From Rhizobiales bacterium 62-17 (GTDB lineage: Bacteria > Pseudomonadota > Alphaproteobacteria > Rhizobiales > Beijerinckiaceae), in contig MKVW01000009.1 of the NCBI GenBank assembly GCA_001898965.1, positions 718,853-782,852 of the forward strand: a stretch of DNA of 64,000 nt. The letters are read 5' to 3'. Numbering within the stretch: position 1 is the first letter of the stretch; every line of letters starts with the position of its first letter. The notes under the pieces were generated by a model. That model searched no databases. It worked only from the letters and a program-made list of their open reading frames with translations, and was not told where the DNA came from. Positions 1-64,000 of the stretch are shown one piece after another. Made by a program: the position numbers and the translations under genes.

Positions 1-1140
1 TTTCTCTTTGCCCAGCTCTATGATCGCGTCGATGGCCGTCTGCTCGATCTCGGCACCAAGGGCAGCGGCCAGACGCCATGGTCGCGCACCGCCGATGGCC
101 GCCTGACGCTCAAGGGTGGCGTGCGCGAAGTCCTGGCCACCGAGATGCTGGAAGCGCTTGGTGTCAACACGTCGAAATCCTTCAGCCTGATTGAAACGGG
201 CGAGGATCTGGTGCGCGGCGACGAGCCATCGCCGACCCGCTCCTCGGTTCTGGTGCGGCTTAATCATTCGCATATTCGCATCGGCACGTTTCAGCGTCTG
301 CGCTATTTGCAGGAAGACGCCAATATCGGCCGCCTTCTCGATTATGCCGTCACCACCTATATGCCGTCACTTTGGCGCGACGATGTCGAGGCGCGGACCA
401 TAGCCTTTCTTGAAGAGGTGTGCCGCCGCGTCGGCGTGATGGGCGCGCAATGGATGCTGGCGGGCTTCGTCCATGGTGTTCTCAACACCGACAACATCAA
501 CATCACCGGCGAGAGTTTCGACTACGGTCCGTGGCGTTTCCTGCCGGTGCTCGATCCGCGTTTCACGGCCGCCTATTTCGATGAGACCGGCCTCTATGCC
601 TATGGCGCGCAGCCCGATGCACTGTTGTGGAATCTGGCGCGGCTCGCCGAATGCCTGTTGCCGCTTGCTTCGCAGGAGGCCTTGGAAAAGGCGCTCGAAG
701 CGTTCCGTCCGGCCTTTCACGAGACTTTTCTTGGCGCCCTGTTGCGACGCCTTGGCATCGTCAGCCAGGGCGATGAAAAGGACACGGCGCTGGCGCGGGT
801 GATTTGGCCCTTCCTGCAGAAGACACGCATGCCGTTCGAACGCTTCTTTTTCGATTGGTATGGTGGGCCTGCCGCCGCCGTGCGCGCCGAAGCCGGCCCC
901 ATGGCGTCTTTCTATGCGCAGGAAGATTTCGCAGCCGTCCGCGCCGATCTGATGAAGCGCCAGACGGCTGCGGGCGCCAAGATCGACCATGCTTACTTCG
1001 CCCGGCCAGCGCCGTGCACCATGCTGATTGAAGAGGTCGAGGCGATCTGGGCACCGATCGCCACAGCCGATGATTGGTCCCTGTTTCATGCCAAACTGGC
1101 GGCCATCGATGAAATGGCTGAGGCCTATGGCGTGCGTTGA
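1..1140 (+). CDS. selO: Protein adenylyltransferase SelO (YdiU/UPF0061), 3' part
   Basis: The frame is open from base 1, so the gene starts outside the window; about 379 C-terminal residues are present. SelO is a pseudokinase-fold enzyme that transfers AMP from ATP to Ser, Thr or Tyr of target proteins and is linked to redox homeostasis. Visible family motifs are LDLGTKGSGQTPWSR near the left edge, LKGGVREVLATEMLEALG just after it, and HGVLNTDNINITGESFDYG around 475-530, which carries the Asn/Asp metal-binding and catalytic positions. The gene ends at TGA 1140 with no frameshift. No partner is visible because the upstream context is missing. The family assignment is secure from these motifs; the target proteins are unknown. 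Confidence 0.93.
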   Translation, partial: FLFAQLYDRVDGRLLDLGTKGSGQTPWSRTADGRLTLKGGVREVLATEMLEALGVNTSKSFSLIETGEDLVRGDEPSPTRSSVLVRLNHSHIRIGTFQRLRYLQEDANIGRLLDYAVTTYMPSLWRDDVEARTIAFLEEVCRRVGVMGAQWMLAGFVHGVLNTDNINITGESFDYGPWRFLPVLDPRFTAAYFDETGLYAYGAQPDALLWNLARLAECLLPLASQEALEKALEAFRPAFHETFLGALLRRLGIVSQGDEKDTALARVIWPFLQKTRMPFERFFFDWYGGPAAAVRAEAGPMASFYAQEDFAAVRADLMKRQTAAGAKIDHAYFARPAPCTMLIEEVEAIWAPIATADDWSLFHAKLAAIDEMAEAYGVR

Positions 1141-1368
1141 TTGACCAAGATCAAATTTCGAGGCCGTGAAGAGCCCCGTTTTGACGATACAGATTTGAAA
1201 GACTCAAGACTGCGCGCCGATCCTTGCGCCGGACGTTCTACACGCCTACCTTCGTCTCGATCATGAAGTGAGCGGCTGTGCGCTCAATCGATCATGCTGT
1301 GACTTGACCGTGCTGGCCCGCGGCAAGCTCAAGCCCGGCGATCCGCCGGCTCTCGCAAAGGAATTCTC

Positions 1369-2196
1369 ATGTCCGATACTGCTGTTGCACCTTCCGCCGC
1401 GTCGCATCGCATCGAGCGCGTGCGTCACGAAACCAAACGCCGCCTGCTGACCGTCGATCGCGTCAGCCATGTCACGCCGAACATGATCCGCGTCACCTTC
1501 AAGGGTGAAGATCTCGAAGGCTTTCTGAGCGCTGCTTACGACGATCACATCAAGCTGTTCTTTCCGCGCCCCGGTGAAACGCAGCCTGTGGTGACGGCAC
1601 CCGGTTCTTCCGAGACCGAGGATGGCGAGAAGCCGATCATGCGCGATTACACGCCGCGCCGTTACGATCCGGTCGCTGGCGAACTCGACGTCGAATTCGC
1701 CATTCATGAAGCAGGACCCGCGACGGCCTGGGCGATGCAAGCCAAGCCCGGTCAATTGCTCGGCATCGGTGGCCCGCGTGGCTCCTTCGTCGTCGCCGAT
1801 GATTTCGATTGGAATCTCTTCGTCGGCGATGAGACGGCACTGCCGGCTATCGCGCGCCGTCTCGCGGAATTGCGCTCCGGCGCGCGCGCCATCGTCGTCG
1901 TTGAAGTGACCGACGCGGACGAAGAACAGAAGTTCGACAGCAAGGCCAAAGTCGAGACCATCTGGCTGCATCGCGGCAAGGGCGAACCGGGTAAGACCAC
2001 TCTGCTCGACGAGGCGGTGGCGAAGCTGAAACTGCCGGCGGGCGAAGGCTATGCCTGGGTGGCGTGTGAATCCCTCACCGCCAAGCGTCTGCGCCGCATC
2101 CTCGTCGAGGATCACGCTCATCCCAAGCAATGGGTGAAAGCCGCCGGCTATTGGAAGATCGGCGCCGTCAGCGTGCACGAAACCCACAACGACTGA
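1369..2196 (+). CDS. Siderophore-interacting flavoprotein (ferric-siderophore reductase family)
   Basis: A 275-residue SIP-type protein. The N-terminal half is an FAD-binding beta-barrel with the signature RDYTPRRYD near residue 88, and the C-terminal half is a NAD(P)H-binding SIP domain. LGIGGPRGSFVV near residue 130 is the typical link between the two. The family reduces ferric siderophores in the cytoplasm to release iron. ATG 1369 follows an AAAGGA ribosome-binding site. The gene stands alone on its strand: selO ends 228 bases upstream and a convergent TetR gene ends 18 bases downstream. No Fur box or siderophore receptor was recognised nearby, so the iron role rests on family membership. 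Confidence 0.85.
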   Translation: MSDTAVAPSAASHRIERVRHETKRRLLTVDRVSHVTPNMIRVTFKGEDLEGFLSAAYDDHIKLFFPRPGETQPVVTAPGSSETEDGEKPIMRDYTPRRYDPVAGELDVEFAIHEAGPATAWAMQAKPGQLLGIGGPRGSFVVADDFDWNLFVGDETALPAIARRLAELRSGARAIVVVEVTDADEEQKFDSKAKVETIWLHRGKGEPGKTTLLDEAVAKLKLPAGEGYAWVACESLTAKRLRRILVEDHAHPKQWVKAAGYWKIGAVSVHETHND

Positions 2197-2214
2197 AGTA
2201 GATCGGTTGGCGCT

Positions 2215-2796
2215 TTACGCGTAAGGCGCGACAGCCATCGCCAGGGCGTGTTGACGCGCGCTGGCGAGGATATCATCCGACGTCTCCGGGCTCGGCGTCG
2301 CCCGCGCCAGTTGCAGCATGCCAGACATCAAACCGAGCAGAGCGGTGGCGCGCTGGCGCCGCTGCTCCTCGCTGCCCTCGGGCAGATGCGCGGCGATCAG
2401 CTCGACATGGCGGTTGAATTTCGCCGTGAACATTTCGCGCGTTTCCGGTTCGTGGCGGGCGATCTCCACCGCGAAACAGGCGAAGGGGCAGCCGTTCTCC
2501 GGTTCGTCGCGATGGCGCACGCTCAGATAGCGTTCGATCACCGGTTCGATGCCCTTGCCGCTGGCGGCCGAGCGTTCGAGGCTGGCATGGCGTGTCTCGA
2601 GGACGGTATCGAGCACCTCGCGCACCAGATGTTCCTTGGACGGGAAGTGGCTGTAGAAGCCGCCATGGGTGAGACCGGCATCGGCCATCAGGCCCGCGAC
2701 GCCAACAGCGTCCACCCCGTCCTTGCGAAACCGTTTCGCCGCGACGTCGAGGATCCGTTTGCGGGTCTCGTCCTTGTGGCCCTTACCGTAACGCAT
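2215..2796 (-). CDS. TetR/AcrR family transcriptional repressor
   Basis: 193 residues, normal TetR length. The N-terminal helix-turn-helix spans about residues 10-56 (ETRKRILDVAAKRF, then GGFYSHFPSKEHL, a TetR recognition-helix pattern). The C-terminal ligand domain contains CPFACFAVEIAR. The gene is divergent from an MFS transporter at 2919, and a perfect 11-base inverted repeat lies between them. That is the usual arrangement of a TetR repressor controlling itself and an efflux pump. The ligand is unknown. Family certain, regulatory target inferred. Confidence 0.88.
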   Translation of the reverse strand: MRYGKGHKDETRKRILDVAAKRFRKDGVDAVGVAGLMADAGLTHGGFYSHFPSKEHLVREVLDTVLETRHASLERSAASGKGIEPVIERYLSVRHRDEPENGCPFACFAVEIARHEPETREMFTAKFNRHVELIAAHLPEGSEEQRRQRATALLGLMSGMLQLARATPSPETSDDILASARQHALAMAVAPYA

Positions 2797-2820
2797 GGCA
2801 GCAATAACCTCTGAACCGCT

Positions 2821-2867
2821 CCTTTACATGATAATCAGCATATAATATGATGCTCGTCATGTAAAGG
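2821..2867. promoter_or_regulatory. Candidate TetR operator between divergent genes
   Basis: CCTTTACATGA at 2821-2831 is matched perfectly by its reverse complement TCATGTAAAGG at 2857-2867. The 25-base AT-rich spacer contains a further imperfect pair, AGCAT at 2837 and ATGCT at 2850. The repeat lies between the starts of the TetR gene (2796) and the MFS gene (2919), so binding could block both promoters. Confidence 0.6.
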
Positions 2868-2918
2868 AAATACGGCCGGATTCGAGGGGTTCCGGGCGTC
2901 TCTTTTTTAGGGCTCCTC

Positions 2919-4208
2919 ATGCTGTCCACTCGTCTGGCCGCGTCGCTCACCGGCCGCGGCATCTACTATGGTTGGGTCGTCGCTGCGGTCACCTTCCTCA
3001 CCATGCTGGTCACCGCCGCCGCCGTTGGGGCGCCCGGCGTCCTCATCGTCCCTCTGGAAAAAGAATTCGGCTGGCAGACCGCCGAGATTTCCTCGGCTTT
3101 GGCTATTCGCCTGCTGCTGTTTGGCCTGATGGGGCCGTTCGCCGCCGCCTTCATGAACCGCTTTGGCTTGCGTCGGGTCATCCTCGTCGCCTTGTCGCTC
3201 ATCGGCGGGGGCATGCTGGCCTCGCTCGCCATGACGAAGGTGTGGCAGCTCATCCTGCTGTGGGGCGTTGTGGTTGGTTTCGGCACCGGCCTGGTCGCCC
3301 TGGTCTTGGGCGCCACCGTGGCGACGCGTTGGTTCACCGAGCGCCGTGGTCTTGTCATCGGTCTGTTGACGGCCAGTTCCGCCACCGGCCAGCTCGTCTT
3401 CCTGCCGCTGATGGCGCAGGTCACCGAGCATCTGGGCTGGCGTTCGGCCTTGCTTCTGGTCTGCGGCCTACAAGCCGTCGCCGCGATCGCCGTGATCCTG
3501 TTCATGCGCGATCGCCCGTCGGACCTGAGTCTCGCGCCCTATGGCGAGGGAGCGGTCGTGCCGCCGCCGGCGAATGCCGCATCGTTGTGGTCGCTGGTGT
3601 CGGCGCCGATCGAGGCGCTGCGCGAGGCTTCGCGCAGCAGCATGTTCTGGGTCTTGTTTGGCACGTTCTTCATCTGCGGTGCTTCGACCAATGGTTTGAT
3701 CCAGACGCATTTCATCTCGCTGTGTGGCGACTATGGCCTCGCGGCGGTCAGCGCCGCCGGCGTGTTGGCGATGATGGGCGCCTTCGATTTCGTCGGCACC
3801 GTCGGTTCGGGCTGGCTGTCGGATCGTTACGACAACCGCTGGCTGTTGTTCTGGTACTACGGCTTGCGCGGCCTCTCGCTGCTCTATCTGCCGTTCACCG
3901 ATTTCTCGTTCTATGGCCTGTCGCTATTCGCCATGTTCTATGGGCTCGATTGGATCGCCACAGTGCCGCCGACGGTGAAGCTGGCGGCCCAGCATTTCGG
4001 TCGCGAAAAGGCCAATCTCGTGTTCGGTTGGGTTTTCGCGGGCCATCAATTGGGTGCTGCCACAGCGGCTTTCGGAGCGGGTCTCTCGCGCACCGTGCTC
4101 GATAGCTATCTGCCGGCCTTCTTTGCGGCGGGCGCGCTCTGTCTGATTGCTGCGGCGCTGGTGCTGTTGCCGCGCGATCGCGCCGCGCAGCCGGCTCCGG
4201 CGCAATAG
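2919..4208 (+). CDS. MFS transporter
   Basis: 429 residues with about 12 hydrophobic segments, and a central loop near residues 190-215 separating two six-helix halves. The first half begins GRGIYYGWVVAAVTFLTM, which resembles oxalate/formate-antiporter-like (monocarboxylate-type) MFS proteins. It acts in the inner membrane. It is divergent from the TetR repressor and probably under its control, so efflux or import of a compound sensed by that repressor is likely. Its stop codon is one base from that of the convergent ecfG gene. The substrate cannot be read from the sequence. Confidence 0.85.
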   Translation: MLSTRLAASLTGRGIYYGWVVAAVTFLTMLVTAAAVGAPGVLIVPLEKEFGWQTAEISSALAIRLLLFGLMGPFAAAFMNRFGLRRVILVALSLIGGGMLASLAMTKVWQLILLWGVVVGFGTGLVALVLGATVATRWFTERRGLVIGLLTASSATGQLVFLPLMAQVTEHLGWRSALLLVCGLQAVAAIAVILFMRDRPSDLSLAPYGEGAVVPPPANAASLWSLVSAPIEALREASRSSMFWVLFGTFFICGASTNGLIQTHFISLCGDYGLAAVSAAGVLAMMGAFDFVGTVGSGWLSDRYDNRWLLFWYYGLRGLSLLYLPFTDFSFYGLSLFAMFYGLDWIATVPPTVKLAAQHFGREKANLVFGWVFAGHQLGAATAAFGAGLSRTVLDSYLPAFFAAGALCLIAAALVLLPRDRAAQPAPAQ

Positions 4209-4209
4209 A

Positions 4210-4785
4210 TCACTCGTCGGATGTCTTGGGCTTCGCAGGCGTCTCTGTCTTCTCGGGCAATGGATTGGCGGGACTGGCATTCAACAGTTCCGTCAATTTA
4301 TTGCGTCCGCGATTGACGCGGCTCTTCATCGTGCCGACCGCGCAAGCACAGACCTTGGCCGCCTCTTCGTAGGAGAGGCCCGAGGCGCCGACGAGAATGA
4401 TCGCCTCGCGCTGATCGGCAGGCAGTTTCTGCATGGCGGAGCGGAAGTCGAGGAAGTTCATGTGATCGTCTTGCGCTGCCGGCTCGATGAGCTGCGCGGC
4501 GAAAGCGCCGTCGCTGTCGGCGACCTCGCGCCGGCGTTTGCGATATTCGGAATAATAGACGTTGCGCAGAATGGTGAAGAGCCACGCCGATAGATTCGTG
4601 CCGGCCTGAAACGAGCCGAGATTGGCCCAAGCCTTCACCAAGGTTTCCTGCACCAGGTCGTCGGCGCGATCCGCATTGCCGGACAACGACACCGCGAAAG
4701 CCCGCAAGCTCGGGATGGCCGCAATCATGTCGGCTTTCAACGACGGGGTCGCCGCTTCCTGGATTTGCTGAGGGCTACTTGTCAC
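4210..4785 (-). CDS. ecfG: ECF sigma factor EcfG (general stress response)
   Basis: 191 residues, beginning at GTG 4785 and overlapping the nepR stop by 11 bases. Region sigma-2 contains DLVQETLVKAWANLGSF and RNVYYSEYRKRRRE; sigma-4 contains LPADQREAIILVGASGLSYE with the recognition-helix segment GTMKSRVNRGR. EcfG directs RNA polymerase to GGAAC-N16/17-CGTT promoters in the alphaproteobacterial general stress response. It is held by NepR, encoded just upstream, and released when phosphorylated PhyR captures NepR. Context with nepR and divergent phyR makes the assignment secure. Exact matches to its target promoter precede nepR, phyR and three other transcripts in this window. Confidence 0.95.
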   Translation of the reverse strand: MTSSPQQIQEAATPSLKADMIAAIPSLRAFAVSLSGNADRADDLVQETLVKAWANLGSFQAGTNLSAWLFTILRNVYYSEYRKRRREVADSDGAFAAQLIEPAAQDDHMNFLDFRSAMQKLPADQREAIILVGASGLSYEEAAKVCACAVGTMKSRVNRGRNKLTELLNASPANPLPEKTETPAKPKTSDE

Positions 4786-5008
4786 GCTTGTCGTCTTCCA
4801 GTTTCTGCAACAGATCGAGGAATCGATCCGGGATGGGCTGGTTCAGAACATCGTTGTAGATGGACTTCAGTTGCCGGCCGATTTGCGCATGGGCTTCCCG
4901 GTTGGCCGGGGATGTACGCCGGCGGGGCGAGCGGCCTGCCTCCGGTTGATTTTCCATGAGCTTGTTATCCACTTTGTCCCGCTGGTCTGTTTTGTCGGGT
5001 TCGCTCAT
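4775..5008 (-). CDS. nepR: Anti-sigma factor NepR
   Basis: 77 residues, a normal NepR length. The conserved core lies in the C-terminal half: IGRQLKSIYNDVLNQPIPD followed by RFLDLLQKLE. These two helices bind either EcfG or the sigma-like domain of PhyR. The charged, proline-rich N-terminal 35 residues look disordered, as in the family. It is translated first, with ecfG coupled behind it by an 11-base overlap. An EcfG-type promoter lies 82 bases upstream, so sigma factor and inhibitor are probably autoregulated together. Confidence 0.94.
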   Translation of the reverse strand: MSEPDKTDQRDKVDNKLMENQPEAGRSPRRRTSPANREAHAQIGRQLKSIYNDVLNQPIPDRFLDLLQKLEDDKRDK

Positions 5009-5089
5009 CTAACTTCACCCCAATAGAAGCGGCGCCCTCAACCTGTTGAATCTCGCATATTCAGCATCATTTGCTGGTCTGTGAGAGCC

Positions 5090-5114
5090 AACGCGAGAAG
5101 CGTTTGCAGGTTCC
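5090..5114 (-). promoter_or_regulatory. EcfG-dependent promoter of nepR-ecfG
   Basis: On the minus strand GGAAC (5114-5110) and CGTT (5093-5090) are separated by exactly 16 bases, a perfect match to the EcfG consensus. The predicted transcript starts near 5083 and leads into nepR at 5008. Its -35 element is only 7 bases from the -35 element of the divergent phyR promoter. Confidence 0.85.
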
Positions 5115-5121
5115 CTGTCCA

Positions 5122-5146
5122 GGAACTATTTTTGATGACAGACGTT
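5122..5146 (+). promoter_or_regulatory. EcfG-dependent promoter of phyR
   Basis: GGAAC at 5122-5126 and CGTT at 5143-5146 with a 16-base spacer, an exact EcfG consensus. It lies about 70 bases before the phyR start and points toward it. It implies positive feedback of the sigma factor on its own activator. Confidence 0.85.
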
Positions 5147-5216
5147 TACGTCGCAACGCCTAAGTGTGCTTACAGCAAGCCTAAAGGCGATAAAACGACA
5201 ACTTGAAGGGCAACCC

Positions 5217-6029
5217 ATGGCCATTTCCGAGACGATTTCCCAGCATGTGCCCTTTTTGCGCCGGTTTGGCCGTGCGCTGACCGGTACGCAGGCTGATGGC
5301 GACGCCTATGTCATGGCAACGCTTGAAGCGATCGTCGCGGATCCCGCTGATATCAAATCCGCCGCCGATGTCCGGATCGCCCTTTATCGCCGGTTCCTCC
5401 AATGCTGGTCTGATAATCCGATGCGCGCCATTCCGGAAGCCTCCGCCTATGGCGACGAGGCCGGCGCGCAGCGCCATCTTGGCGCGATGTCATTGCGTCC
5501 ACGCATTGCTTTCCTCCTCGGTACGCTGGAAGGGTTCGATCAAGATCAAATCGCGCAAGTGATGGATTGTTCCGTGGCAACGGTCGATCGCTTGTTGGCC
5601 GATGCCGGACAGGAGATCAGCGAACAGATCGCCACCAGCATTCTCATCATCGAGGACGAGCCCTTCATCGCCTTCGATTTGCAAGCCTTGGTGGAAGATC
5701 TCGGCCACAATGTTGTCAATGTCGCGCGCACCCACAAGGAAGCCGTGTCGGCAGCGAAAATGCACAAGCCGGGATTGATCCTTGCCGATATCCATCTGGC
5801 CGACGGCAGTTCGGGTCTCGACGCCGTCAATGAAATCCTTGCCTCGTTCGAGGCACCGGTGATCTTCATCACCGCCTATCCGGAACGTTTCCTCACCGGC
5901 CAGGCGCCCGAGCCGGCCTTCCTGATCGCCAAGCCTTATGTGCCTGGAACGGTCAAGGCGGTGGTCAGCCAGGCGCTGTTCTTCGACCGCAAGTCGCAGC
6001 GGCGCGATCAGGCGGTGGCGTCCCGCTGA
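5217..6029 (+). CDS. phyR: Response regulator PhyR, anti-anti-sigma factor
   Basis: 270 residues from ATG 5217, which follows GAAGGG; an in-frame upstream codon at 5166 lacks this support. Residues 1 to about 135 form the sigma-like domain that mimics EcfG and binds NepR. Residues from about 142 form a receiver domain: ILIIEDEPFIAFDLQ, phospho-acceptor Asp near residue 191 in LILADIHLADG, and FITAYPERFLTG, the FATGUY-type switch typical of PhyR receivers. Phosphorylation by HWE or HisKA_2 kinases opens the protein to sequester NepR. It is divergent from nepR-ecfG, with an EcfG promoter in front. A strong hairpin terminator follows. Confidence 0.95.
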   Translation: MAISETISQHVPFLRRFGRALTGTQADGDAYVMATLEAIVADPADIKSAADVRIALYRRFLQCWSDNPMRAIPEASAYGDEAGAQRHLGAMSLRPRIAFLLGTLEGFDQDQIAQVMDCSVATVDRLLADAGQEISEQIATSILIIEDEPFIAFDLQALVEDLGHNVVNVARTHKEAVSAAKMHKPGLILADIHLADGSSGLDAVNEILASFEAPVIFITAYPERFLTGQAPEPAFLIAKPYVPGTVKAVVSQALFFDRKSQRRDQAVASR

Positions 6030-6035
6030 AACGAA

Positions 6036-6067
6036 GGTGACGATCCCACTGGGACCGTCACTTCTTT
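6036..6067. terminator. Terminator hairpin between phyR and the convergent holin-like gene
   Basis: GTGACG and CGTCAC enclose an inner CCC/GGG pair around a 3-base loop, followed on the plus strand by CTTCTTTTTC. It probably ends phyR transcription and overlaps the last codons of the convergent gene ending at 6058. Confidence 0.7.
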
Positions 6068-6546
6068 TTCGTGAGCACCTGCTTGATCATCTGCCCGCCG
6101 ATATAGCCGGCCACCAGACTAGTAGCGACCAGTTGCAAGGGGCTGGCATTCTTGATCGCCTCGGTCGTGGCCAGGAGCGCCAGTCGCTCATTGTCGCGCC
6201 CGTTCTCCTGCAGCGCTTGCAGCAGGCTGTCGATGGCCGGCGGAGTGGGCGCGGGCTCCTTCGGCGGCATGGCCGCGTCAGGCGCCGCTGATGGTGCCGC
6301 CGCATTCTGACCCGTACTAGCCGCGACCGCTGCAATCACCGCGACGACGATGAAGAAAGCGCCGATGCCGAGAGCGCTCTCCATCGCGCCGTAGCGCGGT
6401 GCCAGCCAGAGGTAAGCGCCGGCGGTGAGGAAGCCAACGCCGACGAGACCGAGCAGCACGGCGCTGAACAGAACGATCATGAAGATCGCCAGTTTGCGGC
6501 CGTGCCCCGAAGCTTCCGTGAGAAGCGTTGCGAACAGCTTCTGCAT
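6058..6546 (-). CDS. Phage-holin-like family membrane protein
   Basis: 162 residues. Two hydrophobic segments at about residues 19-48 and 58-80 are followed by an Ala/Pro-rich linker and a C-terminal amphipathic region containing VAGYIGGQMIKQVL. Proteins of this kind are annotated as phage holin family (superfamily III-like) but are common chromosomal genes in alphaproteobacteria, and no phage genes are near. It lies 4 bases after a DUF883-like gene and is probably cotranscribed with it and the DUF3309 gene from the EcfG promoter at 7145-7169. That suggests a stress-induced envelope protein. The molecular role is unknown. Confidence 0.6.
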   Translation of the reverse strand: MQKLFATLLTEASGHGRKLAIFMIVLFSAVLLGLVGVGFLTAGAYLWLAPRYGAMESALGIGAFFIVVAVIAAVAASTGQNAAAPSAAPDAAMPPKEPAPTPPAIDSLLQALQENGRDNERLALLATTEAIKNASPLQLVATSLVAGYIGGQMIKQVLTKKK

Positions 6547-6550
6547 CGGT

Positions 6551-6868
6551 CTAGCGCGAGCGGTTCAGCAGGCCGAGCGCCAGTCCAACGCCGAGCGCGA
6601 TCAGAACGGCGGAATAGGGATTACGCTCGATGCTGGACTCGATGTCCGCACCAATGCCCTTCACGCGTTCCTGCGCTCTTTCAGCGGAATCGGTCAGGGC
6701 TGCTTTCGCCGTTCCCACCACTTCGCTCACGCGGTCGCTGGCAACGTCGGCTTGTCGCGAGACAAGCTTGGACACCGTCTCCGAAAGCTTGGTGATGTCG
6801 TCGCGCAGCGCAGTGTAGTCCTCGGCCAGTTTGCGTGCGAATTTCTCTGCATCATCGGCTTGCGCCAT
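6551..6868 (-). CDS. DUF883-like (ElaB/YqjD type) membrane-anchored protein
   Basis: 105 residues. A long, charged, Ala-rich helical region with coiled-coil character (residues 5-75) leads into one C-terminal hydrophobic helix near residues 83-101, beginning ERNPYSAVLIALGVGLALG. This is the build of DUF883 proteins such as YqjD and ElaB, which are tail-anchored inner-membrane proteins associated with ribosomes in stressed or stationary E. coli. It is the middle gene of a three-gene minus-strand cluster behind an EcfG promoter, which fits a stress role. Family by architecture and sequence; ribosome binding is known only for relatives. Confidence 0.7.
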   Translation of the reverse strand: MAQADDAEKFARKLAEDYTALRDDITKLSETVSKLVSRQADVASDRVSEVVGTAKAALTDSAERAQERVKGIGADIESSIERNPYSAVLIALGVGLALGLLNRSR

Positions 6869-6893
6869 CGTTTCTCTCCTTTGGTTTGAAGAT

Positions 6894-7052
6894 CTATATT
6901 CGTCCCAGCAACATCAGAATGAGAAGTATGACGAGAATGGTACCCAGCGTTCCCGAAGGAGCATAACCCCAGTTGCGACTATAGGGCCAACTGGGAATAG
7001 CGCCCAGAAGAAGCAAAATAAGGATAACGAGAAGAATGGTGCTCAGGGTCAT
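6894..7052 (-). CDS. DUF3309 small membrane protein
   Basis: 52 residues from ATG 7052. The sequence is two short hydrophobic helices around a conserved turn, PSWPYSRNWGYAPSG, ending LLGRI. This is the DUF3309 pattern, a small alphaproteobacterial membrane protein of unknown function, often found among stress genes. An open frame extends upstream to 7103, but the family starts at MTLSTILL. It is the first gene behind the minus-strand EcfG promoter at 7145-7169 and probably leads the operon with the DUF883-like and holin-like genes. Confidence 0.78.
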   Translation of the reverse strand: MTLSTILLVILILLLLGAIPSWPYSRNWGYAPSGTLGTILVILLILMLLGRI

Positions 7053-7144
7053 GGCGACTACTCCGGGCGCGCGCAGAAAGAGTCTGCACGGCAGCAAGGC
7101 CATTGCGCGTGAAGGGACTGTTTGGAACCGACAGTCGTAGGGCC

Positions 7145-7169
7145 AACGTCCAGTCTAAAAGTTGGTTCC
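7145..7169 (-). promoter_or_regulatory. EcfG-dependent promoter of the DUF3309 operon
   Basis: On the minus strand GGAAC (7169-7165) and CGTT (7148-7145) are spaced by exactly 16 bases. The predicted start of transcription is about 85 bases before the DUF3309 start codon. Confidence 0.8.
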
Positions 7170-7216
7170 AAAACCGGGTTTTGGCTCTGCTTGCTGAAGC
7201 CATCCGCAAAGAAAGC

Positions 7217-7241
7217 GGAACTGGCGCTGTGGCTGTGCGTT
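7217..7241 (+). promoter_or_regulatory. EcfG-dependent promoter of the PRC-barrel gene
   Basis: GGAAC at 7217-7221, 16-base spacer, CGTT at 7238-7241, pointing at the PRC-barrel gene starting at 7310. It is divergent from the neighbouring EcfG promoter at 7145-7169, with 47 bases between them. Confidence 0.8.
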
Positions 7242-7309
7242 CGATTCCATGGAAGCTGGCGGCTTTAAGCGGTCGCTTTCGATTGTTAACGACACAAGGA
7301 GGACAGGCC

Positions 7310-7831
7310 ATGTTGAAACAAGTCACGCTGAAGCACATCAGCGTAGCGGCGTTCCTTGTCGCCGTCAGTGGTGGTTACGGTATCGCACAATCGACGCCGC
7401 CGGCCGCCCCCGCGCAGGCACCTACCGCGCAAGCACCGGCCACGAGCGCCCCTGCCTCGAACTACGTGACGACCCATTCGCCAAGCCAGTCTTTGGCGTC
7501 GGGTATTGTGAACAAGAATGTTTATGATCCCAAGGATGAGAAGATCGGCGAGGTTAACGATCTTCTGCTCGATCGCTCCACCGGTGCCGTCGCGGCTGCC
7601 GTGATCGGCGTGGGCGGCTTTCTGGGCATCGGCGAGAAGAACGTCGCCGTGCCGTTCCAGAACATCAAGGTGACGATGAAGGATGCGAAGGAACGGCTGG
7701 TGCTGAACACGACGAAGGATGAGCTGAAGGCCGCGCCGGAGTTTAAGGTGGTGACCCCCGCACGTCCGGGAAGCTCAGCGCCGACAGCGCCGGGCCTGAA
7801 CCCGCCGCCGGATCGCTCGACGTCTAAATAG
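7310..7831 (+). CDS. Exported PRC-barrel domain protein
   Basis: 173 residues from ATG 7310, chosen because AGGAGG lies at 7297-7302. An N-terminal signal sequence (hydrophobic stretch about residues 10-26, ending GIAQS) is followed by an Ala/Pro linker. A PRC-barrel domain spans about residues 60-140 (GIVNKNVYDPKDEKIGEVND, then GVGGFLGIGEKNVAVPF). PRC-barrel proteins bind partners or participate in RNA or electron-transfer assemblies; exported ones are common stress proteins in Rhizobiales and are not understood. The exact EcfG promoter upstream makes it a likely member of the general stress regulon. A terminator follows at 7860. Confidence 0.82.
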   Translation: MLKQVTLKHISVAAFLVAVSGGYGIAQSTPPAAPAQAPTAQAPATSAPASNYVTTHSPSQSLASGIVNKNVYDPKDEKIGEVNDLLLDRSTGAVAAAVIGVGGFLGIGEKNVAVPFQNIKVTMKDAKERLVLNTTKDELKAAPEFKVVTPARPGSSAPTAPGLNPPPDRSTSK

Positions 7832-7859
7832 AGCGATGAGCTCTCGATCCGTCTGATGC

Positions 7860-7887
7860 AACGGCTGCCGGTCACGGCAGCCGTTTT
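7860..7887 (+). terminator. Rho-independent terminator after the PRC-barrel gene
   Basis: ACGGCTGCCG and CGGCAGCCGT form a 10-base-pair stem around GTCA, followed directly by TTTT. It lies about 30 bases after the PRC-barrel stop codon. Confidence 0.88.
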
Positions 7888-8048
7888 TGCGCTGTGATGA
7901 AGCTGTTTTCAGCGCTCGCTCAGGAGTTTCGAAACCAGCCGGTTTATGCAAGTATGAGGTCGTTTTCCGATCAATTGTGTCAATTTAAGTCTGTCGCCGT
8001 CGCGTTTCTCCACATCGGGAAATAGCTTCGTGCCATTTGGTAGGCGAG

Positions 8049-10928
8049 ATGTTCGGTCGCGAGAGTTCCGCTCCATCTTTGCAGCATGAGATGATCGGCG
8101 GCGAGGAGCCGGCCGCATCCAGCGGCGCTGCAAAGGCGCGCCCGCTCACCATCCGCATGCTGCTCGTTCTGCTGATCGCCGCGGTCCTGCTGCCACTGCT
8201 GGCCTTGAGCCTCTATCTCGCCGATCGTTATGCCAGCGCCGAGCGCCGGGTGATTGAGGCCCGGCGGTTTGACGTGGTTGAAAGTATCACCGAGATATTG
8301 CATCGCGATATCGAGAAGATCGCCCATACGCTGCGCACGGTGGCGACGAGCGACAGTCTGCGTTCGCCCGATCTCACCGCTTTCCGCAATCAGGTCGGCG
8401 CGGCCGCGCGTTTGGCGGCGATCGATGTCGTCATTCTGTCCGATCAGAACGGCAGGCCGCTGTTCGTGCAGGCGCCCACCGGCGGCCCGGCGCCGCCGAC
8501 GGCGTTTCGCCCCAGCGATATTCCAGCCGGACAGGATCTTTCCGTGTCAGGCTTTCTGCGTGGCGCCAACAATGAGCCGGAATTCACGCTGAGCGTGCCG
8601 ACCACCTGCGCCGGTGGCGTGCCCTGCGTGCTCAGCGCGGTACTGTTGCTCAAGCGCTATGACCGGCTGTTCACGGAAGCCAATGTGCCAAGCGAATGGA
8701 CCGCTGGTTTGCTCGACCGCAATGGCATCATGCTGGCACGCAGCCGCGATGCGAACGCATTTATCGGTCGCGCGGCGCGTCCTGAAACCCAGGCCGCCAT
8801 CCAGCGGCCGGAAAGAGGCGGCGTTTTCGAAGGCGTCAATTTCGACAACATCACCGTTTCCAATATCTATCGCAAATCGGATTTGACCGGATGGGCGACG
8901 ATCATCGCCATCCCCAAAACGGTGATCAATGCGCCGCTGACCCGCATCTTCATGCTGATGGCCATCGCCAGCGTCGTCCTCGTTGGACTGGCGCTGCTTC
9001 TGGCCTCCTTGCTGGCGCGCCGCATCTCTCTGTCGTTGCGTCGTTTGAGTGGCGCGGCGGTGGCCCTGGTGGACGGTGGGGCACCGCAGATCGAAAACCC
9101 CGGCATTCGCGAACTGTCGGAAGTGCAGCGCGCCTTTGAATATGCCGGCCAGATTGCCGAGGAACATCGCGAGAGCCAGAACCGGCTGCGGTCCCATGAA
9201 TTGTTTTTCCGCCTGCTGATCGATTCGGCGGCGGAGGGTATTTTCAGCATCGATCAAAGCGGCACGATCACCATCTGCAACGCGGCTTTTGTGAAACTCA
9301 CCGGCGCCGTGGATGAAACGCAAGTCGTCGGCAGGCCGCTCTTGGAGGTGATCCATCACGCCCGCTCCGAAGGGACGTTCTACACGAATGTCGACGATCC
9401 CATCCTGTCGGCGGCGCGCAATGGCTTCAATCGCCATGCCGAAAAGGAATTCTTCTTCCGCAGCGACGGTCAATCCTTTCCGGTCGAATATTGGGTTCGT
9501 CCGATCTATCATGACGATCAGTTGCACGGCGTCGTTTGTACTGTCGTCGACATCACGTCGCGCCTGCGCGCAGAAGCGGTGAATGCCCATCTTGCCGCGA
9601 TCGTCACCTCGTCCGCCGATGCGATCAAAAGTATCTCGCTCGAAGGCGATGTGATTTCCTGGAATGATGGGGCCGAACGCCTGTTCGGCTACAAAGCCAA
9701 TGAGATCGTCGGCCAGTCGCTCGGCATTTTGATTCCCGACTCGCGGCGGCATGAATTGCAGGAGAAGATTTCCGCGGTCGCGCGAGGCGAGAACTTTCGC
9801 CGCGAAACCGTGCGCCGCCGCAAGGATGGAAGCCTCATCGACGTGCATATCGAAGCGGCGCCGATCCTCGACGCGCAGGGCAATATCGTCGGCGTTTCGA
9901 CCATCGCCCGCGACATCACCCAGCGTAAACGCATCGAGGTGGAATTGCGCAGCCGCGAGGCGCAGTTTCGCAGCGTCTTCAACAATTCCGCCGTCGGCAT
10001 GGCTCGCTCCGGTCTCGATGGCCGTTGGTTGATGGTCAATGCGCGGATGTCGGAAATCACCGGCTTCAGCACGGCTGAATTGCTGCGCCGCCGGGCCGTC
10101 GATCTGACTTTCGCCGATGATCTTTATTCCGACGAAAGCCAGATGCAGGACCTGCTTGACGGCAAGATTTCGTCCTTCGCGCTCGACAAGCGTTTCATCC
10201 GCAAGGATGGCTCCACCATCTGGGTCGGCATCACCGTCTCGCTGGAACGCGACAATGCCGGTCATCCCTTGTACTTTCTGCATGTGGTGCGCGACATCAG
10301 CGCCCATCGCGAGGCGGAACAGCATCAGTTCTTCCTGATGCGGGAATTGTCGCATCGCTCGAAAAATCTTCTCGCCGTCATTCAAGCGATGGCACGCCAG
10401 ACGGCGCGCGCCTCCAATAACGACATCGACGTTTTTCTCGATCGCTTCTCCCAGCGCCTGCAAGGCCTGGCGACCTCGCATGATCTGCTCGTGCATCAGA
10501 ACTGGCGGCACGTTCTGCTGGTCGATCTGGTGCGCCAGCAGCTCGCCCCCTTCGTCGATATCGATAGCGACCGCCTGGAGGTGGGTGGGCCGATGGTGGC
10601 GGTGATCCCGGAGGCGGCGCAGGCTTTAGGCTTGGCCTTGCACGAACTGGCGACCAATGCGGCCAAGCACGGCTCGCTGTCGGCGGCCGGCGGCCGGGTG
10701 GCCGTGACCTGGGATTTCGTCACGGTCGAGGGGCAGCAGCGGCTGCGGTTCGAATGGGTGGAAATGGGCGGGCCCAAGGTGAGGCCGCCGACCGGCCAGG
10801 GTTTCGGTCACGTCGTCATCACGCGCATGGCCGGGCGTTCGCTCGATGGGCAAGTGGAGACCGATTTCGCTCCGGGTGGTTTGCGCTGGGCGATCTCCAT
10901 TCCGATGTCCAATCTGGTGCTGTCCTGA
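8049..10928 (+). CDS. HWE-family sensor histidine kinase with periplasmic sensor and three PAS domains
   Basis: About 959 residues from ATG 8049; a TTG at 8037 and ATG at 8091 are alternatives. Membrane helices near residues 36-57 and 300-323 flank a periplasmic Cache-like sensor of about 240 residues, then a HAMP-like linker. Three PAS domains follow (FRLLIDSAAEGIFSID near 393, HLAAIVTSSADAI near 517, FRSVFNNSAVGMA near 645). The kinase core has MRELSHRSKNLLAVIQAMAR with phospho-His near 769, HELATNAAKHGSLS as N box, and WVE in FEWVEMGG. These last features define the HWE family, which supplies PhyR kinases. There is no fused or adjacent dedicated response regulator, and phyR is 2 kb away, so PhyR is the likely target by inference. 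Confidence 0.88.
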   Translation: MFGRESSAPSLQHEMIGGEEPAASSGAAKARPLTIRMLLVLLIAAVLLPLLALSLYLADRYASAERRVIEARRFDVVESITEILHRDIEKIAHTLRTVATSDSLRSPDLTAFRNQVGAAARLAAIDVVILSDQNGRPLFVQAPTGGPAPPTAFRPSDIPAGQDLSVSGFLRGANNEPEFTLSVPTTCAGGVPCVLSAVLLLKRYDRLFTEANVPSEWTAGLLDRNGIMLARSRDANAFIGRAARPETQAAIQRPERGGVFEGVNFDNITVSNIYRKSDLTGWATIIAIPKTVINAPLTRIFMLMAIASVVLVGLALLLASLLARRISLSLRRLSGAAVALVDGGAPQIENPGIRELSEVQRAFEYAGQIAEEHRESQNRLRSHELFFRLLIDSAAEGIFSIDQSGTITICNAAFVKLTGAVDETQVVGRPLLEVIHHARSEGTFYTNVDDPILSAARNGFNRHAEKEFFFRSDGQSFPVEYWVRPIYHDDQLHGVVCTVVDITSRLRAEAVNAHLAAIVTSSADAIKSISLEGDVISWNDGAERLFGYKANEIVGQSLGILIPDSRRHELQEKISAVARGENFRRETVRRRKDGSLIDVHIEAAPILDAQGNIVGVSTIARDITQRKRIEVELRSREAQFRSVFNNSAVGMARSGLDGRWLMVNARMSEITGFSTAELLRRRAVDLTFADDLYSDESQMQDLLDGKISSFALDKRFIRKDGSTIWVGITVSLERDNAGHPLYFLHVVRDISAHREAEQHQFFLMRELSHRSKNLLAVIQAMARQTARASNNDIDVFLDRFSQRLQGLATSHDLLVHQNWRHVLLVDLVRQQLAPFVDIDSDRLEVGGPMVAVIPEAAQALGLALHELATNAAKHGSLSAAGGRVAVTWDFVTVEGQQRLRFEWVEMGGPKVRPPTGQGFGHVVITRMAGRSLDGQVETDFAPGGLRWAISIPMSNLVLS

Positions 10929-10946
10929 CTTGACTATTTGGACCTG

Positions 10947-10971
10947 GGAACGATCGGCGGGGCGCCGCGTT
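10947..10971 (+). promoter_or_regulatory. EcfG-dependent promoter of the transglutaminase-like gene
   Basis: GGAAC at 10947-10951, 16-base spacer, CGTT at 10968-10971, 48 bases before ATG 11020. It lies just after the kinase stop codon, so the gene has its own promoter. Confidence 0.78.
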
Positions 10972-11019
10972 GAATCGGTAAGAACGCCCACCCTATTTGA
11001 TCAACCGTCAGGTTCGCCC

Positions 11020-11916
11020 ATGCTCATTCGCGCTGGTTTCGATATTGCGATCGGCTGCGCGCAGCCGACACCACTGGTCCTGCTTCTCAACATCCATCCG
11101 TTCCGCGCCAAGGATGTGCGGACGTCGACAGGATTGCGCGTCACCTCAGGCGTCGTCACCGCCGAACATATCGATATGTTCGGCAACCGGGTGCATCGTG
11201 TGATGGCGCAGCCTGGCACCGTACGCCTGACGAGCGATGCCCTGGTGCGCGACACCGGACTGCCCGATTTCGCCAATCGGTCGGCGCGCGAAACGCCGGT
11301 CGCCGATTTGCCCGCCGACGTTCTCGTCTATCTGCTCGGCAGTCGCTATTGCGAGACGGATCAATTGAATGCCGCGGCCTGGGAACTTTTCGGCAATGCG
11401 CCGACGGGTTATGCGCGGGTCCAGGCGATCTGCGATTTCGTCCATAACCATATTCGGTTCGACTATGCCTGCGCGCGCGCGACACGCACCGCCCTGGAGG
11501 CGTTCAACGAACGGCAGGGCGTGTGTCGGGATTTCGCCCATCTCGCCATTGCCTTTTGCCGCAGCATGAACATTCCGGCCCGCTATTGCACCGGCTATCT
11601 CGGCGACATCGGCGTGCCCCAGGATCCAGCACCGATGGATTTCAGCGCCTGGTTCGAAGTGTGGCTCGAGGGTCGCTGGTATGTCTTCGACGCACGACAC
11701 AACGAACCCCGGATCGGCCGTATCGTCATGGCGCGCGGGCGGGATGCCGCCGACGTGGCGATGATCAGCAGTTTCGGGCCGCACGACCTGGTCCATTTCC
11801 AGGTCTGGACGGACGAGGTCGCCGAGACGGAGGCCGTTCCCCGGCTGTCTGTGCGCCGCCCGGTGCCGGTGCAGATCCCCGCGCCTGTCGCAGGCCCCAC
11901 AGCGATGGCTGGATAA
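11020..11916 (+). CDS. Transglutaminase-like cysteine protease family protein
   Basis: 298 residues from ATG 11020. The N-terminal part (residues 1-90) resembles the bacterial transglutaminase-like N-terminal domain. The core contains the catalytic Cys in ERQGVCRDFAHLAIAFCR near residue 168, the catalytic His in WYVFDARHN near 226, and the Asp in ARHNEPRIGRIVMARGRDAAD that follows. The triad looks intact. Such proteins cleave or crosslink amide bonds; bacterial substrates are mostly unknown. There is no signal peptide, so it is probably cytoplasmic. An exact EcfG promoter just upstream suggests stress induction. Function beyond the fold is not known. Confidence 0.82.
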   Translation: MLIRAGFDIAIGCAQPTPLVLLLNIHPFRAKDVRTSTGLRVTSGVVTAEHIDMFGNRVHRVMAQPGTVRLTSDALVRDTGLPDFANRSARETPVADLPADVLVYLLGSRYCETDQLNAAAWELFGNAPTGYARVQAICDFVHNHIRFDYACARATRTALEAFNERQGVCRDFAHLAIAFCRSMNIPARYCTGYLGDIGVPQDPAPMDFSAWFEVWLEGRWYVFDARHNEPRIGRIVMARGRDAADVAMISSFGPHDLVHFQVWTDEVAETEAVPRLSVRRPVPVQIPAPVAGPTAMAG

Positions 11917-11941
11917 TTCCACGAATCCAAGTGTTTACCGC

Positions 11942-11966
11942 AGCCGACAGGTTTCGACCTGTCGGC
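11942..11966 (+). terminator. Hairpin after the transglutaminase-like gene
   Basis: AGCCGACAGG and CCTGTCGGCT form a perfect stem around TTTCGA-type loop bases, followed by TGCTTG. The T-run is weak, so it may be a weak terminator or processed end. Confidence 0.5.
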
Positions 11967-12003
11967 TTGCTTGACTCTGGCGCGAAACGGAGTCGTTTAT
12001 ACG

Positions 12004-12018
12004 GAACAAAACAGGAAC
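12004..12018 (+). promoter_or_regulatory. LexA (SOS) box of the imuA-imuB-dnaE2 operon
   Basis: GAAC at 12004-12007 and GAAC at 12015-12018 are separated by exactly 7 bases. This is the direct-repeat GTTC-N7-GTTC box of alphaproteobacterial LexA read on the other strand. It abuts ATG 12019 of imuA, so LexA binding would block initiation of the cassette. Confidence 0.85.
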
Positions 12019-12828
12019 ATGAAGATGGCCCGCGAAAGCCTTCAGGCGCTGCGGCGTGACCTAGCCGCTTTGGAACGGACGGGTGCGCCGCAGGCCGCCG
12101 CGATCTTTTCTCTCGGTTTGCCCGACGTCGATACGGTGCTCGGCGGCGGTCTGGCGCGGGGCGCCCTGCACGAGGTCTATGCGGACAGCTTGCGCGACGT
12201 GGTGTCCGCCGCGGGGTTCGCGGCGGCTCTGGCGATCCGGGCGGCAGCGGAGCGCCCGCTGGTCTGGGTGCGCCAGGATTTTGCCGAGACCGAGGCCGGC
12301 AGTCTGAGCCCGGCCGGTCTGGCCGAACTCGGCCTCGATCCGTCACGGATCATCCTGGTGCGGGCGCGCGATGCCTTGGGCGTGCTGCGTGCCAGCGCCG
12401 AGGCTTTGGCCTGCACGGCGCTCGGTGCTGTCCTGATCGAGCCCTGGGGCGAATCCGGCGTGATCGATCTCGTCGCCACCCGCCGTCTGTCCCTGGCCGC
12501 CGCCACCGCCGCCGTGCCGGCGCTGATGTTGCGTCCGGCAGCGACCCCGCTGCCCAGCGCCGCGACGACGCGGTGGTCCGTGCGTGCCTTGCCGTCGCGC
12601 GCTTTGGCGGCCGATGCGCCGGGCCTGCCGGCTTTTCAGTTGAGTTTGTTGCGACACCGCGCCGGCCTCGCCGGCCGGGACTGGCGTGTGGAGTGGAACC
12701 GTGACGCAGGATGTTTCTCGATCAGACAGCGTCAAATCAGAGATAGCCAGACGCTATCTCGCCCTCTGGGCGCCCTTTCTGTCGACCGACCGGCTGCGGA
12801 CGCGGACGCATGGCGCAAAAGCGCCTGA
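12019..12828 (+). CDS. imuA: ImuA, SOS mutagenesis accessory protein
   Basis: 269 residues from ATG 12019 (ATG 12025 is also possible; an upstream TTG-type frame would place the LexA box inside the gene). ImuA is a RecA/SulA-like protein acting with ImuB and DnaE2 in damage-induced translesion synthesis. Recognisable are FSLGLPDVDTVLGGGLARGALHE near residue 35 and LVWVRQDFAETEAGSLSPAG near residue 85. A canonical Walker A lysine is not evident, as in other ImuA proteins. imuB overlaps its 3' end by 128 bases and dnaE2 follows, the classic cassette order. A LexA box lies directly upstream. Confidence 0.9.
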   Translation: MKMARESLQALRRDLAALERTGAPQAAAIFSLGLPDVDTVLGGGLARGALHEVYADSLRDVVSAAGFAAALAIRAAAERPLVWVRQDFAETEAGSLSPAGLAELGLDPSRIILVRARDALGVLRASAEALACTALGAVLIEPWGESGVIDLVATRRLSLAAATAAVPALMLRPAATPLPSAATTRWSVRALPSRALAADAPGLPAFQLSLLRHRAGLAGRDWRVEWNRDAGCFSIRQRQIRDSQTLSRPLGALSVDRPAADADAWRKSA

Positions 12829-14284
12829 GATCCCACAAGCGCCTCTCGCTGTCATCGACAAGCAGAAGGGCGCTCTGCGTCTTGTCGCGGTCGATCAGCG
12901 CGCCTTCGCGCTGGGGTTGGCGCCGGGCCTGATGCTGGCCGATGCGCGTGCCCGCGTGCCGGACCTGCGCGTCACGCCGCTCGATGTGGCGGCCGATGCG
13001 GCCTGTCTCGAACGGCTGGCCGATTTCTGCGATCGCTGGACGCCACTGGTGGCGCTCGATGCGCCGCATGGCTTGATGCTGGATATTTCCGGCTGCGCCC
13101 ATCTCTTCGGCGGCGAAGCGGAACTCGTGAAGGACATTCGCCGCCGCTTCCATCGCAGCGGTCTCGACCTGCGTTTCGCCATCGCCGCCACGCCCGATGC
13201 GGCGCGCGCGCTGGCGCGTTTCGGGCGTGGCGGCATCATCGCGGCGGGTGCCGAGGCTGAGAGCGTCGGCGCTTTGCCCGTCGTCGCTCTTGGTGTCGAT
13301 CCGCAGGTCGTGCATGGCCTATCGCGTGCCGGCTTGAAAACCATCGCCGCTTTGGCCGAGCGTCCGTCGACGCCGCTGGCAGCGCGCTTCGGCGATGATC
13401 TGATCGCCAGGCTCAACCGTGTGCTCGGGCGCGACGACATGCGCATCACGCCGCGTCGCATGCCGCCCGCCTGCATGGCCGAGCGGCCCTTCGCCGATCC
13501 CATCGCCCGCACCGAGGATATCGAAGCGACCTTGGAGCGCCTGATGCAGCGCATCGCCGATCTCCTGCAAGAGCGGGGCGAAGGCGGGCGCCGGTTCGAA
13601 GCCAGCTTCTTTCGCGCCGACGGCGCGGTGCGGATGATCGCGGTCGAAACCGGCCATCCCTCACGCGATCCCAAAACCATCCTGCGGCTTTATCGCGAAC
13701 GCCTCGATGCTCTGGCCGATCCGCTCGATCCAGGCTTCGGTTTCGATCTCATCCGCATCGCCGTGCCGGTGGCCGATCCGCTCGACGCGGCGCAGGTCAG
13801 CCTCGACGGCAAGGTCAATGCCGACAGCGAAGTGGCCGATCTGGTCGACAAGCTTGTCGCGCGTCTGGGCCGCGCGCGCGTGCAGCGTTTCATGCCGCGC
13901 GATACGCACGATCCACGGCGCCGTTCCTTCACCGTGCCTGCGGCCGAGGTGCCGGCCACACGCTGGGATCGGCCGGAGCCGGACGAACCGCCACTGCGGC
14001 CCTTGCATGTATTCACGCCGCCGCAGCCGGTTCTGGTGACGGCGCAAGTGCCCGATGGGCCGCCGGCGCGCTTCGTCTGGCGCCGCGCCGCCCATGAGGT
14101 CGTGCTGGCGGAAGGGCCGGAGCGGATCGCGCCGGAATGGTGGCGACGCGAACAGGCGATGCCGACGCGCGATTACTATCGGGTGGAGGATCGAGACGGC
14201 CGCCGCTTCTGGATTTTCCGCGAAGGCCTCTACGAGCGCGAAACCAGCGAACCGCAATGGTATCTGCACGGGCTGTTCCCATGA
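12701..14284 (+). CDS. imuB: ImuB, Y-family polymerase homologue of the mutasome
   Basis: 527 residues from GTG 12701; GTG 12686 is an alternative. The family start ARRYLALWAPFLSTDRL lies near residue 20. ImuB has the Y-family polymerase fold but lacks the acidic catalytic residues; here the usual VDxDxFF motif is replaced by AVIDKQKGALRLVAVD, consistent with a non-catalytic scaffold. It bridges the beta clamp, ImuA and DnaE2. It overlaps imuA by 128 bases and its stop shares ATGA with the dnaE2 start, so the three products are translationally coupled. Confidence 0.92.
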   Translation: MTQDVSRSDSVKSEIARRYLALWAPFLSTDRLRTRTHGAKAPEIPQAPLAVIDKQKGALRLVAVDQRAFALGLAPGLMLADARARVPDLRVTPLDVAADAACLERLADFCDRWTPLVALDAPHGLMLDISGCAHLFGGEAELVKDIRRRFHRSGLDLRFAIAATPDAARALARFGRGGIIAAGAEAESVGALPVVALGVDPQVVHGLSRAGLKTIAALAERPSTPLAARFGDDLIARLNRVLGRDDMRITPRRMPPACMAERPFADPIARTEDIEATLERLMQRIADLLQERGEGGRRFEASFFRADGAVRMIAVETGHPSRDPKTILRLYRERLDALADPLDPGFGFDLIRIAVPVADPLDAAQVSLDGKVNADSEVADLVDKLVARLGRARVQRFMPRDTHDPRRRSFTVPAAEVPATRWDRPEPDEPPLRPLHVFTPPQPVLVTAQVPDGPPARFVWRRAAHEVVLAEGPERIAPEWWRREQAMPTRDYYRVEDRDGRRFWIFREGLYERETSEPQWYLHGLFP

Positions 14285-17200
14285 CGCGCTATGCGGACTT
14301 CGCCACGGCGAGCAATTTCTCCTTCCTGCGCGGTGCCTCCCATGCGCGCGATCTGGTGGCGCAGGCCCTGGGCCTGGGCCATGCCGGCATCGGCATCGCC
14401 GACCGCAATACGGTGGCGGGCGTGGTGCGCGCCTATGCGGCGCTCAATCAATTGCGCGGCGCCGGCGCCATCGCCGCGACGCCCGAACGGGAGGGCTCCG
14501 GGCCCGGCGAATATGTGTTGATCGAACATCCCGCGCCCATCGTTCTCAAGACGGAAGAGATTCAAAAGCTGGCGAAAGCGTTCAAGCTCGTGGTCGGCGC
14601 GCGCCTCGCCTTCATGGACGGCACGCCGGATATTCTCGTCTATCCCGAAGACCGCGCCGGTTGGGGCCGTCTCTGCCGCCTGCTGACGCAAGGCAATCGG
14701 CGCGCCAAGAAAGGCGAATGTCATCTGACATTAGATGATCTCCTCGTCGAGACGTCGCATCTGCTTCTCGTGGTGATGCCGGAGCGTCGGCTTGATGGCC
14801 TCGCGGAGGTGTTGGCACGTTTGGATGAAGCCGCCCCTGGCGCGGTCTGGCTCGGCGCCACCATGCATCGGCGCGGCGACGATCGACGCCGGCTGAGCCG
14901 GCTGATGGATATTGCACGTCAGACACGTCTGCCGCTGCTCGCCACCAATGACGTTCTCTATCATGCGCCGGAACAGCGCGATCTGCAGGATGTGATGACC
15001 TGCATCCGCGAAGGCGAGACCCTGGAAAGCATCGGTCGCCGGCTCGACGTCAACGCCGAGCGTCATCTGAAAGAGCCCAAGGAAATGGCGCGCCTGTTCA
15101 AGGACGCGCCGGAGGCGATCGAGGAGACGGGAAATTTCCTCGATCGGATTTCGTTCTCGCTCGATCAGCTACGATACGAATATCCCGACGAGCCGATCCC
15201 GCCGGGATGGTCGCCGCAGGATTGGCTGGAAGAATTGGTGCGCAAGCACGGCATGATCCGCTATCCGGATGGCGTGCCGCAGAAGGTGCAGGACCAGGTA
15301 GATGAAGAACTTGCCCTGATCCGGGAGCTTAATTACGCACGTTACTTTCTCACCATCCACGATATCGTCCGCTTTGCGAATGATAGAGGCATTCTCTGCC
15401 AGGGTCGTGGCTCGGCCGCCAATTCAGCGGTTTGTTTTATTCTTGGCATCACCGCTGTTGATCCGAACGAGCACAAGCTGCTGTTCGCCCGCTTCCTTTC
15501 GAAAGAACGGAGCGAGCCACCGGATATCGATGTCGATTTCGAACATGAGCGGCGCGAGGAAGTCATCCAATATGTCTATGGGAAATACGGTCGCGATCGC
15601 GCTGGCATTGCCGCGACAGTAATCAGCTATCGCTCACGTAGCGCCATTCGCGACGTCGGCAAAGCCTTGGGGTTGACAGAGGATGTGACGGCGAAACTGT
15701 CTTCCACCGTCTGGGGCAGCTGGGGCGGGCCGATCCGGGATAGCCAGATCAAGGAAGCAGGCCTTGATCCGTCAAATCCGCTGATCCGTCGTGCCGTCGA
15801 TCTCGCCATTCGCCTGCTGACCTTCCCTCGTCATCTGTCGCAGCACGTCGGCGGCTTCGTCATGGCGCGCGGTCGCCTCGATGAAATGGTGCCGATCGGC
15901 AATGCGGCGATGGATGACCGTACTTTCATTGAATGGGATAAGGACGATATCGACGAGCTCAACCTGATGAAGGTCGATGTCCTGGCGCTTGGCATGCTCA
16001 CCTGCATTCGTAAAGCGTTCGGCCTGATGCGCGAGCATTACGGCTATGACACGACGCTCGCCGATGTACCGCAAAAGCAGGGCGATGTTTACGACATGCT
16101 GTGCCGGGGCGAGTCTCTCGGTGTGTTCCAGGTCGAAAGTCGCGCGCAGATGAACATGTTGCCGCGCCTGAAGCCGCGCATATTCTACGATTTGGTCATT
16201 CAAGTCGCGATTGTGCGCCCTGGCCCGATCCAGGGCGATATGGTTCATCCTTATCTGCGGCGGCGAAACAAGATCGAGCCCGTTATTTTTCCGTCGCCCA
16301 AACATCCCTATGATCCGAACGAACTTCACAACGTTCTCGGTCGCACCGAGGGGGTTCCATTATTTCAGGAACAGGCCATGGATCTCGCCATGGTTGCTGC
16401 CGAATTCACGCCGGATGAGGCCAATGGCTTGCGCAAAGCCATGGCCACTTTCCGTCATAACGGCACCATTCATAAATTCGAGACCCTGCTCGTCGGCCGC
16501 ATGATCAAGCGTGGCTACGATCCCGATTTCGCCCAACGCTGTTTCAATCAGATCAAGGGCTTTGGCGAATATGGCTTTCCTGAAAGCCATGCCGCGTCTT
16601 TCGCCAAACTCGTCTATGTCTCGTCCTTCATCAAATGCCGTTATCCGGCGGCTTTCGCCTGCGCGCTCCTCAATGCGCAGCCCATGGGTTTCTATGCGCC
16701 CGCGCAGATCATCGGCGATGCCCGCAAGAACAAGGTCGAAGTGCGCGAAGTCGATGTCAATCACAGCGCCTGGGACAACACGCTGGAAGGCTCCGGCACT
16801 CCGGCTCTGCGCATCGGCTTTCGCCAGATCAGCGGCATGAGTGAGGAGCAGGCCCAGCGCATCACCTATAATCGTCAAAAGCCCTTCACCTCGATCGAGG
16901 AATTCGCTGTACGCACGGCTTTGCCGAACAGTGTTTTGCGCTGTCTCGCTGATGCCGATGCGTTCCGCTCCATGGGGCTGGATCGGCGCGCGGCACTTTG
17001 GGCTGTGCGGCGTCTGCCCGATGATGTGCCGCTGCCTCTATTCCTCGCCGCCGATGCACGTGAGCTGGGCCGAGATGCAGAGGCGCATCTGCCGCAGATG
17101 CGTTTGGGCGAGCATATCGCCGCCGACTATCAGACGATTCACCTGTCCTTGAAGGGGCATCCGATGCAGATCCTGCGCGACACTTTCGAGCGCGAACGGG

Positions 17201-17619
17201 CGGTTCGCTGTGGCGATCTCACGCACTGCAAGGATGGGGCCTGGGTGCGGGTTGCTGGCGTGGTGTTGGTGCGCCAGCGTCCCGGCAAGGGCAATGCGAT
17301 CTTCATCACCTTGGAAGACGAGACCGGCATCGCCAATCTCGTGCTCTGGGCGCGCACCTTCGAGCGCTTCCGCAAGGAGACGATGGGCTCACGTCTGCTC
17401 TTGGCGGAAGGGCGCGTGCAGAAAAGCGTGGAAGGCGTGATCCATCTGATGACCGAACGACTGATCGATCGCACGGCGGAATTGAACCGCCTGTCGGAGG
17501 ATCACGAGACCAAGCCGGTCCTGTCTCCGGCCGACGAATTCGTCCATCCGCAACCGCCCCGCCGGCCGCATCATCCGCGCAACGTGCGCATCATCCCGAA
17601 GTCACGGGATTTTCATTAG
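14281..17619 (+). CDS. dnaE2: Error-prone DNA polymerase DnaE2
   Basis: 1112 residues from ATG 14281, chosen because it overlaps the imuB stop as ATGA. The N-terminal PHP domain starts TRYADFATASNFSFLRGASH. The C-family polymerase core carries the catalytic aspartates in PPDIDVDFEHERREEV near residue 418. HhH and OB-fold domains follow in the last 300 residues (RVAGVVLVRQRPGKGNAIF). DnaE2 (ImuC) performs SOS-induced translesion synthesis and mutagenesis with ImuA and ImuB. The length is normal for the family and no frameshift is seen. A palindromic repeat follows the stop codon. Confidence 0.95.
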   Translation: MTRYADFATASNFSFLRGASHARDLVAQALGLGHAGIGIADRNTVAGVVRAYAALNQLRGAGAIAATPEREGSGPGEYVLIEHPAPIVLKTEEIQKLAKAFKLVVGARLAFMDGTPDILVYPEDRAGWGRLCRLLTQGNRRAKKGECHLTLDDLLVETSHLLLVVMPERRLDGLAEVLARLDEAAPGAVWLGATMHRRGDDRRRLSRLMDIARQTRLPLLATNDVLYHAPEQRDLQDVMTCIREGETLESIGRRLDVNAERHLKEPKEMARLFKDAPEAIEETGNFLDRISFSLDQLRYEYPDEPIPPGWSPQDWLEELVRKHGMIRYPDGVPQKVQDQVDEELALIRELNYARYFLTIHDIVRFANDRGILCQGRGSAANSAVCFILGITAVDPNEHKLLFARFLSKERSEPPDIDVDFEHERREEVIQYVYGKYGRDRAGIAATVISYRSRSAIRDVGKALGLTEDVTAKLSSTVWGSWGGPIRDSQIKEAGLDPSNPLIRRAVDLAIRLLTFPRHLSQHVGGFVMARGRLDEMVPIGNAAMDDRTFIEWDKDDIDELNLMKVDVLALGMLTCIRKAFGLMREHYGYDTTLADVPQKQGDVYDMLCRGESLGVFQVESRAQMNMLPRLKPRIFYDLVIQVAIVRPGPIQGDMVHPYLRRRNKIEPVIFPSPKHPYDPNELHNVLGRTEGVPLFQEQAMDLAMVAAEFTPDEANGLRKAMATFRHNGTIHKFETLLVGRMIKRGYDPDFAQRCFNQIKGFGEYGFPESHAASFAKLVYVSSFIKCRYPAAFACALLNAQPMGFYAPAQIIGDARKNKVEVREVDVNHSAWDNTLEGSGTPALRIGFRQISGMSEEQAQRITYNRQKPFTSIEEFAVRTALPNSVLRCLADADAFRSMGLDRRAALWAVRRLPDDVPLPLFLAADARELGRDAEAHLPQMRLGEHIAADYQTIHLSLKGHPMQILRDTFERERAVRCGDLTHCKDGAWVRVAGVVLVRQRPGKGNAIFITLEDETGIANLVLWARTFERFRKETMGSRLLLAEGRVQKSVEGVIHLMTERLIDRTAELNRLSEDHETKPVLSPADEFVHPQPPRRPHHPRNVRIIPKSRDFH

Positions 17620-17636
17620 TCAGCCCGCACGCCTTG

Positions 17637-17770
17637 GTGTCATCCCGGACGCACCGCAGGTGCGATCCGGGAACCAGGGGCGGGTGGTAGAGAGTGTGAT
17701 TTATGTCGGCCAAGCCTTGAAGCCTTTGCTCTGGATACCGGATCGCACTCACGCGCGTCCGGTATGACAC
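17637..17770. repeat. Palindromic intergenic repeat after dnaE2
   Basis: GTGTCATCCCGGACGC at 17637 is matched imperfectly by the reverse complement of GCGTCCGGTATGACAC ending at 17770. Each arm continues for about 40 bases (GTGCGATCCGG inside both) around a 50-base centre. The layout is that of a short miniature inverted-repeat or REP-like element and holds no gene. Confidence 0.7.
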
Positions 17771-17794
17771 AGAGGTTTCGGCCCAATATAAAAC

Positions 17795-18874
17795 TCAGCC
17801 CAGCGCGATCATCCGTTCGACCGGGCGGCGGGCGCGTTCGGCGATTTCCGGATCGATCAGCACTTCCTCGCGCATATAGACGAGGCTGTCGAGAATCTTC
17901 GGCAGGGTGATGCGCTTCATATGCGGGCAGAGATTGCACGGCTTGACGAATTCCGTGCCCTTGGTCTCCGCTTCCACATTGGAGGCCATCGAGCATTCGG
18001 TGACGAGAAGCACGCGTTTCGGCTTCTTGGTCTTGACGAAGTCGATCATCGCCGCGGTCGAGCCGGCGAAGTCGGACACGGCCACCACTTCCGGCGGGCA
18101 TTCCGGATGGGCGATGATCTGGATCGACGGATCGTCCTCGCGATAGCGCAGCAGTTCCTCGGCGGTGAAGCGCTCATGCACTTCGCAGGCGCCATGCCAG
18201 GCGATGATCTGCACTTTGGTCTGTGCCTGGACGTTCTGCGCCAGATAGCGATCGGGCAGGAACAGCACGCGGTCGGTGCCCAGGCTCTCGACCACTTTCA
18301 GCGCGTTCGAGGAGGTGCAGCAGATGTCGACTTCCGCCTTCACATCGGCCGACGTGTTGACATAGGCGACAACGGGCACGCCGGGATAGCGCTGGCGCAG
18401 CAGGCGCACGTCGGCACCGGTGATCGATTCCGCCAGCGAACAGCCAGCCTTCGAATCCGGGATCAGAATGGTCTTCGACGGATTAAGAAGCTTCGAGGTC
18501 TCGGCCATGAAATGCACGCCGCCCTGCACGATGATCTCGGCATCGGTCTTGGTGGCGAGACGGGCGAGCTGCAGCGAGTCGCCAACCACGTCGGCAACGC
18601 AGTTGTAGATTTCCGGCGTCTGATAATTATGCGCCAGGATGACGGCGTTGCGCTCTTTCTTGAGGTCGTTGATCGCCTTCACATAGGGCGCGTGGAAAGG
18701 CCATTCGACCGGCGGAATGATGCCTTTCACCTTCTCGTAGAGATGCGCGGTCTCGCGCTCGACTTCCGGCGTCCAGGCGAGATTGGGCATCGGCAGCACG
18801 CCGAAACGCGCCGCGGCATCCGAGAGCGCCGGCACGGGGCGAACCAGGGTGTGGCTTTCGTTGGCGTTGAACAT
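17795..18874 (-). CDS. nadA: Quinolinate synthase NadA
   Basis: 359 residues. NadA condenses iminoaspartate with dihydroxyacetone phosphate to quinolinate in NAD synthesis and carries a [4Fe-4S] cluster. Signature segments are [22 protein letters not shown] near residue 80, [14 protein letters not shown], a Cys in [20 protein letters not shown], and the C-terminal [10 protein letters not shown]. The cluster cysteines are present. The gene stands alone: nadB and nadC are not adjacent. A perfect inverted repeat at 18943-18963 and a similar half-site at 18898 lie upstream, probably for a nicotinate-responsive repressor. Confidence 0.95.
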
Positions 18875-18942
18875 GAGCGTCCCCTTTTACTCCTTATGAG
18901 CATATCCAAGGTCGCAAAAACCCGGCCTGCGCCGGTGACCCC

Positions 18943-18963
18943 TTATGCTCCATTCGAGCATAA
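18943..18963. promoter_or_regulatory. Inverted repeat upstream of nadA, candidate operator
   Basis: TTATGCTC (18943-18950) and GAGCATAA (18956-18963) are perfect complements around CATTC. A further GAGCATA lies at 18898-18904, inside TTATGAGCATA, 24 bases before the start codon. Repeated GAGCATA half-sites suggest one repressor; a NadQ-type regulator of Rhizobiales is a possible but unproven candidate. Confidence 0.5.
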
Positions 18964-19162
18964 ATATAGTCGGTCTGCGTCCATCCGTAAAGGGCTGCGG
19001 CTTGCATAGATGGCTCCTGGTTTGCGGGCGGCTCACCGGCCCAACAGGATGCAGGCCAACGCCGGTTTGGCGCGTGGGGTTCCTAGCGCGACGAACAACT
19101 CTCGAAATAGCCAGTAATATTGTTGATGATCAAAAGGTTGAGTTGATGGCGAGAGTTGCCGC

Positions 19163-20212
19163 TCATCCCTTCTTCGCTGCCCGCAGCAGCATGCCGAAAA
19201 GGTCGCGCGGCTCGTCCGGGTCGGCCAAAAGGTCAAGCTCCTGATAAAGCCCGGTTGCCGGCAATTGGTCGCGCACATAACGCAGAGCCGAGAAATCCTC
19301 GACCGCAAAGCCAACGGAATCGAACAAGGTCACCTGCTGGGGGCTGGTGCGGCCCGGCGCCGCCCCGGTCATCACCTGCCAGAGCTCTGTGACGGGATAA
19401 TCGGGGGGCAGTTGCTGAATCTCGCCTTCGATCCGGGTCTGCGGCGCGAATTCGACGAAAATGTCGGCGCGCAGCAGGATGTCCTTGTGCAGTTCGGTCT
19501 TGCCAGGGCAATCGCCGCCGACGCCGTTGATGTGCACGCCGGGGCCGACCATGTTGTCGGTGAGAATGGTCGCGAAATTCTTATCCGCCGTAACGGTGGT
19601 GATGATATCAGCGCCCTCCACCGCGTCCTGGCCCGAGCGGCAAAGGGTGATGTCGAACCCCATGCCGGCGAGATTGCGCGCGCAGCGCTGCGAGGCCGAC
19701 GCATCGATATCGTAAAGACGCAGCCGATCGATCCCGGCGAGCGCCTTGAATCCAATCGCCTGAAATTCCGACTGCGCGCCATTGCCGATGATCGCCATGG
19801 TGCGCGCGCCCTTCGGCGCCAGAAATTTAGCGGCCAGCGCCGAGGTGGCGGCGGTGCGCAGCGCCGTCAGTATGGTCATTTCGGTGAGCAGCATCGGATA
19901 GCCCGAGCCGACATCGGCCAAAGCGCCGAAGGCGGTCACGGTCTGCAAACCGGCCTTGGCATTCTTGGGATGGCCGTTGACATATTTGAAGCCATAGAGC
20001 TGTCCGTCGCTCGTCGGCATCAGTTCGATCACGCCGTCGCGGCTGTGCGATGCGGCGCGCGGCGTCTTGTCGAACACGTCCCAGCGGAGGAAATCATCCT
20101 CGATATAGCCGGCCAATTCGGTGACGAACCGTTCGACGCCGATCGTCAGGACCAGTTTCATCATATGGTCGACGCTGACGAAGGGAACGATGTTCAGATT
20201 GGCCGCGGCCAC
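19163..20212 (-). CDS. ocd: Ornithine cyclodeaminase
   Basis: 349 residues from GTG 20212. Ornithine cyclodeaminase converts L-ornithine to L-proline and ammonia with bound NAD. The NAD-binding segment is TMAIIGNGAQSEFQAIGF near residue 138, and the substrate part contains GFKYVNGHPKNAKAG and the Asp-containing NGVGGDCPGKTELH near 225. The length is typical of the OCD/mu-crystallin family. It follows the arginase gene by 2 bases on the same strand, so the pair can take arginine to ornithine to proline. The family also includes alanine dehydrogenases, but this neighbour favours OCD. Confidence 0.88.
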   Translation of the reverse strand: MAAANLNIVPFVSVDHMMKLVLTIGVERFVTELAGYIEDDFLRWDVFDKTPRAASHSRDGVIELMPTSDGQLYGFKYVNGHPKNAKAGLQTVTAFGALADVGSGYPMLLTEMTILTALRTAATSALAAKFLAPKGARTMAIIGNGAQSEFQAIGFKALAGIDRLRLYDIDASASQRCARNLAGMGFDITLCRSGQDAVEGADIITTVTADKNFATILTDNMVGPGVHINGVGGDCPGKTELHKDILLRADIFVEFAPQTRIEGEIQQLPPDYPVTELWQVMTGAAPGRTSPQQVTLFDSVGFAVEDFSALRYVRDQLPATGLYQELDLLADPDEPRDLFGMLLRAAKKG

Positions 20213-20214
20213 CG

Positions 20215-21135
20215 TTAAAAACTCCGGGTTGGGCGATCCATGACGCGCCGGCCCATCAGGCTGGCCGTCAGGTCCACCATCAAGGTCGCGGTGCGGCCGC
20301 GCTCGTCGAGAAAGGGATTGAGCTCGACCAGATCGAGGCTGGTGACGAGCCCGCTGTCGGACAGCATTTCCATCACCAGATGCGCCTCGCGAAAGGTCGC
20401 GCCGCCGGGCACGGTCGTGCCGACGGCGGGCGCGATGCCCGGATCGAGGAAATCGACATCGAGGCTCACATGCAGCCGGCCGTTGGCCGCCTCGACGCGC
20501 GCCAGAAACGTGCGCAGCAGCGGCCCGATGCCGTGTTCGTCAATGGCGCGCATGTCGTAGACGGTGATGCCAGCCGTGCCGATCGCCTGGCGTTCCGCCG
20601 GATCGACGCTGCGCAGGCCGAGCGTGCAGACATGTTTCGGATCGATCAGCGCCGGCAGATCGGGATAATAGCCGGCAAAGCCCGGCTGTCCGCTGGCATA
20701 GGCGAGCGGCACGCCATGCAGATTGCCGCTCTGCGTGCTGTCCAGCGTATGGAAATCCGGATGCGCGTCGAGCCACAACACGAATAGCGGCTGCTGTAAT
20801 TCGGCGGCGCGTCGCGCGGCGGCGGGCAGCGTGCCGGCGGACAGGGAATGATCGCCGCCGAGCACGATCGGCATGGCATGGGCGCTCGCCTGATAAGTCG
20901 CGGCCATGATCGCTTCCGTCCAGGCGACGATCTCGGGCAGCGCCTTGATCGCCGCATTTTTGTGCGAGAGCGAGCGCAGCGGCTTCGGCTGTACCGTGCC
21001 GAGGTCTTCTACCTCATGGCCGAGCTCGATCAAGGTCGGGATCAGCCCGGCGGTACGCAGCGCGCTTGGCCCCATGTCGCAGCCCATGCGACCCGCTCCC
21101 GCTTGCATCGGCACGCCAAGTATCCTGCACCGCAT
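20215..21135 (-). CDS. rocF: Arginase
   Basis: 306 residues from ATG 21135 (MRCRILGVPMQAGAG); an open frame upstream to 21267 has no family similarity. Arginase hydrolyses arginine to ornithine and urea with two manganese ions. The ligands are in VLGGDHSLSAGT, LWLDAHPDFHT and VSLDVDFLDPGIAP, all intact, and the conserved DLVELNPFLDERGRTA follows. It is transcribed ahead of ocd with a 2-base gap, forming an arginine-to-proline catabolic unit. No Lrp-type regulator or transporter is adjacent. Confidence 0.93.
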   Translation of the reverse strand: MRCRILGVPMQAGAGRMGCDMGPSALRTAGLIPTLIELGHEVEDLGTVQPKPLRSLSHKNAAIKALPEIVAWTEAIMAATYQASAHAMPIVLGGDHSLSAGTLPAAARRAAELQQPLFVLWLDAHPDFHTLDSTQSGNLHGVPLAYASGQPGFAGYYPDLPALIDPKHVCTLGLRSVDPAERQAIGTAGITVYDMRAIDEHGIGPLLRTFLARVEAANGRLHVSLDVDFLDPGIAPAVGTTVPGGATFREAHLVMEMLSDSGLVTSLDLVELNPFLDERGRTATLMVDLTASLMGRRVMDRPTRSF

Positions 21136-21327
21136 GTTCAAACCCTCTGAGGCGAAGCGATGGGCCATCATCCCTCGCCAGGCGCCGCGAGGCAATTTCC
21201 GAATGAGTGGCCCACCCGGCCAAGTGGGCAAGAACACGATCAGAGTCGGCGGTCGATTTTGTGACACTAATCTTCTAGCATCTGCCGCAACGAGGCCGGA
21301 TCAATCGGCGAAAACAGGGAGGTGGCG

Positions 21328-22317
21328 ATGGCTTTTGTTCATGTGTTGCAAGCCGTGCGGCGTTTGACGATCGGGCTCCTGGCATCGGCAGCGTTTGGCA
21401 CAGGCGCCTTTGCTCAATCGGCCGCCAATTACCCCGATCACAACATCACATTCATCTGTGCTTTTCCGGCCGGCAGCGGTTCCGACACTTTGGTCCGCTA
21501 TTTCGCCGAAAAGCTGCGGCTCGCCACGGGGCGGACGATCCTCGTCGAGAATCGCTTCGGCGCCAGCGGCAACATCGCCACCGAATATACGGCGCGCGCC
21601 AAGCCCGACGGCTATACGCTCTATGTGCACGCGGCCAGCGCGCTCGCAGCCAATATGTATTTGTTTAAAAAGCCGCCCGTCGATGTGAGCAAGGCCATCC
21701 AGGTCATCGCCACACTCAACCGCCAGGCCTTCATGGTGGCGGTCGATGCCACCAAGCCCTGGAAGACCGTCAATGATCTCACGGCGTTTCTGAAAACGAA
21801 GGGCGACAAGGCAACCTATGCGACCTCGGCCTCTACCGGCACGGTGATGGGCGAAATTTACAAGAGCAAGACCGGTCTCGAAGCCTTGGAAGTCGTCTAC
21901 CGTGTCGGCGCTGATTCCCTGAACGATCAGCTTTCGGGCAAGATCGATTACGGCATGTTCGATCCCGTCTATACGATGACGCAGGTGCGTGCCGGCCGTC
22001 TGCGCGCGCTGGCCGTGAGCACCGGCACCCGGCTCGAAGCCAATCCGGATCTGCCCACGATGAGCGAAGTGGGTATTCCCATGGATCTGACGGGCTGGTT
22101 CGCCGTTATGGGGCCAACGGGCATTCCACGTCCCATCGTTGACAAGTTGAACGGTTGGTTCAAAGACATTCTCACAACGCAGGAAACCAAGGATTTTCTG
22201 AACAAGTTTGGCGGCGATCCGTTCATCAACACGCCGGATCAGGCGCAGGCCTTGTTTCTGAAAGATATCCGCGATTGGGAGGACTATGTGAAAATCGCGA
22301 AGATCGAACCGCAATAA
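21328..22317 (+). CDS. Tripartite tricarboxylate transporter-type (Bug) substrate-binding protein
   Basis: 329 residues from ATG 21328, preceded by AGGGAGG; GTG 21322 is less likely. A signal peptide covers about residues 1-30. The Bug family core is recognisable: ITFICAFPAGSGSDTLVRYF, ILVENRFGASGNIATEY and AKPDGYTLYVHAASALAAN. These periplasmic proteins bind carboxylates for TctAB carriers, but no tctA or tctB is nearby, so it is one of several orphan binding proteins here. It lies 42 bases ahead of a GMC oxidoreductase and may be cotranscribed. The ligand is unknown. Confidence 0.87.
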   Translation: MAFVHVLQAVRRLTIGLLASAAFGTGAFAQSAANYPDHNITFICAFPAGSGSDTLVRYFAEKLRLATGRTILVENRFGASGNIATEYTARAKPDGYTLYVHAASALAANMYLFKKPPVDVSKAIQVIATLNRQAFMVAVDATKPWKTVNDLTAFLKTKGDKATYATSASTGTVMGEIYKSKTGLEALEVVYRVGADSLNDQLSGKIDYGMFDPVYTMTQVRAGRLRALAVSTGTRLEANPDLPTMSEVGIPMDLTGWFAVMGPTGIPRPIVDKLNGWFKDILTTQETKDFLNKFGGDPFINTPDQAQALFLKDIRDWEDYVKIAKIEPQ

Positions 22318-22359
22318 CAATAATCGATCCTTCCCTTCGTCTCGCCATTCAGGACATCG

Positions 22360-23964
22360 ATGACCCGTTCGTTTGACTACATTGTTATCGGCTCCGGTTC
22401 CGCCGGCGCCGTGATCGCCAGCCGTTTGAGCGAAGATCCCGCGGTTTCCGTACTGCTTCTCGAAGCCGGTGGCCGCGACCGGCATCCGTTTCAGCTCATG
22501 CCATTGGCCTTCATCAAAGTGGCGAAGAGCCGCTTCGGCACCTGGCGGTTCGAGACCGAGCCAGAGCCGGGCCTGGATGGCAGAAAACTTGAAATCAAAC
22601 GCGGCCGCACGCTCGGCGGCTCGTCGTCGATCAATGCGATGATCGCCATTCGCGGCAACCGCACCGACTATGATCTTTGGCGGCAGCAAGGTCTGGACGG
22701 GTGGAGCTACGATGACGTCCTGCCTTATTTCCGCAAGCTCGAAAATTCCTGGCGCGGCGCCAGCGATTTTCATGGGACAGGCGGCCCCATCCAGGTGAGC
22801 CCGACCATCTATCCCGAAATGCTTTTCGAGGCGCATAAGGCCGCAGCCATCGCGGCGGGCTATGGCTTCAACGACGATCCCAATGGCGTGGCTCAGGAAG
22901 GCCTCGCGCGCATGGAGCAGACCACGGGGTCAGGCGTGCGCTCGTCCAGCGCCAGGGCCTATCTCCATTCCGTTCTGTCGCGCGGCAATCTCACCGTCGA
23001 GACGGGTGCTCTGACCACGCGCGTGCTGATCGAGAAAGGCCGTGCTGTCGGCGTCGAATATGCGCAAGATGGCCGTCTGGTTCGGGCGCGCGCCGAACGG
23101 GAGGTCATCGTCTGCGGCGGTTCCTACAATTCGCCGCAGATTCTCATGCTGTCGGGCATCGGGCCGGCTGACCATTTGAAATCGGTCGGCATCACACCGC
23201 TGCATGATCTGCCGGGCGTCGGCCAGAATCTCGGCGAACATCCCAATATCCTCAACATCTACAAGGCGCGCGGCAAAGTCGGCTTCACCCGCTTCCTGCG
23301 TCTTGATCGCGCGGCGGCGCAGGTGATGCGCTGGTATGCCGATCATGGTGGGCCTTTCGCCACCAACGGCGCGGCGGCCAATCTTTTCCTGCGCACGCGC
23401 GACGGTCTTGATCGTCCCGACGTGCAATGCATCGCCATGACATTGAGCAATTCCGCGGAACTGTGGTTTCCCGGTGCGACAGCTGCGCCAAATTATTGTT
23501 TCTCCATTCGCGTCGGCGCGCTGCATCCACTGTCACGTGGCTGGGTGAAATTGCGCTCGGCCAATCCGGCCGATCATCCCCGTATTCTCTTCAACATGTT
23601 CGCCGAAAAATCCGATCTCGACACGATGGTGCGCGGCGTGCGCGCCTGCCGCGAGCTTTACGCGCAGAAACCTCTGGCCGATATGATCGAATGCGAACTG
23701 GCGCCAGGCGATGCCAAACAGAGCGATGACGACATTGCCGCTTTCATCCGCGCCAATGCCGGCCATCGCTCGCATCCGGTCGGCACGTGCAGGATGGGGA
23801 TCGACGATATGGCGGTCGTCGATGCGCAATTGCGCGTGCGCGGCATCGAAGGCCTGCGGGTGGCGGATGCTTCCATCATGCCGGAATTGCCGAGCGGCAA
23901 CACCAATCTGCCGACCATCATGATCGGCGAGAAGACGGCGGACATGATCAAGACGGCTGCCTGA
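22360..23964 (+). CDS. GMC family FAD oxidoreductase (choline dehydrogenase-like)
   Basis: 534 residues. The FAD dinucleotide motif is [17 protein letters not shown] at the N-terminus. GMC signature segments are [19 protein letters not shown] near residue 82 and [17 protein letters not shown] near 250. The catalytic His region is [14 protein letters not shown] near 468, and [14 protein letters not shown] lies close to the C-terminus. The family oxidises alcohols such as choline, glucose or aromatic alcohols with FAD. It follows the orphan Bug protein, which may supply its substrate or a related compound. The specific alcohol cannot be told. Confidence 0.9.
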
Positions 23965-24019
23965 ATAATTAGTTTAGCTTAAGCCATTGTTATATGACGA
24001 TTCCGCAATAAGCGTGCAG

Positions 24020-24201
24020 CACGCGTCGTCCGTGCGCTGGCGCGTCGTGCCTGTCGTTTCCGTGGACACGGCCCTTTGGCGCCGTGCAATGCCGCATTTC
24101 GAGTTTGTACGCTTGCGCCGCGATGATAAAGATGGGCGAAGCGGCGCGACGCAAGCCATGCCGTTCGAGGCGTGGGGCCGACCAGCGTCGGCCTCTTTTT
24201 T
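24020..24201 (+). ncRNA. Candidate structured RNA or long 3' leader in the 23965-24274 gap
   Basis: This 310-base gap has no credible gene. It holds a chain of hairpins: CACGGC/GCCGTG (24067-24086), then GCTTGCG (24111) with CGCAAGC (24150), enclosing CCGC/GCGG. A terminator follows. No family was recognised. It could be an independent small RNA or merely the 3' end of the GMC oxidoreductase transcript. Confidence 0.35.
24176..24201 (+). terminator. Rho-independent terminator before the XRE gene
   Basis: GGCCGA (24176-24181) and TCGGCC (24188-24193) pair around a six-base loop, followed by TC and a run of six or more T. Confidence 0.8.
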
Positions 24202-24274
24202 GCGGTTTTCATCCGGGGAGACTGCGACCGGATGAACGCATCTAGCAGCAGCGGTGCCGCAGAAAGTCTATTCG

Positions 24275-25201
24275 ATGTCGATTCGGTTCGATGAAATTGG
24301 CGAAAGACTGAAGGCCTATCGTCTTGGCCGTGGCCTGTCCGCCGAGGAAGTCGCTGAAAGCCTCGATATTTCGCGTGCCGCCGTCTATCGCATCGAGAGC
24401 GGTGGCGTCGTCAAGATCGAGACGCTCGAACGTCTGGCGGCGATTCTCAAAACCAGCGTGGCGTCGCTGCTCGGCGCGACGGTCGAATATTATTCAAGCC
24501 CGCTCGCCTATTTCGAGCGCATGCGGCAGATCGAGGAACAGGCCGATCAGGTGGTGGCGCATTTCCCGCCGCTCTCTTATCTGCTGACCTCGGAGGCCTA
24601 TCCCAGCCATCTGAAACAGACGCTGGTCGAATCCCTGCCGCCTTATGTCGAAGATCATCGCAAGGCCGAGGCGGAGATCGAAGCCGTCATCGAAATCCTG
24701 AACGAACGCAAACAGGCGCGAAAGCGCCGTGGCCTCAGCGTCGTCAATTTCGTCAACGTGCTCGAGATCGAGCGCTGGTTGAAGCTCGGTGTGGTCGGCC
24801 GTTTCAATATTTCCGAAACGGAGTTGACCCGGCGCCGGCTGGCCGCGCGCACCGAGATCGAACATCTGATCGCGCTCATCGAAAGTCAGCCGATGGGCGT
24901 ACAGATTGGCGTGATCGAGGAAAACCTGCCCAACACGACGTTTCAATTGTTCCGGACGAAGGAAAAGACGTCGCTGGGGCTCAGCCCGTTCCGCCTGGGC
25001 GGCGATCTGCCCAATATTCGCGGCGGCATCGCCATGCTCACCTCCGATGCGGAGCCGGTGCGCCTCTATGAAGAGCTGGCCAACGATCTGTGGCGCCGGG
25101 CCTTGAAAGGCGGCGATGCCAGCGCGCTGCTGCGCACTGTCCTCAACCGCTCGGCGATCGCCAAGCCAGTGCCGAAAAAGTCATCCTCAAAGGTGGCCTG
25201 A
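24275..25201 (+). CDS. XRE-family helix-turn-helix regulator
   Basis: 308 residues from ATG 24275 (MSIRFDEIGERLKAYR). The XRE helix-turn-helix covers residues 8-62 (RGLSAEEVAESLDISRAAVY, RIESGGVVKIETLERLA). The remaining 240 residues form an effector region with no motif I recognise; a cupin or M78 peptidase domain is not evident. Its 3' end overlaps the convergent LOG-like gene by 15 bases. It sits beside pyrE and opposite the pyrimidine operon, so it is the best local candidate to control those genes. That link is inference. Confidence 0.8.
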   Translation: MSIRFDEIGERLKAYRLGRGLSAEEVAESLDISRAAVYRIESGGVVKIETLERLAAILKTSVASLLGATVEYYSSPLAYFERMRQIEEQADQVVAHFPPLSYLLTSEAYPSHLKQTLVESLPPYVEDHRKAEAEIEAVIEILNERKQARKRRGLSVVNFVNVLEIERWLKLGVVGRFNISETELTRRRLAARTEIEHLIALIESQPMGVQIGVIEENLPNTTFQLFRTKEKTSLGLSPFRLGGDLPNIRGGIAMLTSDAEPVRLYEELANDLWRRALKGGDASALLRTVLNRSAIAKPVPKKSSSKVA

Positions 25202-25828
25202 GATCGGCTCACGGAGTAGGGCGCAGGCGACGAGGTCGAGCGCTTCCTCGGCGCTCGCATAGCTGACCGCACCGGCGACACTGGGCGCATTGTTCAAGAC
25301 GAACACCGGCCGCTCGAACTGCAGCGCGAACGCGATTTCCGACAAAGTGCCGTAGCCGCCACCGACAGCCACAGCGCAACAGGCCGCGCGCGCGATCAGG
25401 GCGTTGCGGGCCACGCCGATGCCGGTTGCGAGCGGAACCGTGACATAGGGATTGGCCATGTCGGCTTCGGTATCGGGCAACAGGCCGATGGAAAGCCCGC
25501 CCGCGGCGGCGACGCCGCGGCACACGTCTTCCATGATACCGGCACGGCCGCCGCACAGAACCGTGAGCCCAACCTCGGCGAGCAGTTTGCCGAGATCTTC
25601 CGCCAGCGCTGATTGTTCAGGAGTCGGCTTGCGCGTGCCGAGAACCGCGACGGGTGGACGGATCGGCTGGCCGCTTTCCCGTTGCACCCATCGTATCGCC
25701 TCGCGCGGCGATACGATGGCGCCGTTCACTGTGCCCGCATGCGCGCTCCAGTTGCGCGATTGCGAGTCGAAAACCTTGGCTTCGTCGTTGACCAAGAGTT
25801 GCAGATCGCGGTCGAGCCGAAGGGCCAT
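25187..25828 (-). CDS. LOG-like Rossmann-fold protein (TIGR00725 type)
   Basis: 213 residues. The nucleotide-binding core of the LOG/lysine-decarboxylase-like fold is clear: VAVLGTRKPT, VLCGGRAGIMEDVCRGVAAAGG near residue 92, and VGGGYGTLSEIAFAL near 155. Relatives hydrolyse cytokinin or purine/pyrimidine nucleoside monophosphates to base and ribose 5-phosphate, while others bind molybdopterin. The strict PGGxGTxxE motif is changed to VGGGYGTLSE, a TIGR00725 feature. It is the gene after pyrE on the minus strand, which hints at a nucleotide role. The activity is uncertain. Confidence 0.75.
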   Translation of the reverse strand: MALRLDRDLQLLVNDEAKVFDSQSRNWSAHAGTVNGAIVSPREAIRWVQRESGQPIRPPVAVLGTRKPTPEQSALAEDLGKLLAEVGLTVLCGGRAGIMEDVCRGVAAAGGLSIGLLPDTEADMANPYVTVPLATGIGVARNALIARAACCAVAVGGGYGTLSEIAFALQFERPVFVLNNAPSVAGAVSYASAEEALDLVACALLREPISGHL

Positions 25829-25848
25829 GGTCTAGAAACTCGTGCCGC

Positions 25849-26541
25849 TTAAAACTCGGAGATACCGCCATGCGCGGCGGACCATTGCGCCGGTGCGTTG
25901 AGGAAGCTTTCGACTTCGGCGAGGACCTTCGGTTCGAAATGGCCGCTATCCTTGGCGACTTTGAGAACGTCCCACCACGTCGTCAAATAGTGGAGATTGA
26001 CGTTGAGTTCTTCCATCAGCTCGCGGCTTTTCGGGAAGATGTCGTAGTAGAACAGCACGAAGCAATGGTCGACCTTGGCGCCGGCTTCCCGCAGCGCCTG
26101 GCAGAAGTTCACCTTGCTGCGGCCATCGGTGGCGAGATCTTCGACCAGCAGCGTGCGGGCGCCTTCCACGACTTCGCCTTCGATCTGCGCGTTGCGGCCA
26201 AAGCCCTTGGCCTTCTTGCGCACATACTGCATGGGCAGCAGCAGGCGGTCGGAAATCCAGGCCGCGAAGGGAATGCCGGCCGTTTCGCCGCCGGCGATAT
26301 TGTCGATGGATTCATAGCCGATGTCGCGCACGATCGTGGAGGCGGCGAAATCCATCAGCGCCGAGCGCAGGCGCGGATAGGAAATGATCTTCCGGCAGTC
26401 GATATAGACGGGGCTAGCCCAGCCGGACGTAAAAAAAAACGGCTTTTCCTGATAGAAATGAACCGCTTTGATTTCGAGCAACATTTTTGCGGCTTCATGC
26501 GCGATGACGGATTTATCGATCGGCGCAAACAGATTCGACAT
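25849..26541 (-). CDS. pyrE: Orotate phosphoribosyltransferase (first copy)
   Basis: 230 residues. OPRT joins orotate and PRPP to OMP. The PRPP-binding loop is [14 protein letters not shown] near residue 130. Other typical segments are [20 protein letters not shown] near 38, [18 protein letters not shown] near 83 and [17 protein letters not shown] near 106. It is probably the housekeeping copy because it stands outside the pyrimidine operon. A second OPRT at 32364 shares the same core. It is divergent from that operon across a 390-base regulatory gap and precedes a LOG-like gene. Confidence 0.92.
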
Positions 26542-26931
26542 CAGCGAACACTCCAGGCTGAAGGCCGCCGGTTGGGGGACCGACGCATTGAGAGGTACAT
26601 TCAGAGGATCTCCCCTGCTTCTTGCGCCCTATCCGGGGCGCGTCAATAGGCGACTCTGGAAGCAAACAACATAAAATCGCTCAAAAATTGAGCAATAGTG
26701 TCATTTTTTAGACAGCAGTATCTTTTTTGATATTTGCCCTTGTCAGTGAGATGGGGCTGTGAAATCATCGATCCTTCGTTTTTGTCAGCCGCCGGGCTTA
26801 AATCGGCTTATTCAAAAGGGCGACTAAACATCGGGCCGCCGGCCCGAGCGACGAAGCAGTTCTGGACCTGGCCGGCTTGCCGAGCTTTCAGCTCGTCCCG
26901 CCGGCGGGCTTGGCAAACGGGGGAATAGGCT
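26542..26931. other. Intergenic control region between pyrE and the pyrimidine operon
   Basis: No gene was found in these 390 bases. An AT-rich core at 26665-26740 holds the perfect inverted repeat GCTCAA-AAA-TTGAGC (26679-26693) and a TATC-T6-GATA repeat near 26720. A GC-rich stretch with a GAGCTTTCAGCTC hairpin lies near 26887, just before the GTG start at 26932. It must contain both divergent promoters and probably an operator. Confidence 0.55.
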
Positions 26932-28182
26932 GTGAGTGAAAATCAAGCTGCAACGGCGGAGTCTTTCTCCGCACCATCCGAGGTCGACAGCAAGGCGCGC
27001 AAGGCGCTGTGGGGCGCGGCCATCGGCTACGCCATGGACGGCTTCGACCTGCTGATCTTGGGCTTCATGCTCAGAGCCATCTCCGCCGATCTGCAATTGA
27101 GCCAGGCCCAGGCGGCTTCGCTGGTCACGGCCACCTTGGTCGGCGCGGTGGTCGGCGGTTTGGTCTTCGGCATGCTGTCCGATCGCATCGGCCGCGTCCG
27201 CGTTCTCACCTGGACCATCGTTCTGTTCGCCGTCTTCACCGGCCTTTGCGCTCTGGCGCAGGGTTACTGGGATCTCCTGATCTACCGCACGATCGCCGGC
27301 CTCGGTCTGGGTGGCGAGTTCGGCATCGGCATGGCGCTTGTCGCCGAAGCCTGGCCGGCCTCCAAGCGCGCCCGCGCTTCTTCCTATGTCGGCCTCGGCT
27401 GGCAGTTGGGCGTGCTCGCGGCGGCTTTGGTGAGCCCGTTGCTACTGCCCCATATCGGCTGGCGCGGCATGTTCGCTGTCGGCATCTTCCCGGCGCTGGT
27501 GGCCTATTTCATCCGCTACTCGCTGCACGAACCGGAAATCTTCGTCGCCAAGGTCAAGGAAAAGTCCCAGTCGGCTAAGCAGTCGGCGCTCGGGCTCCTG
27601 GTCAAGGATTGGGAAACGACCAAGCTCAGCATCGGCATGGTCATTCTCTGTTCGGTACAGAACTTCGGATACTACGGCGTGATGATCTGGCTGCCGAACT
27701 ATCTCGCCTCGCGCTTCGGCTTCGCTCTCACGCAATCTGCGATGTGGACCGCGGTCACGATCGCCGGCATGGCGCTCGGCATCTTCGCCTTCGGCCATAT
27801 CGCCGATCGCATCGGCCGCCGCCCGGCTTTCTTCGCTTATATGCTGGGTGCCGCGATCATGGTCGTCGTCTATTCGCGGCTGACCGATCCGACGCAGCTC
27901 TTGATCGTCGGCGCCATCATGGGCTTCTTCGTCAACGGCATGCTCGGCGGTTACGGCGCCTTGATCAGCGAGCTTTTCCCGACGGCGGCGCGCGCCACGG
28001 CGCAGAACGTCCTGTTCAACATCGGGCGCGGTGTCGGTGGCTTCGGGCCGGTCGTCATCGGTGCGATTGCAGGGCTCTACAACTTCGAGACGGCCATCGC
28101 CCTGCTCGCGGTTCTCTATGTCATCGACATTCTGGCCATGTGGTTCCTGATCCCGGAACGGCGTGGCGCGGAATTGGAATGA
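26932..28182 (+). CDS. MFS transporter of the AAHS type, candidate orotate importer
   Basis: 416 residues from GTG 26932, preceded by GGGGGAATAGG. Twelve membrane helices. The first helix carries GYAMDGFDLLILGFML, with the Asp-Gly-Phe-Asp motif of aromatic acid/H+ symporters, and the loop motif GMLSDRIGRVRV follows helix 2. The family imports organic acids by proton symport. It opens an operon of dihydroorotate, dihydroorotase and orotate enzymes, so orotate, dihydroorotate or carbamoylaspartate is a reasonable cargo. That cargo is inferred from neighbours alone. The next gene starts 9 bases downstream. Confidence 0.85.
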   Translation: MSENQAATAESFSAPSEVDSKARKALWGAAIGYAMDGFDLLILGFMLRAISADLQLSQAQAASLVTATLVGAVVGGLVFGMLSDRIGRVRVLTWTIVLFAVFTGLCALAQGYWDLLIYRTIAGLGLGGEFGIGMALVAEAWPASKRARASSYVGLGWQLGVLAAALVSPLLLPHIGWRGMFAVGIFPALVAYFIRYSLHEPEIFVAKVKEKSQSAKQSALGLLVKDWETTKLSIGMVILCSVQNFGYYGVMIWLPNYLASRFGFALTQSAMWTAVTIAGMALGIFAFGHIADRIGRRPAFFAYMLGAAIMVVVYSRLTDPTQLLIVGAIMGFFVNGMLGGYGALISELFPTAARATAQNVLFNIGRGVGGFGPVVIGAIAGLYNFETAIALLAVLYVIDILAMWFLIPERRGAELE

Positions 28183-28191
28183 AGTGGCGTC

Positions 28192-29040
28192 ATGAACCAC
28201 ATGCATCCTCATCACTTCGGTTCACAGACTGAGGCATCCCCGCACCATCCCGTGGTGGCGGAACTGACGGATGTCCTCAAGAACGAGCCGGTGAATGAGG
28301 AGTATTACCACCTCGTCGTCCGCTGCAGCCCAGAAGCTGCAGCGGCGCAGGCTGGGCAGTTCTTCCAGCTCCTGTGTCCGCATTCCGGCGAGGCGCAGCC
28401 GTTCCTGCGCCGTCCCATGAGTGTTTACGGGATGAATCCGCAAACGCGGGAGCTGGAATTCCTCTACAAGGTCACGGGCGCGGGCACACGCGGTCTGGCC
28501 ACCTTGCGGCCCGGCGATCAGCTCGATGTTTTCGGTCCGCTGGGCACGGGCTTTACCTTCGATCCATCGTGGCGCTCGATCGTCGCCGTCGGACGCGGCG
28601 CCGGCCTCGCCACTTTGGCGCCCTTGGCGAGATCGGCCAAGGAACGCGGCATTCACGTCACCGCTATTCTGAGCGCGCGGCGGCCGGATCTCCTGGTCTC
28701 GGTCGACCTCTTCCGCAGTTTTGGCGCCGACGTCGTCACCGTCACCGATTCCCGCCAGACCAGCGGTCCCGCCAATGTCGAGCGTATTCTGCGCTCGCTG
28801 ATCGCCGAGAACCGCTGCGACGCCTTCTTCACATGCGGCTCCAGCCGGCTGATGCGCGTGCAGCAGCGTCTCGCCCATGAATTCGATCTGCCGGGCCAGG
28901 TGGCGATGGAACAGCAAATGGCTTGCGGCATTGGCCTTTGTTATTGCTGCGTGCGCGATTTCAACGTCGACGGCGAAATCGTCAGCCGCCGCGTCTGCTG
29001 GGACGGCCCCGTCTTCGATCTCAAGGAGGCGTTGCCGTGA
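28192..29040 (+). CDS. pyrK: Dihydroorotate dehydrogenase electron-transfer subunit (PyrK-like)
   Basis: 282 residues. The FAD-binding segment contains FLRRPMSVYGMN near residue 65 and GTRGLATLRPGDQLDVFGPLG. The NAD-binding site is VGRGAGLATLAPLA near 132. A C-terminal [2Fe-2S] motif, CGIGLCYCC (Cys-x4-Cys-x2-Cys) then RRVCWDGPVF, has all four cysteines. PyrK passes electrons between NAD(H) and the FMN of class 1B PyrD. Most proteobacteria instead use a quinone-linked class 2 enzyme with no PyrK, so the pair is unusual here. It overlaps pyrD by 4 bases. Confidence 0.86.
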   Translation: MNHMHPHHFGSQTEASPHHPVVAELTDVLKNEPVNEEYYHLVVRCSPEAAAAQAGQFFQLLCPHSGEAQPFLRRPMSVYGMNPQTRELEFLYKVTGAGTRGLATLRPGDQLDVFGPLGTGFTFDPSWRSIVAVGRGAGLATLAPLARSAKERGIHVTAILSARRPDLLVSVDLFRSFGADVVTVTDSRQTSGPANVERILRSLIAENRCDAFFTCGSSRLMRVQQRLAHEFDLPGQVAMEQQMACGIGLCYCCVRDFNVDGEIVSRRVCWDGPVFDLKEALP

Positions 29041-30002
29041 ACGCCGTCGAGAGCAAGGTCGATCTCTCCGTCAAGATCGGCGGCCTGACCCTGCGCAATC
29101 CTATTATGCCGGCCTCGGGCACCTTCGCCGAAGGTTTGGAGAAGGTGCTGGATTTCGATCGGCTCGGCGCCTGCGTCACCAAGACGATCACCCGCGAATT
29201 GCGCACCGGCAATCCGCTGCCGCGCGTCGTCGAGCGCCCCGGCAGCCTCATCAACGCGATCGGCATTCCCTCCAAGGGCGTCGCTTATTTCCTTGAGAAG
29301 ACCATGCCGCATTATGCCGGCTACAGCACGCCGCTGGTCGTCTCCATTTCGGCGCCGACGGCCGAGGGTTTTGCCAGCCTCGCTGCCGAACTGACCATCC
29401 CCGGCATCACTGCCATCGAAGCCAATATCTCCTGTCCGAATATCGAGGAGGACGGCAAGGCCTTCGCCATGCGCGCCGAGTCGACCGAAAAGGTCACGCG
29501 CGAGCTGCGCAAGGCAACCAACCTGCCGCTGTGGGTCAAGCTCACCCCCAACACCGGCGAAATGCCGGACGTGGCGCGCGCGGCGGAAGCCTCAGGTGCC
29601 GATGCGGTGGTGGTCGCCAATACGATCTTGTCCATGGCGATCGATCTGAAGACCTTTCGCCCCTGCCTCGGCAATGTGATGGGTGGCCTGTCGGGTCCGG
29701 CGGTGAAGCCGATCATCCTGCGGCAGGTGTTTCAATGCGCCAAGGCCGTCGACATTCCGGTGATCGGCTGCGGCGGCATTTCCAATTGCGATGATGCGGT
29801 TGAATATCTGATCGCCGGCGCCAGCGCCGTGCAGGTGGGAACGGCGACCTTCCTGCAACCCAAGACGATGACGACGATCATCGATGATCTCGAACGTTTC
29901 TGCGCCCATCGCGATATCGGCCGCGTCAGCGATCTCATTGGCGGTGTCGTGATCGAGGAAGCTGACGAACCCGACCTCGCTTGGCTGGATCCGATCTCGT
30001 GA
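29037..30002 (+). CDS. pyrD: Class 1B dihydroorotate dehydrogenase catalytic subunit
   Basis: 321 residues from GTG 29037, overlapping the pyrK stop. The class 1 catalytic Cys lies in IEANISCPNIEEDG near residue 133; class 2 enzymes have Ser there. Typical FMN-barrel segments are NPIMPASGTFAEG, LWVKLTPNTGEM and VIGCGGISNCDDAVEYL. Lacking the membrane-binding N-terminal helices of class 2, it should be soluble and NAD-linked through the PyrK-like partner. Such enzymes work in either direction; with the amidohydrolase and transporter in the operon, orotate reduction is plausible. Confidence 0.92.
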   Translation: MNAVESKVDLSVKIGGLTLRNPIMPASGTFAEGLEKVLDFDRLGACVTKTITRELRTGNPLPRVVERPGSLINAIGIPSKGVAYFLEKTMPHYAGYSTPLVVSISAPTAEGFASLAAELTIPGITAIEANISCPNIEEDGKAFAMRAESTEKVTRELRKATNLPLWVKLTPNTGEMPDVARAAEASGADAVVVANTILSMAIDLKTFRPCLGNVMGGLSGPAVKPIILRQVFQCAKAVDIPVIGCGGISNCDDAVEYLIAGASAVQVGTATFLQPKTMTTIIDDLERFCAHRDIGRVSDLIGGVVIEEADEPDLAWLDPIS

Positions 30003-31285
30003 CCGCGCAGATTGCCCCCTCGGCCTATGTGGAAGACACGGCCGATCGCGATTTCGCCGCCGCCATTTTTGACGCGCTGCGGGCGCTGACCAGCGATGGC
30101 GAGGGCATCACGCGGCTCGCTTACAGCGAGCTGGAATCTGCGGCGCTCGATCTCGTCGAGGCGGAAGCGCGCCAATTGGGTTTCGCCACCGAGCGCGATG
30201 CTGGCGCCAATCTGATCATCACGCTTGAAGGGGGCGATCCGAGCCTGCCGTTCCTCGCCTGCGGTTCCCATCTCGATTCGGTGCCGCAGGGCGGCAATTT
30301 CGATGGCGCCGCCGGCGTCATCGCGGGTCTCACGGTTCTGGCGCATTTCAAGCGCGAGGGGTTTCGGCCGCAGCGCACGATCAAGATCTATGCGCTGCGC
30401 GGCGAGGAAAGCGCCCGGTTTGGGCGCGCCTATATGGGCTCGAGCGCGCTGTTTGGAAAACTCTCCGCCGCCGATCTCGCCTCCGTCGATGCCAATGGTG
30501 AAACCCTGGCGCAAGCCATGGCCTCGGTCGGCATCGCCATGGCGCCGATCGAAAAGGGCGAACGGCTGCTCGATCCCGCTCAGGTCTTTGCCTGGCTGGA
30601 GCTGCATATCGAACAGGGGCCAGTGCTGGTCGCCCGCAAGCTGCCGGTTGGCATCGTCACTGGCATTCGCGGCAATATCCGCCACGCCAAGGTCGAATGC
30701 CTGGGCGAGGCCGGCCATTCCGGCGCGGTGCCGCGCTGGCTGCGGCGCGACGCTCTGTTTGCGGTCGCCGAACTGATCACCCATCTGGATCGTCACTGGC
30801 GCACCATGCTGGAGCGCGGCCGCGATCTGGTCATCACCTGTGGCGTCATCGGCACCGATCCCAAGACCCATGCCCTCGCCCGTATTCCGGAGAAGGTGCA
30901 GTTTTCTTTCGAGGTTCGCAGCCAGAGCCAGGAGACGCTGGAGGCGTTCTACGACCTGTTCCTGTCGGAATGCGCCTTGATCAGCGAGGAGCGCGACGTC
31001 GAATTCAAGCTCGATCGGCGCATCGATTCCGCCCCCGCCGTCCTCGACCAGGGCTGGATCAAGCGGCTCGAAAAGGCGGCCGGCGACCTGGAGCTGCCAT
31101 GTGAAGATATTCCCAGCGGCGCTGGGCATGATGCCGCCGTCTTTGCTAATGTCGGAATCCCCGCCGCCATGCTGTTCGTGCGTAACGAGCATGGTTCGCA
31201 CAATCCGAAGGAAGCGATGACGATCGATGACTTTATTGCCGGTGTCAGCGTTCTCCGCACAGCGATCAAGGACGCGCTAGAATGA
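29999..31285 (+). CDS. M20 amidohydrolase of the carbamoylase/allantoate hydrolase family, candidate ureidosuccinase
   Basis: 428 residues from GTG 29999, overlapping pyrD by 4 bases. Two-metal ligand motifs are intact: GSHLDSVPQGGNFDGAAG near residue 88, LRGEESARFGRAYMGS near 131, LHIEQGP near 203, and the C-terminal EHGSHNP near 399. GEAGHSGAVP marks the dimerisation-domain junction. The family removes carbamoyl groups from N-carbamoyl amino acids, ureidopropionate or allantoate. Sitting between dihydroorotate dehydrogenase and dihydroorotase, its most likely substrate is N-carbamoyl-L-aspartate, giving aspartate, ammonia and CO2. De novo pyrimidine synthesis has no need of this enzyme. The substrate is inferred. 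Confidence 0.8.
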   Translation: MTAQIAPSAYVEDTADRDFAAAIFDALRALTSDGEGITRLAYSELESAALDLVEAEARQLGFATERDAGANLIITLEGGDPSLPFLACGSHLDSVPQGGNFDGAAGVIAGLTVLAHFKREGFRPQRTIKIYALRGEESARFGRAYMGSSALFGKLSAADLASVDANGETLAQAMASVGIAMAPIEKGERLLDPAQVFAWLELHIEQGPVLVARKLPVGIVTGIRGNIRHAKVECLGEAGHSGAVPRWLRRDALFAVAELITHLDRHWRTMLERGRDLVITCGVIGTDPKTHALARIPEKVQFSFEVRSQSQETLEAFYDLFLSECALISEERDVEFKLDRRIDSAPAVLDQGWIKRLEKAAGDLELPCEDIPSGAGHDAAVFANVGIPAAMLFVRNEHGSHNPKEAMTIDDFIAGVSVLRTAIKDALE

Positions 31286-32367
31286 GCATTTCCGAGCTCT
31301 TTCCCGATCCGCCGGCCAGCACCGTGCCGTCGATCACCATCAAAAGACCGGACGACTGGCATATCCATCTGCGTGACGGCGACGTGTTGAAGGCCGTCAT
31401 CCCGTTCACGACGTCGCAATTCGCCCGTGGCATCATCATGCCCAATCTGGTGCCGCCGGTGACGACGGTGGAAAGCGCGCAGGCCTATCGCGAGCGCATT
31501 CTCAAGGCCCGACCGGAGGGCAGCGATTTCACGCCGCTGATGACCTGCTATCTCACCGAGGCGACCACGGCCGATGAGATCGAGCGCGGGTTCAAGGAGA
31601 ACGTCTGGGCGGCCGCCAAACTCTACCCGGCCGGTGCGACGACGAATTCGCACGCGGGTGTGCGCGACATTCAGGTGCTGGCGCCGGTGTTCGAGCGCAT
31701 GGAAAAGATCGGCATGCCGGTCTTGATCCACGGCGAAGTCACCGATTGGAGCGTCGATATTTTCGATCGTGAAGCGGTCTTCATGGAACAGAAGCTGCTG
31801 CCGCTGCTCAAGCGCCATCAGGGTCTCAAAGTCGTGGTCGAACATGTCACCACCGCCGAGACGGTGGAGATCGTGCGCGCCCACGCGGGCCGGGTCGCCG
31901 GCACGATCACGCCGCATCATCTGATCTTGAACCGCTCGTCGCTGTTCAACGGCGGCCTGCAGCCGCATTTCTATTGCCTGCCCGTCGCCAAACACGAGCG
32001 CCATCGTCTTGCCTTGCGCCAGGCGGCAACCTCGGGCGACGGCAATTTCTTTATCGGCACGGATTCGGCGCCGCATCTGCGCAGCGCCAAACAGGCCGAA
32101 TGCTGCGCCGCCGGCATTTTCTGCGGTGCCACCGCGTTGCAGACTTATGTCCAGGTCTTTGACGAGGAAGGCGCACTGCCGCATTTCGAAGCCTTTGCCT
32201 CGCTCAACGGTCCGCGCTTCTACGGTCTGCCGGTCAATACCGGCACGATCACCTTGGAGCGGCGGCCGGATCGCCAGATGGCGGCCATAGAGGTGGCCGG
32301 CGAAGACATCGTCATGTTCCGGGGTGGTGAGCAATTGCCTTGGTCGTTGGGCGAGACGCGCAGATGA
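31282..32367 (+). CDS. pyrC: Dihydroorotase
   Basis: 361 residues, E. coli-type (class II) dihydroorotase. Metal and carbamylated-Lys residues are in place: DWHIHLRDGD near residue 28, KLYPAGATTNSHAG near 113, LIHGEVTDW near 150, VVEHVTT near 188, and the catalytic Asp in FIGTDSAPH near 260. The enzyme interconverts N-carbamoyl-L-aspartate and dihydroorotate. It is coupled by 4-base overlaps to the amidohydrolase before and the OPRT after. All catalytic residues are present, so it should be active in either direction. Confidence 0.93.
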   Translation: MSISELFPDPPASTVPSITIKRPDDWHIHLRDGDVLKAVIPFTTSQFARGIIMPNLVPPVTTVESAQAYRERILKARPEGSDFTPLMTCYLTEATTADEIERGFKENVWAAAKLYPAGATTNSHAGVRDIQVLAPVFERMEKIGMPVLIHGEVTDWSVDIFDREAVFMEQKLLPLLKRHQGLKVVVEHVTTAETVEIVRAHAGRVAGTITPHHLILNRSSLFNGGLQPHFYCLPVAKHERHRLALRQAATSGDGNFFIGTDSAPHLRSAKQAECCAAGIFCGATALQTYVQVFDEEGALPHFEAFASLNGPRFYGLPVNTGTITLERRPDRQMAAIEVAGEDIVMFRGGEQLPWSLGETRR

Positions 32368-33038
32368 CGTCAATCGCGGCCAAGGAGCGGGGACAAAAGA
32401 TCGCCGAGATCATGTTCAAGGCTGGCGCCATTCACGTCAGCCGACAACAGCCCTATATCTTGGCCGCCGGCTGGGCGAGCCCGGTCTATGTCGACATCCG
32501 TCTGTTGATCGGCGAGCCGGAGTTGCGCCAGCAAGCCGTCGCCCTGGCCACCGACTGGATGAAGGAAGCTTTGCAGACCAGCGCCTTCGATGCGCTGGTC
32601 GGCGCCGAGACGGCGGGCATTCCTTTCGCCGCCTGGATTGCCGAACGCACCGGCCTTAAATTTCGCTACATTCGCAAACGCCCGCTCGGCATCGGCCGCA
32701 ATGCTCAGGTGGAGGGCGGTGCGATTGATGGGCTCAACGCTCTCCTGGTCGACGATCTCACCACCGATGGGCGCAGCAAATTGAATTTCGTGCGTGGCCT
32801 GCGCGCTGCCGGTGCCCATGTCGAACATATTCTGACGATCTTTTATCACGATGCCTTTCCCGATGCCGGCGTCCGGCTGGGGCAGGCGGGATTGACCCTT
32901 CACGCCTTGGCCACCTGGTCCGACGTTTTGGCGGCGCAGGATGATGGACAGCTCTCGACGCAGGATCGCCAGGAGATCGAGCGCTTTCTCAGCGATCCGG
33001 TGGCGTGGTCGGCCCGCCACGGTGGCCGATCGGCTTGA
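32364..33038 (+). CDS. pyrE: Orotate phosphoribosyltransferase (second copy)
   Basis: 224 residues from ATG 32364, which overlaps the pyrC stop. The PRPP loop is ALLVDDLTTDGRSKLNF near residue 130; AAGWASPVYVDIRLLIGEPE and [19 protein letters not shown] match the first copy at 25849. It is clearly a diverged paralogue, not a recent duplicate. As the last gene of the operon it could convert part of the imported or formed orotate to OMP for UMP synthesis. A dedicated second copy supports a salvage or catabolic operon separate from the housekeeping gene. Confidence 0.9.
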   Translation: MTSIAAKERGQKIAEIMFKAGAIHVSRQQPYILAAGWASPVYVDIRLLIGEPELRQQAVALATDWMKEALQTSAFDALVGAETAGIPFAAWIAERTGLKFRYIRKRPLGIGRNAQVEGGAIDGLNALLVDDLTTDGRSKLNFVRGLRAAGAHVEHILTIFYHDAFPDAGVRLGQAGLTLHALATWSDVLAAQDDGQLSTQDRQEIERFLSDPVAWSARHGGRSA

Positions 33039-33117
33039 CTGACAGCACAACGGATGAAGGAGCGATGGCTATCAAGGCCGCATTCACTATTCGATTCATT
33101 GATGAATGGAGAAGCAC

Positions 33118-33429
33118 ATGCGTGAACTTCTGGAATGGCTGAAATCGCAGAAAGGTGGCGTGTCCACCTATTGGGAATTTCAACTGCGCGCGTTGAAGCT
33201 GCGCGCCACGGAGCCTGAACAGGCCGCCTGCCTCAGCCTGCTCGCCGATATCGCCGGCCGCTTCGCCGACAAATATTACGAAGAACCATTGCCGGTCGAT
33301 GCGGCGGCGGGCGCGTTGGATCGCCTGGGCAAGCTGCTCGGCAAGGCAGTCGAGAATATCGAGGCCGATGCCGCGACGCGCCTGCGCGTGCTCAACGAAA
33401 TCAGCGTTTCCGAACTCGAACCGGGCTGA
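33118..33429 (+). CDS. Small helical protein of unknown function
   Basis: 103 residues. ATG 33118 is preferred over in-frame ATG 33106 because GGAG at 33108-33111 is well placed as its ribosome-binding site. The product is mostly predicted helix, charged, without signal peptide or membrane segment (MRELLEWLKSQKGG at the start, KYYEEPLPVDAAAGALDRLG in the middle). I do not recognise the family. It lies 79 bases after the second pyrE and before the molybdopterin oxidoreductase, and could belong to either unit. Confidence 0.6.
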   Translation: MRELLEWLKSQKGGVSTYWEFQLRALKLRATEPEQAACLSLLADIAGRFADKYYEEPLPVDAAAGALDRLGKLLGKAVENIEADAATRLRVLNEISVSELEPG

Positions 33430-33487
33430 CGGCAGCCCAGATCCTTCGTTCTCTTCGGCAGTCTTGACGCGTTATCTTAAAAAGGAG

Positions 33488-33513
33488 ATTATGTCTCATA
33501 ATTGAGACATAAT
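33488..33513. promoter_or_regulatory. Perfect palindrome upstream of the molybdopterin oxidoreductase
   Basis: ATTATGTCTCA (33488-33498) and TGAGACATAAT (33503-33513) are perfect 11-base complements around TAAT. AT-rich in a GC-rich setting and placed just before the gene, it is almost certainly a protein-binding site. The regulator is unknown. Its CTCA...TGAG core resembles the repeat at 26679-26693. Confidence 0.65.
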
Positions 33514-33552
33514 CGGGCGATGCCCGCTCCACGCGTCAAGGGAATGCTGCCG

Positions 33553-35898
33553 ATGCAAACGCGAACGCCGATCTTTTGCGCTTTGTGTCGGTCACGATGC
33601 GGCTCCACGGCCGTGGTGGAAGACGGTCGCCTCATCGCGCAGGAGCCCAATCCCGATCATCCGACAGGCAAGGCGCTTTGCATCAAGGGCCGCGCCGCGC
33701 CGGAGATCGTTCACAACGCGCAGCGCCTGCTGCGCCCGCTCATCCGCACATCGCCAAAGACGCAAGCGCCGCAATGGCGCGAGGCAAGCTGGGACGAAGC
33801 GCTCGATCTGATCGCGCGCCGCATCGGCGCAACGCGCGATCGTCATGGCGCCGAGGCAGTGGCCTTCGGCGTCACCTCGCCTTCGGGATCGCCGGTGTCC
33901 GACGGCATCAAATGGATCGAACGTCTGGTCCATGCCTTCGGCAGTCCGAATCTCTTGCGAGGTACAGAGATCTGCAACTGGCACAAGGATTTCTCGCACG
34001 CCTATACGTTCGGCCACGGCATAGCGACGCCGGAATTCTCCAACAGCCGTGCCATCGTTCTGTGGGGCCATAATCCAGGTGCCACCTGGCTCGATCATGC
34101 GACCAGCGTCGCCGAAGCCAATGCGCGCGGTGCCGCTCTCGTCGTCATCGATCCCCGCCAGGCGGGCTTTGCAGGGCGCGCGCGCGAATGGCTGCAGGTC
34201 AAACCCGGCTCCGACGGCGCTCTGGCCCTCGGCCTTGCCGGCGCGATGATCGAAAACGGTTGGTTTGACGATCGCTTCGTGCGTGACTGGACCAACGGGC
34301 CGCTGTTGGTGCGTGACGATACGAAACGTTTCCTGCGCGCCGGCGACATTGGACTTGCGCCAGAGGCATATCTTGTCGCTTGGGATAGCAAGAACCATGC
34401 TCCGCTTCTGTTCGATCCGACAAGCGGCGTTTACAAAGCGCCGCAGCATGAGCGCGCTTTACGCGCCGACGTAAGCTTGGAGATCGCGGGCCAGACCGTG
34501 CGCTGCCAAACGGCTTTTTCGCTTTATGCGGACGTCTGTGCGCAATTGGGCCCGGAAGAACTCGAAAGCGAAACCGGCATCCCACATGAGCAGATCGTGC
34601 GCACGGCCCGGCTGATCTACGAGAATCTTCCGGTCAGCTACTATTGTTGGTCCGGCATCAGCCAGCACGCCAATGCCACGCAGACCGATCGCGCCATCGC
34701 CATGCTCTTCGCCTTGACCGGCAGCGTCGATGCGCCCGGCGGCAATGTGCAGCTCACCCATCATGCCATCTTCGATGTCTCGGGTTCTGAACTGATGAGC
34801 GCCGAGCAGCGGCGCAAATGCATTGAATTCGACCGCCGTCCGCTCGGCCCCGCGTCGCGCGGCTGGATCGGCTCGGACTCGCTTTATCGCGCCATCCTCG
34901 AAGAAGATCCTTATCCGATCAAGGCCGTCCTCTGCTTCGGCGCCAATGTCATTCTATCCCATGCCGATCCGTTGCGCGCGCGGCAAGCCCTGCAAAAGCT
35001 CGATTTCTTCGTCCACGCCGATGTGGTGATGACGCCGACGGCGGCTTTCGCCGATGTCGTTTTGCCAGTGAATACGCCTTGGGAGCGCGAAGCCTTGCGC
35101 ACCGGCTTCGAAGTCAACCAAGCAGCGGAAGAATTGATCCAGCTCCGCCACAAGGTCGTCGCATCAGCCGGTGAAAGCCGCTCGGATGCCTGGATCGTGT
35201 TCGAACTGGCGAAACGTCTTGGCCTCGCCGATCGGTTCTGGGGCGGCGATCTCGAAGCGGGCCTTGCCGCGATCGTCGCGCCGCTCGGCCTCAACCTCGA
35301 TGATCTCAGGGCATCGCCCGGCGGTCTGCGCCAGCCGCTGACCATGCGCTACAGGAAATATGCGGAAGGCGGTGCGACGCCCAAAGGCTTCAAGACGCCG
35401 ACGCGCAAGGTCGAACTCTATTCCGAAACCTTCCTCGATCACGGTTACGCGCCGCTGCCTGTCTACACACCACAGCCGCAGCTCAAACGTCAGCCGTGTT
35501 ATCCGCTGGTGCTGACCTCGGCGAAACTGGCGCAGTATTGTCACAGCCAACACCGGCATGTGCCTTCATTGCGTCGTCGCATGCGCGAACCGCTGATCGA
35601 AATGCATCCGTCGACGGCCAGCGCCCGTGGCATTGCCGATGGCGATCTCGTCCGCGTCAAAACCCGCGCTGGCGAAATCCAGATGCGCGCCAAGCTCGAA
35701 ACCCGCCTGAAGCCGGATGTCGTCGTTGGCCAATATGGCTGGTGGCAATCCAACAGCGAGTTGAACATTGCCGGCTATTCGCCCTTCGACGGCGACGGGT
35801 CCAACTACAACCTGCTGATCGACGAGCACGATCTTGATGCCATCGCCGGCTCGGCGCCGCATCGTGCTTTCCGGTGCGAGATCGAGTTGATGGCTTGA
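33553..35898 (+). CDS. Molybdopterin (bis-MGD) oxidoreductase, DMSO reductase superfamily
   Basis: 781 residues from ATG 33553, favoured because AAGGGA lies 9 bases before it and the family N-terminus follows; ATG 33520 and 33544 are alternatives. An N-terminal [4Fe-4S] site has Cys-x2-Cys-x3-Cys in FCALCRSRCGS and a fourth Cys in ALCIKG. Molybdopterin segments include GTEICNWHKDFSHAY, LWGHNPGATWLDH and the C-terminal NSELNIAGYSPFDGDGSNYN. There is no Tat signal, so it should be cytoplasmic. No electron-transfer subunit or chaperone is adjacent. It is not an obvious formate dehydrogenase or nitrate reductase, and the substrate is unknown. Confidence 0.85.
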   Translation: MQTRTPIFCALCRSRCGSTAVVEDGRLIAQEPNPDHPTGKALCIKGRAAPEIVHNAQRLLRPLIRTSPKTQAPQWREASWDEALDLIARRIGATRDRHGAEAVAFGVTSPSGSPVSDGIKWIERLVHAFGSPNLLRGTEICNWHKDFSHAYTFGHGIATPEFSNSRAIVLWGHNPGATWLDHATSVAEANARGAALVVIDPRQAGFAGRAREWLQVKPGSDGALALGLAGAMIENGWFDDRFVRDWTNGPLLVRDDTKRFLRAGDIGLAPEAYLVAWDSKNHAPLLFDPTSGVYKAPQHERALRADVSLEIAGQTVRCQTAFSLYADVCAQLGPEELESETGIPHEQIVRTARLIYENLPVSYYCWSGISQHANATQTDRAIAMLFALTGSVDAPGGNVQLTHHAIFDVSGSELMSAEQRRKCIEFDRRPLGPASRGWIGSDSLYRAILEEDPYPIKAVLCFGANVILSHADPLRARQALQKLDFFVHADVVMTPTAAFADVVLPVNTPWEREALRTGFEVNQAAEELIQLRHKVVASAGESRSDAWIVFELAKRLGLADRFWGGDLEAGLAAIVAPLGLNLDDLRASPGGLRQPLTMRYRKYAEGGATPKGFKTPTRKVELYSETFLDHGYAPLPVYTPQPQLKRQPCYPLVLTSAKLAQYCHSQHRHVPSLRRRMREPLIEMHPSTASARGIADGDLVRVKTRAGEIQMRAKLETRLKPDVVVGQYGWWQSNSELNIAGYSPFDGDGSNYNLLIDEHDLDAIAGSAPHRAFRCEIELMA

Positions 35899-35995
35899 GC
35901 CTGTTAAAGCTCGGCCTTTACCAATGTTCATGAAATGTTCTTGCGCTTCCCCAGGTTGCCCGCTACCTTGAGGTGAGTGAACTGCGGGGGCCGGG

Positions 35996-37534
35996 ATGGT
36001 GGTGCGCGTCGCGACGGTGGCATTTGAAGGCGTCGAGGCCCGGCCCATCGACGTGCAGGTGCAATTGTCCGGTGGCTCCACGGGTTTTGTGCTCGTCGGC
36101 CTCGCCGACAAGGCGGTGGCGGAATCGCGCGAGCGGGTGCGCGCTGCGCTCAATGCCTCGGGGCTGGCTTTGCCGGCCAAGAAGATCACCATCAATCTGG
36201 CGCCCGCCGACATGCCGAAAGAGGGCAGCCACTACGATCTGCCGATCGCGCTCGCGGTCATGGCCGCCATCGGCGCCATCCCGTCCGATGCTTTGTCTGG
36301 CTATACGGTATTGGGCGAGCTGGCACTCGATGGCGCAATCAGTCCGGTCGCCGGTGTCCTGCCCGCCGCCGTCGCCGCCAATGCGCGCGGACATGGCCTG
36401 ATCTGCCCGTTCGAAACCGGGCCCGAGGCGGCCTGGGCCTCGGCCGATCTCGACATCCTGGCGCCACGTTCGCTCATCCAGCTCGCCAATCATTTTCGCG
36501 GCACCCAGGTGATGGCGCGCCCGCATCCGGCGGTGCGCGCCAAGGGGCCGCCGCTGCCCGATCTCAGGGACATCAAGGGCCAGGAGAGCGCCAAGCGGGC
36601 GCTCGAAATCGCCGCCGCCGGCGGCCACAACCTCTTGATGAACGGGCCACCGGGCTCGGGCAAATCCATGCTGGCGGCACGGCTACCGTCGATTCTGCCA
36701 CCGCTCGGGCCCGCCGAACTCTTGGAAGTGTCGATGGTGCATTCGCTCGCCGGCATTTTGGCGGGCGGTGAGCTGACCGACCGGCGGCCGTTTCGCGCGC
36801 CGCATCATTCCGCTTCCATGGCGGCTTTGGTCGGCGGCGGCGTCAATGCGCGGCCGGGCGAAGCCTCGCTCGCCCATCACGGCGTGCTGTTTCTCGACGA
36901 ACTACCGGAATTTCCCGCCGCCGCGCTCGATGGCCTGCGCCAGCCGCTGGAGACCGGCGCGATCGCGCTCGCCCGCGCCAATCATCGCGTCGTTTATCCG
37001 GCGCGATTCCAACTGGTCGCGGCGATGAATCCCTGTCGCTGCGGCCACGCCACCGACCCAGGTTACGCCTGCCGGCGCATGCCCAACGAGCGCTGCATGG
37101 CGGCCTATCAAGCGCGTATATCCGGCCCCTTGCTCGATCGTTTCGATCTGGCGATCGAAGTGCCGGCCGTGAGCGCCGCCGATCTCATCCTGCCGCCGCC
37201 GACGGAAGGCTCCGCCGAAGTCGCGGCCCGTGTCGCGACGGCCCGCACCATTCAGGTCGAACGTTACGCGGCGCTCGGACTGCCGCATGTCACGACCAAT
37301 GCGGCCGCACCGGCCAATATCGTCGAACAGGTGGCGCAGCTCGGTGGATCAGGCACGGCGCTGCTGCGCGACGCCACCGAACGCCTGCGGCTGACAGCGC
37401 GCGGCTTCCACCGCGTGCTGAAACTGGCGCGCACTCTGGCCGATCTCGACGGCCGCGACACGGTCTCGCGCCTGCATCTTGCCGAAGCGCTCAGCCATCG
37501 CGGTCAGTCGTCGATGCAGACGCAGGCGGCTTAA
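35996..37534 (+). CDS. comM: YifB/ComM-family Mg-chelatase-like AAA+ ATPase
   Basis: 512 residues. The N-terminal Lon-protease-like domain begins VVRVATVAFEGVEARPIDVQ. The AAA+ core has Walker A GPPGSGKSML near residue 220 and Walker B VLFLDELPEF near 298. A C-terminal Mg-chelatase domain contains MNPCRCGHATDPGYACRR, with the zinc-like Cys/His set. In Vibrio, ComM is a hexameric branch-migration helicase that integrates transforming DNA; homologues are also widespread in non-competent bacteria. No competence genes are near. Its stop codon overlaps the stop of the convergent alcohol dehydrogenase by 2 bases. Confidence 0.92.
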   Translation: MVVRVATVAFEGVEARPIDVQVQLSGGSTGFVLVGLADKAVAESRERVRAALNASGLALPAKKITINLAPADMPKEGSHYDLPIALAVMAAIGAIPSDALSGYTVLGELALDGAISPVAGVLPAAVAANARGHGLICPFETGPEAAWASADLDILAPRSLIQLANHFRGTQVMARPHPAVRAKGPPLPDLRDIKGQESAKRALEIAAAGGHNLLMNGPPGSGKSMLAARLPSILPPLGPAELLEVSMVHSLAGILAGGELTDRRPFRAPHHSASMAALVGGGVNARPGEASLAHHGVLFLDELPEFPAAALDGLRQPLETGAIALARANHRVVYPARFQLVAAMNPCRCGHATDPGYACRRMPNERCMAAYQARISGPLLDRFDLAIEVPAVSAADLILPPPTEGSAEVAARVATARTIQVERYAALGLPHVTTNAAAPANIVEQVAQLGGSGTALLRDATERLRLTARGFHRVLKLARTLADLDGRDTVSRLHLAEALSHRGQSSMQTQAA

Positions 37535-38589
37535 CTGAACTGCAACACCGCGCGGCCTTCGCCACCCGTGCCTTGCTTCAACGCGTTCAAGGCTTCGGTA
37601 GCGCGCTCATAAGGCATGGCGATGGTGGCAACGGGCGGCAGTTTGCCGGTCTGCGCCAAAGCGACCAGGTCTTTCAAATCCTGCAGCGTGCCCACATAGG
37701 AGCCTTCGATACGCAGCAGTTTGGTGGTGATCGCCAGCGGCGCCAGCGTGGTCGAACCGCCGAACAGGCCGACGATGACGATCTGGCCGCCGCGCCGCGC
37801 CGTATCCACCGCCAAGGCAAAAGTTTCGCCCGAGCCGACGAAATCGATGGTTGCGTGCGGGCCGCCGCCGGTCTGCGCCTGAATCTGGCTAACGATATCG
37901 GCTTTCGTGCTGTTCAACACCGCATCGGCGCCGGCCGCCTTCGCCAGATCGAGCCTGGCATCGCTGACATCGACGGCGAGAATGCGCGCCGGCGAAATCG
38001 CCTTGGCGATGCGGATCGCGCCGATGCCGAGCCCGCCGCAGCCGATGATGCAAAGCCAGTCGCTTTCCTTGCGCGTGCCGATTTTCTTCAAGGCGCTATA
38101 AGCGGTAATGCCCGAACAGGCATAGGTGCAGGCGACATCGCGCGACAGGCCATCGTAAGGCACCAGGTATTTCGCGTCGGGCACCAGCACGTGGTCGGCA
38201 TAGCCGCCATCGCAGCGCAGCCCCAGAGACCTGGCCTGAAGGCACATCAATTCATCGCCACTGGCGCAGGCGGCGCAGGTGCCGCAACCGATCCACGGAT
38301 AGACGATATAGCTCTGGCCGACGGCAACGCCGGAGGCTTCCGGTCCCAAGGCTGCAACAGTCGCGACGATTTCGTGGCCTAGCGTGAACGGCAGTTTCAT
38401 GCCGCGATCGGCCATGCGCATTTTGCCTTTGCTGCCGAGATCGAAATAGCCCTCCCAAACATGCACGTCGCTATGACAGACGCCACACGCCTGCGTTTTC
38501 ATCAGCACCTCGCGCCCCTGGGGCGCCGGCGTTTCGGCATCGAGCAATTGCAGCGGCTCACCCCATTGCGTGATGGCGAGTTTTTTCAT
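37531..38589 (-). CDS. Zinc-dependent alcohol dehydrogenase
   Basis: 352 residues, medium-chain dehydrogenase. Catalytic zinc ligands are in ACGVCHSDVHVWEG near residue 34 and LGHEIVATV near 70. The structural zinc site is GCGTCAACASGDELMC, with four Cys. The cofactor segment is CIIGCGGLGIGAIRIAKA near 178, followed by Asp in ILAVDVSDARLD, which favours NAD over NADP. It oxidises or reduces a primary alcohol/aldehyde pair of unknown identity. The gene is monocistronic and convergent with yifB. Confidence 0.9.
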   Translation of the reverse strand: MKKLAITQWGEPLQLLDAETPAPQGREVLMKTQACGVCHSDVHVWEGYFDLGSKGKMRMADRGMKLPFTLGHEIVATVAALGPEASGVAVGQSYIVYPWIGCGTCAACASGDELMCLQARSLGLRCDGGYADHVLVPDAKYLVPYDGLSRDVACTYACSGITAYSALKKIGTRKESDWLCIIGCGGLGIGAIRIAKAISPARILAVDVSDARLDLAKAAGADAVLNSTKADIVSQIQAQTGGGPHATIDFVGSGETFALAVDTARRGGQIVIVGLFGGSTTLAPLAITTKLLRIEGSYVGTLQDLKDLVALAQTGKLPPVATIAMPYERATEALNALKQGTGGEGRAVLQFS

Positions 38590-38845
38590 CCAAGTCCTCC
38601 TCGGCTCCCGGCCAATAATCGGCGAGCCAGCTGATCGTGTTCGTCATGGTAAGCGGCTGGCTTCACTCGTCAATTCAGGTCGATCGAAAATCGCATGTGG
38701 GCAGCGATGGGACGTTGCGGAGGCCGCTCATCTGGAGCATTGTAGGACGTGGCGAGCGCGCGTTAAGCAATCCCTTGGATCACGGGTGATTTCCGCGGCG
38801 ATGCCACTATGAGTGTGAGACAGAGTTGCGTAGTGGGGAAATGTC

Positions 38846-39280
38846 ATGAGAGCCAAGGCGCTGGCCTTCGCCGTCTCGCTTACGGTGGGTTTTGCTTTTG
38901 TTTGTGCCGATGTCGCGCAGGCGAAAGGACGACGTAAATCCGCGCCACCTCAATATTCCTATCAGACGTCCCAGTCTCGTCTCCCGGGCCTGCACTTTTG
39001 GGGCGAGCCCTATTCATGGCAGACGCCGGGCGCGCGCGTGCGCGAACCCGCCGAGGTCTATCGGTCGCAACGCTATCGCGAAGCGGTGAGCATCTATCGC
39101 CCAAGCGAACCGTCAGGCGAAAGCGCACGGCCCGCCACGCGCATCAATCGCGTGCGCATGAACGAGCTGCCGCAAGAGCCGGAAGTGCGCGAAATCAGAC
39201 GGCCGTCCGGCGTGGCGGAGCCGAAGGCCACCCGCGTCATCCCGCTGTTCAACGTGCCGCAGGATCAGCAAGGCGACTGA
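38846..39280 (+). CDS. Exported protein of unknown function
   Basis: 144 residues after GGGGAAATGTC. A signal peptide covers residues 1-27 (hydrophobic LAFAVSLTVGFAFVCA, cleavage after DVAQA). The mature part is basic, rich in Arg, Pro and Ser, probably disordered, with LPGLHFWGEPYSW as the only distinctive segment. I do not recognise the family. It stands between a zinc dehydrogenase and a convergent LysR gene and looks like a periplasmic protein. Confidence 0.6.
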   Translation: MRAKALAFAVSLTVGFAFVCADVAQAKGRRKSAPPQYSYQTSQSRLPGLHFWGEPYSWQTPGARVREPAEVYRSQRYREAVSIYRPSEPSGESARPATRINRVRMNELPQEPEVREIRRPSGVAEPKATRVIPLFNVPQDQQGD

Positions 39281-39287
39281 CCGCTGT

Positions 39288-40322
39288 TCAGCGCTTCCTT
39301 TGTCGCGCGCCGTTCTTGCGCGTGCCGCCGCGTGCCAACTTGGCGGATTCCTGTCGCACGAGATCCAAGAAGCGCTGCACCGCCGCCGTCGGATGACGGT
39401 CGATCCACAAGAGCCCGAGCGGTCCCAGCCTCGCATGGGGGATCGTCAACGGCAGGACTGCCAGCGACTTGGTTTCCGTGTGGTAGAGGGCGAGCTGTAG
39501 CGACACCAGACTGATCATGTCCGTTTCCTGCAGCAGCCGCTCCGTCGCCAGGAAGGATGACGATTCGATTGTTGTCGGCGGCAGCGCCAGTCCCATGGCG
39601 CCCAATTCGGTCTCCAAAAGCTGCCGCATCGGCGTGTCGGGCAGGGGCACGATCCAGGGATAGGTCAGCACCTCGCGCCAGGTTGGAGTTTTCGTCGGAT
39701 TTTTCCTGGCGTGCAGCGGATGTTTCACGCGGGCGATGATGCAGACCGGCTCGTCGTAAAGCGCCTGCGTGAAAATCTCGGCTGTAAGCGCCTTGCCGTG
39801 CAGCCGGCCGAGAATGCAATCGAGCTCGCGTCGTTCCAGTCGCGGCAGCAGATTGTCGAGCGTATCTTCGAACAGGGAGATGCGAACGTCGGGCGCGATC
39901 TGGCGATAGGCGGTGATCACCTTGGGGATGAGCGTCGCCGCCGCCGAGCGCAAAAGCCCGACGCGAACCCGTCCAGACTGGCCGGCCTGAAATGTCTTCA
40001 GCTCGTCGCCCATCCGCGTCGTGTCGCCCAGCACGCGGTGCGCATAGTGCAGCACGATCTCGCCGTAGGTCGTGGGTGTGAGGCGACGGCCGCGTTCGAA
40101 CAGCGGTGCGCCGATGTCCTCTTCCAATTCGCGCAGCCATTTGGACAGGGCCGGCTGCGTGATGTTGAGTTGCGCCGCCGTCGCGCTCTGGCTGCCTGTC
40201 TCCACCAATGTGAGAAAGACCTCCAGATGACGGATCTTGAGCCGTCGCATCCAGGACGGTTCGCTGGCAGCGAGCTGGCGCACTTCGGCGACATCCTTTG
40301 AAAACATCGGACTATCCGCCAA
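39288..40322 (-). CDS. LysR-family transcriptional regulator
   Basis: 344 residues; the family core begins at RRLKIRHLEVFLTLVETGSQ, so an internal start near residue 25 is possible. The helix-turn-helix is SATAAQLNITQPALSKWLRE near residue 45. The effector domain follows from about 115 (SGRVRVGLLRSAAATLIP), in the style of GbpR/CbbR-like sugar and aromatic regulators. The gene lies 46 bases after a Bug-type binding protein on the same strand and probably controls it together with its own operon. Confidence 0.85.
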   Translation of the reverse strand: MADSPMFSKDVAEVRQLAASEPSWMRRLKIRHLEVFLTLVETGSQSATAAQLNITQPALSKWLRELEEDIGAPLFERGRRLTPTTYGEIVLHYAHRVLGDTTRMGDELKTFQAGQSGRVRVGLLRSAAATLIPKVITAYRQIAPDVRISLFEDTLDNLLPRLERRELDCILGRLHGKALTAEIFTQALYDEPVCIIARVKHPLHARKNPTKTPTWREVLTYPWIVPLPDTPMRQLLETELGAMGLALPPTTIESSSFLATERLLQETDMISLVSLQLALYHTETKSLAVLPLTIPHARLGPLGLLWIDRHPTAAVQRFLDLVRQESAKLARGGTRKNGARQRKR

Positions 40323-40368
40323 AGTCTACAGCGCCTTCCTCGGCAAGCAAGCCGGCCGTGCCACGAGA

Positions 40369-41340
40369 TCAATCGCTGGGTTTAAAGCCCGATGCTTTGA
40401 TGGGGCCTGCCCAGAATTTGAAATCCCGCTCCTGAATGGCCGCGAGTTCCGTACTGCCGCGCCCTGTCGGTGTCAGGCCGAGGCGGCGCATCAGGTCCTG
40501 TCCCTCCGGCTTCTTGACCGTGTCGATGACGATTTCGCGGACCTTGTCGACGAGCGCTTGCGGCGTCTTGGCCGGCGCATACATGCTGTACCAGCCTTCG
40601 GCGGTGATGTCGTAGCCCTGTTCCTTATAGGTAGGCACATCTGGCGTGGTGGTGGTGCGCTTCTGGCCCGTGGTTGCCAGAATGCGCAGCTTGCCGCTCT
40701 TGTGCAGTTCGGTGGCATCGGAGGCGGATGTCGAGGCCAAGGCAATCTGCCCGGCAATGAGATCGCCCAATGCTGGCGCTGGGCCGCGGAACGGCACGTG
40801 GCGCAATTCGACCTTGGCGGCTTGTGCGAAGAGGATGGCGGAAAAATGCGGAATTGATCCCGCCGCCGGCGAGCCGAACGCCGCTTTGTCGGGATTCGCC
40901 CGCAGCCATTTCACCAATTCTTCGAGATTGCGCGCACCGGTCATCGGCCCCGTCGAAAGCGCAAAATCGAAGACACAGGCTTGCGCGATGGGCGTCAGAT
41001 CGGTGAGGGGATTATAGGGCAGATTGCTGTAGACGGTCGGATGTAGAACGATTGCCGCGAAAGGCGTGAAGAGAAAGGTGCGCCCATCGGCCGGCGCATC
41101 GACCACGGCCCGCACGCCGATGCGGCCATCGGCCCCGACGCGGTTCTCGACGATGACCGGTTCGTTCAGAACGGCCCGCATATGTTCGGCGATAAACCGC
41201 GCCACGGTATCGGCGCCGCCGCCGGCAGCGTAAGGGTAAATGACCTTGATGACGTTCGATTGAGCGATGGTTGGCTTCGCCAACACACTGGCCGTCGCCG
41301 CCGCACCGGCTGCGATCATTGTTCTTCTTGTTAACGCCAT
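40369..41340 (-). CDS. Bug-type tricarboxylate-binding periplasmic protein
   Basis: 323 residues from ATG 41340 (MALTRRTMIAAGAAATAS). The N-terminus has the twin-arginine-like TRRTM and a hydrophobic segment, so export, perhaps by Tat, is likely. Bug segments are IKVIYPYAAGGGADTVARF, PVIVENRVGADGRIGV and PADGRTFLFTPFAAI. No TctAB membrane subunits are nearby. It precedes a LysR gene on the same strand. The ligand is unknown. Confidence 0.87.
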   Translation of the reverse strand: MALTRRTMIAAGAAATASVLAKPTIAQSNVIKVIYPYAAGGGADTVARFIAEHMRAVLNEPVIVENRVGADGRIGVRAVVDAPADGRTFLFTPFAAIVLHPTVYSNLPYNPLTDLTPIAQACVFDFALSTGPMTGARNLEELVKWLRANPDKAAFGSPAAGSIPHFSAILFAQAAKVELRHVPFRGPAPALGDLIAGQIALASTSASDATELHKSGKLRILATTGQKRTTTTPDVPTYKEQGYDITAEGWYSMYAPAKTPQALVDKVREIVIDTVKKPEGQDLMRRLGLTPTGRGSTELAAIQERDFKFWAGPIKASGFKPSD

Positions 41341-41797
41341 CCCTTCTCCCTCCGTGCCGGTTTGGATTTTGCGTCGATGGCGCACAGTCATCGCCGAAGA
41401 TGATTGGTCCAGCAGAAGAGGATGATAACGCCGCCTCGTATATCTCCTAGGAACTAAAGATTAAACATCGATCATATTTAAGTTATAGCCGGCGCCTCTC
41501 CGAATGTGTGGCGCGGGCTTTTGGGCATGATGGCTTGAGCATTGCTGCCTGTTGCGTGAGCCATTGCCTAAGAAGCGACCATCCACCGTTGGCGTCGTTG
41601 CAATCTTTCATCGTCGCGCGTGTCGGCCACTTGACAGCGCTATCGACTCTTGCTCAGTTACATCAACATTAAGATAATCAATATAAAGATTAAACTGATG
41701 GCGCGACGGCTTATCGGGAGCGAGCCGGCTTGCGTCTTGAGCGGAGCATCACAGACAGACAACAAAGCGCCGGAGCAAAATCATGAGGGGCAAGATC
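41341..41797. other. Intergenic region between two divergent binding-protein genes
   Basis: No convincing gene was found in these 457 bases. It contains AT-rich islands at 41450-41490 and 41655-41700, unusual for this GC-rich window, a TTGACA at 41631, and the ribosome-binding site GAGGGG at 41785. It should hold the promoters of both flanking genes. No strong palindrome was seen. Confidence 0.5.
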
Positions 41798-42841
41798 ATG
41801 AAGGGATTGATTTCGGTACTATCAGCAGCGATCGTCCTCGGCCTGATGTCATCCGCCCCGGCGCGCAGCCAGGATCTTTTGCGCGTCGGCGAGGGGCCGT
41901 TCATCACCGGTGGCGGATTTTTGGTCGCCAATGAAAAGGGCTATTTCAACAAGCTTGGCCTGCGCATCGAAACCAAAATGTTCATCGATGGCCAGCAGGC
42001 GGTGCCGGCGCTGATCTCCGGTGAACTCGATATCACGTTCATGACCGCCAATGCGAGCCTGTTCAACAGCGTCGCGCGCGGCGCGCCTTTGGTGGCGATT
42101 CTCGACCGCGGCAACAACAAGGTTGGTCGCGGCTATTCGGTGATCAACGTCAGCAAGGAAATGGCTGACAGCGGTATCAAGACATTGGCTGATCTCAGCA
42201 AGCTCAAGGGCAAGCGGATCGGCGTCAGCGGCACCGGCAGCATCAATCAATATGCCTTCTCGCTGGCATTGCAGAAGGCCGGCCTCGATCCGCGCAAGGA
42301 CGTGCGCTGGGTCACCAATATCCCGCAGCCAGACCTTATGAAAATGCTCGGACAAAATCAGATCGACGGCACCGATCTCGCCTATCAATTCGGTTTCCTT
42401 GCCGCCAAGAGCGGCTGGGGTCCGATCATCGCGACCGACGATCAGATCGACCCGGACGGCACGATCGCGGTTTTCGCCACCCGGCGAAATCTCATCAAGG
42501 ATAAGCATGACGTTCTGATACGTTTCGCCATGGCCTATCTGCAGGGCGCCAAGGAGTTCAACGCAGCGGCCGCGAACCCCGACCAGCATCCAGACATCGT
42601 CAATCTTCTCGTCAAGACGACGATGTTGAAGCCCGAAACCTTGAAGGAGATCGCGCCAAACTGGTCCTACGTCAATGAAGACGGGGTGCCCAACATCGCC
42701 TCCATCATGAAGATGCAGGACTATTGGGCCGACTATTTCGACTATGTCGAACGGAAAGTCACGGCCGAGCAATTGTTCGACGTCAGCATCGCCAAGCAAG
42801 CCAAGGCACGGCTCGAAGCGGAAGCGCCGTTCGGGAAATAG
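41798..42841 (+). CDS. NMT1/SsuA-like ABC transporter substrate-binding protein
   Basis: 347 residues from ATG 41798, favoured over ATG 41783 because GAGGGG precedes it at a good distance. The signal peptide ends near APARSQ (residue 25). The fold is that of nitrate/sulfonate/taurine-type binding proteins: GGGFLVANEKGYFNKLGLRI, ELDITFMTANASLFN and LKGKRIGVSGTGSINQYAF. No ABC permease or ATPase is adjacent, making it another orphan binding protein. It sits opposite the TAXI-like gene and upstream of the MarR/cupin cluster. The ligand is unknown. Confidence 0.85.
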   Translation: MKGLISVLSAAIVLGLMSSAPARSQDLLRVGEGPFITGGGFLVANEKGYFNKLGLRIETKMFIDGQQAVPALISGELDITFMTANASLFNSVARGAPLVAILDRGNNKVGRGYSVINVSKEMADSGIKTLADLSKLKGKRIGVSGTGSINQYAFSLALQKAGLDPRKDVRWVTNIPQPDLMKMLGQNQIDGTDLAYQFGFLAAKSGWGPIIATDDQIDPDGTIAVFATRRNLIKDKHDVLIRFAMAYLQGAKEFNAAAANPDQHPDIVNLLVKTTMLKPETLKEIAPNWSYVNEDGVPNIASIMKMQDYWADYFDYVERKVTAEQLFDVSIAKQAKARLEAEAPFGK

Positions 42842-42857
42842 CGGCGAGACCGTCGCG

Positions 42858-43844
42858 CTACAGGTGGCCGGCCTCGCGGTAGAACCGGGCGGCGGCGGGA
42901 TGCAGGGGGATTGGCGTGCGCGCCATGTCTTTTGGTACCAGCGGATAGCTCACCGGGCTGCGATCCTGCGGCAGGTGGCGATACTGCTGTTCCAGCATCT
43001 GCCGCGTTTCGCACAGGCACCAGGTGAGGAGATAAGCGACATCGTCGGGCAGATCGTTGCGCACGAGCACGACGAAATCGGAAAAATCCAGCGTCGGCAG
43101 ATCGCTCGATAGGGTTTCCCAAAAGCCCGCCGGCAGGCTGTTGCGGCGCAGGCCATAAGTCTGTTCGAGATGGGTCAGCGCCTGATCTTCCGCAGGCAAG
43201 GCGATCGCCCCGCGCTTGCGGATCATCTCGGCCCACCACGGTGCTAGCACCGCCTCCTGCAAAACCGCATCGACGGCGCCATCGCGCATCCGGAATAGCG
43301 ATTGCTCCGGCCGCACCGTATTGACGTAGCTGCCACCCCAGGACGTGAGCGTTTCCTCGGAGATGCCATGCGCTTCCATATAGCGGCGCGCGGTGAAGCC
43401 GATGAAATTGGTGCCGTCGTCGATCGACGTGGCGATGCGCAGCGGCGGCTTCTTGGCGCGCAATTCGGCGAAGGTCGACACGTCGAAATCCGGCGCGATG
43501 GCCAGGACGAAACGATCGTTCTGCGGCAGGGTCGCCAGGGCGCGCAGATCCGGCAGGGCACGATCGCGGAACATGTCCTTGCCCGTCAAAGCCGCGGGCA
43601 CCAGCCCCACCGGCGTGCAGATGCACATCTGCGCATCGCCATCCTGGACGGCTTGCATGGCCTCCAGGCCACCGTCCCGCAGGCTCCAGATCGCGACGCG
43701 GCTGCGGTTGCCCGTGCGGTCGCAGAATTCCTGCGCCAGCCAGGAGCAGATGCGGTGGAAATTGGCCTGGCCCCAGTCGCCGATGAAGTTCAATGTTAGA
43801 GAGCGGGTGATGTGTGGCGATGGGATGTGCGATGAAGCGGTCAT
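42858..43844 (-). CDS. TAXI/NMT1-like solute-binding protein without a signal peptide
   Basis: 328 residues from ATG 43844, which follows AGGGAGGA at the right distance; an upstream frame to 43886 adds no signal sequence. Binding-protein features include FIGDWGQANFHRICSWLAQEF, DGDAQMCICTPVGLVPAAL and LRIATSIDDGTNFIGFTARR, resembling TAXI-type TRAP binding proteins. These normally carry signal peptides; here residues 1-25 (MTASSHIPSPHITRS) are hydrophilic. It may be a cytoplasmic ligand sensor or enzyme using this fold. It is divergent from the MarR gene at 43976, which may control it. Confidence 0.75.
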   Translation of the reverse strand: MTASSHIPSPHITRSLTLNFIGDWGQANFHRICSWLAQEFCDRTGNRSRVAIWSLRDGGLEAMQAVQDGDAQMCICTPVGLVPAALTGKDMFRDRALPDLRALATLPQNDRFVLAIAPDFDVSTFAELRAKKPPLRIATSIDDGTNFIGFTARRYMEAHGISEETLTSWGGSYVNTVRPEQSLFRMRDGAVDAVLQEAVLAPWWAEMIRKRGAIALPAEDQALTHLEQTYGLRRNSLPAGFWETLSSDLPTLDFSDFVVLVRNDLPDDVAYLLTWCLCETRQMLEQQYRHLPQDRSPVSYPLVPKDMARTPIPLHPAAARFYREAGHL

Positions 43845-43975
43845 GATGGTCCTCCCTGTGATGATATGAATGGCTTGGTGGCCCAATATTTGCCGGCACT
43901 GACCCGTTCTGTTATGCCGCGCATAAGCTTCGTGAGCCGCGCAACGGCTTTCTTCTCGCCAGAATCGAGAGGTCC

Positions 43976-44440
43976 GTGAGTAAATTTAAAAAGGTGCAGC
44001 ACACGCCCGAAGGCGCTGTTATCACCGATCTGATCATCACCATCTTTCGTGCCAACGGTGCGCTTCTGCGCGTCGGCGACGCGTTGATGAAGGATCTGGG
44101 CGTCACGTCGACGCGCTGGCAGGTTCTGGGCGCCATTGGCGACACGCCGAAAACCGTCGCGCAGATCGCGCGCGAATTCGGTCTGTCGCGCCAGGGCGTG
44201 CTCTGGGTCGTCCAGGCGATGGTGAAGGAAGATATTCTCGAACTGATCGAAAACCCCAATCATCGCCGCGCCCAGCTCGTGCAATTGACGGCTGCGGGCC
44301 GCAAGCTTTTCGACGAGATCAATCGCCGCCAGGCGATCTGGTCGAACGGTGTGGCCGAGGGCATGAGCGCGGCGGAATTGAAAAAGGTTCTCTCCGCCAT
44401 CAAGCGGCTGCACGACAAGGTGCTCGCCAGCACTAAATGA
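43976..44440 (+). CDS. MarR-family transcriptional regulator
   Basis: 154 residues from GTG 43976. The winged helix spans about residues 42-105: TSTRWQVLGAIGDTPKTVAQ, then REFGLSRQGVLWVVQAMVKE, and the wing NPNHRRAQLVQLT. It ends directly against the convergent flavodoxin gene (stop at 44441). It lies between a TAXI-like gene and an electron-transfer/cupin cluster, and tandem MarR-like sites occur upstream of that cluster at 46158-46192. It is the best candidate for their repressor. Confidence 0.87.
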   Translation: MSKFKKVQHTPEGAVITDLIITIFRANGALLRVGDALMKDLGVTSTRWQVLGAIGDTPKTVAQIAREFGLSRQGVLWVVQAMVKEDILELIENPNHRRAQLVQLTAAGRKLFDEINRRQAIWSNGVAEGMSAAELKKVLSAIKRLHDKVLASTK

Positions 44441-44911
44441 TCAGGCGACATCGCCAACCAGCTCAAGCCATGTGTCCGTCCAGGCGGCGGCCAGATCTTC
44501 GGGGTAATCCGGGCCTCGCGCATCATGTTCCAGGCGCTCACCAATCCGCACCGCGCCAAGGCTGCTCAATAGCGCGTCGAATTTCTTGCCACCGAAACAG
44601 AATGTGTTCGGATAGACGGAATCGCCGAGCGCGATGACGCCATAGCGCAGAGCGCTGAGATCGGGGCGCTCACTATCCAAGGCGGCATAAAGGTCCTTGC
44701 CGTTATCAGGCACGTCGCCGGTCCCATAGGTCGAGGAACAGACGATCCAGCGACCGCCTTTGCCGAGCGCCACGGCCGGCTCCTTGAGTTTCTCCATGCG
44801 CAGGATGCGGGCGTTGAGGCCGGCCTCCTCGATACGTTCGGCTACGGTTTCGGCAACCATCTCGGCCGTGCCGCTCATGGTGGCGACGAGAATGGTGATG
44901 GTTTCGCTCAT
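44441..44911 (-). CDS. Flavodoxin-like protein
   Basis: 156 residues from ATG 44911. The FMN phosphate loop is VATMSGTAEMVAETVAE near residue 10, with CSSTYGTGDVPDNGK near 58 and GVIALGDSVYPNTFCFGGKK near 88 as the flavin-contacting loops. The start overlaps the stop of the upstream reductase gene (ATGA), so the two are translationally coupled. Together they form a NAD(P)H to flavodoxin electron chain, presumably serving an oxygenase or the adjacent cupin proteins. No iron-sulfur partner is encoded nearby. Confidence 0.87.
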   Translation of the reverse strand: MSETITILVATMSGTAEMVAETVAERIEEAGLNARILRMEKLKEPAVALGKGGRWIVCSSTYGTGDVPDNGKDLYAALDSERPDLSALRYGVIALGDSVYPNTFCFGGKKFDALLSSLGAVRIGERLEHDARGPDYPEDLAAAWTDTWLELVGDVA

Positions 44912-46134
44912 GATGCTGCTCCCGCCCTCAAGAATGCGCGCAATGGCTTGCTGTCGTCGGCCAAAGCTTCCGGATCGTCGATCGGCTGGGCCTGGCGCAG
45001 CAGGCGGCGGATCACCGGCATGTCCTTGCCGCGATTGATCGTGATGCCGCCGACCAGTGCGCCGCACGCGAATTGGAAGATCGAAACACCCGTGCTGTCG
45101 CCGCCGCGCTGCACGGTCATATCGACCTGCGCCGGTGCGCCGGCGGCCTGCAGATTCAAATCGCCCTGATCCGACCACAGCCAGGGGATTTCGGCATAAG
45201 CCACGCGTTCGCCCATGATGGTGCGGGCGACGGCTTCCGGTTGCAGATTGGCATTCTGCCAGGATTCAAGCCGCAGATGACGTTGCAGCAGCGGATTGAA
45301 ATGGCGGGTCACGTCGCCGGCTGCGAGGATCGAACGATCCGACGTCTCGCCGAACTCGTTGGTGAGAATGCCGTCGTCAACAGCAAGCCCTGCGGCCTCG
45401 GCCAAAGCCGTATCCGGTATTACGCCGATGCCGGCGACGATCGTCTCGGCCTTGATCGCCTCGCCGGTGGAGAGAACGAGCCGCGTGCCATCGACATATG
45501 CGATGCGGGTATCGAGCCGGATGTCGATGCCGGCGCGACGGTGATGGTCCAACACTTTCTCGCTGGCGATGGTCGATCCAAGGCGCGGCAGCAGGACGGG
45601 AGCCGCTTCCAGCACGCTCACCTGGCATCCAAGCGCCTGCGCGCCGGCCGCCACTTCCAATCCGATGAAGCCGCCGCCAACGATGACGATGGACGAGCCT
45701 GGTTGCAGACGAGGGCGCAACGCTCGCGCATCGTCGAGGGTTCGCAGATAGAACACGCGCCGCGAATCGAGTCCCGCCAGGGAGAGCCGTCGCGGTTTGC
45801 ATCCGGTCGCCAGCACCAATCTGTCGTAGGGATGCTGCGTGCCGTCATCGAGAAGGACGTCGCGTTGCTGACGATCGATCGCGCAGGCCTGTCGTGCGGT
45901 GATCAGCGCGATGCGCTGTTCCGTGCAGAACGCCGCATCGATAACGGATGGAGGCATGGCGGCAGCATCGAGCAGACAGGCTTTGGAGAGATCGGGACGC
46001 TCATAGGGCGAATGATTTTCCGCGCCGATCAACGTCAATGCGCCGTCGTAACCGATGGCCCGAAGAGACTTGGCTGTACGAGCGCCAGCTTGGCCGCCTC
46101 CCACGATAACGACGGCTCGAACGTTCTGATCCAT
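44908..46134 (-). CDS. NAD(P)H-dependent flavodoxin/ferredoxin-type FAD reductase
   Basis: 408 residues from ATG 46134 (MDQNVRAVVIVGGGQAG). Pyridine nucleotide-disulfide oxidoreductase fold: FAD site VVIVGGGQAGARTAKSLRA, NAD site IVIVGGGFIGLEVAAGAQAL near residue 147, and ATGCKPRRL. A reductase-type C-terminal domain contains PWLWSDQGDLNLQAAG. It resembles ferredoxin and rubredoxin reductases of oxygenase systems (BphA4, CamA type). It is coupled to the flavodoxin gene and divergent from the cupin pair across an 80-base operator region. Confidence 0.9.
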   Translation of the reverse strand: MDQNVRAVVIVGGGQAGARTAKSLRAIGYDGALTLIGAENHSPYERPDLSKACLLDAAAMPPSVIDAAFCTEQRIALITARQACAIDRQQRDVLLDDGTQHPYDRLVLATGCKPRRLSLAGLDSRRVFYLRTLDDARALRPRLQPGSSIVIVGGGFIGLEVAAGAQALGCQVSVLEAAPVLLPRLGSTIASEKVLDHHRRAGIDIRLDTRIAYVDGTRLVLSTGEAIKAETIVAGIGVIPDTALAEAAGLAVDDGILTNEFGETSDRSILAAGDVTRHFNPLLQRHLRLESWQNANLQPEAVARTIMGERVAYAEIPWLWSDQGDLNLQAAGAPAQVDMTVQRGGDSTGVSIFQFACGALVGGITINRGKDMPVIRRLLRQAQPIDDPEALADDSKPLRAFLRAGAAS

Positions 46135-46157
46135 GCTGCGGCCACGCAAAACAAGAT

Positions 46158-46192
46158 TGACAGAATTCAGTCAAACTGACAGAATTTAGTCA
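46158..46192. promoter_or_regulatory. Two tandem MarR-type operators
   Basis: TGACAGAATTCAGTCA (46158-46173) and TGACAGAATTTAGTCA (46177-46192) are near-identical 16-base imperfect palindromes, 3 bases apart. They fill the gap between the reductase (46134) and cupin (46214) starts. The symmetry and length suit a MarR dimer at each site. Confidence 0.68.
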
Positions 46193-46213
46193 TCATGGCA
46201 AGGGAGGTTGCTC

Positions 46214-46870
46214 ATGTCGACAGCAGCGGATGTCCGCTTAGATCCTGCGGCTAAGGTACCAATGAAGGTGAATGCCTTTGAGGCGGCCCGCCAGGGCAAT
46301 ACGCAATTGCTGCCGCTCTTTCCCTATCAAGGTGCCGGCGACATCGTGCCGTGTGTCGCCGCCTTGGCGAGCGACGGAAAGGGCATGCACATCGGCTATT
46401 TCGTTCACACCAACGCTGTCGATGAAGTGGGCGTGTCCTTCGGGTCCACGGGGCGCATACGCTCGGGCGATGTGTTCGTCGGGCATAAGAGCCATGGCGT
46501 CGGCGGCGATTCTGATCAGGCCTTTTTCGCCGTCTTGGTCATTACGCAGCGCCAATTTGAAAGCGGCGACCAGCCGGAAGGTGTGACCTTTCAATGCGAG
46601 AAATGCGCCACCGAACTGTTCCGCTACGATTTCGACGGCGGTCTCTCCGATGAGGAAAGCCGTGGCGATCTGCTGCCGCTGCCGAGCCTCAAGGGTTCGA
46701 ACGATGCGGCGATGATGCTCAACACCGATGAAGCCAAGCGCACCTGCAAGTCCTGCGGTCACGTCACGCAGCCGTTTCCGCTGCATATTTGGGGATGGGG
46801 ACATTACATGCGACGCACGGGGATCACCTCCAATGCGCGTCGCGCTCTGGTGGAGGCCGCTCAGTCATGA
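46214..46870 (+). CDS. Cupin/rubredoxin-like protein resembling 3-hydroxyanthranilate dioxygenase, first copy
   Basis: 218 residues from ATG 46214, which follows AAGGGAGG. Residues 50-115 look like the cupin half of 3-hydroxyanthranilate dioxygenase: HTNAVDEVGVSFG matches its His-x-Asn-x2-Glu-Glu metal motif, and VFVGHKSHGVGG supplies a second His. The C-terminal part has Cys-x2-Cys pairs in FQCEKCATELFRYDF and RTCKSCGHV, a rubredoxin-like metal site. Bacterial 3-hydroxyanthranilate dioxygenases have such a site too. No other kynurenine genes are near. The family resemblance is mine from motifs and is moderate; the reaction is unknown. Confidence 0.55.
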   Translation: MSTAADVRLDPAAKVPMKVNAFEAARQGNTQLLPLFPYQGAGDIVPCVAALASDGKGMHIGYFVHTNAVDEVGVSFGSTGRIRSGDVFVGHKSHGVGGDSDQAFFAVLVITQRQFESGDQPEGVTFQCEKCATELFRYDFDGGLSDEESRGDLLPLPSLKGSNDAAMMLNTDEAKRTCKSCGHVTQPFPLHIWGWGHYMRRTGITSNARRALVEAAQS

Positions 46871-47454
46871 ATCAGGTCGTCTCTCAACGCGTCACCACGC
46901 GCCGCAAGAACAGCTTCAATCTCTTTCGTGAAGCTTCAAAGCTCGCCTCCTTCGACGAGTTTCCCATGTTGCGGCCTGAGGTGGATCCGCAATTGACGTT
47001 GAGCAGCAATTCCGTCGATCAGCCGTTTTTCCTTATCTGCGAAAAAGACAGCGTGATCGCGCAGGCCAGCGGCAGAGCGCAGGTCGTCTTTCACGAAGGT
47101 CCCGTTCGCTACTTCGATCTTGTGCCGGGCGACTTCGTTTATATCCCCGGTGGTACGGCGCATCGCATTCTGACGAAAGAGCCTGGCAATCAGTTGCGCT
47201 ACAAAGCGCGTGAGCCGGGATCGGAAACCGTCGTCTGGTATTGCGACAGTTGCAGCCACGAAATGGATCGCCACAGTTGGAATGCCGGCGAGCAATCGCC
47301 GCAAGCTGGCTATGCTGCCGCGTGCGAGCGCCACAACGGCGAGACGGTGCGGCGCACCTGTTCGCACTGCGGCCACACCCATGCCGCCGTCGATCTCGGC
47401 GCCTTTCGCTGGCCGGCGGTCGCGGCAGCCTTGGCGCAAAGCGAAGACGAATAA
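46867..47454 (+). CDS. Cupin/rubredoxin-like protein resembling 3-hydroxyanthranilate dioxygenase, second copy
   Basis: 195 residues from ATG 46867, overlapping the first copy by 4 bases. The cupin segment YFDLVPGDFVYIPGGTAHRI near residue 80 matches the second metal motif of 3-hydroxyanthranilate dioxygenase, but the first motif (His-x-Asn-x2-Glu) is not visible. The C-terminus has Cys-x2-Cys pairs in WYCDSCSHEM and RTCSHCGHTHA. The first protein keeps the first motif, this one only the second, so a complementary heterodimer is possible. It is coupled to the first copy and divergent from the flavodoxin reductase unit. The function is unknown. Confidence 0.58.
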   Translation: MNQVVSQRVTTRRKNSFNLFREASKLASFDEFPMLRPEVDPQLTLSSNSVDQPFFLICEKDSVIAQASGRAQVVFHEGPVRYFDLVPGDFVYIPGGTAHRILTKEPGNQLRYKAREPGSETVVWYCDSCSHEMDRHSWNAGEQSPQAGYAAACERHNGETVRRTCSHCGHTHAAVDLGAFRWPAVAAALAQSEDE

Positions 47455-47566
47455 ATTTCGCTTTGCGAACCATCATGCGGGATCTGCCATGAGCATTGGG
47501 CAGCGTCCCGCTTTCCCTTGATTTGAATGTCGAATTGCCTCTTCCCCATTGCCAAACGGCGCGGAA

Positions 47567-47581
47567 ATCAGTGAAACTGAT
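47567..47581. promoter_or_regulatory. Short inverted repeat before an ABC binding-protein gene
   Basis: ATCAGT-GAA-ACTGAT is a perfect 6-base inverted repeat 36 bases before ATG 47618. It could be an operator; it is short enough to be chance. Confidence 0.3.
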
Positions 47582-47617
47582 ATTCTAATCCGGTTCGGAT
47601 ATGAGGGGAGGGGCACG

Positions 47618-48808
47618 ATGAGGACTATGGTTTCGGCTTTGGCGCTGCTGGTGGCGGCCAGCGCGGCGCAGGCGCAGATCGCCGGCGACAAGGTGCGGAT
47701 CGGCGTGATGACCGACCTCTCCGGCGTTTACGAATCCGGCGCCGGTCATGGCTCCGTCGAAGCGGTGCGCATGGCGGTCGAGGAATTCGGCGGCAAGATC
47801 AACGGCAAGCCGATCGAAGTTCTGGCCGGCGACCATCAGAACAAGCCCGATGTCGGCGTTTCCATCGCCAATCGCTGGTATGACGTCGATAAGGTCGATG
47901 TGATCACCGAACTGGTGAATTCGGCGGTTGCCTTCGCCGTCCTCGATGTGACCAAGCAGAAGAACAAACTGGTGATGCTGGCCGGCGCCGGTTCAGCCGA
48001 TTTCACCGGCAAGGCCTGCGCGCCAGACAACAGTGTCCATTGGGTCTATGACACCTATCAGCTCAGCGCCTCGATCGCTGCCGCCGTGCCGCAGCTCGGC
48101 AAGAAATGGTATTTCATCAGCGCCGACTACGCCTTCGGCGCGGCGCTGGAGGCGGGGCTTCGCCCCTCGCTGACCAAGGCCGGCGTCGAGATCGTTGGCG
48201 CCGTCAAACATCCGCTCAGCAATCACGACTTCTCCTCTTTCGTGCTGCAAGCGCAGAATTCCGGCGCCGATGTCATCGCTCTTAACAATGGCGGCGACGA
48301 CACGATCAATGGCCTGAAGGCGATCCGCGAATTCGGCCTGAAGGCGAAGGTCGTCGGTTTCGGCCTCGATAGCCCGCTGGCGGTGAAGGCCATGGGGCTC
48401 GAAGTGGGACAGGGCGCCTATAACGTGTCCGCCTGGGTCAACCGCGAGGACGACGAAACCAAGGCCTGGATCGCCAAATTCATCGAACGGCGGAAAGTCT
48501 TCCCCGGCTCCTTCCAGGTTGGCGTCTATTCGGCGGTCAAACATTACCTGAAGGCGGTTCAGGCGGCCGACAGCACCGACAATAAGAAAGTAGTCGCCAA
48601 AATGCGCGAGCTGCCCGTCCGCGACATATTCACCAATGATGGTTACCTGCGCCCTGATGGCCGCATGGTCCACAGCGTCGCCCTCACGCAGATCAAATCT
48701 CCTGCGGAATCAAAAGGAGAATGGGATCTGGTGAAAACCGTCGGCCCGCTGAAGGGCGATGACGTGTTTCGCCCCCTCGACCAGGGCGGTTGCCCGGCCC
48801 TGAAGTAA
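47618..48808 (+). CDS. Branched-chain amino acid-type ABC substrate-binding protein
   Basis: 396 residues from ATG 47618, which follows GGGGAGGGGC. Signal peptide MRTMVSALALLVAASAAQAQ. The mature protein is a Leu/Ile/Val-binding type fold: VRIGVMTDLSGVYESGAG, VEVLAGDHQNKPDVG-like segment near residue 70, and NSAVAFAVLDVTKQK. Relatives bind amino acids, amides or aromatic acids. No livHMGF genes follow, so it is another orphan. It may belong to the cupin cluster upstream, from which it is separated by 163 bases. Confidence 0.87.
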   Translation: MRTMVSALALLVAASAAQAQIAGDKVRIGVMTDLSGVYESGAGHGSVEAVRMAVEEFGGKINGKPIEVLAGDHQNKPDVGVSIANRWYDVDKVDVITELVNSAVAFAVLDVTKQKNKLVMLAGAGSADFTGKACAPDNSVHWVYDTYQLSASIAAAVPQLGKKWYFISADYAFGAALEAGLRPSLTKAGVEIVGAVKHPLSNHDFSSFVLQAQNSGADVIALNNGGDDTINGLKAIREFGLKAKVVGFGLDSPLAVKAMGLEVGQGAYNVSAWVNREDDETKAWIAKFIERRKVFPGSFQVGVYSAVKHYLKAVQAADSTDNKKVVAKMRELPVRDIFTNDGYLRPDGRMVHSVALTQIKSPAESKGEWDLVKTVGPLKGDDVFRPLDQGGCPALK

Positions 48809-48857
48809 CGATTAAGTCGAAGTCCGAGCAACGGTTTTTCAACCTAGGCGATCCAGC

Positions 48858-50636
48858 TTGGCGTCGGGCCAGTTAAGGTCCAGGCCATGCTGGCGTTGGG
48901 GGCTCGGTTTGGTTGTGTCTGGGTTTGTGATCAGCGTCATCGGCCTTTGCGCCGCCCTCCTGGGGGCGGCGGTCGGCTGGGCCGTCCATCGGGCCGCCGG
49001 CCGGCGCCATCCGCCGGAGCGGTCGCTCGACGAAGCCCGGTTCGAAAAGCTCCAGGACGAATTGTGGACCTTGAAGGAAGCGGCCGCCGCCCGGCACCGG
49101 GCCGAGGCCGCCAATGAGGCCAAGTCGCGCTTCCTCGCCACCGTCAGCCACGAAATCCGCACGCCGTTGAACGGCATTCTCGGCATGGCCGACCTGTTGC
49201 GCCACGGCCCATTGGTGGCCGAACAGCGCGCCTATGTGGAGGCGATCCACACCTCGGGCACGGCGCTCGCCAATCTGATCGAGGAAATTCTCGATTTCTC
49301 CCGCATTGAAGCCGGCCGGTTGGAATTGGCCACGGAACCCTTCGACGTGGTGACCCTCGTCGAGGGCGTCGCCGAACTGCTGGCGCCGCGCGCCCAGGAT
49401 AAGGGTGTCGGTATCGCTGCCATGATCGAGCCCGGCGTACCGCGCCGCTTGATTGGCGATGCGGCGCGTCTGCGTCAGGTGCTTATCAATCTCGCCGGCA
49501 ATGCGGTGAAGTTCACCGAGACCGGCGGCGTCGGCATTCGCGTTACCAGGAAGTCCGGCAGCCGCGTGATCTTCGCCGTGGCGGATACGGGGCCTGGCAT
49601 ATCGTCCGATCAGCAGGAGACGATTTTCGAGGACTTCGAACAGGGCGATGGTTCGGCGACGCGCCGCCATGGCGGCTCGGGTCTCGGTCTCGCCATTTCA
49701 CGGCGCATCATCGATCACATGCAGGGCGATCTGCGGCTCGAAAGCACGGATAGCAGCGGCTCCATCTTCACCTTCGAGGTCGATCTGCCACCGGCATCCG
49801 ATCAGGACAGGATCGAAGCGCCGCCCCTGTGGGGACGTCGCGTGCTTGTCGTCGGTCGCGCGCCGTTTGAGACGAGCTATCTTGGCGAACGGCTCGTGGC
49901 GGCGGGCGCGGAAACCCTGCGCGCCGAGACGATCGAAGAGCTTCGCGCGGTGCTCGCGCAAAAGCCTGCACCCGATGTGGCGATCGTCGATTGTGCCTTG
50001 GGTGAAGACGTCTTGCGCCAAAGTATCGAGGCGACACGTGCCGCGGGCGTGGCCCGCAGCCTCATCCTGTTCTCGCCGTTCGAGCGGCGCACGACGGCGC
50101 AGAACACGCTGGCCGGTTTCGACGGCTGGCTGGTCAAGCCCGTTCGCACCACATCGCTGATCGCGCGTCTGCGCGGTGAGATGGCGGGCAGTACATCGGC
50201 GAACACGATTGAAGCGAGCGCCAAGCCGCAAATCGAGCTGCACGTGCTGTTGGTCGAGGACAACGAAATCAACGCGCTTGTGGCGCGCAAACATCTGGAG
50301 CGCATTGGCGCCAAGACCACTCACGCGGTCGATGGCATCGAAGCCGTCGATATCGTCAGCCGCACCTTGCGCGGCGATCGTTCTCGCTTCGATATCATCC
50401 TGATGGACATTCGCATGCCCGGCCTCGATGGCATCGATGCATCGCGCTGGATCCGGCGGCTTGAGAACGAGGCGGGCGTCACGCCGACGCGTATTGTCGC
50501 ACTCACCGCCAATGCCTTCGAGGAAGATCGTCGCGCCGCGCTGGAGGCGGGAATCGATGATTTCCTGACTAAACCGATCGATCCAGATCAGTTGGCATCG
50601 GCCATTTTGCCCAAGCGTCAGGTAGCCCGCGCCTGA
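48858..50636 (+). CDS. Hybrid sensor histidine kinase with two receiver-like domains
   Basis: Up to 592 residues; TTG 48858, GTG 48915 and GTG 48927 are possible starts and none has a clear ribosome-binding site. One membrane helix (LVVSGFVISVIGLCAALLGA) and a short coiled coil precede HisKA with FLATVSHEIRTPLNGILG, then HATPase with NLAGNAVKFTE, DTGPGI and GSGLGLAISR. A degenerate receiver-like domain starts at GRRVLVVGRAPF. An intact receiver has VLLVEDNEINALVARK with Asp in ILMDIRMPGLDG. It lacks a sensory domain beyond the membrane anchor. The signal and output are unknown; the next gene is an OlsB-like enzyme. Confidence 0.88.
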   Translation: MASGQLRSRPCWRWGLGLVVSGFVISVIGLCAALLGAAVGWAVHRAAGRRHPPERSLDEARFEKLQDELWTLKEAAAARHRAEAANEAKSRFLATVSHEIRTPLNGILGMADLLRHGPLVAEQRAYVEAIHTSGTALANLIEEILDFSRIEAGRLELATEPFDVVTLVEGVAELLAPRAQDKGVGIAAMIEPGVPRRLIGDAARLRQVLINLAGNAVKFTETGGVGIRVTRKSGSRVIFAVADTGPGISSDQQETIFEDFEQGDGSATRRHGGSGLGLAISRRIIDHMQGDLRLESTDSSGSIFTFEVDLPPASDQDRIEAPPLWGRRVLVVGRAPFETSYLGERLVAAGAETLRAETIEELRAVLAQKPAPDVAIVDCALGEDVLRQSIEATRAAGVARSLILFSPFERRTTAQNTLAGFDGWLVKPVRTTSLIARLRGEMAGSTSANTIEASAKPQIELHVLLVEDNEINALVARKHLERIGAKTTHAVDGIEAVDIVSRTLRGDRSRFDIILMDIRMPGLDGIDASRWIRRLENEAGVTPTRIVALTANAFEEDRRAALEAGIDDFLTKPIDPDQLASAILPKRQVARA

Positions 50637-50741
50637 AGGATTCTCGGGTTGTAACAAGAACGACGGAAAATCGTCATAATTTCTTCCGATCTGGATGGCT
50701 TCTGGTTACATGGGGCGAATCATGGGATCGGGGATTTCACA

Positions 50742-51659
50742 ATGAAACCGACAAGTGAACGTGCGGGCGTGCAGCGTTTCGCCGGTCTTGTCAGTGCGTT
50801 CGTTCCGCAGCGCCGCATCGTCCGCGATCTGCACGGCCTGCCGGAGTCGCTGGCACGGGTCGGCTCGCTGGAACTGAAATTCGCGGTGACTCGCAAGGAA
50901 ATCCGCAAGGCGCAACGTCTGCGCTACCGGGTGTTCTTTGAACAAGGCTCGGCTCAAGCTGATCGGACGACGCAATTACGCCGCCGCGATATCTGCCCCT
51001 TCGATATTGTCTGCGATCATCTCATCGTCGTCGATCACGCGGCGAAATCGCACTACGGCCGTATCAAGCCGAAGGTCGTTGGCACCTATCGGCTGTTGCG
51101 GCAAAATCCGCGCAAGAGCGACGGCGGCTTTTACAGCGCCCAAGAGTTTGATATCGCGCCGCTGCTGATCCGCCATGTCGAAAAACGCTTTCTCGAACTT
51201 GGCCGTTCCTGCGTGCTGCCGGAATATCGCGCCCGCCGCACGTTGGAACTGCTGTGGCGTGGCATCTGGATGTACGTCAGCCATCACAATATCGATGTGA
51301 TGATCGGCTGCGCTTCGTTCGAGACGGTCGATCCGGCGAAGATTGCCGCGCCGCTGTCGCTCCTGCATTACAAAGCCGGCGTGCCGGCGGAGTGGGCCGT
51401 ACGCGCGCTTGACGATCGCCGCGTCGACATGGCGCTACTGGCTGATGGCGCGGTGTCGCCGCGTCGTGCGCTCGCCGTTCTGCCGACCTTGATCAAGGGC
51501 TATCTGCGGCTTGGCGCGATGATCGGCGATGGCGCCGTGATCGATCATCAGTTCGGCACCACGGACGTGCTGATCGTTCTGCCGGTCGCCAATATCGATG
51601 AGCGTTATATCGATCACTTCGGCGGCGGCCATCCGCCGGCCAATGAGATCGCGGCTTAA
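50742..51659 (+). CDS. olsB: OlsB-like N-acyl transferase (ornithine lipid synthesis)
   Basis: 305 residues. OlsB transfers a 3-hydroxyacyl chain from ACP to ornithine, the first step of ornithine lipid synthesis, at the inner face of the membrane. Recognisable GNAT-type segments are LKFAVTRKEIRKAQRLRYRV near residue 45, CPFDIVCDHLIVVDH, VVGTYRLLRQNP, GFYSAQEFDI, and LELGRSCVLPEYRARRTLEL near 150. olsA is not adjacent, so only the first step is covered here. PEP-CTERM-linked acyltransferases have a similar fold; the length and motifs favour OlsB. It is convergent with a small unknown gene, overlapping it by 4 bases. Confidence 0.7.
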   Translation: MKPTSERAGVQRFAGLVSAFVPQRRIVRDLHGLPESLARVGSLELKFAVTRKEIRKAQRLRYRVFFEQGSAQADRTTQLRRRDICPFDIVCDHLIVVDHAAKSHYGRIKPKVVGTYRLLRQNPRKSDGGFYSAQEFDIAPLLIRHVEKRFLELGRSCVLPEYRARRTLELLWRGIWMYVSHHNIDVMIGCASFETVDPAKIAAPLSLLHYKAGVPAEWAVRALDDRRVDMALLADGAVSPRRALAVLPTLIKGYLRLGAMIGDGAVIDHQFGTTDVLIVLPVANIDERYIDHFGGGHPPANEIAA

Positions 51660-52135
51660 AGCGGGATTTGCCGCTGTTTGAGAACGCGCGGCGCTGCCGG
51701 CGGCGCGCGCCACATTTGCACTCGATAATGATCGTCGCCCTCAAGCCCGTCTTCTGAAAGCGTATTCAAATCGCCATAGGAGAGGCGCACCCGATAGTCG
51801 CCGGGTTCGATCTCGATGCGGGGCGCATCAGGCAGATAGTCGGTACAACCGCTGGCAACGAGCCGGCCTGACGTGACGGCCAGATGGCATTCGGCCACGT
51901 GATCCCACGTTTCGAAGTCGGTCGCAGGCTCGTTGTCGAGAACTTCGATGGTCAGCGGCACGGTCATGTTGCGCACGGTGCCGATCATCACGAAGCCTTC
52001 GCCGATCGCGAACAGGCGATGCAGCACTTCGTCATTCCAGTCGAACGACAGACGATCGATATCGGCGCGTTCGTCTTCCAGATAGAGCTGGAAATAGTCG
52101 GCGAACAGATCGAACTGATAGCGGCGAACCGGCAT
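51656..52135 (-). CDS. Protein of unknown function, possibly ComJ-like
   Basis: 159 residues without signal peptide or membrane helix. It reads as a beta-rich globular domain: YQFDLFADYFQLYLEDE at the start, LSFDWNDEVLHRLFAIGEGF, and IEIEPGDYRVRLSYG near residue 115. The middle motif is faintly like the competence protein ComJ (a nuclease inhibitor in Bacillus), but I would not rely on that. It lies 17 bases after the glutathionyl-hydroquinone reductase gene on the same strand and may be cotranscribed. Its 3' end overlaps olsB by 4 bases. Confidence 0.55.
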   Translation of the reverse strand: MPVRRYQFDLFADYFQLYLEDERADIDRLSFDWNDEVLHRLFAIGEGFVMIGTVRNMTVPLTIEVLDNEPATDFETWDHVAECHLAVTSGRLVASGCTDYLPDAPRIEIEPGDYRVRLSYGDLNTLSEDGLEGDDHYRVQMWRAPPAAPRVLKQRQIPL

Positions 52136-52152
52136 CGCGCTCTCCGAAACGT

Positions 52153-53130
52153 TCAGCCGAAGCGGTTGCGATCATGCGGCGCGGCAAAGTCGATGTCGGG
52201 CCCAATCGGCACGATGCCGGTCGGATTCACCTGCAATTGGCTGCCGTAATAATGCTTCTTGCAATGATCGAGCCGGAAGGTCGAGGCGATGGCCGGTCGC
52301 TGGATCAGGTCGCGCGTAAAGCCCCAGATGTTGGGATAGTCGACGATGCGGCGCTTGTTGCATTTGAAATGCGAATAATAGATCGCATCGAAGCGCAGCA
52401 GTGTCGTCAGCAGGCGGATGTCGGCTTCCGTCATCGCGCTGCCGCAGAGATAGCGCTGCCGGCTCAAACGCGCCTCGATGAAATCGAGGGTTTCGAACAG
52501 CGGCACCACCGCTTCTTCGTAAGCCTGCTGCGTGGTGGCGAAACCGGCGCGATAGACGCCGTTGTTCAGCGTCGTATAGATGCGCTCGTTGACCGCATCG
52601 ATCTCGGCACGCAGGGCCTGCGGATAATAATCGCCGGGCGTGGCCCCGATGCCGTCGAAAGCGCTGCCGAGCATCCGGATAATTTCGGCGGATTCATTGT
52701 TGACGATGGTCCCGGTCTTAAGATCCCAGAGCACCGGAATGGTCACGCGGCCGGTATAGGTTGGATCGGCGCGGTTATAGACCTGATAGAGAAAATCCGC
52801 ATGGGCCACGGGGTCTGCCACCACGCCGTCGCCGTTCGCGAAGGTCCAGCCGTTCTCCAGCATCAGCCAATGCACCACGGAAACCGAGATGGCGTCTTCC
52901 AGGCCCTTCAGCGCCCGCATGATAAGTGTGCGTTGCGCCCACGGGCAGGCATAGCCGACATAGAGATGATAGCGGCCTCGCTCGGCTTTATATCCCGGTT
53001 GACCGTCGACGGAACGGCCATCGGCAGTGATCCAATTGCGGAAGGAACTGTCGCGACGCACGAAGCGTCCCTTGTTGGCTGCCGCGATGAGCGGCTGGTC
53101 TTCCCACTTGCCGTCGATCAGCATGCCCAT
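52153..53130 (-). CDS. yqjG: Glutathionyl-hydroquinone reductase (Xi-class GST)
   Basis: 325 residues. The catalytic Cys is in GYACPWAQRTLIMRALKG near residue 61. Flanking family segments are RDSSFRNWITADG near 26, WDLKTGTIVNNESAEIIRML near 138, and the C-terminal helical domain with YLCGSAMTEADIRLLTTLLR. These enzymes reduce glutathionyl-hydroquinones to hydroquinones and sit in quinone detoxification. It is the third gene of a minus-strand series after the SDR gene. The usual CPWAH motif is CPWAQ here, a mild variation. Confidence 0.9.
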   Translation of the reverse strand: MGMLIDGKWEDQPLIAAANKGRFVRRDSSFRNWITADGRSVDGQPGYKAERGRYHLYVGYACPWAQRTLIMRALKGLEDAISVSVVHWLMLENGWTFANGDGVVADPVAHADFLYQVYNRADPTYTGRVTIPVLWDLKTGTIVNNESAEIIRMLGSAFDGIGATPGDYYPQALRAEIDAVNERIYTTLNNGVYRAGFATTQQAYEEAVVPLFETLDFIEARLSRQRYLCGSAMTEADIRLLTTLLRFDAIYYSHFKCNKRRIVDYPNIWGFTRDLIQRPAIASTFRLDHCKKHYYGSQLQVNPTGIVPIGPDIDFAAPHDRNRFG

Positions 53131-53139
53131 CGCATTCTC

Positions 53140-54018
53140 CTATCGGCCTTCGCCGGCTTCCCATAAAGCCTGTAACCCTTCCCGATAGGTGGGGTGGATC
53201 GGTTCGAATCCAAGTTCGAACCGCGCCGCTTCGATGGAAACGCGTTTGCATTCGGCATAGAAACTGCGCGCCATTTCGGAAAGTTCAGCGGTTTCAAAGT
53301 CGATCACCGGCGGCGGTTCGACCTTCATCAGGTTTGCCGCATGGGTGACGACATCCTGCGCCGGCGTCGGATGGCCGTCGGCGATGTTGAGCAGCAGGTC
53401 TTCGCCGCTTCTGTCGCGCGCCACGCATTTGGCGATGGCTTGCGCGATGTCGTCGACATGAATGCGATTGAAGACCTGATCTTTCTTGACTAGGCGCTTG
53501 GCCTTGCCGTCGCGCAATTGCACCAATGCATTGCGGCCCGGGCCATAGATGCCGGCGAGGCGTAGGATATAGAGGCTGCGCTTGCCTTCGCGCGCCACGG
53601 CACGCCACAGATTCTCCGCCGCAAGCCGCATCAGGCTGCGCGCATTCGTCGTCAGCGGCGCCGTGGCTTCATCGACCCACTCGCCTTGGCGATCGCCATA
53701 GACGCCGACGGTGGAGAGATAGATGATTTTACGCAGACGCTTTGAGCGCGTCAGCGGCAACGCGAATTTCGCCAGCACCGGATCGCCAGCCTCGCCAGGG
53801 GGAACGGAGACGAGGACAATGTCAGCCTCACCGAGGGCTTCGACAATGCCATCGTCCGCGCCTTCGTCCGAGAACAGATAGGTCTTGATGCCCGAGGCCG
53901 TCAGTTCAGCCTTTCTCTTCTCGGTGGTGACGGTGCCGGCAATGCTGTCGTAATCAGGCGCGTGCTTGCGAATGTAATGAACTGATGAATAACCGAGGCC
54001 GAATACGAAAAGATTCAT
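53140..54018 (-). CDS. NAD(P)-dependent SDR/epimerase family protein (YeeZ-like)
   Basis: 292 residues. The N-terminus NLFVFGLGYSSVHYIRKHAP is an atypical dinucleotide motif with Gly-x-Gly-Tyr-Ser, as in YeeZ-type proteins. IIYLSTVGVYGDRQGEWV near residue 98 carries the Ser-Tyr segment, and ILRLAGIYGPGRNALVQL follows near 150. The classical Tyr-x3-Lys catalytic pair is not evident (SLMRLAAENLW region), so it may be non-catalytic or use a variant site. It lies between queG and the hydroquinone reductase. The substrate is unknown. Confidence 0.82.
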   Translation of the reverse strand: MNLFVFGLGYSSVHYIRKHAPDYDSIAGTVTTEKRKAELTASGIKTYLFSDEGADDGIVEALGEADIVLVSVPPGEAGDPVLAKFALPLTRSKRLRKIIYLSTVGVYGDRQGEWVDEATAPLTTNARSLMRLAAENLWRAVAREGKRSLYILRLAGIYGPGRNALVQLRDGKAKRLVKKDQVFNRIHVDDIAQAIAKCVARDRSGEDLLLNIADGHPTPAQDVVTHAANLMKVEPPPVIDFETAELSEMARSFYAECKRVSIEAARFELGFEPIHPTYREGLQALWEAGEGR

Positions 54019-54122
54019 CGCAATCGAGATGCTCCGTGCAATATCCTTATGGTCCGCCAGACGTATTAAATTCGCCAGACCTGGGCGGCCATTTCAAGTG
54101 AGAAAGCCCGCTGCGGCCTAGC

Positions 54123-55358
54123 TCATGTACGACTTGTAACATTCGCGGCCCATTCCGCAAGCACGTCAGGATCCGACTCCTGTGCACGATGGTGCTGACG
54201 AAGCTCGTCGAAGTGTTGCGCGGGCAAGAGTTGCTGCAGCGCCCACACGGCCATGGCGCGCACCACCGGTGCGGCATCATCAAGTCCGGCGCGGGCCGTC
54301 GGGATGAGGCGCGCGTCGCCGGAATTGCCGATGGCGATCATCACGTTGCGCACGAAACGGTCGCGGCCGATGCGCTTGATGGGGCTACCAGAGAACTTGC
54401 TCCGGAAGGCGGCGTCGTTGAGCGCGGCGAGCTCCGCGAGTGGCGGCGCCAGCAGATCGTCGCGGGCTTGCAACTTGGCTTCGCGCGAAGCCTCGGCGAA
54501 TTTGTTCCACGGGCACGCGGCCAGGCAATCGTCGCAGCCATATATGCGATTGCCCATGGCGGTGCGGAATTGCCGTTCGATATGCCCTTTGTATTCGATG
54601 GTCAGATAGGAGATGCAGCGCCGCGCATCGAGACGATAGGGCGCGGGAAAAGCCTTGGTCGGACAGGCATCGAGACAGGCGCGGCATGAGCCGCAGTGAT
54701 CGTGCTCGGGCGGATCGATGGGCAATGGCAGTGTGGTGAAGATCGTGCCGAGGAACAGCCACGAGCCATGATCGCGCGACACCAGGTTGGTGTGCTTGCC
54801 CTGCCAGCCGATGCCGGCGGCGGCTGCCAACGGCTTCTCCATCACCGGCGCCGTATCGACGAAGACTTTGACGTCCATCTCCGCGTCGGCGCGGCTGACG
54901 AGAAACTGCGCCAGCATTTTCAGCCGGCCCTTGATCAGCTCGTGATAGTCGCGGTTGCGGGCATAGACCGAGATGGTCGCTTGCGACGTCTGATCGAGCG
55001 AGGCGAGCGGATCCGTGTCGGGTCCGTAGTTGACGGCGAGCACGATGACGCTGCGCACCTCGCTCCACAGCACACGCGGATCGCTGCGCCGATCGGCCGT
55101 TTCTTCCATCCAGTCCATGTCGCCATGGGCGCCCTCGCCGAGCCATTGCTTGAGGCGGGCGGGAGCTTGCGGAATGGCGTCAGGCGCGGCGATGCGGCAT
55201 TGATCGAAGCCGAGTTCGGCGGCGCGCTGGCGCAGGGCGTCGATGAAGGATGCGCTTAGAAATCGAGGTTGGCGTAAGCCGGTCCCGGCGTCATGCCCGG
55301 CACCCGGTCGTTCAGCAGCGCGCGGAACGACGGTCGCGATTTGATCCTCGCGTACCAT
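54123..55358 (-). CDS. queG: Epoxyqueuosine reductase QueG
   Basis: 411 residues if the ATG at 55358 is used; the family similarity begins at [18 protein letters not shown] near residue 36, but no start codon lies closer. QueG reduces epoxyqueuosine to queuosine in tRNA with cobalamin and two [4Fe-4S] clusters. Cluster motifs are [20 protein letters not shown] and [15 protein letters not shown]. The N-terminal cobalamin domain contains [17 protein letters not shown]-terminal HEAT-like extension follows. It overlaps the upstream fzlA gene by about 103 bases if this start is right, so the start needs checking. Confidence 0.9.
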
Positions 55359-55948
55359 TCCTTCGCCGTGTCGTCTTCGGTCCATGGCACGTCGCCCAGA
55401 TAATCCGCACATGACAGATGCGCCGCCGCCGCCAGATCGGCATAGGTCATCATGTCGCCGGCCAGCCATTTCCGTTTGGCCGTCAGCCAGCCGATATAAG
55501 CCATATGATAGCGGATGTTAGCCCGTCCGGCGCGCACCGCGTCCATATCGGGGGCGCCGCCGCCGGCTTCGGCGGTCATATAACGCTTGTAGACCTTCTC
55601 GGTGACCAGGAAATTCGACACTTCGGCGAAGAATTTGCCGTTGAACCAGTCCATCAGCCGGCGCACCTCGATCCGCCCGGCCGGATCCTGGGGCAGCAGC
55701 CGGTGCCCGCCGAGATGGGCGCCATAGGCCTCGTCGAGATATTCGGCGATGTTGCCAGCACCCGGTATGGCCAGTTGCGACGGTTCCACCAGAACCGGCG
55801 TCTCGCCTGCCGGATTGATCATCAGGAATTCATTCCGCCGTTCGAAAGCTCGTTCTTCGATCAACTCGGGCTCTAAGCCATATTCGGCGAGAGCGATGCG
55901 GATAAAGCGCGAATGAGGACAAAGCGGATGATGAAACAGAACGGGCAT
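55256..55948 (-). CDS. fzlA: GST-fold FtsZ-binding protein FzlA
   Basis: 230 residues from ATG 55948 ([15 protein letters not shown]). A two-domain GST fold: thioredoxin-like N-terminus with [18 protein letters not shown] and [14 protein letters not shown], then an all-helical part with [20 protein letters not shown]. The length, the [14 protein letters not shown] start and linkage to uppP and queG match FzlA of alphaproteobacteria, which binds FtsZ filaments and is needed for constriction. A plain glutathione transferase is the alternative. No enzymatic cysteine role is assigned. Confidence 0.72.
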
Positions 55949-56189
55949 GAGCAACAATGATTTGGGGGACCGCGACGCGAACACGGGTGAGATCTATGCA
56001 GGAGGAGACAGGCGCAAGGCCAGACTTTATTTAAAATGCATAGGCCCTAGGTTAAGTTCCGGTTAACCGTCATGGCTTTGGTATAATGGTGGCTTCAACT
56101 ATAGAGGCTTGAGCTGCGGTGCGCGCGATTCGCGGACTGAGCGTATCTGCGGCCGTAGACCCTTCGATTCCGCGCCGAGGCCTTTCCGG

Positions 56190-56999
56190 ATGTCCACGAT
56201 TGAAGCCATCAAGGCGCTGATCCTTGGTGTGGTCGAAGGATTCACCGAATTTCTGCCGGTTTCGTCCACCGGTCATCTCCTGCTCCTCGGCCATTTCCTC
56301 GGTTTCGAGTCGAAGGGCAAGACGTTCGAGGTTCTGGTGCAGCTCGGCGCCATCCTCGCCATTCTCATCGTCTATTTCAAAAAACTGTGGTCGATCCTGC
56401 TGGCGCTGCCCAGCGATCCCAGAGCCCGCTCCTTCGTCGTCGGCATTCTGATCGCCTTTCTGCCGGCCGCTATTATCGGTGCGCTGCTGCATACCTTCAT
56501 CAAGGACGTGCTGTTCAATCCGATGATCGTCTGCACCACGCTCATTGCCGGCGGCCTCGTTTTGCTGGCGGTCGAGGACATGCCGCTGAAAAGCAAATTC
56601 ACCGACGTGATGGATTTCCCGCCGCTGATGTGCCTGAAGATCGGTCTGTTCCAATGCCTGGCCATGGTGCCGGGCGTGTCGCGTTCGGGCGCCACCATCG
56701 TCGGCTCGATGTTGATGGGCGCCGAGAAGCGCGCGGCTGCGGAATTTTCCTTCTTCCTTGCCATGCCGACCATGGCGGGCGCTTTCGCCTATGATCTGTT
56801 CAAGAACTACAAGATTCTCGAGTTCAACGACGTCGCGTTGATCGTCATCGGCTTCGTCGCCGCTTTCATTTCAGCGCTTGTCGTCGTGCGCGGCTTTCTG
56901 AATTATGTCTCGCGCCACGGCTTCAAGCTCTTCGCCTGGTGGCGCATCATCGTCGGCATCCTCGGCTGGATCGGCCTTTACTTCGTGCCGGTGCGCTAG
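56190..56999 (+). CDS. uppP: Undecaprenyl-diphosphatase UppP
   Basis: 269 residues from ATG 56190; the open frame upstream has no similarity. UppP dephosphorylates undecaprenyl diphosphate to recycle the peptidoglycan lipid carrier and gives bacitracin resistance. Signature motifs are [18 protein letters not shown] near residue 14, with catalytic Glu/Ser/His, and [15 protein letters not shown] near 166. About eight membrane helices. It is divergent from fzlA, a cell-division gene. A nested palindromic repeat begins 6 bases after the stop codon. Confidence 0.96.
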
Positions 57000-57005
57000 A
57001 CCTCA

Positions 57006-57144
57006 CCGTCATTGCGAGGAGCATAGCGACAAGCAATCCAGGGCGCGTGGTAGGACGTCAAAAAATGCCTGTGAAACAGGCATTTTACGTCTATGGCTCT
57101 ACGCTTTGACTCCTGGATTGCTTCGCTTGCGCTCGCAATGACGG
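57006..57144. repeat. Nested palindromic repeat between uppP and nth
   Basis: Terminal arms CCGTCATTGCGAG (57006-57018) and CTCGCAATGACGG (57132-57144) are perfect complements. Inside them GCAATCCAGG (57033) pairs with CCTGGATTGC (57112), and GACGT (57054) with ACGTC (57087). The centre is AAAATGCCTG/CAGGCATTTT around TGAAA, itself a terminator-like hairpin. The whole is a 139-base nested inverted repeat, typical of small non-coding mobile repeats in alphaproteobacteria. It may end both convergent transcripts. Confidence 0.85.
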
Positions 57145-57159
57145 CAGGACGGTCGCGCA

Positions 57160-57903
57160 TTAAATCCGCTTATCGCCCGACGTACACAGGTCGGCGACGA
57201 CGCACTTCTCGCACTCCGGCCGGATCGCCTTGCAGATGTAGCGCCCGTGCAGGATCAGCCAGTGATGGGCGTGGCGGCGAAACTCTTTCGGCACGACTTT
57301 TTCAAGCCCCAATTCCACTTCGAGCGGCGTCTTGCCGGGCGCGAGGCGCAGCCGGTTGGAGAGGCGAAAGAGATGCGTATCGACGGCAATGGTCTCTTCG
57401 CCCCAGGCGATGTTCAGCACCACATTGGCAGTCTTGCGGCCGACGCCGGGCAAGGTCTCCAGCGCTTCGCGCGTGCGTGGCACCTCGCCGCCATATTGGT
57501 CGATCAATTGCTGTGAGAGCGCGATGACGTTCTTGGCCTTGTTGCGATAGAGGCCGATCGTCTTGATGTAGTCGCGCACTTTCTCCTCGCCCAAGGCCAG
57601 CATCTTCTGCGGCGTGTCGGCGACGGCGAAGAGGCCGCGCGTGGCGCGGTTGACGCCGACGTCGGTCGCCTGCGCCGACAGAACGACGGCTACCAGCAGG
57701 GTATAGACATTGACATAGTCCAGCTCGCCTTTCGGCTCCGGATTGGCCTCGCGAAGCCGTTCAAAAATTTTGTGAATGATCGCCGCGCTGACCGGTTTTT
57801 TGCCGGGTTTTGCGGGTCTTTTACCAAGAACCGCCGGCACAGCCGCCGGAGCTTTCGGGGAGCGTCGTTTCGGCGCTGCGGGGGTGGATTTTTTCGCGGG
57901 CAT
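57160..57903 (-). CDS. nth: Endonuclease III
   Basis: 247 residues. Bifunctional DNA glycosylase/AP lyase that removes oxidised pyrimidines. The helix-hairpin-helix and catalytic Lys are in ETLPGVGRKTANVVLN near residue 150, the catalytic Asp in VDTHLFRLSNRL near 172. The C-terminal [4Fe-4S] loop has Cys-x6-Cys-x2-Cys-x5-Cys in CKAIRPECEKCVVADLC. An extra Lys/Pro/Ala-rich N-terminal tail of about 38 residues precedes the family core. It is divergent from a DUF2244 gene. Confidence 0.95.
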   Translation of the reverse strand: MPAKKSTPAAPKRRSPKAPAAVPAVLGKRPAKPGKKPVSAAIIHKIFERLREANPEPKGELDYVNVYTLLVAVVLSAQATDVGVNRATRGLFAVADTPQKMLALGEEKVRDYIKTIGLYRNKAKNVIALSQQLIDQYGGEVPRTREALETLPGVGRKTANVVLNIAWGEETIAVDTHLFRLSNRLRLAPGKTPLEVELGLEKVVPKEFRRHAHHWLILHGRYICKAIRPECEKCVVADLCTSGDKRI

Positions 57904-57944
57904 GATGGGTTTATATTAGAGAGGAATTGGAGGCCGCGAGCGCC

Positions 57945-58442
57945 GTGACCGCGATCCATCCCAGCGACACACAGATTTTCGCACGCCGCACCGTGCCGCA
58001 CCGCTCGCTCGACCGGCGCGGCTTTCATCGCTTGCTGATGGTTTTCGCAGGCTTCTCGTTTTGCGTCACCCTGCCGTTCGTCATCATGGGCGCCTGGCCG
58101 GTGGCGGGCTTCATGGGCGTCGACGTCCTGATCTTCTATTTCGCCTTCCGGGCCAATTTCCGCGCCGCCAACGCCTATGAGGATGTCACCGTCACGCCGG
58201 TGCTGCTGCATATCGAGCGCGTCAGCCATCGCGGCAAACGGCTCGAATGGCGGCTCAACCCGCTCTGGGTGCGGCTCGAGCGACAGGAAGACGAGGATTT
58301 CGGCCTGGAACATATCGCGCTGGTGACGCGCGGCCGGCGCATCGAAGTCGCCGCCTGGCTCGGGCCGGAAGCGCGCGAGCAATATGCCAATGAACTGGCG
58401 CGGGCTCTGGCGGAGGCCAAACGCGGTCCGCGCTATAACTGA
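57945..58442 (+). CDS. DUF2244 membrane protein
   Basis: 165 residues from GTG 57945, with GGAGG at 57929-57933; TTG 57927 is an alternative. Two close hydrophobic segments (FHRLLMVFAGFSFCVTLPFV and WPVAGFMGVDVLIFYFAF) are followed by a soluble C-terminal domain. That domain contains LERQEDEDFGLEHIALVTRG. This is the DUF2244 pattern common in alphaproteobacteria, of unknown function and often near nth or cytochrome oxidase genes. No ligand-binding residues are recognised. Confidence 0.85.
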   Translation: MTAIHPSDTQIFARRTVPHRSLDRRGFHRLLMVFAGFSFCVTLPFVIMGAWPVAGFMGVDVLIFYFAFRANFRAANAYEDVTVTPVLLHIERVSHRGKRLEWRLNPLWVRLERQEDEDFGLEHIALVTRGRRIEVAAWLGPEAREQYANELARALAEAKRGPRYN

Positions 58443-58494
58443 ATATCCTTAAACCGTCGCGGTTTTCGGGTGGCGGCAGGGGCCGGAGGGGGCC

Positions 58495-59487
58495 ATGTTA
58501 CGGCCAGACACAAGGACCAGAACCATGACCCTGCAACACGATCTTCCGATGGGCGCCCGCCCGATCGACCTGCGTGCCCCCGGCACCGTGCAGATCGCGC
58601 CCGACGCCAATGATTACAACCGCATCCGCGCCGCCATCGAATATCTGACCCTGAACTGGAAGGATCAGCCTTCGGTCGAGGATATCGCCGCGCATCTTGG
58701 CATGTCGGCGTCGCATTTCGCTCATCTGTTCAAGCGCTGGGCTGGCCTGACGCCCATGGCCTTCCTGCAGGCGCTGACCATCGATCACGCCCGCCGTCTG
58801 CTGCGCGATCAGGCTTCGGTGCTCGATACGGCCTATGAAGTGGGTCTCTCCGGCCCCGGCCGCCTGCATGATCTCTTCGTCACCCACGAGGCGATGTCGC
58901 CGGGCGAATATAAATCCCGCGGCGAAGGCTTGGTGCTGACCTTTGGGTTCCACACTTCGCCCTTCGGCGAAGCCCTGGCGGTATTCACGCCGCGCGGCCT
59001 CGCGGGCCTCGGTTGGGTCGACCAGAAGGCCGCGCCCGGCACGGCCGGCACCAGTGGCAAGCCGGCCGGCGGCCGCGAAGGCGCGCTCGCCGACATGCAG
59101 CGCCGCTGGCCCAACGCCACCTATGTTCGCGACGATGCGGCGGCTGCCGATTATGTGCGCCGCGCCTTCGATCCGACGGAATGGCGCGCTGACCGGCCGC
59201 TGCGCGTGGTCCTGATCGGCTCCGATTTCGAGGTGCGGGTGTGGGAAACCCTGCTGCGCATCCCGCTCGGCAAGGCGACCACCTATTCCTCGATCGCCCG
59301 CCACATCGACAAGCCGAAAGCAGCGCGGGCGGTTGGGGCGGCTGTCGGCCGCAATCCGATCTCCTTCGTTGTGCCCTGCCATCGCGTGCTTGGCTCGACC
59401 GGCGAGCTCACCGGCTATCACTGGGGCCTCGCCCGCAAGCGGGCAATCATCGGCTGGGAAGCCGGACAGGTTGGTTCGATCGTTTAA
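58495..59487 (+). CDS. Ada-like protein: AraC-type HTH fused to O6-methylguanine-DNA methyltransferase
   Basis: 330 residues from ATG 58495, which follows GGAGGGGGCC; ATG 58525 is an alternative. An AraC-type helix-turn-helix covers about residues 40-140 (SVEDIAAHLGMSASHFAHLF, then YEVGLSGPGRLHDLFV). The C-terminal methyltransferase has the acceptor Cys in SFVVPCHRVLGSTG near 285 and LGKATTYSSIARHI near 260. It repairs O6-methylguanine by transferring the methyl to itself. The N-terminal phosphotriester domain of E. coli Ada, with its four-Cys zinc site, is absent. That leaves how it senses damage unclear. Confidence 0.9.
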   Translation: MLRPDTRTRTMTLQHDLPMGARPIDLRAPGTVQIAPDANDYNRIRAAIEYLTLNWKDQPSVEDIAAHLGMSASHFAHLFKRWAGLTPMAFLQALTIDHARRLLRDQASVLDTAYEVGLSGPGRLHDLFVTHEAMSPGEYKSRGEGLVLTFGFHTSPFGEALAVFTPRGLAGLGWVDQKAAPGTAGTSGKPAGGREGALADMQRRWPNATYVRDDAAAADYVRRAFDPTEWRADRPLRVVLIGSDFEVRVWETLLRIPLGKATTYSSIARHIDKPKAARAVGAAVGRNPISFVVPCHRVLGSTGELTGYHWGLARKRAIIGWEAGQVGSIV

Positions 59488-59527
59488 ATAACATAGTATT
59501 GGAGTGGAAATATTCTATTCCGATATC

Positions 59528-59575
59528 TGGATGTTTTGTTTGACATAACGAACGTATCGTCTCATAAAACATCCA
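59528..59575 (+). promoter_or_regulatory. Promoter flanked by an inverted repeat, sulfonate-type ABC operon
   Basis: TTGACA (59540-59545) and CATAAA (59563-59568) are 17 bases apart, a plausible sigma-70-type promoter. TGGATGTTTT (59528-59537) and AAAACATCCA (59566-59575) are perfect complements bracketing it, so a repressor or activator could act there. The sequence lies 100 bases before the ssuA-like gene. Confidence 0.5.
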
Positions 59576-59674
59576 CGCGCCGATTTGAGCTCGCAGCTTG
59601 CGGGCGCGGAAAAAATGCAGCTAAAGCGCCGGCCGGTCTCACGGGACGCGTCCGCGCAAACCGTGAGGACCGTC

Positions 59675-60649
59675 ATGACTCAATTCTCGACCAAATTTTC
59701 CCGTCGTCTCATTTTATCGGCCACGGTCCTTCTGGCTTTGGCCGCACCCGCTTTCGCGCAGGTCAAAGAGATCCGCGTCGATTGGGCGACCTACAGCCCG
59801 CTCTCCCTGGTGCTGAAGGAAAAGAAACTGCTGGAGAAGGAATTCGCTGGTGATGGTATCGCCATCCGCTGGGTCTTCTCCGCCGGCTCCAACAAGGCGC
59901 TCGAATTCCTCAACGCCGGCTCGCTCGATTTCGGCTCCACGGCCGGCGCTGCCGCGCTGATCGGCAAGATCAACGGCAATCCCATCAAATCGATTGGCGT
60001 CTATTCGCGCCCCGAATGGACGGCGCTGGTGACGCGGCCCGACACCGGCATCACCAAGATCGCCGATCTCAAGGGCAAATCGGTTGCCGTGACCCGTGGC
60101 ACCGATCCGCACATCTTCCTGGTACGTGCGCTCGATAGCGCCGGCCTCACCGAGAAAGACGTGCGTCTCGTTCTGTTGCAGCATCCCGATGGCAAGACTG
60201 CGCTGATCCGTAAGGATGTTGATGCTTGGGCCGGGCTCGATCCGATCATGGCGCAGGCGGAAGTCGAGGACGGCGCGCAACTGTTCTATCGCAACGCCGC
60301 CGCCAACACCTGGGGCGTGCTCAATACGCGCGAGGATTTCGCCAAGCAGAACCCCGGCATCGTTCGCCGCGTCAATCAGGTTTATGAAGAAGCACGCCAG
60401 TGGGCCTTGCAGAACAAGGCCGAACTGACCAAGCTGCTGGTCACTGAGACCAAATTGCCGGAAGCGGTCATCGCCAAACAGCTTGAGCGGACCGATCTCA
60501 GCAATGCGGCGATCGATGGTAAAGTCGCCGAGACGATCCAGGAAGCGGGCCTCGCCTTGCAGAAGGCGGGCGTCATCAAGGCCGATGTCGACGTGAAGGC
60601 CGCCGTAGCGTCTCTCGTCGACACCAGTTTTGCGCCGAAAGGCCAGTAG
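59675..60649 (+). CDS. Aliphatic sulfonate-type ABC substrate-binding protein (SsuA-like)
   Basis: 324 residues from ATG 59675, where the signal peptide begins (RRLILSATVLLALAAPAFAQ). Other in-frame starts upstream lack it. SsuA-like segments are IRVDWATYSPLSLVLKEKKL, FLNAGSLDFGSTAGAAAL and LKGKSVAVTRGTDPHIFLV near residue 135. The family binds sulfonates, taurine, nitrate or thiamine precursors. It is followed by its own permease and ATPase genes, so unlike other binding proteins here it belongs to a full transporter. The exact sulfur compound is unknown. Confidence 0.86.
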   Translation: MTQFSTKFSRRLILSATVLLALAAPAFAQVKEIRVDWATYSPLSLVLKEKKLLEKEFAGDGIAIRWVFSAGSNKALEFLNAGSLDFGSTAGAAALIGKINGNPIKSIGVYSRPEWTALVTRPDTGITKIADLKGKSVAVTRGTDPHIFLVRALDSAGLTEKDVRLVLLQHPDGKTALIRKDVDAWAGLDPIMAQAEVEDGAQLFYRNAAANTWGVLNTREDFAKQNPGIVRRVNQVYEEARQWALQNKAELTKLLVTETKLPEAVIAKQLERTDLSNAAIDGKVAETIQEAGLALQKAGVIKADVDVKAAVASLVDTSFAPKGQ

Positions 60650-60652
60650 CGC

Positions 60653-60676
60653 CCAAACACTTGGCCAAACACTTGG
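60653..60676. repeat. Perfect tandem duplication of 12 bases
   Basis: CCAAACACTTGG occurs twice head to tail (60653-60664 and 60665-60676) between the binding-protein stop and the permease ribosome-binding site. Each copy is nearly palindromic (CCAA..TTGG). Confidence 0.6.
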
Positions 60677-60689
60677 GAGGAGTGGTGCG

Positions 60690-61514
60690 GTGAGTGAAGC
60701 GGGAACGCTTGAGAAGATCGCGCCGGCCGATCGTCAGCGCGCATTCGTGCCCAGCCCGCGCTGGCTGTTCGGTCTCGTCCTCCCGGTCGGCGCGGCGGTT
60801 CTCTACGAAATCACGGCGCGCTTCGGCCTTTTCGAAGCGCGTCTGCTGCCGCCGCCGAGCCGCGTCTTCGCGGCCTTGTGGGAATTGGCGGTCAGCGGCG
60901 AACTTCTCACCCATGTCACCGCCACCTTGCTGCGCGTTGCCTTCGGCTTCGGCCTCGGCGCCATCGCCGGCACGTTGCTGGGCGCGCTGACGGGCTCATC
61001 ATCGGCCGCGCGCCGCTTTCTCGATCCGACGTTGCAGGCGCTGCGCGCCATTCCCTCGCTCGCCTGGGTGCCGCTGTTCATTCTGTGGCTCGGCATTTTC
61101 GAGAGTTCCAAGATCGCGCTGATTGCGCTTGGCGTGTTCTTTCCGGTCTATCTTGGCGTCATGGGCGCCATCGCCAATGTCGATCGCAAGATCGTCGAAG
61201 TCGGTCGTGCTTTCCGTCTGTCGCGCTGGCAATTGGCGCGGCGCATTCTGCTGCCGGCTATTCTGCCTGATTACATTGTGGCGCTGCGCTCCGGCCTCGG
61301 CCTTGGATTCATGTTTGTCGTCGCCGCCGAAATCATGGGCGCTTCGGAAGGCCTGGGCTATTTGCTGGTCGATGGCCAGCAACTCGGCAAGCCGGCGCAG
61401 ATCCTGGCCGCCATTCTCTGCTTCGCCGTGCTTGGCAAAGTGCTCGACTGGCTTCTGGTGCTGGGCACGAAGCCGCTGCTGACCTGGCAGGATTCTTTCG
61501 CGCGGACGGTGTGA
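60690..61514 (+). CDS. ABC transporter permease (SsuC-like)
   Basis: 274 residues from GTG 60690, after GGGAGG at 60675. Six hydrophobic segments. The BPD_transp_1 EAA loop is in VGRAFRLSRWQLARRILLPA near residue 175, which contacts the ATPase, and RAIPSLAWVPLFILWLG near 115 is typical of SsuC, TauC and nitrate permeases. It lies between the binding protein and the ATPase genes of the same operon, with the ATPase start overlapping its stop. Confidence 0.9.
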   Translation: MSEAGTLEKIAPADRQRAFVPSPRWLFGLVLPVGAAVLYEITARFGLFEARLLPPPSRVFAALWELAVSGELLTHVTATLLRVAFGFGLGAIAGTLLGALTGSSSAARRFLDPTLQALRAIPSLAWVPLFILWLGIFESSKIALIALGVFFPVYLGVMGAIANVDRKIVEVGRAFRLSRWQLARRILLPAILPDYIVALRSGLGLGFMFVVAAEIMGASEGLGYLLVDGQQLGKPAQILAAILCFAVLGKVLDWLLVLGTKPLLTWQDSFARTV

Positions 61515-62296
61515 TGCTGACCCTCGATCGCCTCTCCAAGATTTACGCCAATGGCACGCAAGCGCTGTCGGATGTCACGATGGGCGTGGCGCCCGGCGAG
61601 ATCGTCGCTCTGGTCGGCGGCTCCGGTTGCGGCAAGACCACTCTGCTGCGCCTCGCCAGCGGCCTCGAACAGGCGAGCGGCGGCCGCGTCGCCGTCGATG
61701 GCGATATTATCGCCGCGCCGCATCCCGATGTCGGCATCGTCTTTCAGGAACCGCGCCTGCTGCCCTGGCTCACCGTGGCGCAGAACATCGCCTTCGGCAT
61801 CGAACATCTGCCCAAGGCCGAACGCGATGCGCGTGTTGATGAAGCGCTGCTGCGTGTCGGTCTCGCGGGCTATGGCCCGCGCTGGCCGCGCGAACTCTCC
61901 GGCGGCCAGGCGCAGCGCGTCGCCATCGTCCGCGCCCTGGTGGCACGCCCGAAAGTGCTCTTGATGGACGAACCGTTCTCGGCGCTCGACGCGTTGACCC
62001 GCGCCTCTCTGCAAGATCATCTGCTCGCCCTGTGGGAAGCGCATCGGCCGACCCTGCTGCTCGTCACCCACGATGTCGAAGAAGCGGCGGCATTGGCCGA
62101 TCGTGCCATCGTCATGCAGCCACGCCCGGGCCGGGTGTTCAAGGATATTCCGATCGATCTGCCGCGCCCGCGCGATCGCCTGTCCCATGATTTCGCCGAA
62201 GCCAAGCGCGCCATTCTGGCGGCGCTTGACGGTTCGCTCGGCAATCCCCATTCATCGCCGACGCGTATATCAGCGCCGTCTGGCGCATCCTGGTAG
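61514..62296 (+). CDS. ABC transporter ATP-binding protein (SsuB-like)
   Basis: 260 residues from ATG 61514, overlapping the permease stop by one base; GTG 61511 is an alternative. Walker A is GGSGCGKTTLLRLA near residue 36, the signature LSGGQAQRVAIVRALVARP near 125, and Walker B VLLMDEPFSALD near 150. It drives import through the SsuC-like permease. The C-terminal 40 residues beyond the domain have no known role. Confidence 0.94.
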   Translation: MLTLDRLSKIYANGTQALSDVTMGVAPGEIVALVGGSGCGKTTLLRLASGLEQASGGRVAVDGDIIAAPHPDVGIVFQEPRLLPWLTVAQNIAFGIEHLPKAERDARVDEALLRVGLAGYGPRWPRELSGGQAQRVAIVRALVARPKVLLMDEPFSALDALTRASLQDHLLALWEAHRPTLLLVTHDVEEAAALADRAIVMQPRPGRVFKDIPIDLPRPRDRLSHDFAEAKRAILAALDGSLGNPHSSPTRISAPSGASW

Positions 62297-62313
62297 TTTT
62301 GAGGAGTTGACCA

Positions 62314-62823
62314 ATGGATTCTGCTTCGCTGCGCGCTATGCAGGCGCCCTACAAGGATAAGTATAAGGATAGCCCCGATACGGCTCTGATCACCTTGAAG
62401 GCGCAGGGCTCGATCGATGAATCGAAGATCGCCTGCAAGGTCGAAACCGGTCGCGCGCTGGCGGTCGCTGGTCTGCACCCGGCGACCGGCGGCTCGGGTG
62501 CTGAACTGTGTTCCGGCGACATGCTGCTGGAAGCCCTCGTCGCCTGTGCCGGCGTCACGCTGAAGGCGGTCGCCACCGCTTTGGAAATTCCGTTGAAGGC
62601 TGGTGTCGTGAAGGCCGAGGGCGATCTCGATTTTCGCGGTACGCTCGGCGTCGCCAAGGATGCGCCGGTCGGCTTCCGTGAAATCCGGCTGTCGTTCGAT
62701 CTCGACACCGACGCACCGCAGGACAAGATCGACTCGCTGATCAAGCTTACCGAGCGCTACTGCGTCATCTTCCAGACCCTGAACAAGCCGCCGAAACTGA
62801 CCCTCAACGTCGCTCGTAGCTAG
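62314..62823 (+). CDS. OsmC/Ohr-family protein
   Basis: 169 residues. OsmC proteins reduce organic hydroperoxides with two cysteines. One Cys is in SGAELCSGDMLLEALVACAG near residue 65, with the second at VACAGVTLKAVATA; both family positions are filled. It begins 17 bases after the ABC ATPase stop with a GAGGAG site, so it is probably part of the operon. An OsmC protein with a sulfonate transporter suggests handling of a sulfur or thiol compound. The peroxidase role is by family only. Confidence 0.88.
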   Translation: MDSASLRAMQAPYKDKYKDSPDTALITLKAQGSIDESKIACKVETGRALAVAGLHPATGGSGAELCSGDMLLEALVACAGVTLKAVATALEIPLKAGVVKAEGDLDFRGTLGVAKDAPVGFREIRLSFDLDTDAPQDKIDSLIKLTERYCVIFQTLNKPPKLTLNVARS

Positions 62824-62896
62824 ATACAAGGGTCACAGAGCCGCCACGATCCTAGCCCTCTGTCGAACGACGCGGTAGTCGTCGATGGAGGGGATC

Positions 62897-63463
62897 ATGA
62901 TCGATCCTGGCACCGTTCTGGGTTTGCTTTGGTTGGCTTGGATCGTGTCGTGGTTCATCGCAGCACGATGGGCCAGCCCTCCGACGCAGATCGCGAGCGG
63001 TAATCTCGTGTTATTCTACCGTGTGAGCTTAGTCGTCGGCATGCTTTTGATTGCCGTGCCAGGCCAACAGGGCTGGACGCAAAGGCTTTGGCATCTCAAT
63101 TATCGTCAGGGCTGGGCCATCGATCTTCTCGCGTTGGCGGGCTTTGCCTTCTGTTGGTGGGCGCGTGTCCACCTCGGCCGTTTGTGGTCCGGCAACGTGA
63201 CGATCAAGCCGGAGCATCGCATCGTCGACAGCGGCCCCTACGGCTGGGTGCGCCATCCGATCTATACGGGCCTGCTCGTCGCCATTCTCGCCTCGGTGGC
63301 GATCAGCGGTACGTTGCGCGGCGTCATCGGCGGCTTGATCATGCTGGCGGGCATAATCGCGAAGGCCAGGCTTGAAGAGCAAACCCTGCGCGAGGCATTG
63401 GGACGCGATGCCTATGATGCTTACGCGGAACGGGTGCCGATGCTGATCCCTTTCCTTCGCTGA
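62897..63463 (+). CDS. Isoprenylcysteine carboxyl methyltransferase-like membrane protein
   Basis: 188 residues from ATG 62897, chosen because GGAGGGG lies just before it. Four or five hydrophobic segments. The conserved C-terminal SAM-binding block of ICMT/PEMT-type proteins is visible: HRIVDSGPYGWVRHPIYTG near residue 110 and LEEQTLREALGRDAYDAYAE near 155. Bacterial members methylate small molecules or lipids in the membrane; the substrate is unknown. The gene looks monocistronic. Confidence 0.85.
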   Translation: MIDPGTVLGLLWLAWIVSWFIAARWASPPTQIASGNLVLFYRVSLVVGMLLIAVPGQQGWTQRLWHLNYRQGWAIDLLALAGFAFCWWARVHLGRLWSGNVTIKPEHRIVDSGPYGWVRHPIYTGLLVAILASVAISGTLRGVIGGLIMLAGIIAKARLEEQTLREALGRDAYDAYAERVPMLIPFLR

Positions 63464-63501
63464 TGCCTCGCGCTAGCGTTACGGAAACAGAGCGAGGGAT
63501 C

Positions 63502-64000
63502 ATGTCATCCATCACGGACCATTGGCCGGAACTCCCTTATGCCGCCTGGAAGAGCAGTTGCGAAACCTTGCACCTGTGGAGCCAGATCGTCGGTAAAATC
63601 CGTCTGGCGCATACGCCCTGGCAAAACCATTCCTGGCATGTGCCGCTTTATGTGACGGCGCGCGGCCTGACCACCTCGCTCATTCCCGCCCCGCGTGAAT
63701 TTCAGATCGATTTCGATTTCATCGATCACCTGTTGTGGATTCGCACCAGCGACGGACACAGTCGTCAGATCATGCTGGCGCCGAAATCGGTGGCGGAATT
63801 TTATGAGGAAGTGGAGGTCGCGTTCTCCGAGCTCGGGCTGGCGATGGATATCCAGACCATGCCGTGCGAACTGGCCGACTGCATTCCCTTCGATCAGGAT
63901 CGCATTCACGCCGCCTACGATCTTGATTATGCCCATCGCTTCTGGCGTATTCTGCTGTCGACGCAAGACGTGCTCGCCCGCTTTCGCACGGGCTTCATCG
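63502..64000 (+). CDS. DUF5996 family protein, 5' part
   Basis: The frame runs from ATG 63502 to the window end (about 166 residues) without a stop, so the gene is cut. It starts SSITDHWPELPYAAWKSSCE, followed by TLHLWSQIVGKIRL and HSWHVPLYVTARGLTTSLIP. This is the DUF5996 pattern, a roughly 300-residue bacterial protein of unknown function. The site AGCGAGGGATC precedes it. No signal peptide or membrane helix is seen in the visible part. Confidence 0.85.
   Translation, partial: MSSITDHWPELPYAAWKSSCETLHLWSQIVGKIRLAHTPWQNHSWHVPLYVTARGLTTSLIPAPREFQIDFDFIDHLLWIRTSDGHSRQIMLAPKSVAEFYEEVEVAFSELGLAMDIQTMPCELADCIPFDQDRIHAAYDLDYAHRFWRILLSTQDVLARFRTGFI

Follow-up and report, generated by a model that had tools for sequence, protein, structure and literature searches.

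Orotate use, that is, import followed by breakdown to aspartate, is quite likely the role of six adjacent genes in Rhizobiales bacterium 62-17, and it is the best reading of a cluster found in a window that comprises the whole 64,000-nucleotide stretch of contig MKVW01000009.1 analysed here. In the route that we propose, the MFS protein would import orotate, and PyrK and PyrD, assigned to class 1B by their sequences, would reduce it to dihydroorotate with NADH, a direction that is part of our proposal. The dihydroorotase would then open the ring to give N-carbamoyl-L-aspartate, and the M20 enzyme, whose substrate is likewise proposed, would hydrolyse this to aspartate, CO2 and ammonia. Part of the orotate could be diverted to OMP by the orotate phosphoribosyltransferase (OPRT), an XRE-type protein probably regulates the operon, and one dihydroorotase is probably shared by synthesis and breakdown. 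The same order of steps is known from Clostridium (Zymobacterium) oroticum, which converts orotate to aspartate through an NAD-linked dihydroorotate dehydrogenase, a dihydroorotase and a ureidosuccinase, a route established as enzymology.

Operon organization

All six genes lie on the plus strand between 26932 and 33038, in the order MFS transporter, PyrK, class 1B PyrD, M20 carbamoylase, dihydroorotase and OPRT (Table 1). Reading the junctions from the sequence places the MFS stop (28182) and the PyrK start (28192) 9 bases apart, followed by four four-base overlaps: GTGA at 29037-29040 (PyrK/PyrD) and 29999-30002 (PyrD/M20), and ATGA at 31282-31285 (M20/dihydroorotase) and 32364-32367 (dihydroorotase/OPRT). 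An earlier note on this DNA had described a six-gene operon in this place and orientation, with four-base overlaps among its last five genes, the gene content of orotate catabolism and a second OPRT, and all of this holds: dehydrogenase, dihydroorotase and carbamoylase genes stand together, and another OPRT gene lies outside the operon. The gene content and the four overlaps favour the orotate-use reading. According to ORFs and family searches, pyrB, carA, carB and pyrF are absent from the window operon.

Table 1. Position and basis of assignment of the operon genes and neighbouring features in the window.
Feature	Position	Strand	Basis
MFS transporter, proposed orotate importer	26932..28182	+	TIGR00895 nearest family; substrate from position
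PyrK-like FAD/[2Fe-2S] electron-transfer subunit, class 1B dihydroorotate dehydrogenase	28192..29040	+	PF10418, phmmer
PyrD class 1B catalytic subunit	29037..30002	+	NF005574, TIGR01037
M20 N-carbamoyl amidohydrolase, candidate ureidosuccinase	29999..31285	+	TIGR01879, AlphaFold model, clade
Dihydroorotase, pyrC_dimer type	31282..32367	+	TIGR00856
Second orotate phosphoribosyltransferase (orotate to OMP)	32364..33038	+	NF001729
Small conserved ORF, 107 aa, five helices	33106..33429	+	Recurrence near relatives' M20
XRE-type regulator, probable operon regulator	24254..25201	+	HTH; recurrence in PyrD-linked loci
Inverted repeat GCTCAAAAATTGAGC, weak operator candidate	26679..26693	.	5' of operon
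Inverted repeat ATTATGTCTCA-TAAT-TGAGACATAAT	33488..33513	.	Fits TCTCA-N4-TGAGA motif
Canonical PyrE (OPRT), neighbour outside operon	25849..26541	-	NF001729, 393.9 bits

Two classes of dihydroorotate dehydrogenase

The operon PyrD passes class 1B cut-offs (NF005574, 336.1 against 269; TIGR01037, 295.7 against 270) and, aligned to 1ep1, retains the NISCPN, NAIG and NT stretches. PyrK exceeds the PF10418 cut-off and matches 4ylf, 5ksw and 1ep3 by phmmer; NCBIfam has four PyrK equivalogs, and PyrK stays under the cut-off of each (best 134.6 against 314), which weakens the orotate-use reading. Both subunits thus match the class 1B enzyme of Lactococcus lactis (1ep1/1ep3), which is biosynthetic. 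The window genes differ from it in that they adjoin a carbamoylase and that the genome also encodes a class 2 enzyme.

This separate class 2 PyrD, for which the earlier note had suggested looking elsewhere in the genome, is present, as is PyrB, and both favour orotate use. We sampled 150 genomes of the order, that of the window among them, and detected class 1B PyrD in 13 (E <= 1e-60), 10 of which carry M20 in the same cluster. Class 2 PyrD occurs in all ten of these, as against one of the three without M20 (Fisher p 0.04). That one genome, G027, has PyrK/PyrD and class 2 PyrD with M20 not beside them, a point against our reading; the other two, G064 and G100, have no class 2 enzyme, and their class 1B-type PyrD scores under the TIGR01037 cut-off. 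Class 2 PyrD was also present in 24 of 24 further genomes carrying M20 or near kin, a count that leaves out L062 and includes L088 and L089 though they fall outside the M20 clade. The two complete counts, 10/10 and 24/24, argue for orotate use.

Dihydroorotase and pyrimidine synthesis

The operon dihydroorotase passes TIGR00856 (415.3 against 293), and judged by sequence it is the only intact-looking one in this genome. A dihydroorotase-like neighbour of PyrB passes TIGR00857 (331.9 against 279), comes near PRK09059 (622.7 against 645) and falls short of the PRK09060 cut-off in the family search; it reads DMCAFIGEPG where two PRK09060 proteins have DTQVHFREPG, and so has lost residues of what we take to be a metal-binding stretch. 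An amidohydrolase without family assignment, L007, keeps a DTQVHFREPG-type stretch, scores 266.7 against 279 for TIGR00857 and may be a candidate second dihydroorotase. Lacking an intact-looking counterpart elsewhere in the genome, the operon enzyme probably works both ways, serving synthesis as well as breakdown, and we rejected the idea of a purely catabolic operon. A sole intact-looking dihydroorotase inside the operon would be unexpected if the operon were purely catabolic, and to that extent it weakens our reading. The earlier note had treated the operon as separate from synthesis, with pyrB and pyrC to be sought elsewhere: PyrB is indeed there, a second intact-looking dihydroorotase is not, and the separation is not borne out in that form. 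Absence of another pyrC was one half of the outcome that the note had named as speaking against its catabolic reading.

The genome's separate synthesis enzymes are PyrB, class 2 PyrD and PyrE. The last of these is one of two OPRTs in the genome; the operon OPRT barely passes NF001729 (245.5 against 245). In six relatives (G020, G040, G080, G115, G133 and G145) the OPRT adjoining M20 is the sole NF001729 match (E <= 1e-30). This, the sole intact-looking dihydroorotase and the lack of class 2 PyrD in G064 and G100 are what one would expect of a synthesis operon in which class 1B PyrD makes orotate at low oxygen, the dihydroorotase and OPRT are biosynthetic and M20 is incidental. We nevertheless consider such an operon very unlikely, given the class 2 PyrD of all 10 and all 24 genomes, an orotate-type importer and a carbamoylase in the cluster, the missing pyrB, carA, carB and pyrF, and the existence of plasmid copies.

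Across the 150 genomes, pyrC_dimer occurs in 26 and PRK09060 in 110, with both in 1 genome against 19 expected. This near mutual exclusion fits a broader proposal, namely that the orotate-linked M20 is the ureidosuccinase gene and that the operon is a mobile proteobacterial module whose dihydroorotase displaced the native PRK09060 enzyme and, in the window genome, runs in both directions. We put it forward tentatively, as plausible if slightly less than probable.

The M20 carbamoylase and the proposed importers

We infer from its context that the window M20 hydrolyses N-carbamoyl-L-aspartate, as a ureidosuccinase (EC 3.5.1.7). The protein passes TIGR01879 (311.4 against 204), and its best NCBIfam match is a general subfamily. 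Its AlphaFold model (pLDDT 91.5) has the carbamoylase fold, matching 3n5f, 4pxb and 1z2l; the best match, the L-N-carbamoylase 3n5f, shares 34% identity and reads HAGATPM where the window M20 has HSGAVPR. Arg246 of the latter stretch was considered as a mark of carbamoylaspartate binding and dropped, because many M20s outside the orotate clade share the Arg. We defined the orotate-linked group by its neighbours (OPRT or PyrD), and a quick tree of 91 rows then placed its 39 M20s in one clade (SH-aLRT 98), with one change of the orotate-linked state against 29.6 in shuffles. Members span alpha-, beta- and gammaproteobacteria, and the single clade counts in favour of orotate use.

Putative importers recur beside these genes. 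Among the 26 PyrD-linked loci, the window counted, a TRAP system is found in 14 and the window's type of MFS in 7; neither lies within 7.5 kb in the remaining five, which weakens our reading. The window MFS is nearest to TIGR00895 (aromatic acid/H+ symport family), under its cut-off (334.1 against 418.6), and relatives with 60-74% identity stand 5' of PyrK in L063, L068, L070, L074, L075 and L087. For the TRAP systems, comparison with solved structures was confined to the binding protein of L041, to which those of the other 13 loci were matched; the L041 protein scores 450 bits to 4nn3, the next match 172. 4NN3, a Desulfovibrio salexigens protein, was solved with orotic acid bound, according to the part of the source available to us (PMC11668362). 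The recurring TRAP and MFS importers and this resemblance support orotate use; it is weakened in that the window operon has no 4NN3-like DctP, its place being taken by the MFS protein.

M20 carbamoylases are versatile, and with a general subfamily as top match the cluster might instead degrade a different pyrimidine or ureido acid, with uracil, thymine and hydantoins as candidates and PyrK/PyrD acting like PreT/PreA; a uridine-phosphorylase-like gene in three PyrD-linked loci (the L046 copy under its curated cut-off) would suit this. PyrD, however, fits dihydroorotate dehydrogenase families and reaches just 141 of 335 bits against the PreA model, the amidohydrolase is a TIGR00856 dihydroorotase and not a dihydropyrimidinase, and L041 has kin of an orotate-bound protein. 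We regard this alternative as highly improbable, and the least probable of all.

Distribution

To speak of an alphaproteobacterial version of the pathway, as the earlier note did, proved too narrow: among the best 80 of 578 matches of our scan, the cluster extends to beta- and gammaproteobacteria, and it also occurs on plasmids. PyrK/PyrD are nearby in 26 of the 39 orotate-linked M20 loci, a figure including nine loci (L041-L049) that were selected via class 1B PyrD and therefore give no support to the linkage; a further 29 loci of the group were retrieved through similarity to M20 (L061-L087, L107, L128), and PyrD is nearby in 16 of them. The other 13 of the 39 have OPRT and no PyrK/PyrD within 7.5 kb. 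In six genomes of these 13 loci class 1B PyrD was not found (E <= 1e-60), so that M20 there cannot be fed from orotate in this way, and both counts weaken the orotate-use reading. The six are four metagenome or single-cell assemblies and the strains Oleispirillum naphthae and Comamonas testosteroni; genes may be missed, since L072, L076, L077, L078 and other loci without PyrD end near M20.

These loci suit orotate salvage, in which import and OPRT would lead to UMP, M20 would clear unneeded carbamoylaspartate and nitrogen from orotate would be minor: the window and the 13 loci (the latter grouped by OPRT) all have OPRT close to M20, and six genomes of the 13 loci lack a detected class 1B PyrD. 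An NAD-linked dehydrogenase would be superfluous for salvage, whereas PyrK/PyrD are present in 26/39 loci (L041-L049 picked by PyrD), and OPRT was not seen in the Klebsiella plasmid stretch. We consider salvage unlikely; it is partly compatible with orotate use. The gene set without OPRT is carried by 53 Klebsiella plasmid records, which favours orotate use, and milk is named as the source in nine. Orotic acid is described as a component of mammalian milk in the part of the source available to us (PMC10608620); a link between the plasmid cluster and milk orotate is suggestive only.

Regulator, small ORF and repeats

The XRE regulator, which probably controls the operon, lies 1.7 kb 5' of it, beyond two minus-strand genes. 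A homologue occurs within 7.5 kb of M20 in 21 of the 26 PyrD-linked loci, several divergent from the operon, and a homologue of the small ORF in 17 (window counted in both). The earlier note had named neither. The small ORF has no NCBIfam or Pfam match, and its model (pLDDT 94.1) no PDB match at E <= 0.001.

In the repeat 3' of the small ORF, 4 bases separate arms of 11 bases each; the repeat precedes a molybdopterin oxidoreductase ORF, of which no relative was seen in the related loci searched. We counted 18 copies of TCTCA-N4-TGAGA in the 738 kb of the 39 orotate-linked sequences against 7 in the 1.13 Mb of 102 others, and five of those seven we read as second copies of orotate-linked stretches. 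It lies within 7.5 kb of M20 in 14 of the 26 PyrD-linked loci (window counted), the other 12 having no site, and in 0 of 13 clade loci without PyrD. For GCTCAAAAATTGAGC we claim no operator role, because its spacer is one base longer than in the relatives' motif and the window holds one such repeat (up to 2 mismatches) against 3.3 expected by chance.

Relation to known systems and significance

Compared with C. oroticum, we describe a proteobacterial gene cluster, in hosts that also have class 2 PyrD, with an M20 enzyme as candidate ureidosuccinase and with an importer, OPRT and XRE regulator. The window genome also encodes the ergothioneine breakdown pair ErtD/ErtE (NF058538, NF058540; G000:C6), which, like the window pair, combines a cyclic amidohydrolase with an M20 carbamoylase and leads to an acidic amino acid. 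ErtD/ErtE are named for hydantoin-5-propionate and N-carbamyl-glutamate, and the window M20 scores 310.7 against the ErtE cut-off of 520. In the open-licence literature we found no paper linking orotate breakdown to proteobacterial genes or to such a cluster. The chemistry is already known from C. oroticum. If our reading is true, it would supply a candidate gene for ureidosuccinase, call into question the default annotation by which these PyrD copies and the Klebsiella plasmid PyrC are labelled pyrimidine biosynthesis, and offer a case of one dihydroorotase serving opposite pathways.

Operon structure and surroundings

All six genes described in the earlier note (MFS transporter, PyrK, class 1B PyrD, M20 carbamoylase, dihydroorotase and OPRT) were placed as it had them by the window sequence and family searches. 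A gap of 9 bases separates the MFS gene from PyrK, which scores under its equivalog cut-offs. GC content is 0.633 in the operon, close to the 0.619 of the window. Since the inverted repeat downstream matches a motif, TCTCA-N4-TGAGA, that also occurs close to orotate operons of relatives, the molybdopterin oxidoreductase that it precedes may belong to the same regulon.

Features of the window and of loci discussed in the text
Sequence	Feature	Position	Remarks
Window	Four 4-base overlaps	29037-29040, 29999-30002, 31282-31285, 32364-32367	Join PyrK, PyrD, M20, dihydroorotase, OPRT
Window	Small ORF, 107 codons / 107 aa	33106-33429	After OPRT; conserved, all-helical protein, no family assigned
Window	Inverted repeat, two 11-base arms, ATTATGTCTCA-TAAT-TGAGACATAAT	33488-33513	Directly before molybdopterin oxidoreductase ORF
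Window	Molybdopterin oxidoreductase ORF	33520-35898	
L008 (own genome, C6)	ErtD/ErtE pair	1423-4073	Above cut-off
L003 (own genome, C1)	Dihydroorotate-dehydrogenase-like protein	260-2286	PRK07565-like, below cut-off
L143 (Agrobacterium plasmid)	Annotated pyrF (OMP decarboxylase)	5846-6703	Beside PyrK-PyrD-M20 genes

Dihydroorotate dehydrogenases and dihydroorotases

Class 1B PyrD (E <= 1e-60) was found in 13 of 150 sampled genomes of the order, 11 of them above the family cut-off. Ten of the 13 carry the M20 gene in the cluster (the window's own genome, G000, and G020, G040, G080, G115, G122, G133, G145, G146 and G149), and all ten also encode class 2 PyrD. Three genomes lack the M20 there: G027 encodes class 2, and G064 and G100, whose PyrD falls below the 1B cut-off, do not. 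Where a carbamoylase is nearby, the 1B enzyme is always additional to class 2, on small numbers (p 0.04). A further 24 genomes reached via M20 loci (two with M20s just outside the clade described below; the L062 genome left out) all encode class 2, and 16 encode class 1B.

The earlier note had proposed looking elsewhere in the genome for a separate class 2 pyrD and for pyrB and pyrC. Class 2 PyrD and PyrB were found, and a canonical PyrE adjoins the operon, but no second intact-looking dihydroorotase appeared. The operon gene is the genome's sole match to TIGR00856 (pyrC_dimer). Above the TIGR00857 cut-off stands a protein encoded beside pyrB; two other amidohydrolases, ErtD and the unassigned L007 protein, fall below it, along with weak matches. 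The PyrB neighbour is PRK09059-like (622.7 versus 645), and from residue comparison we take it to be inactive because CAF replaces the QVH of two PRK09060 proteins and the HSH of L007. PRK09060 itself was not reached in this genome (best 279.5 versus 482) and was found in none of the 13 class 1B genomes at E <= 1e-120. Among the 150 sampled genomes, pyrC_dimer occurs in 26 and PRK09060 in 110, the two coinciding in one (G024, 6% contamination) versus 19 expected. One dihydroorotase looks to have been replaced by the other, and the operon enzyme is therefore probably biosynthetic in its own genome as well.

Elsewhere in this genome, the ErtD/ErtE pair is a probable ergothioneine breakdown step, and the L003 dehydrogenase-like gene adjoins a protein without an NCBIfam match and an ORF resembling a transporter by eye.

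The M20 clade and its neighbourhoods

The M20 tree held 91 sequences: the best 80 of 578 loci from a scan with nine M20 queries, the window, nine loci of the order (L041-L049) and ErtE. The 39 M20s with OPRT or PyrD nearby form one clade (SH-aLRT 98), and this neighbour status changes once, versus a shuffled mean of 29.6. The pathway had been proposed as an alphaproteobacterial version; the clade does have such members, but by record titles it extends to beta- and gammaproteobacteria. The window's M20 lies nearest to Roseomonas, Pseudoroseomonas and another Acetobacteraceae sequence (support 98), and neither class 1B PyrD nor pyrC_dimer was found in any of the four further genomes sampled from its family, which together suggest that the operon arrived horizontally.

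PyrK and PyrD lie within 7.5 kb of the M20 gene in 26 of the 39 clade loci. These 26, window included, also hold a dihydroorotase (15), OPRT (19), a homologue of the XRE protein, the probable operon regulator (21), and the small ORF (17), with a TRAP system in 14, the MFS transporter in seven and neither in five. The remaining 13 have OPRT and no PyrD nearby, some ending close to the M20 gene. In seven (L064, L067, L073, L079, L080, L081, L086) OPRT and M20 genes are close together without PyrK/PyrD; the L064 genome has class 1B PyrD elsewhere, whereas none was found in the other six (G153, G158, G161, G162, G163, G168), four of which are metagenome or single-cell assemblies. If that absence is real, orotate cannot be converted to aspartate by this route in those six, and their M20 may act on carbamoylaspartate of other origin or do something else.

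Substrates and precedent

The M20 model (pLDDT 91.5) best matches L-N-carbamoylase and ureidoglycolate amidohydrolase, and its top ten structural matches also include allantoate amidohydrolase; the family assignment is thus sound, that of a substrate not. Carbamoylaspartate is the simplest guess, because the adjoining dihydroorotase can yield it. The L041 TRAP binding protein scored 450 bits against 4nn3, a TRAP binding protein solved with orotic acid according to PMC11668362 (next chain 172); the comparison covered this one of 14, the other 13 being matched to it. The MFS protein would be an orotate importer, as its gene lies upstream of PyrK in seven loci, window included.

The orotate breakdown route of C. 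oroticum is already known. We found no description of such an operon, and no paper on ureidosuccinase, in the open-licence literature; since most subscription journals fall outside it, this is weak evidence of novelty.

Plasmid copies

A protein search returned a relative (E <= 1e-80) in 78 plasmid records. On an Agrobacterium plasmid, pyrF is annotated beside the PyrK-PyrD-M20 genes; OMP decarboxylase acts in the salvage route from orotate to UMP. A Klebsiella plasmid stretch carries MFS, PyrK, PyrD, M20, dihydroorotase and XRE genes and a relative of the small ORF, with no OPRT. The whole stretch is present at 99% or more in 53 of 55 records matched. Of these 53, one (H62) names no dihydroorotate dehydrogenase in its annotation and nine give milk as their source; the E. 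coli collection gave no near match. Because Klebsiella makes its own pyrimidines, the simplest reading of these plasmid genes is an additional function in catabolism.
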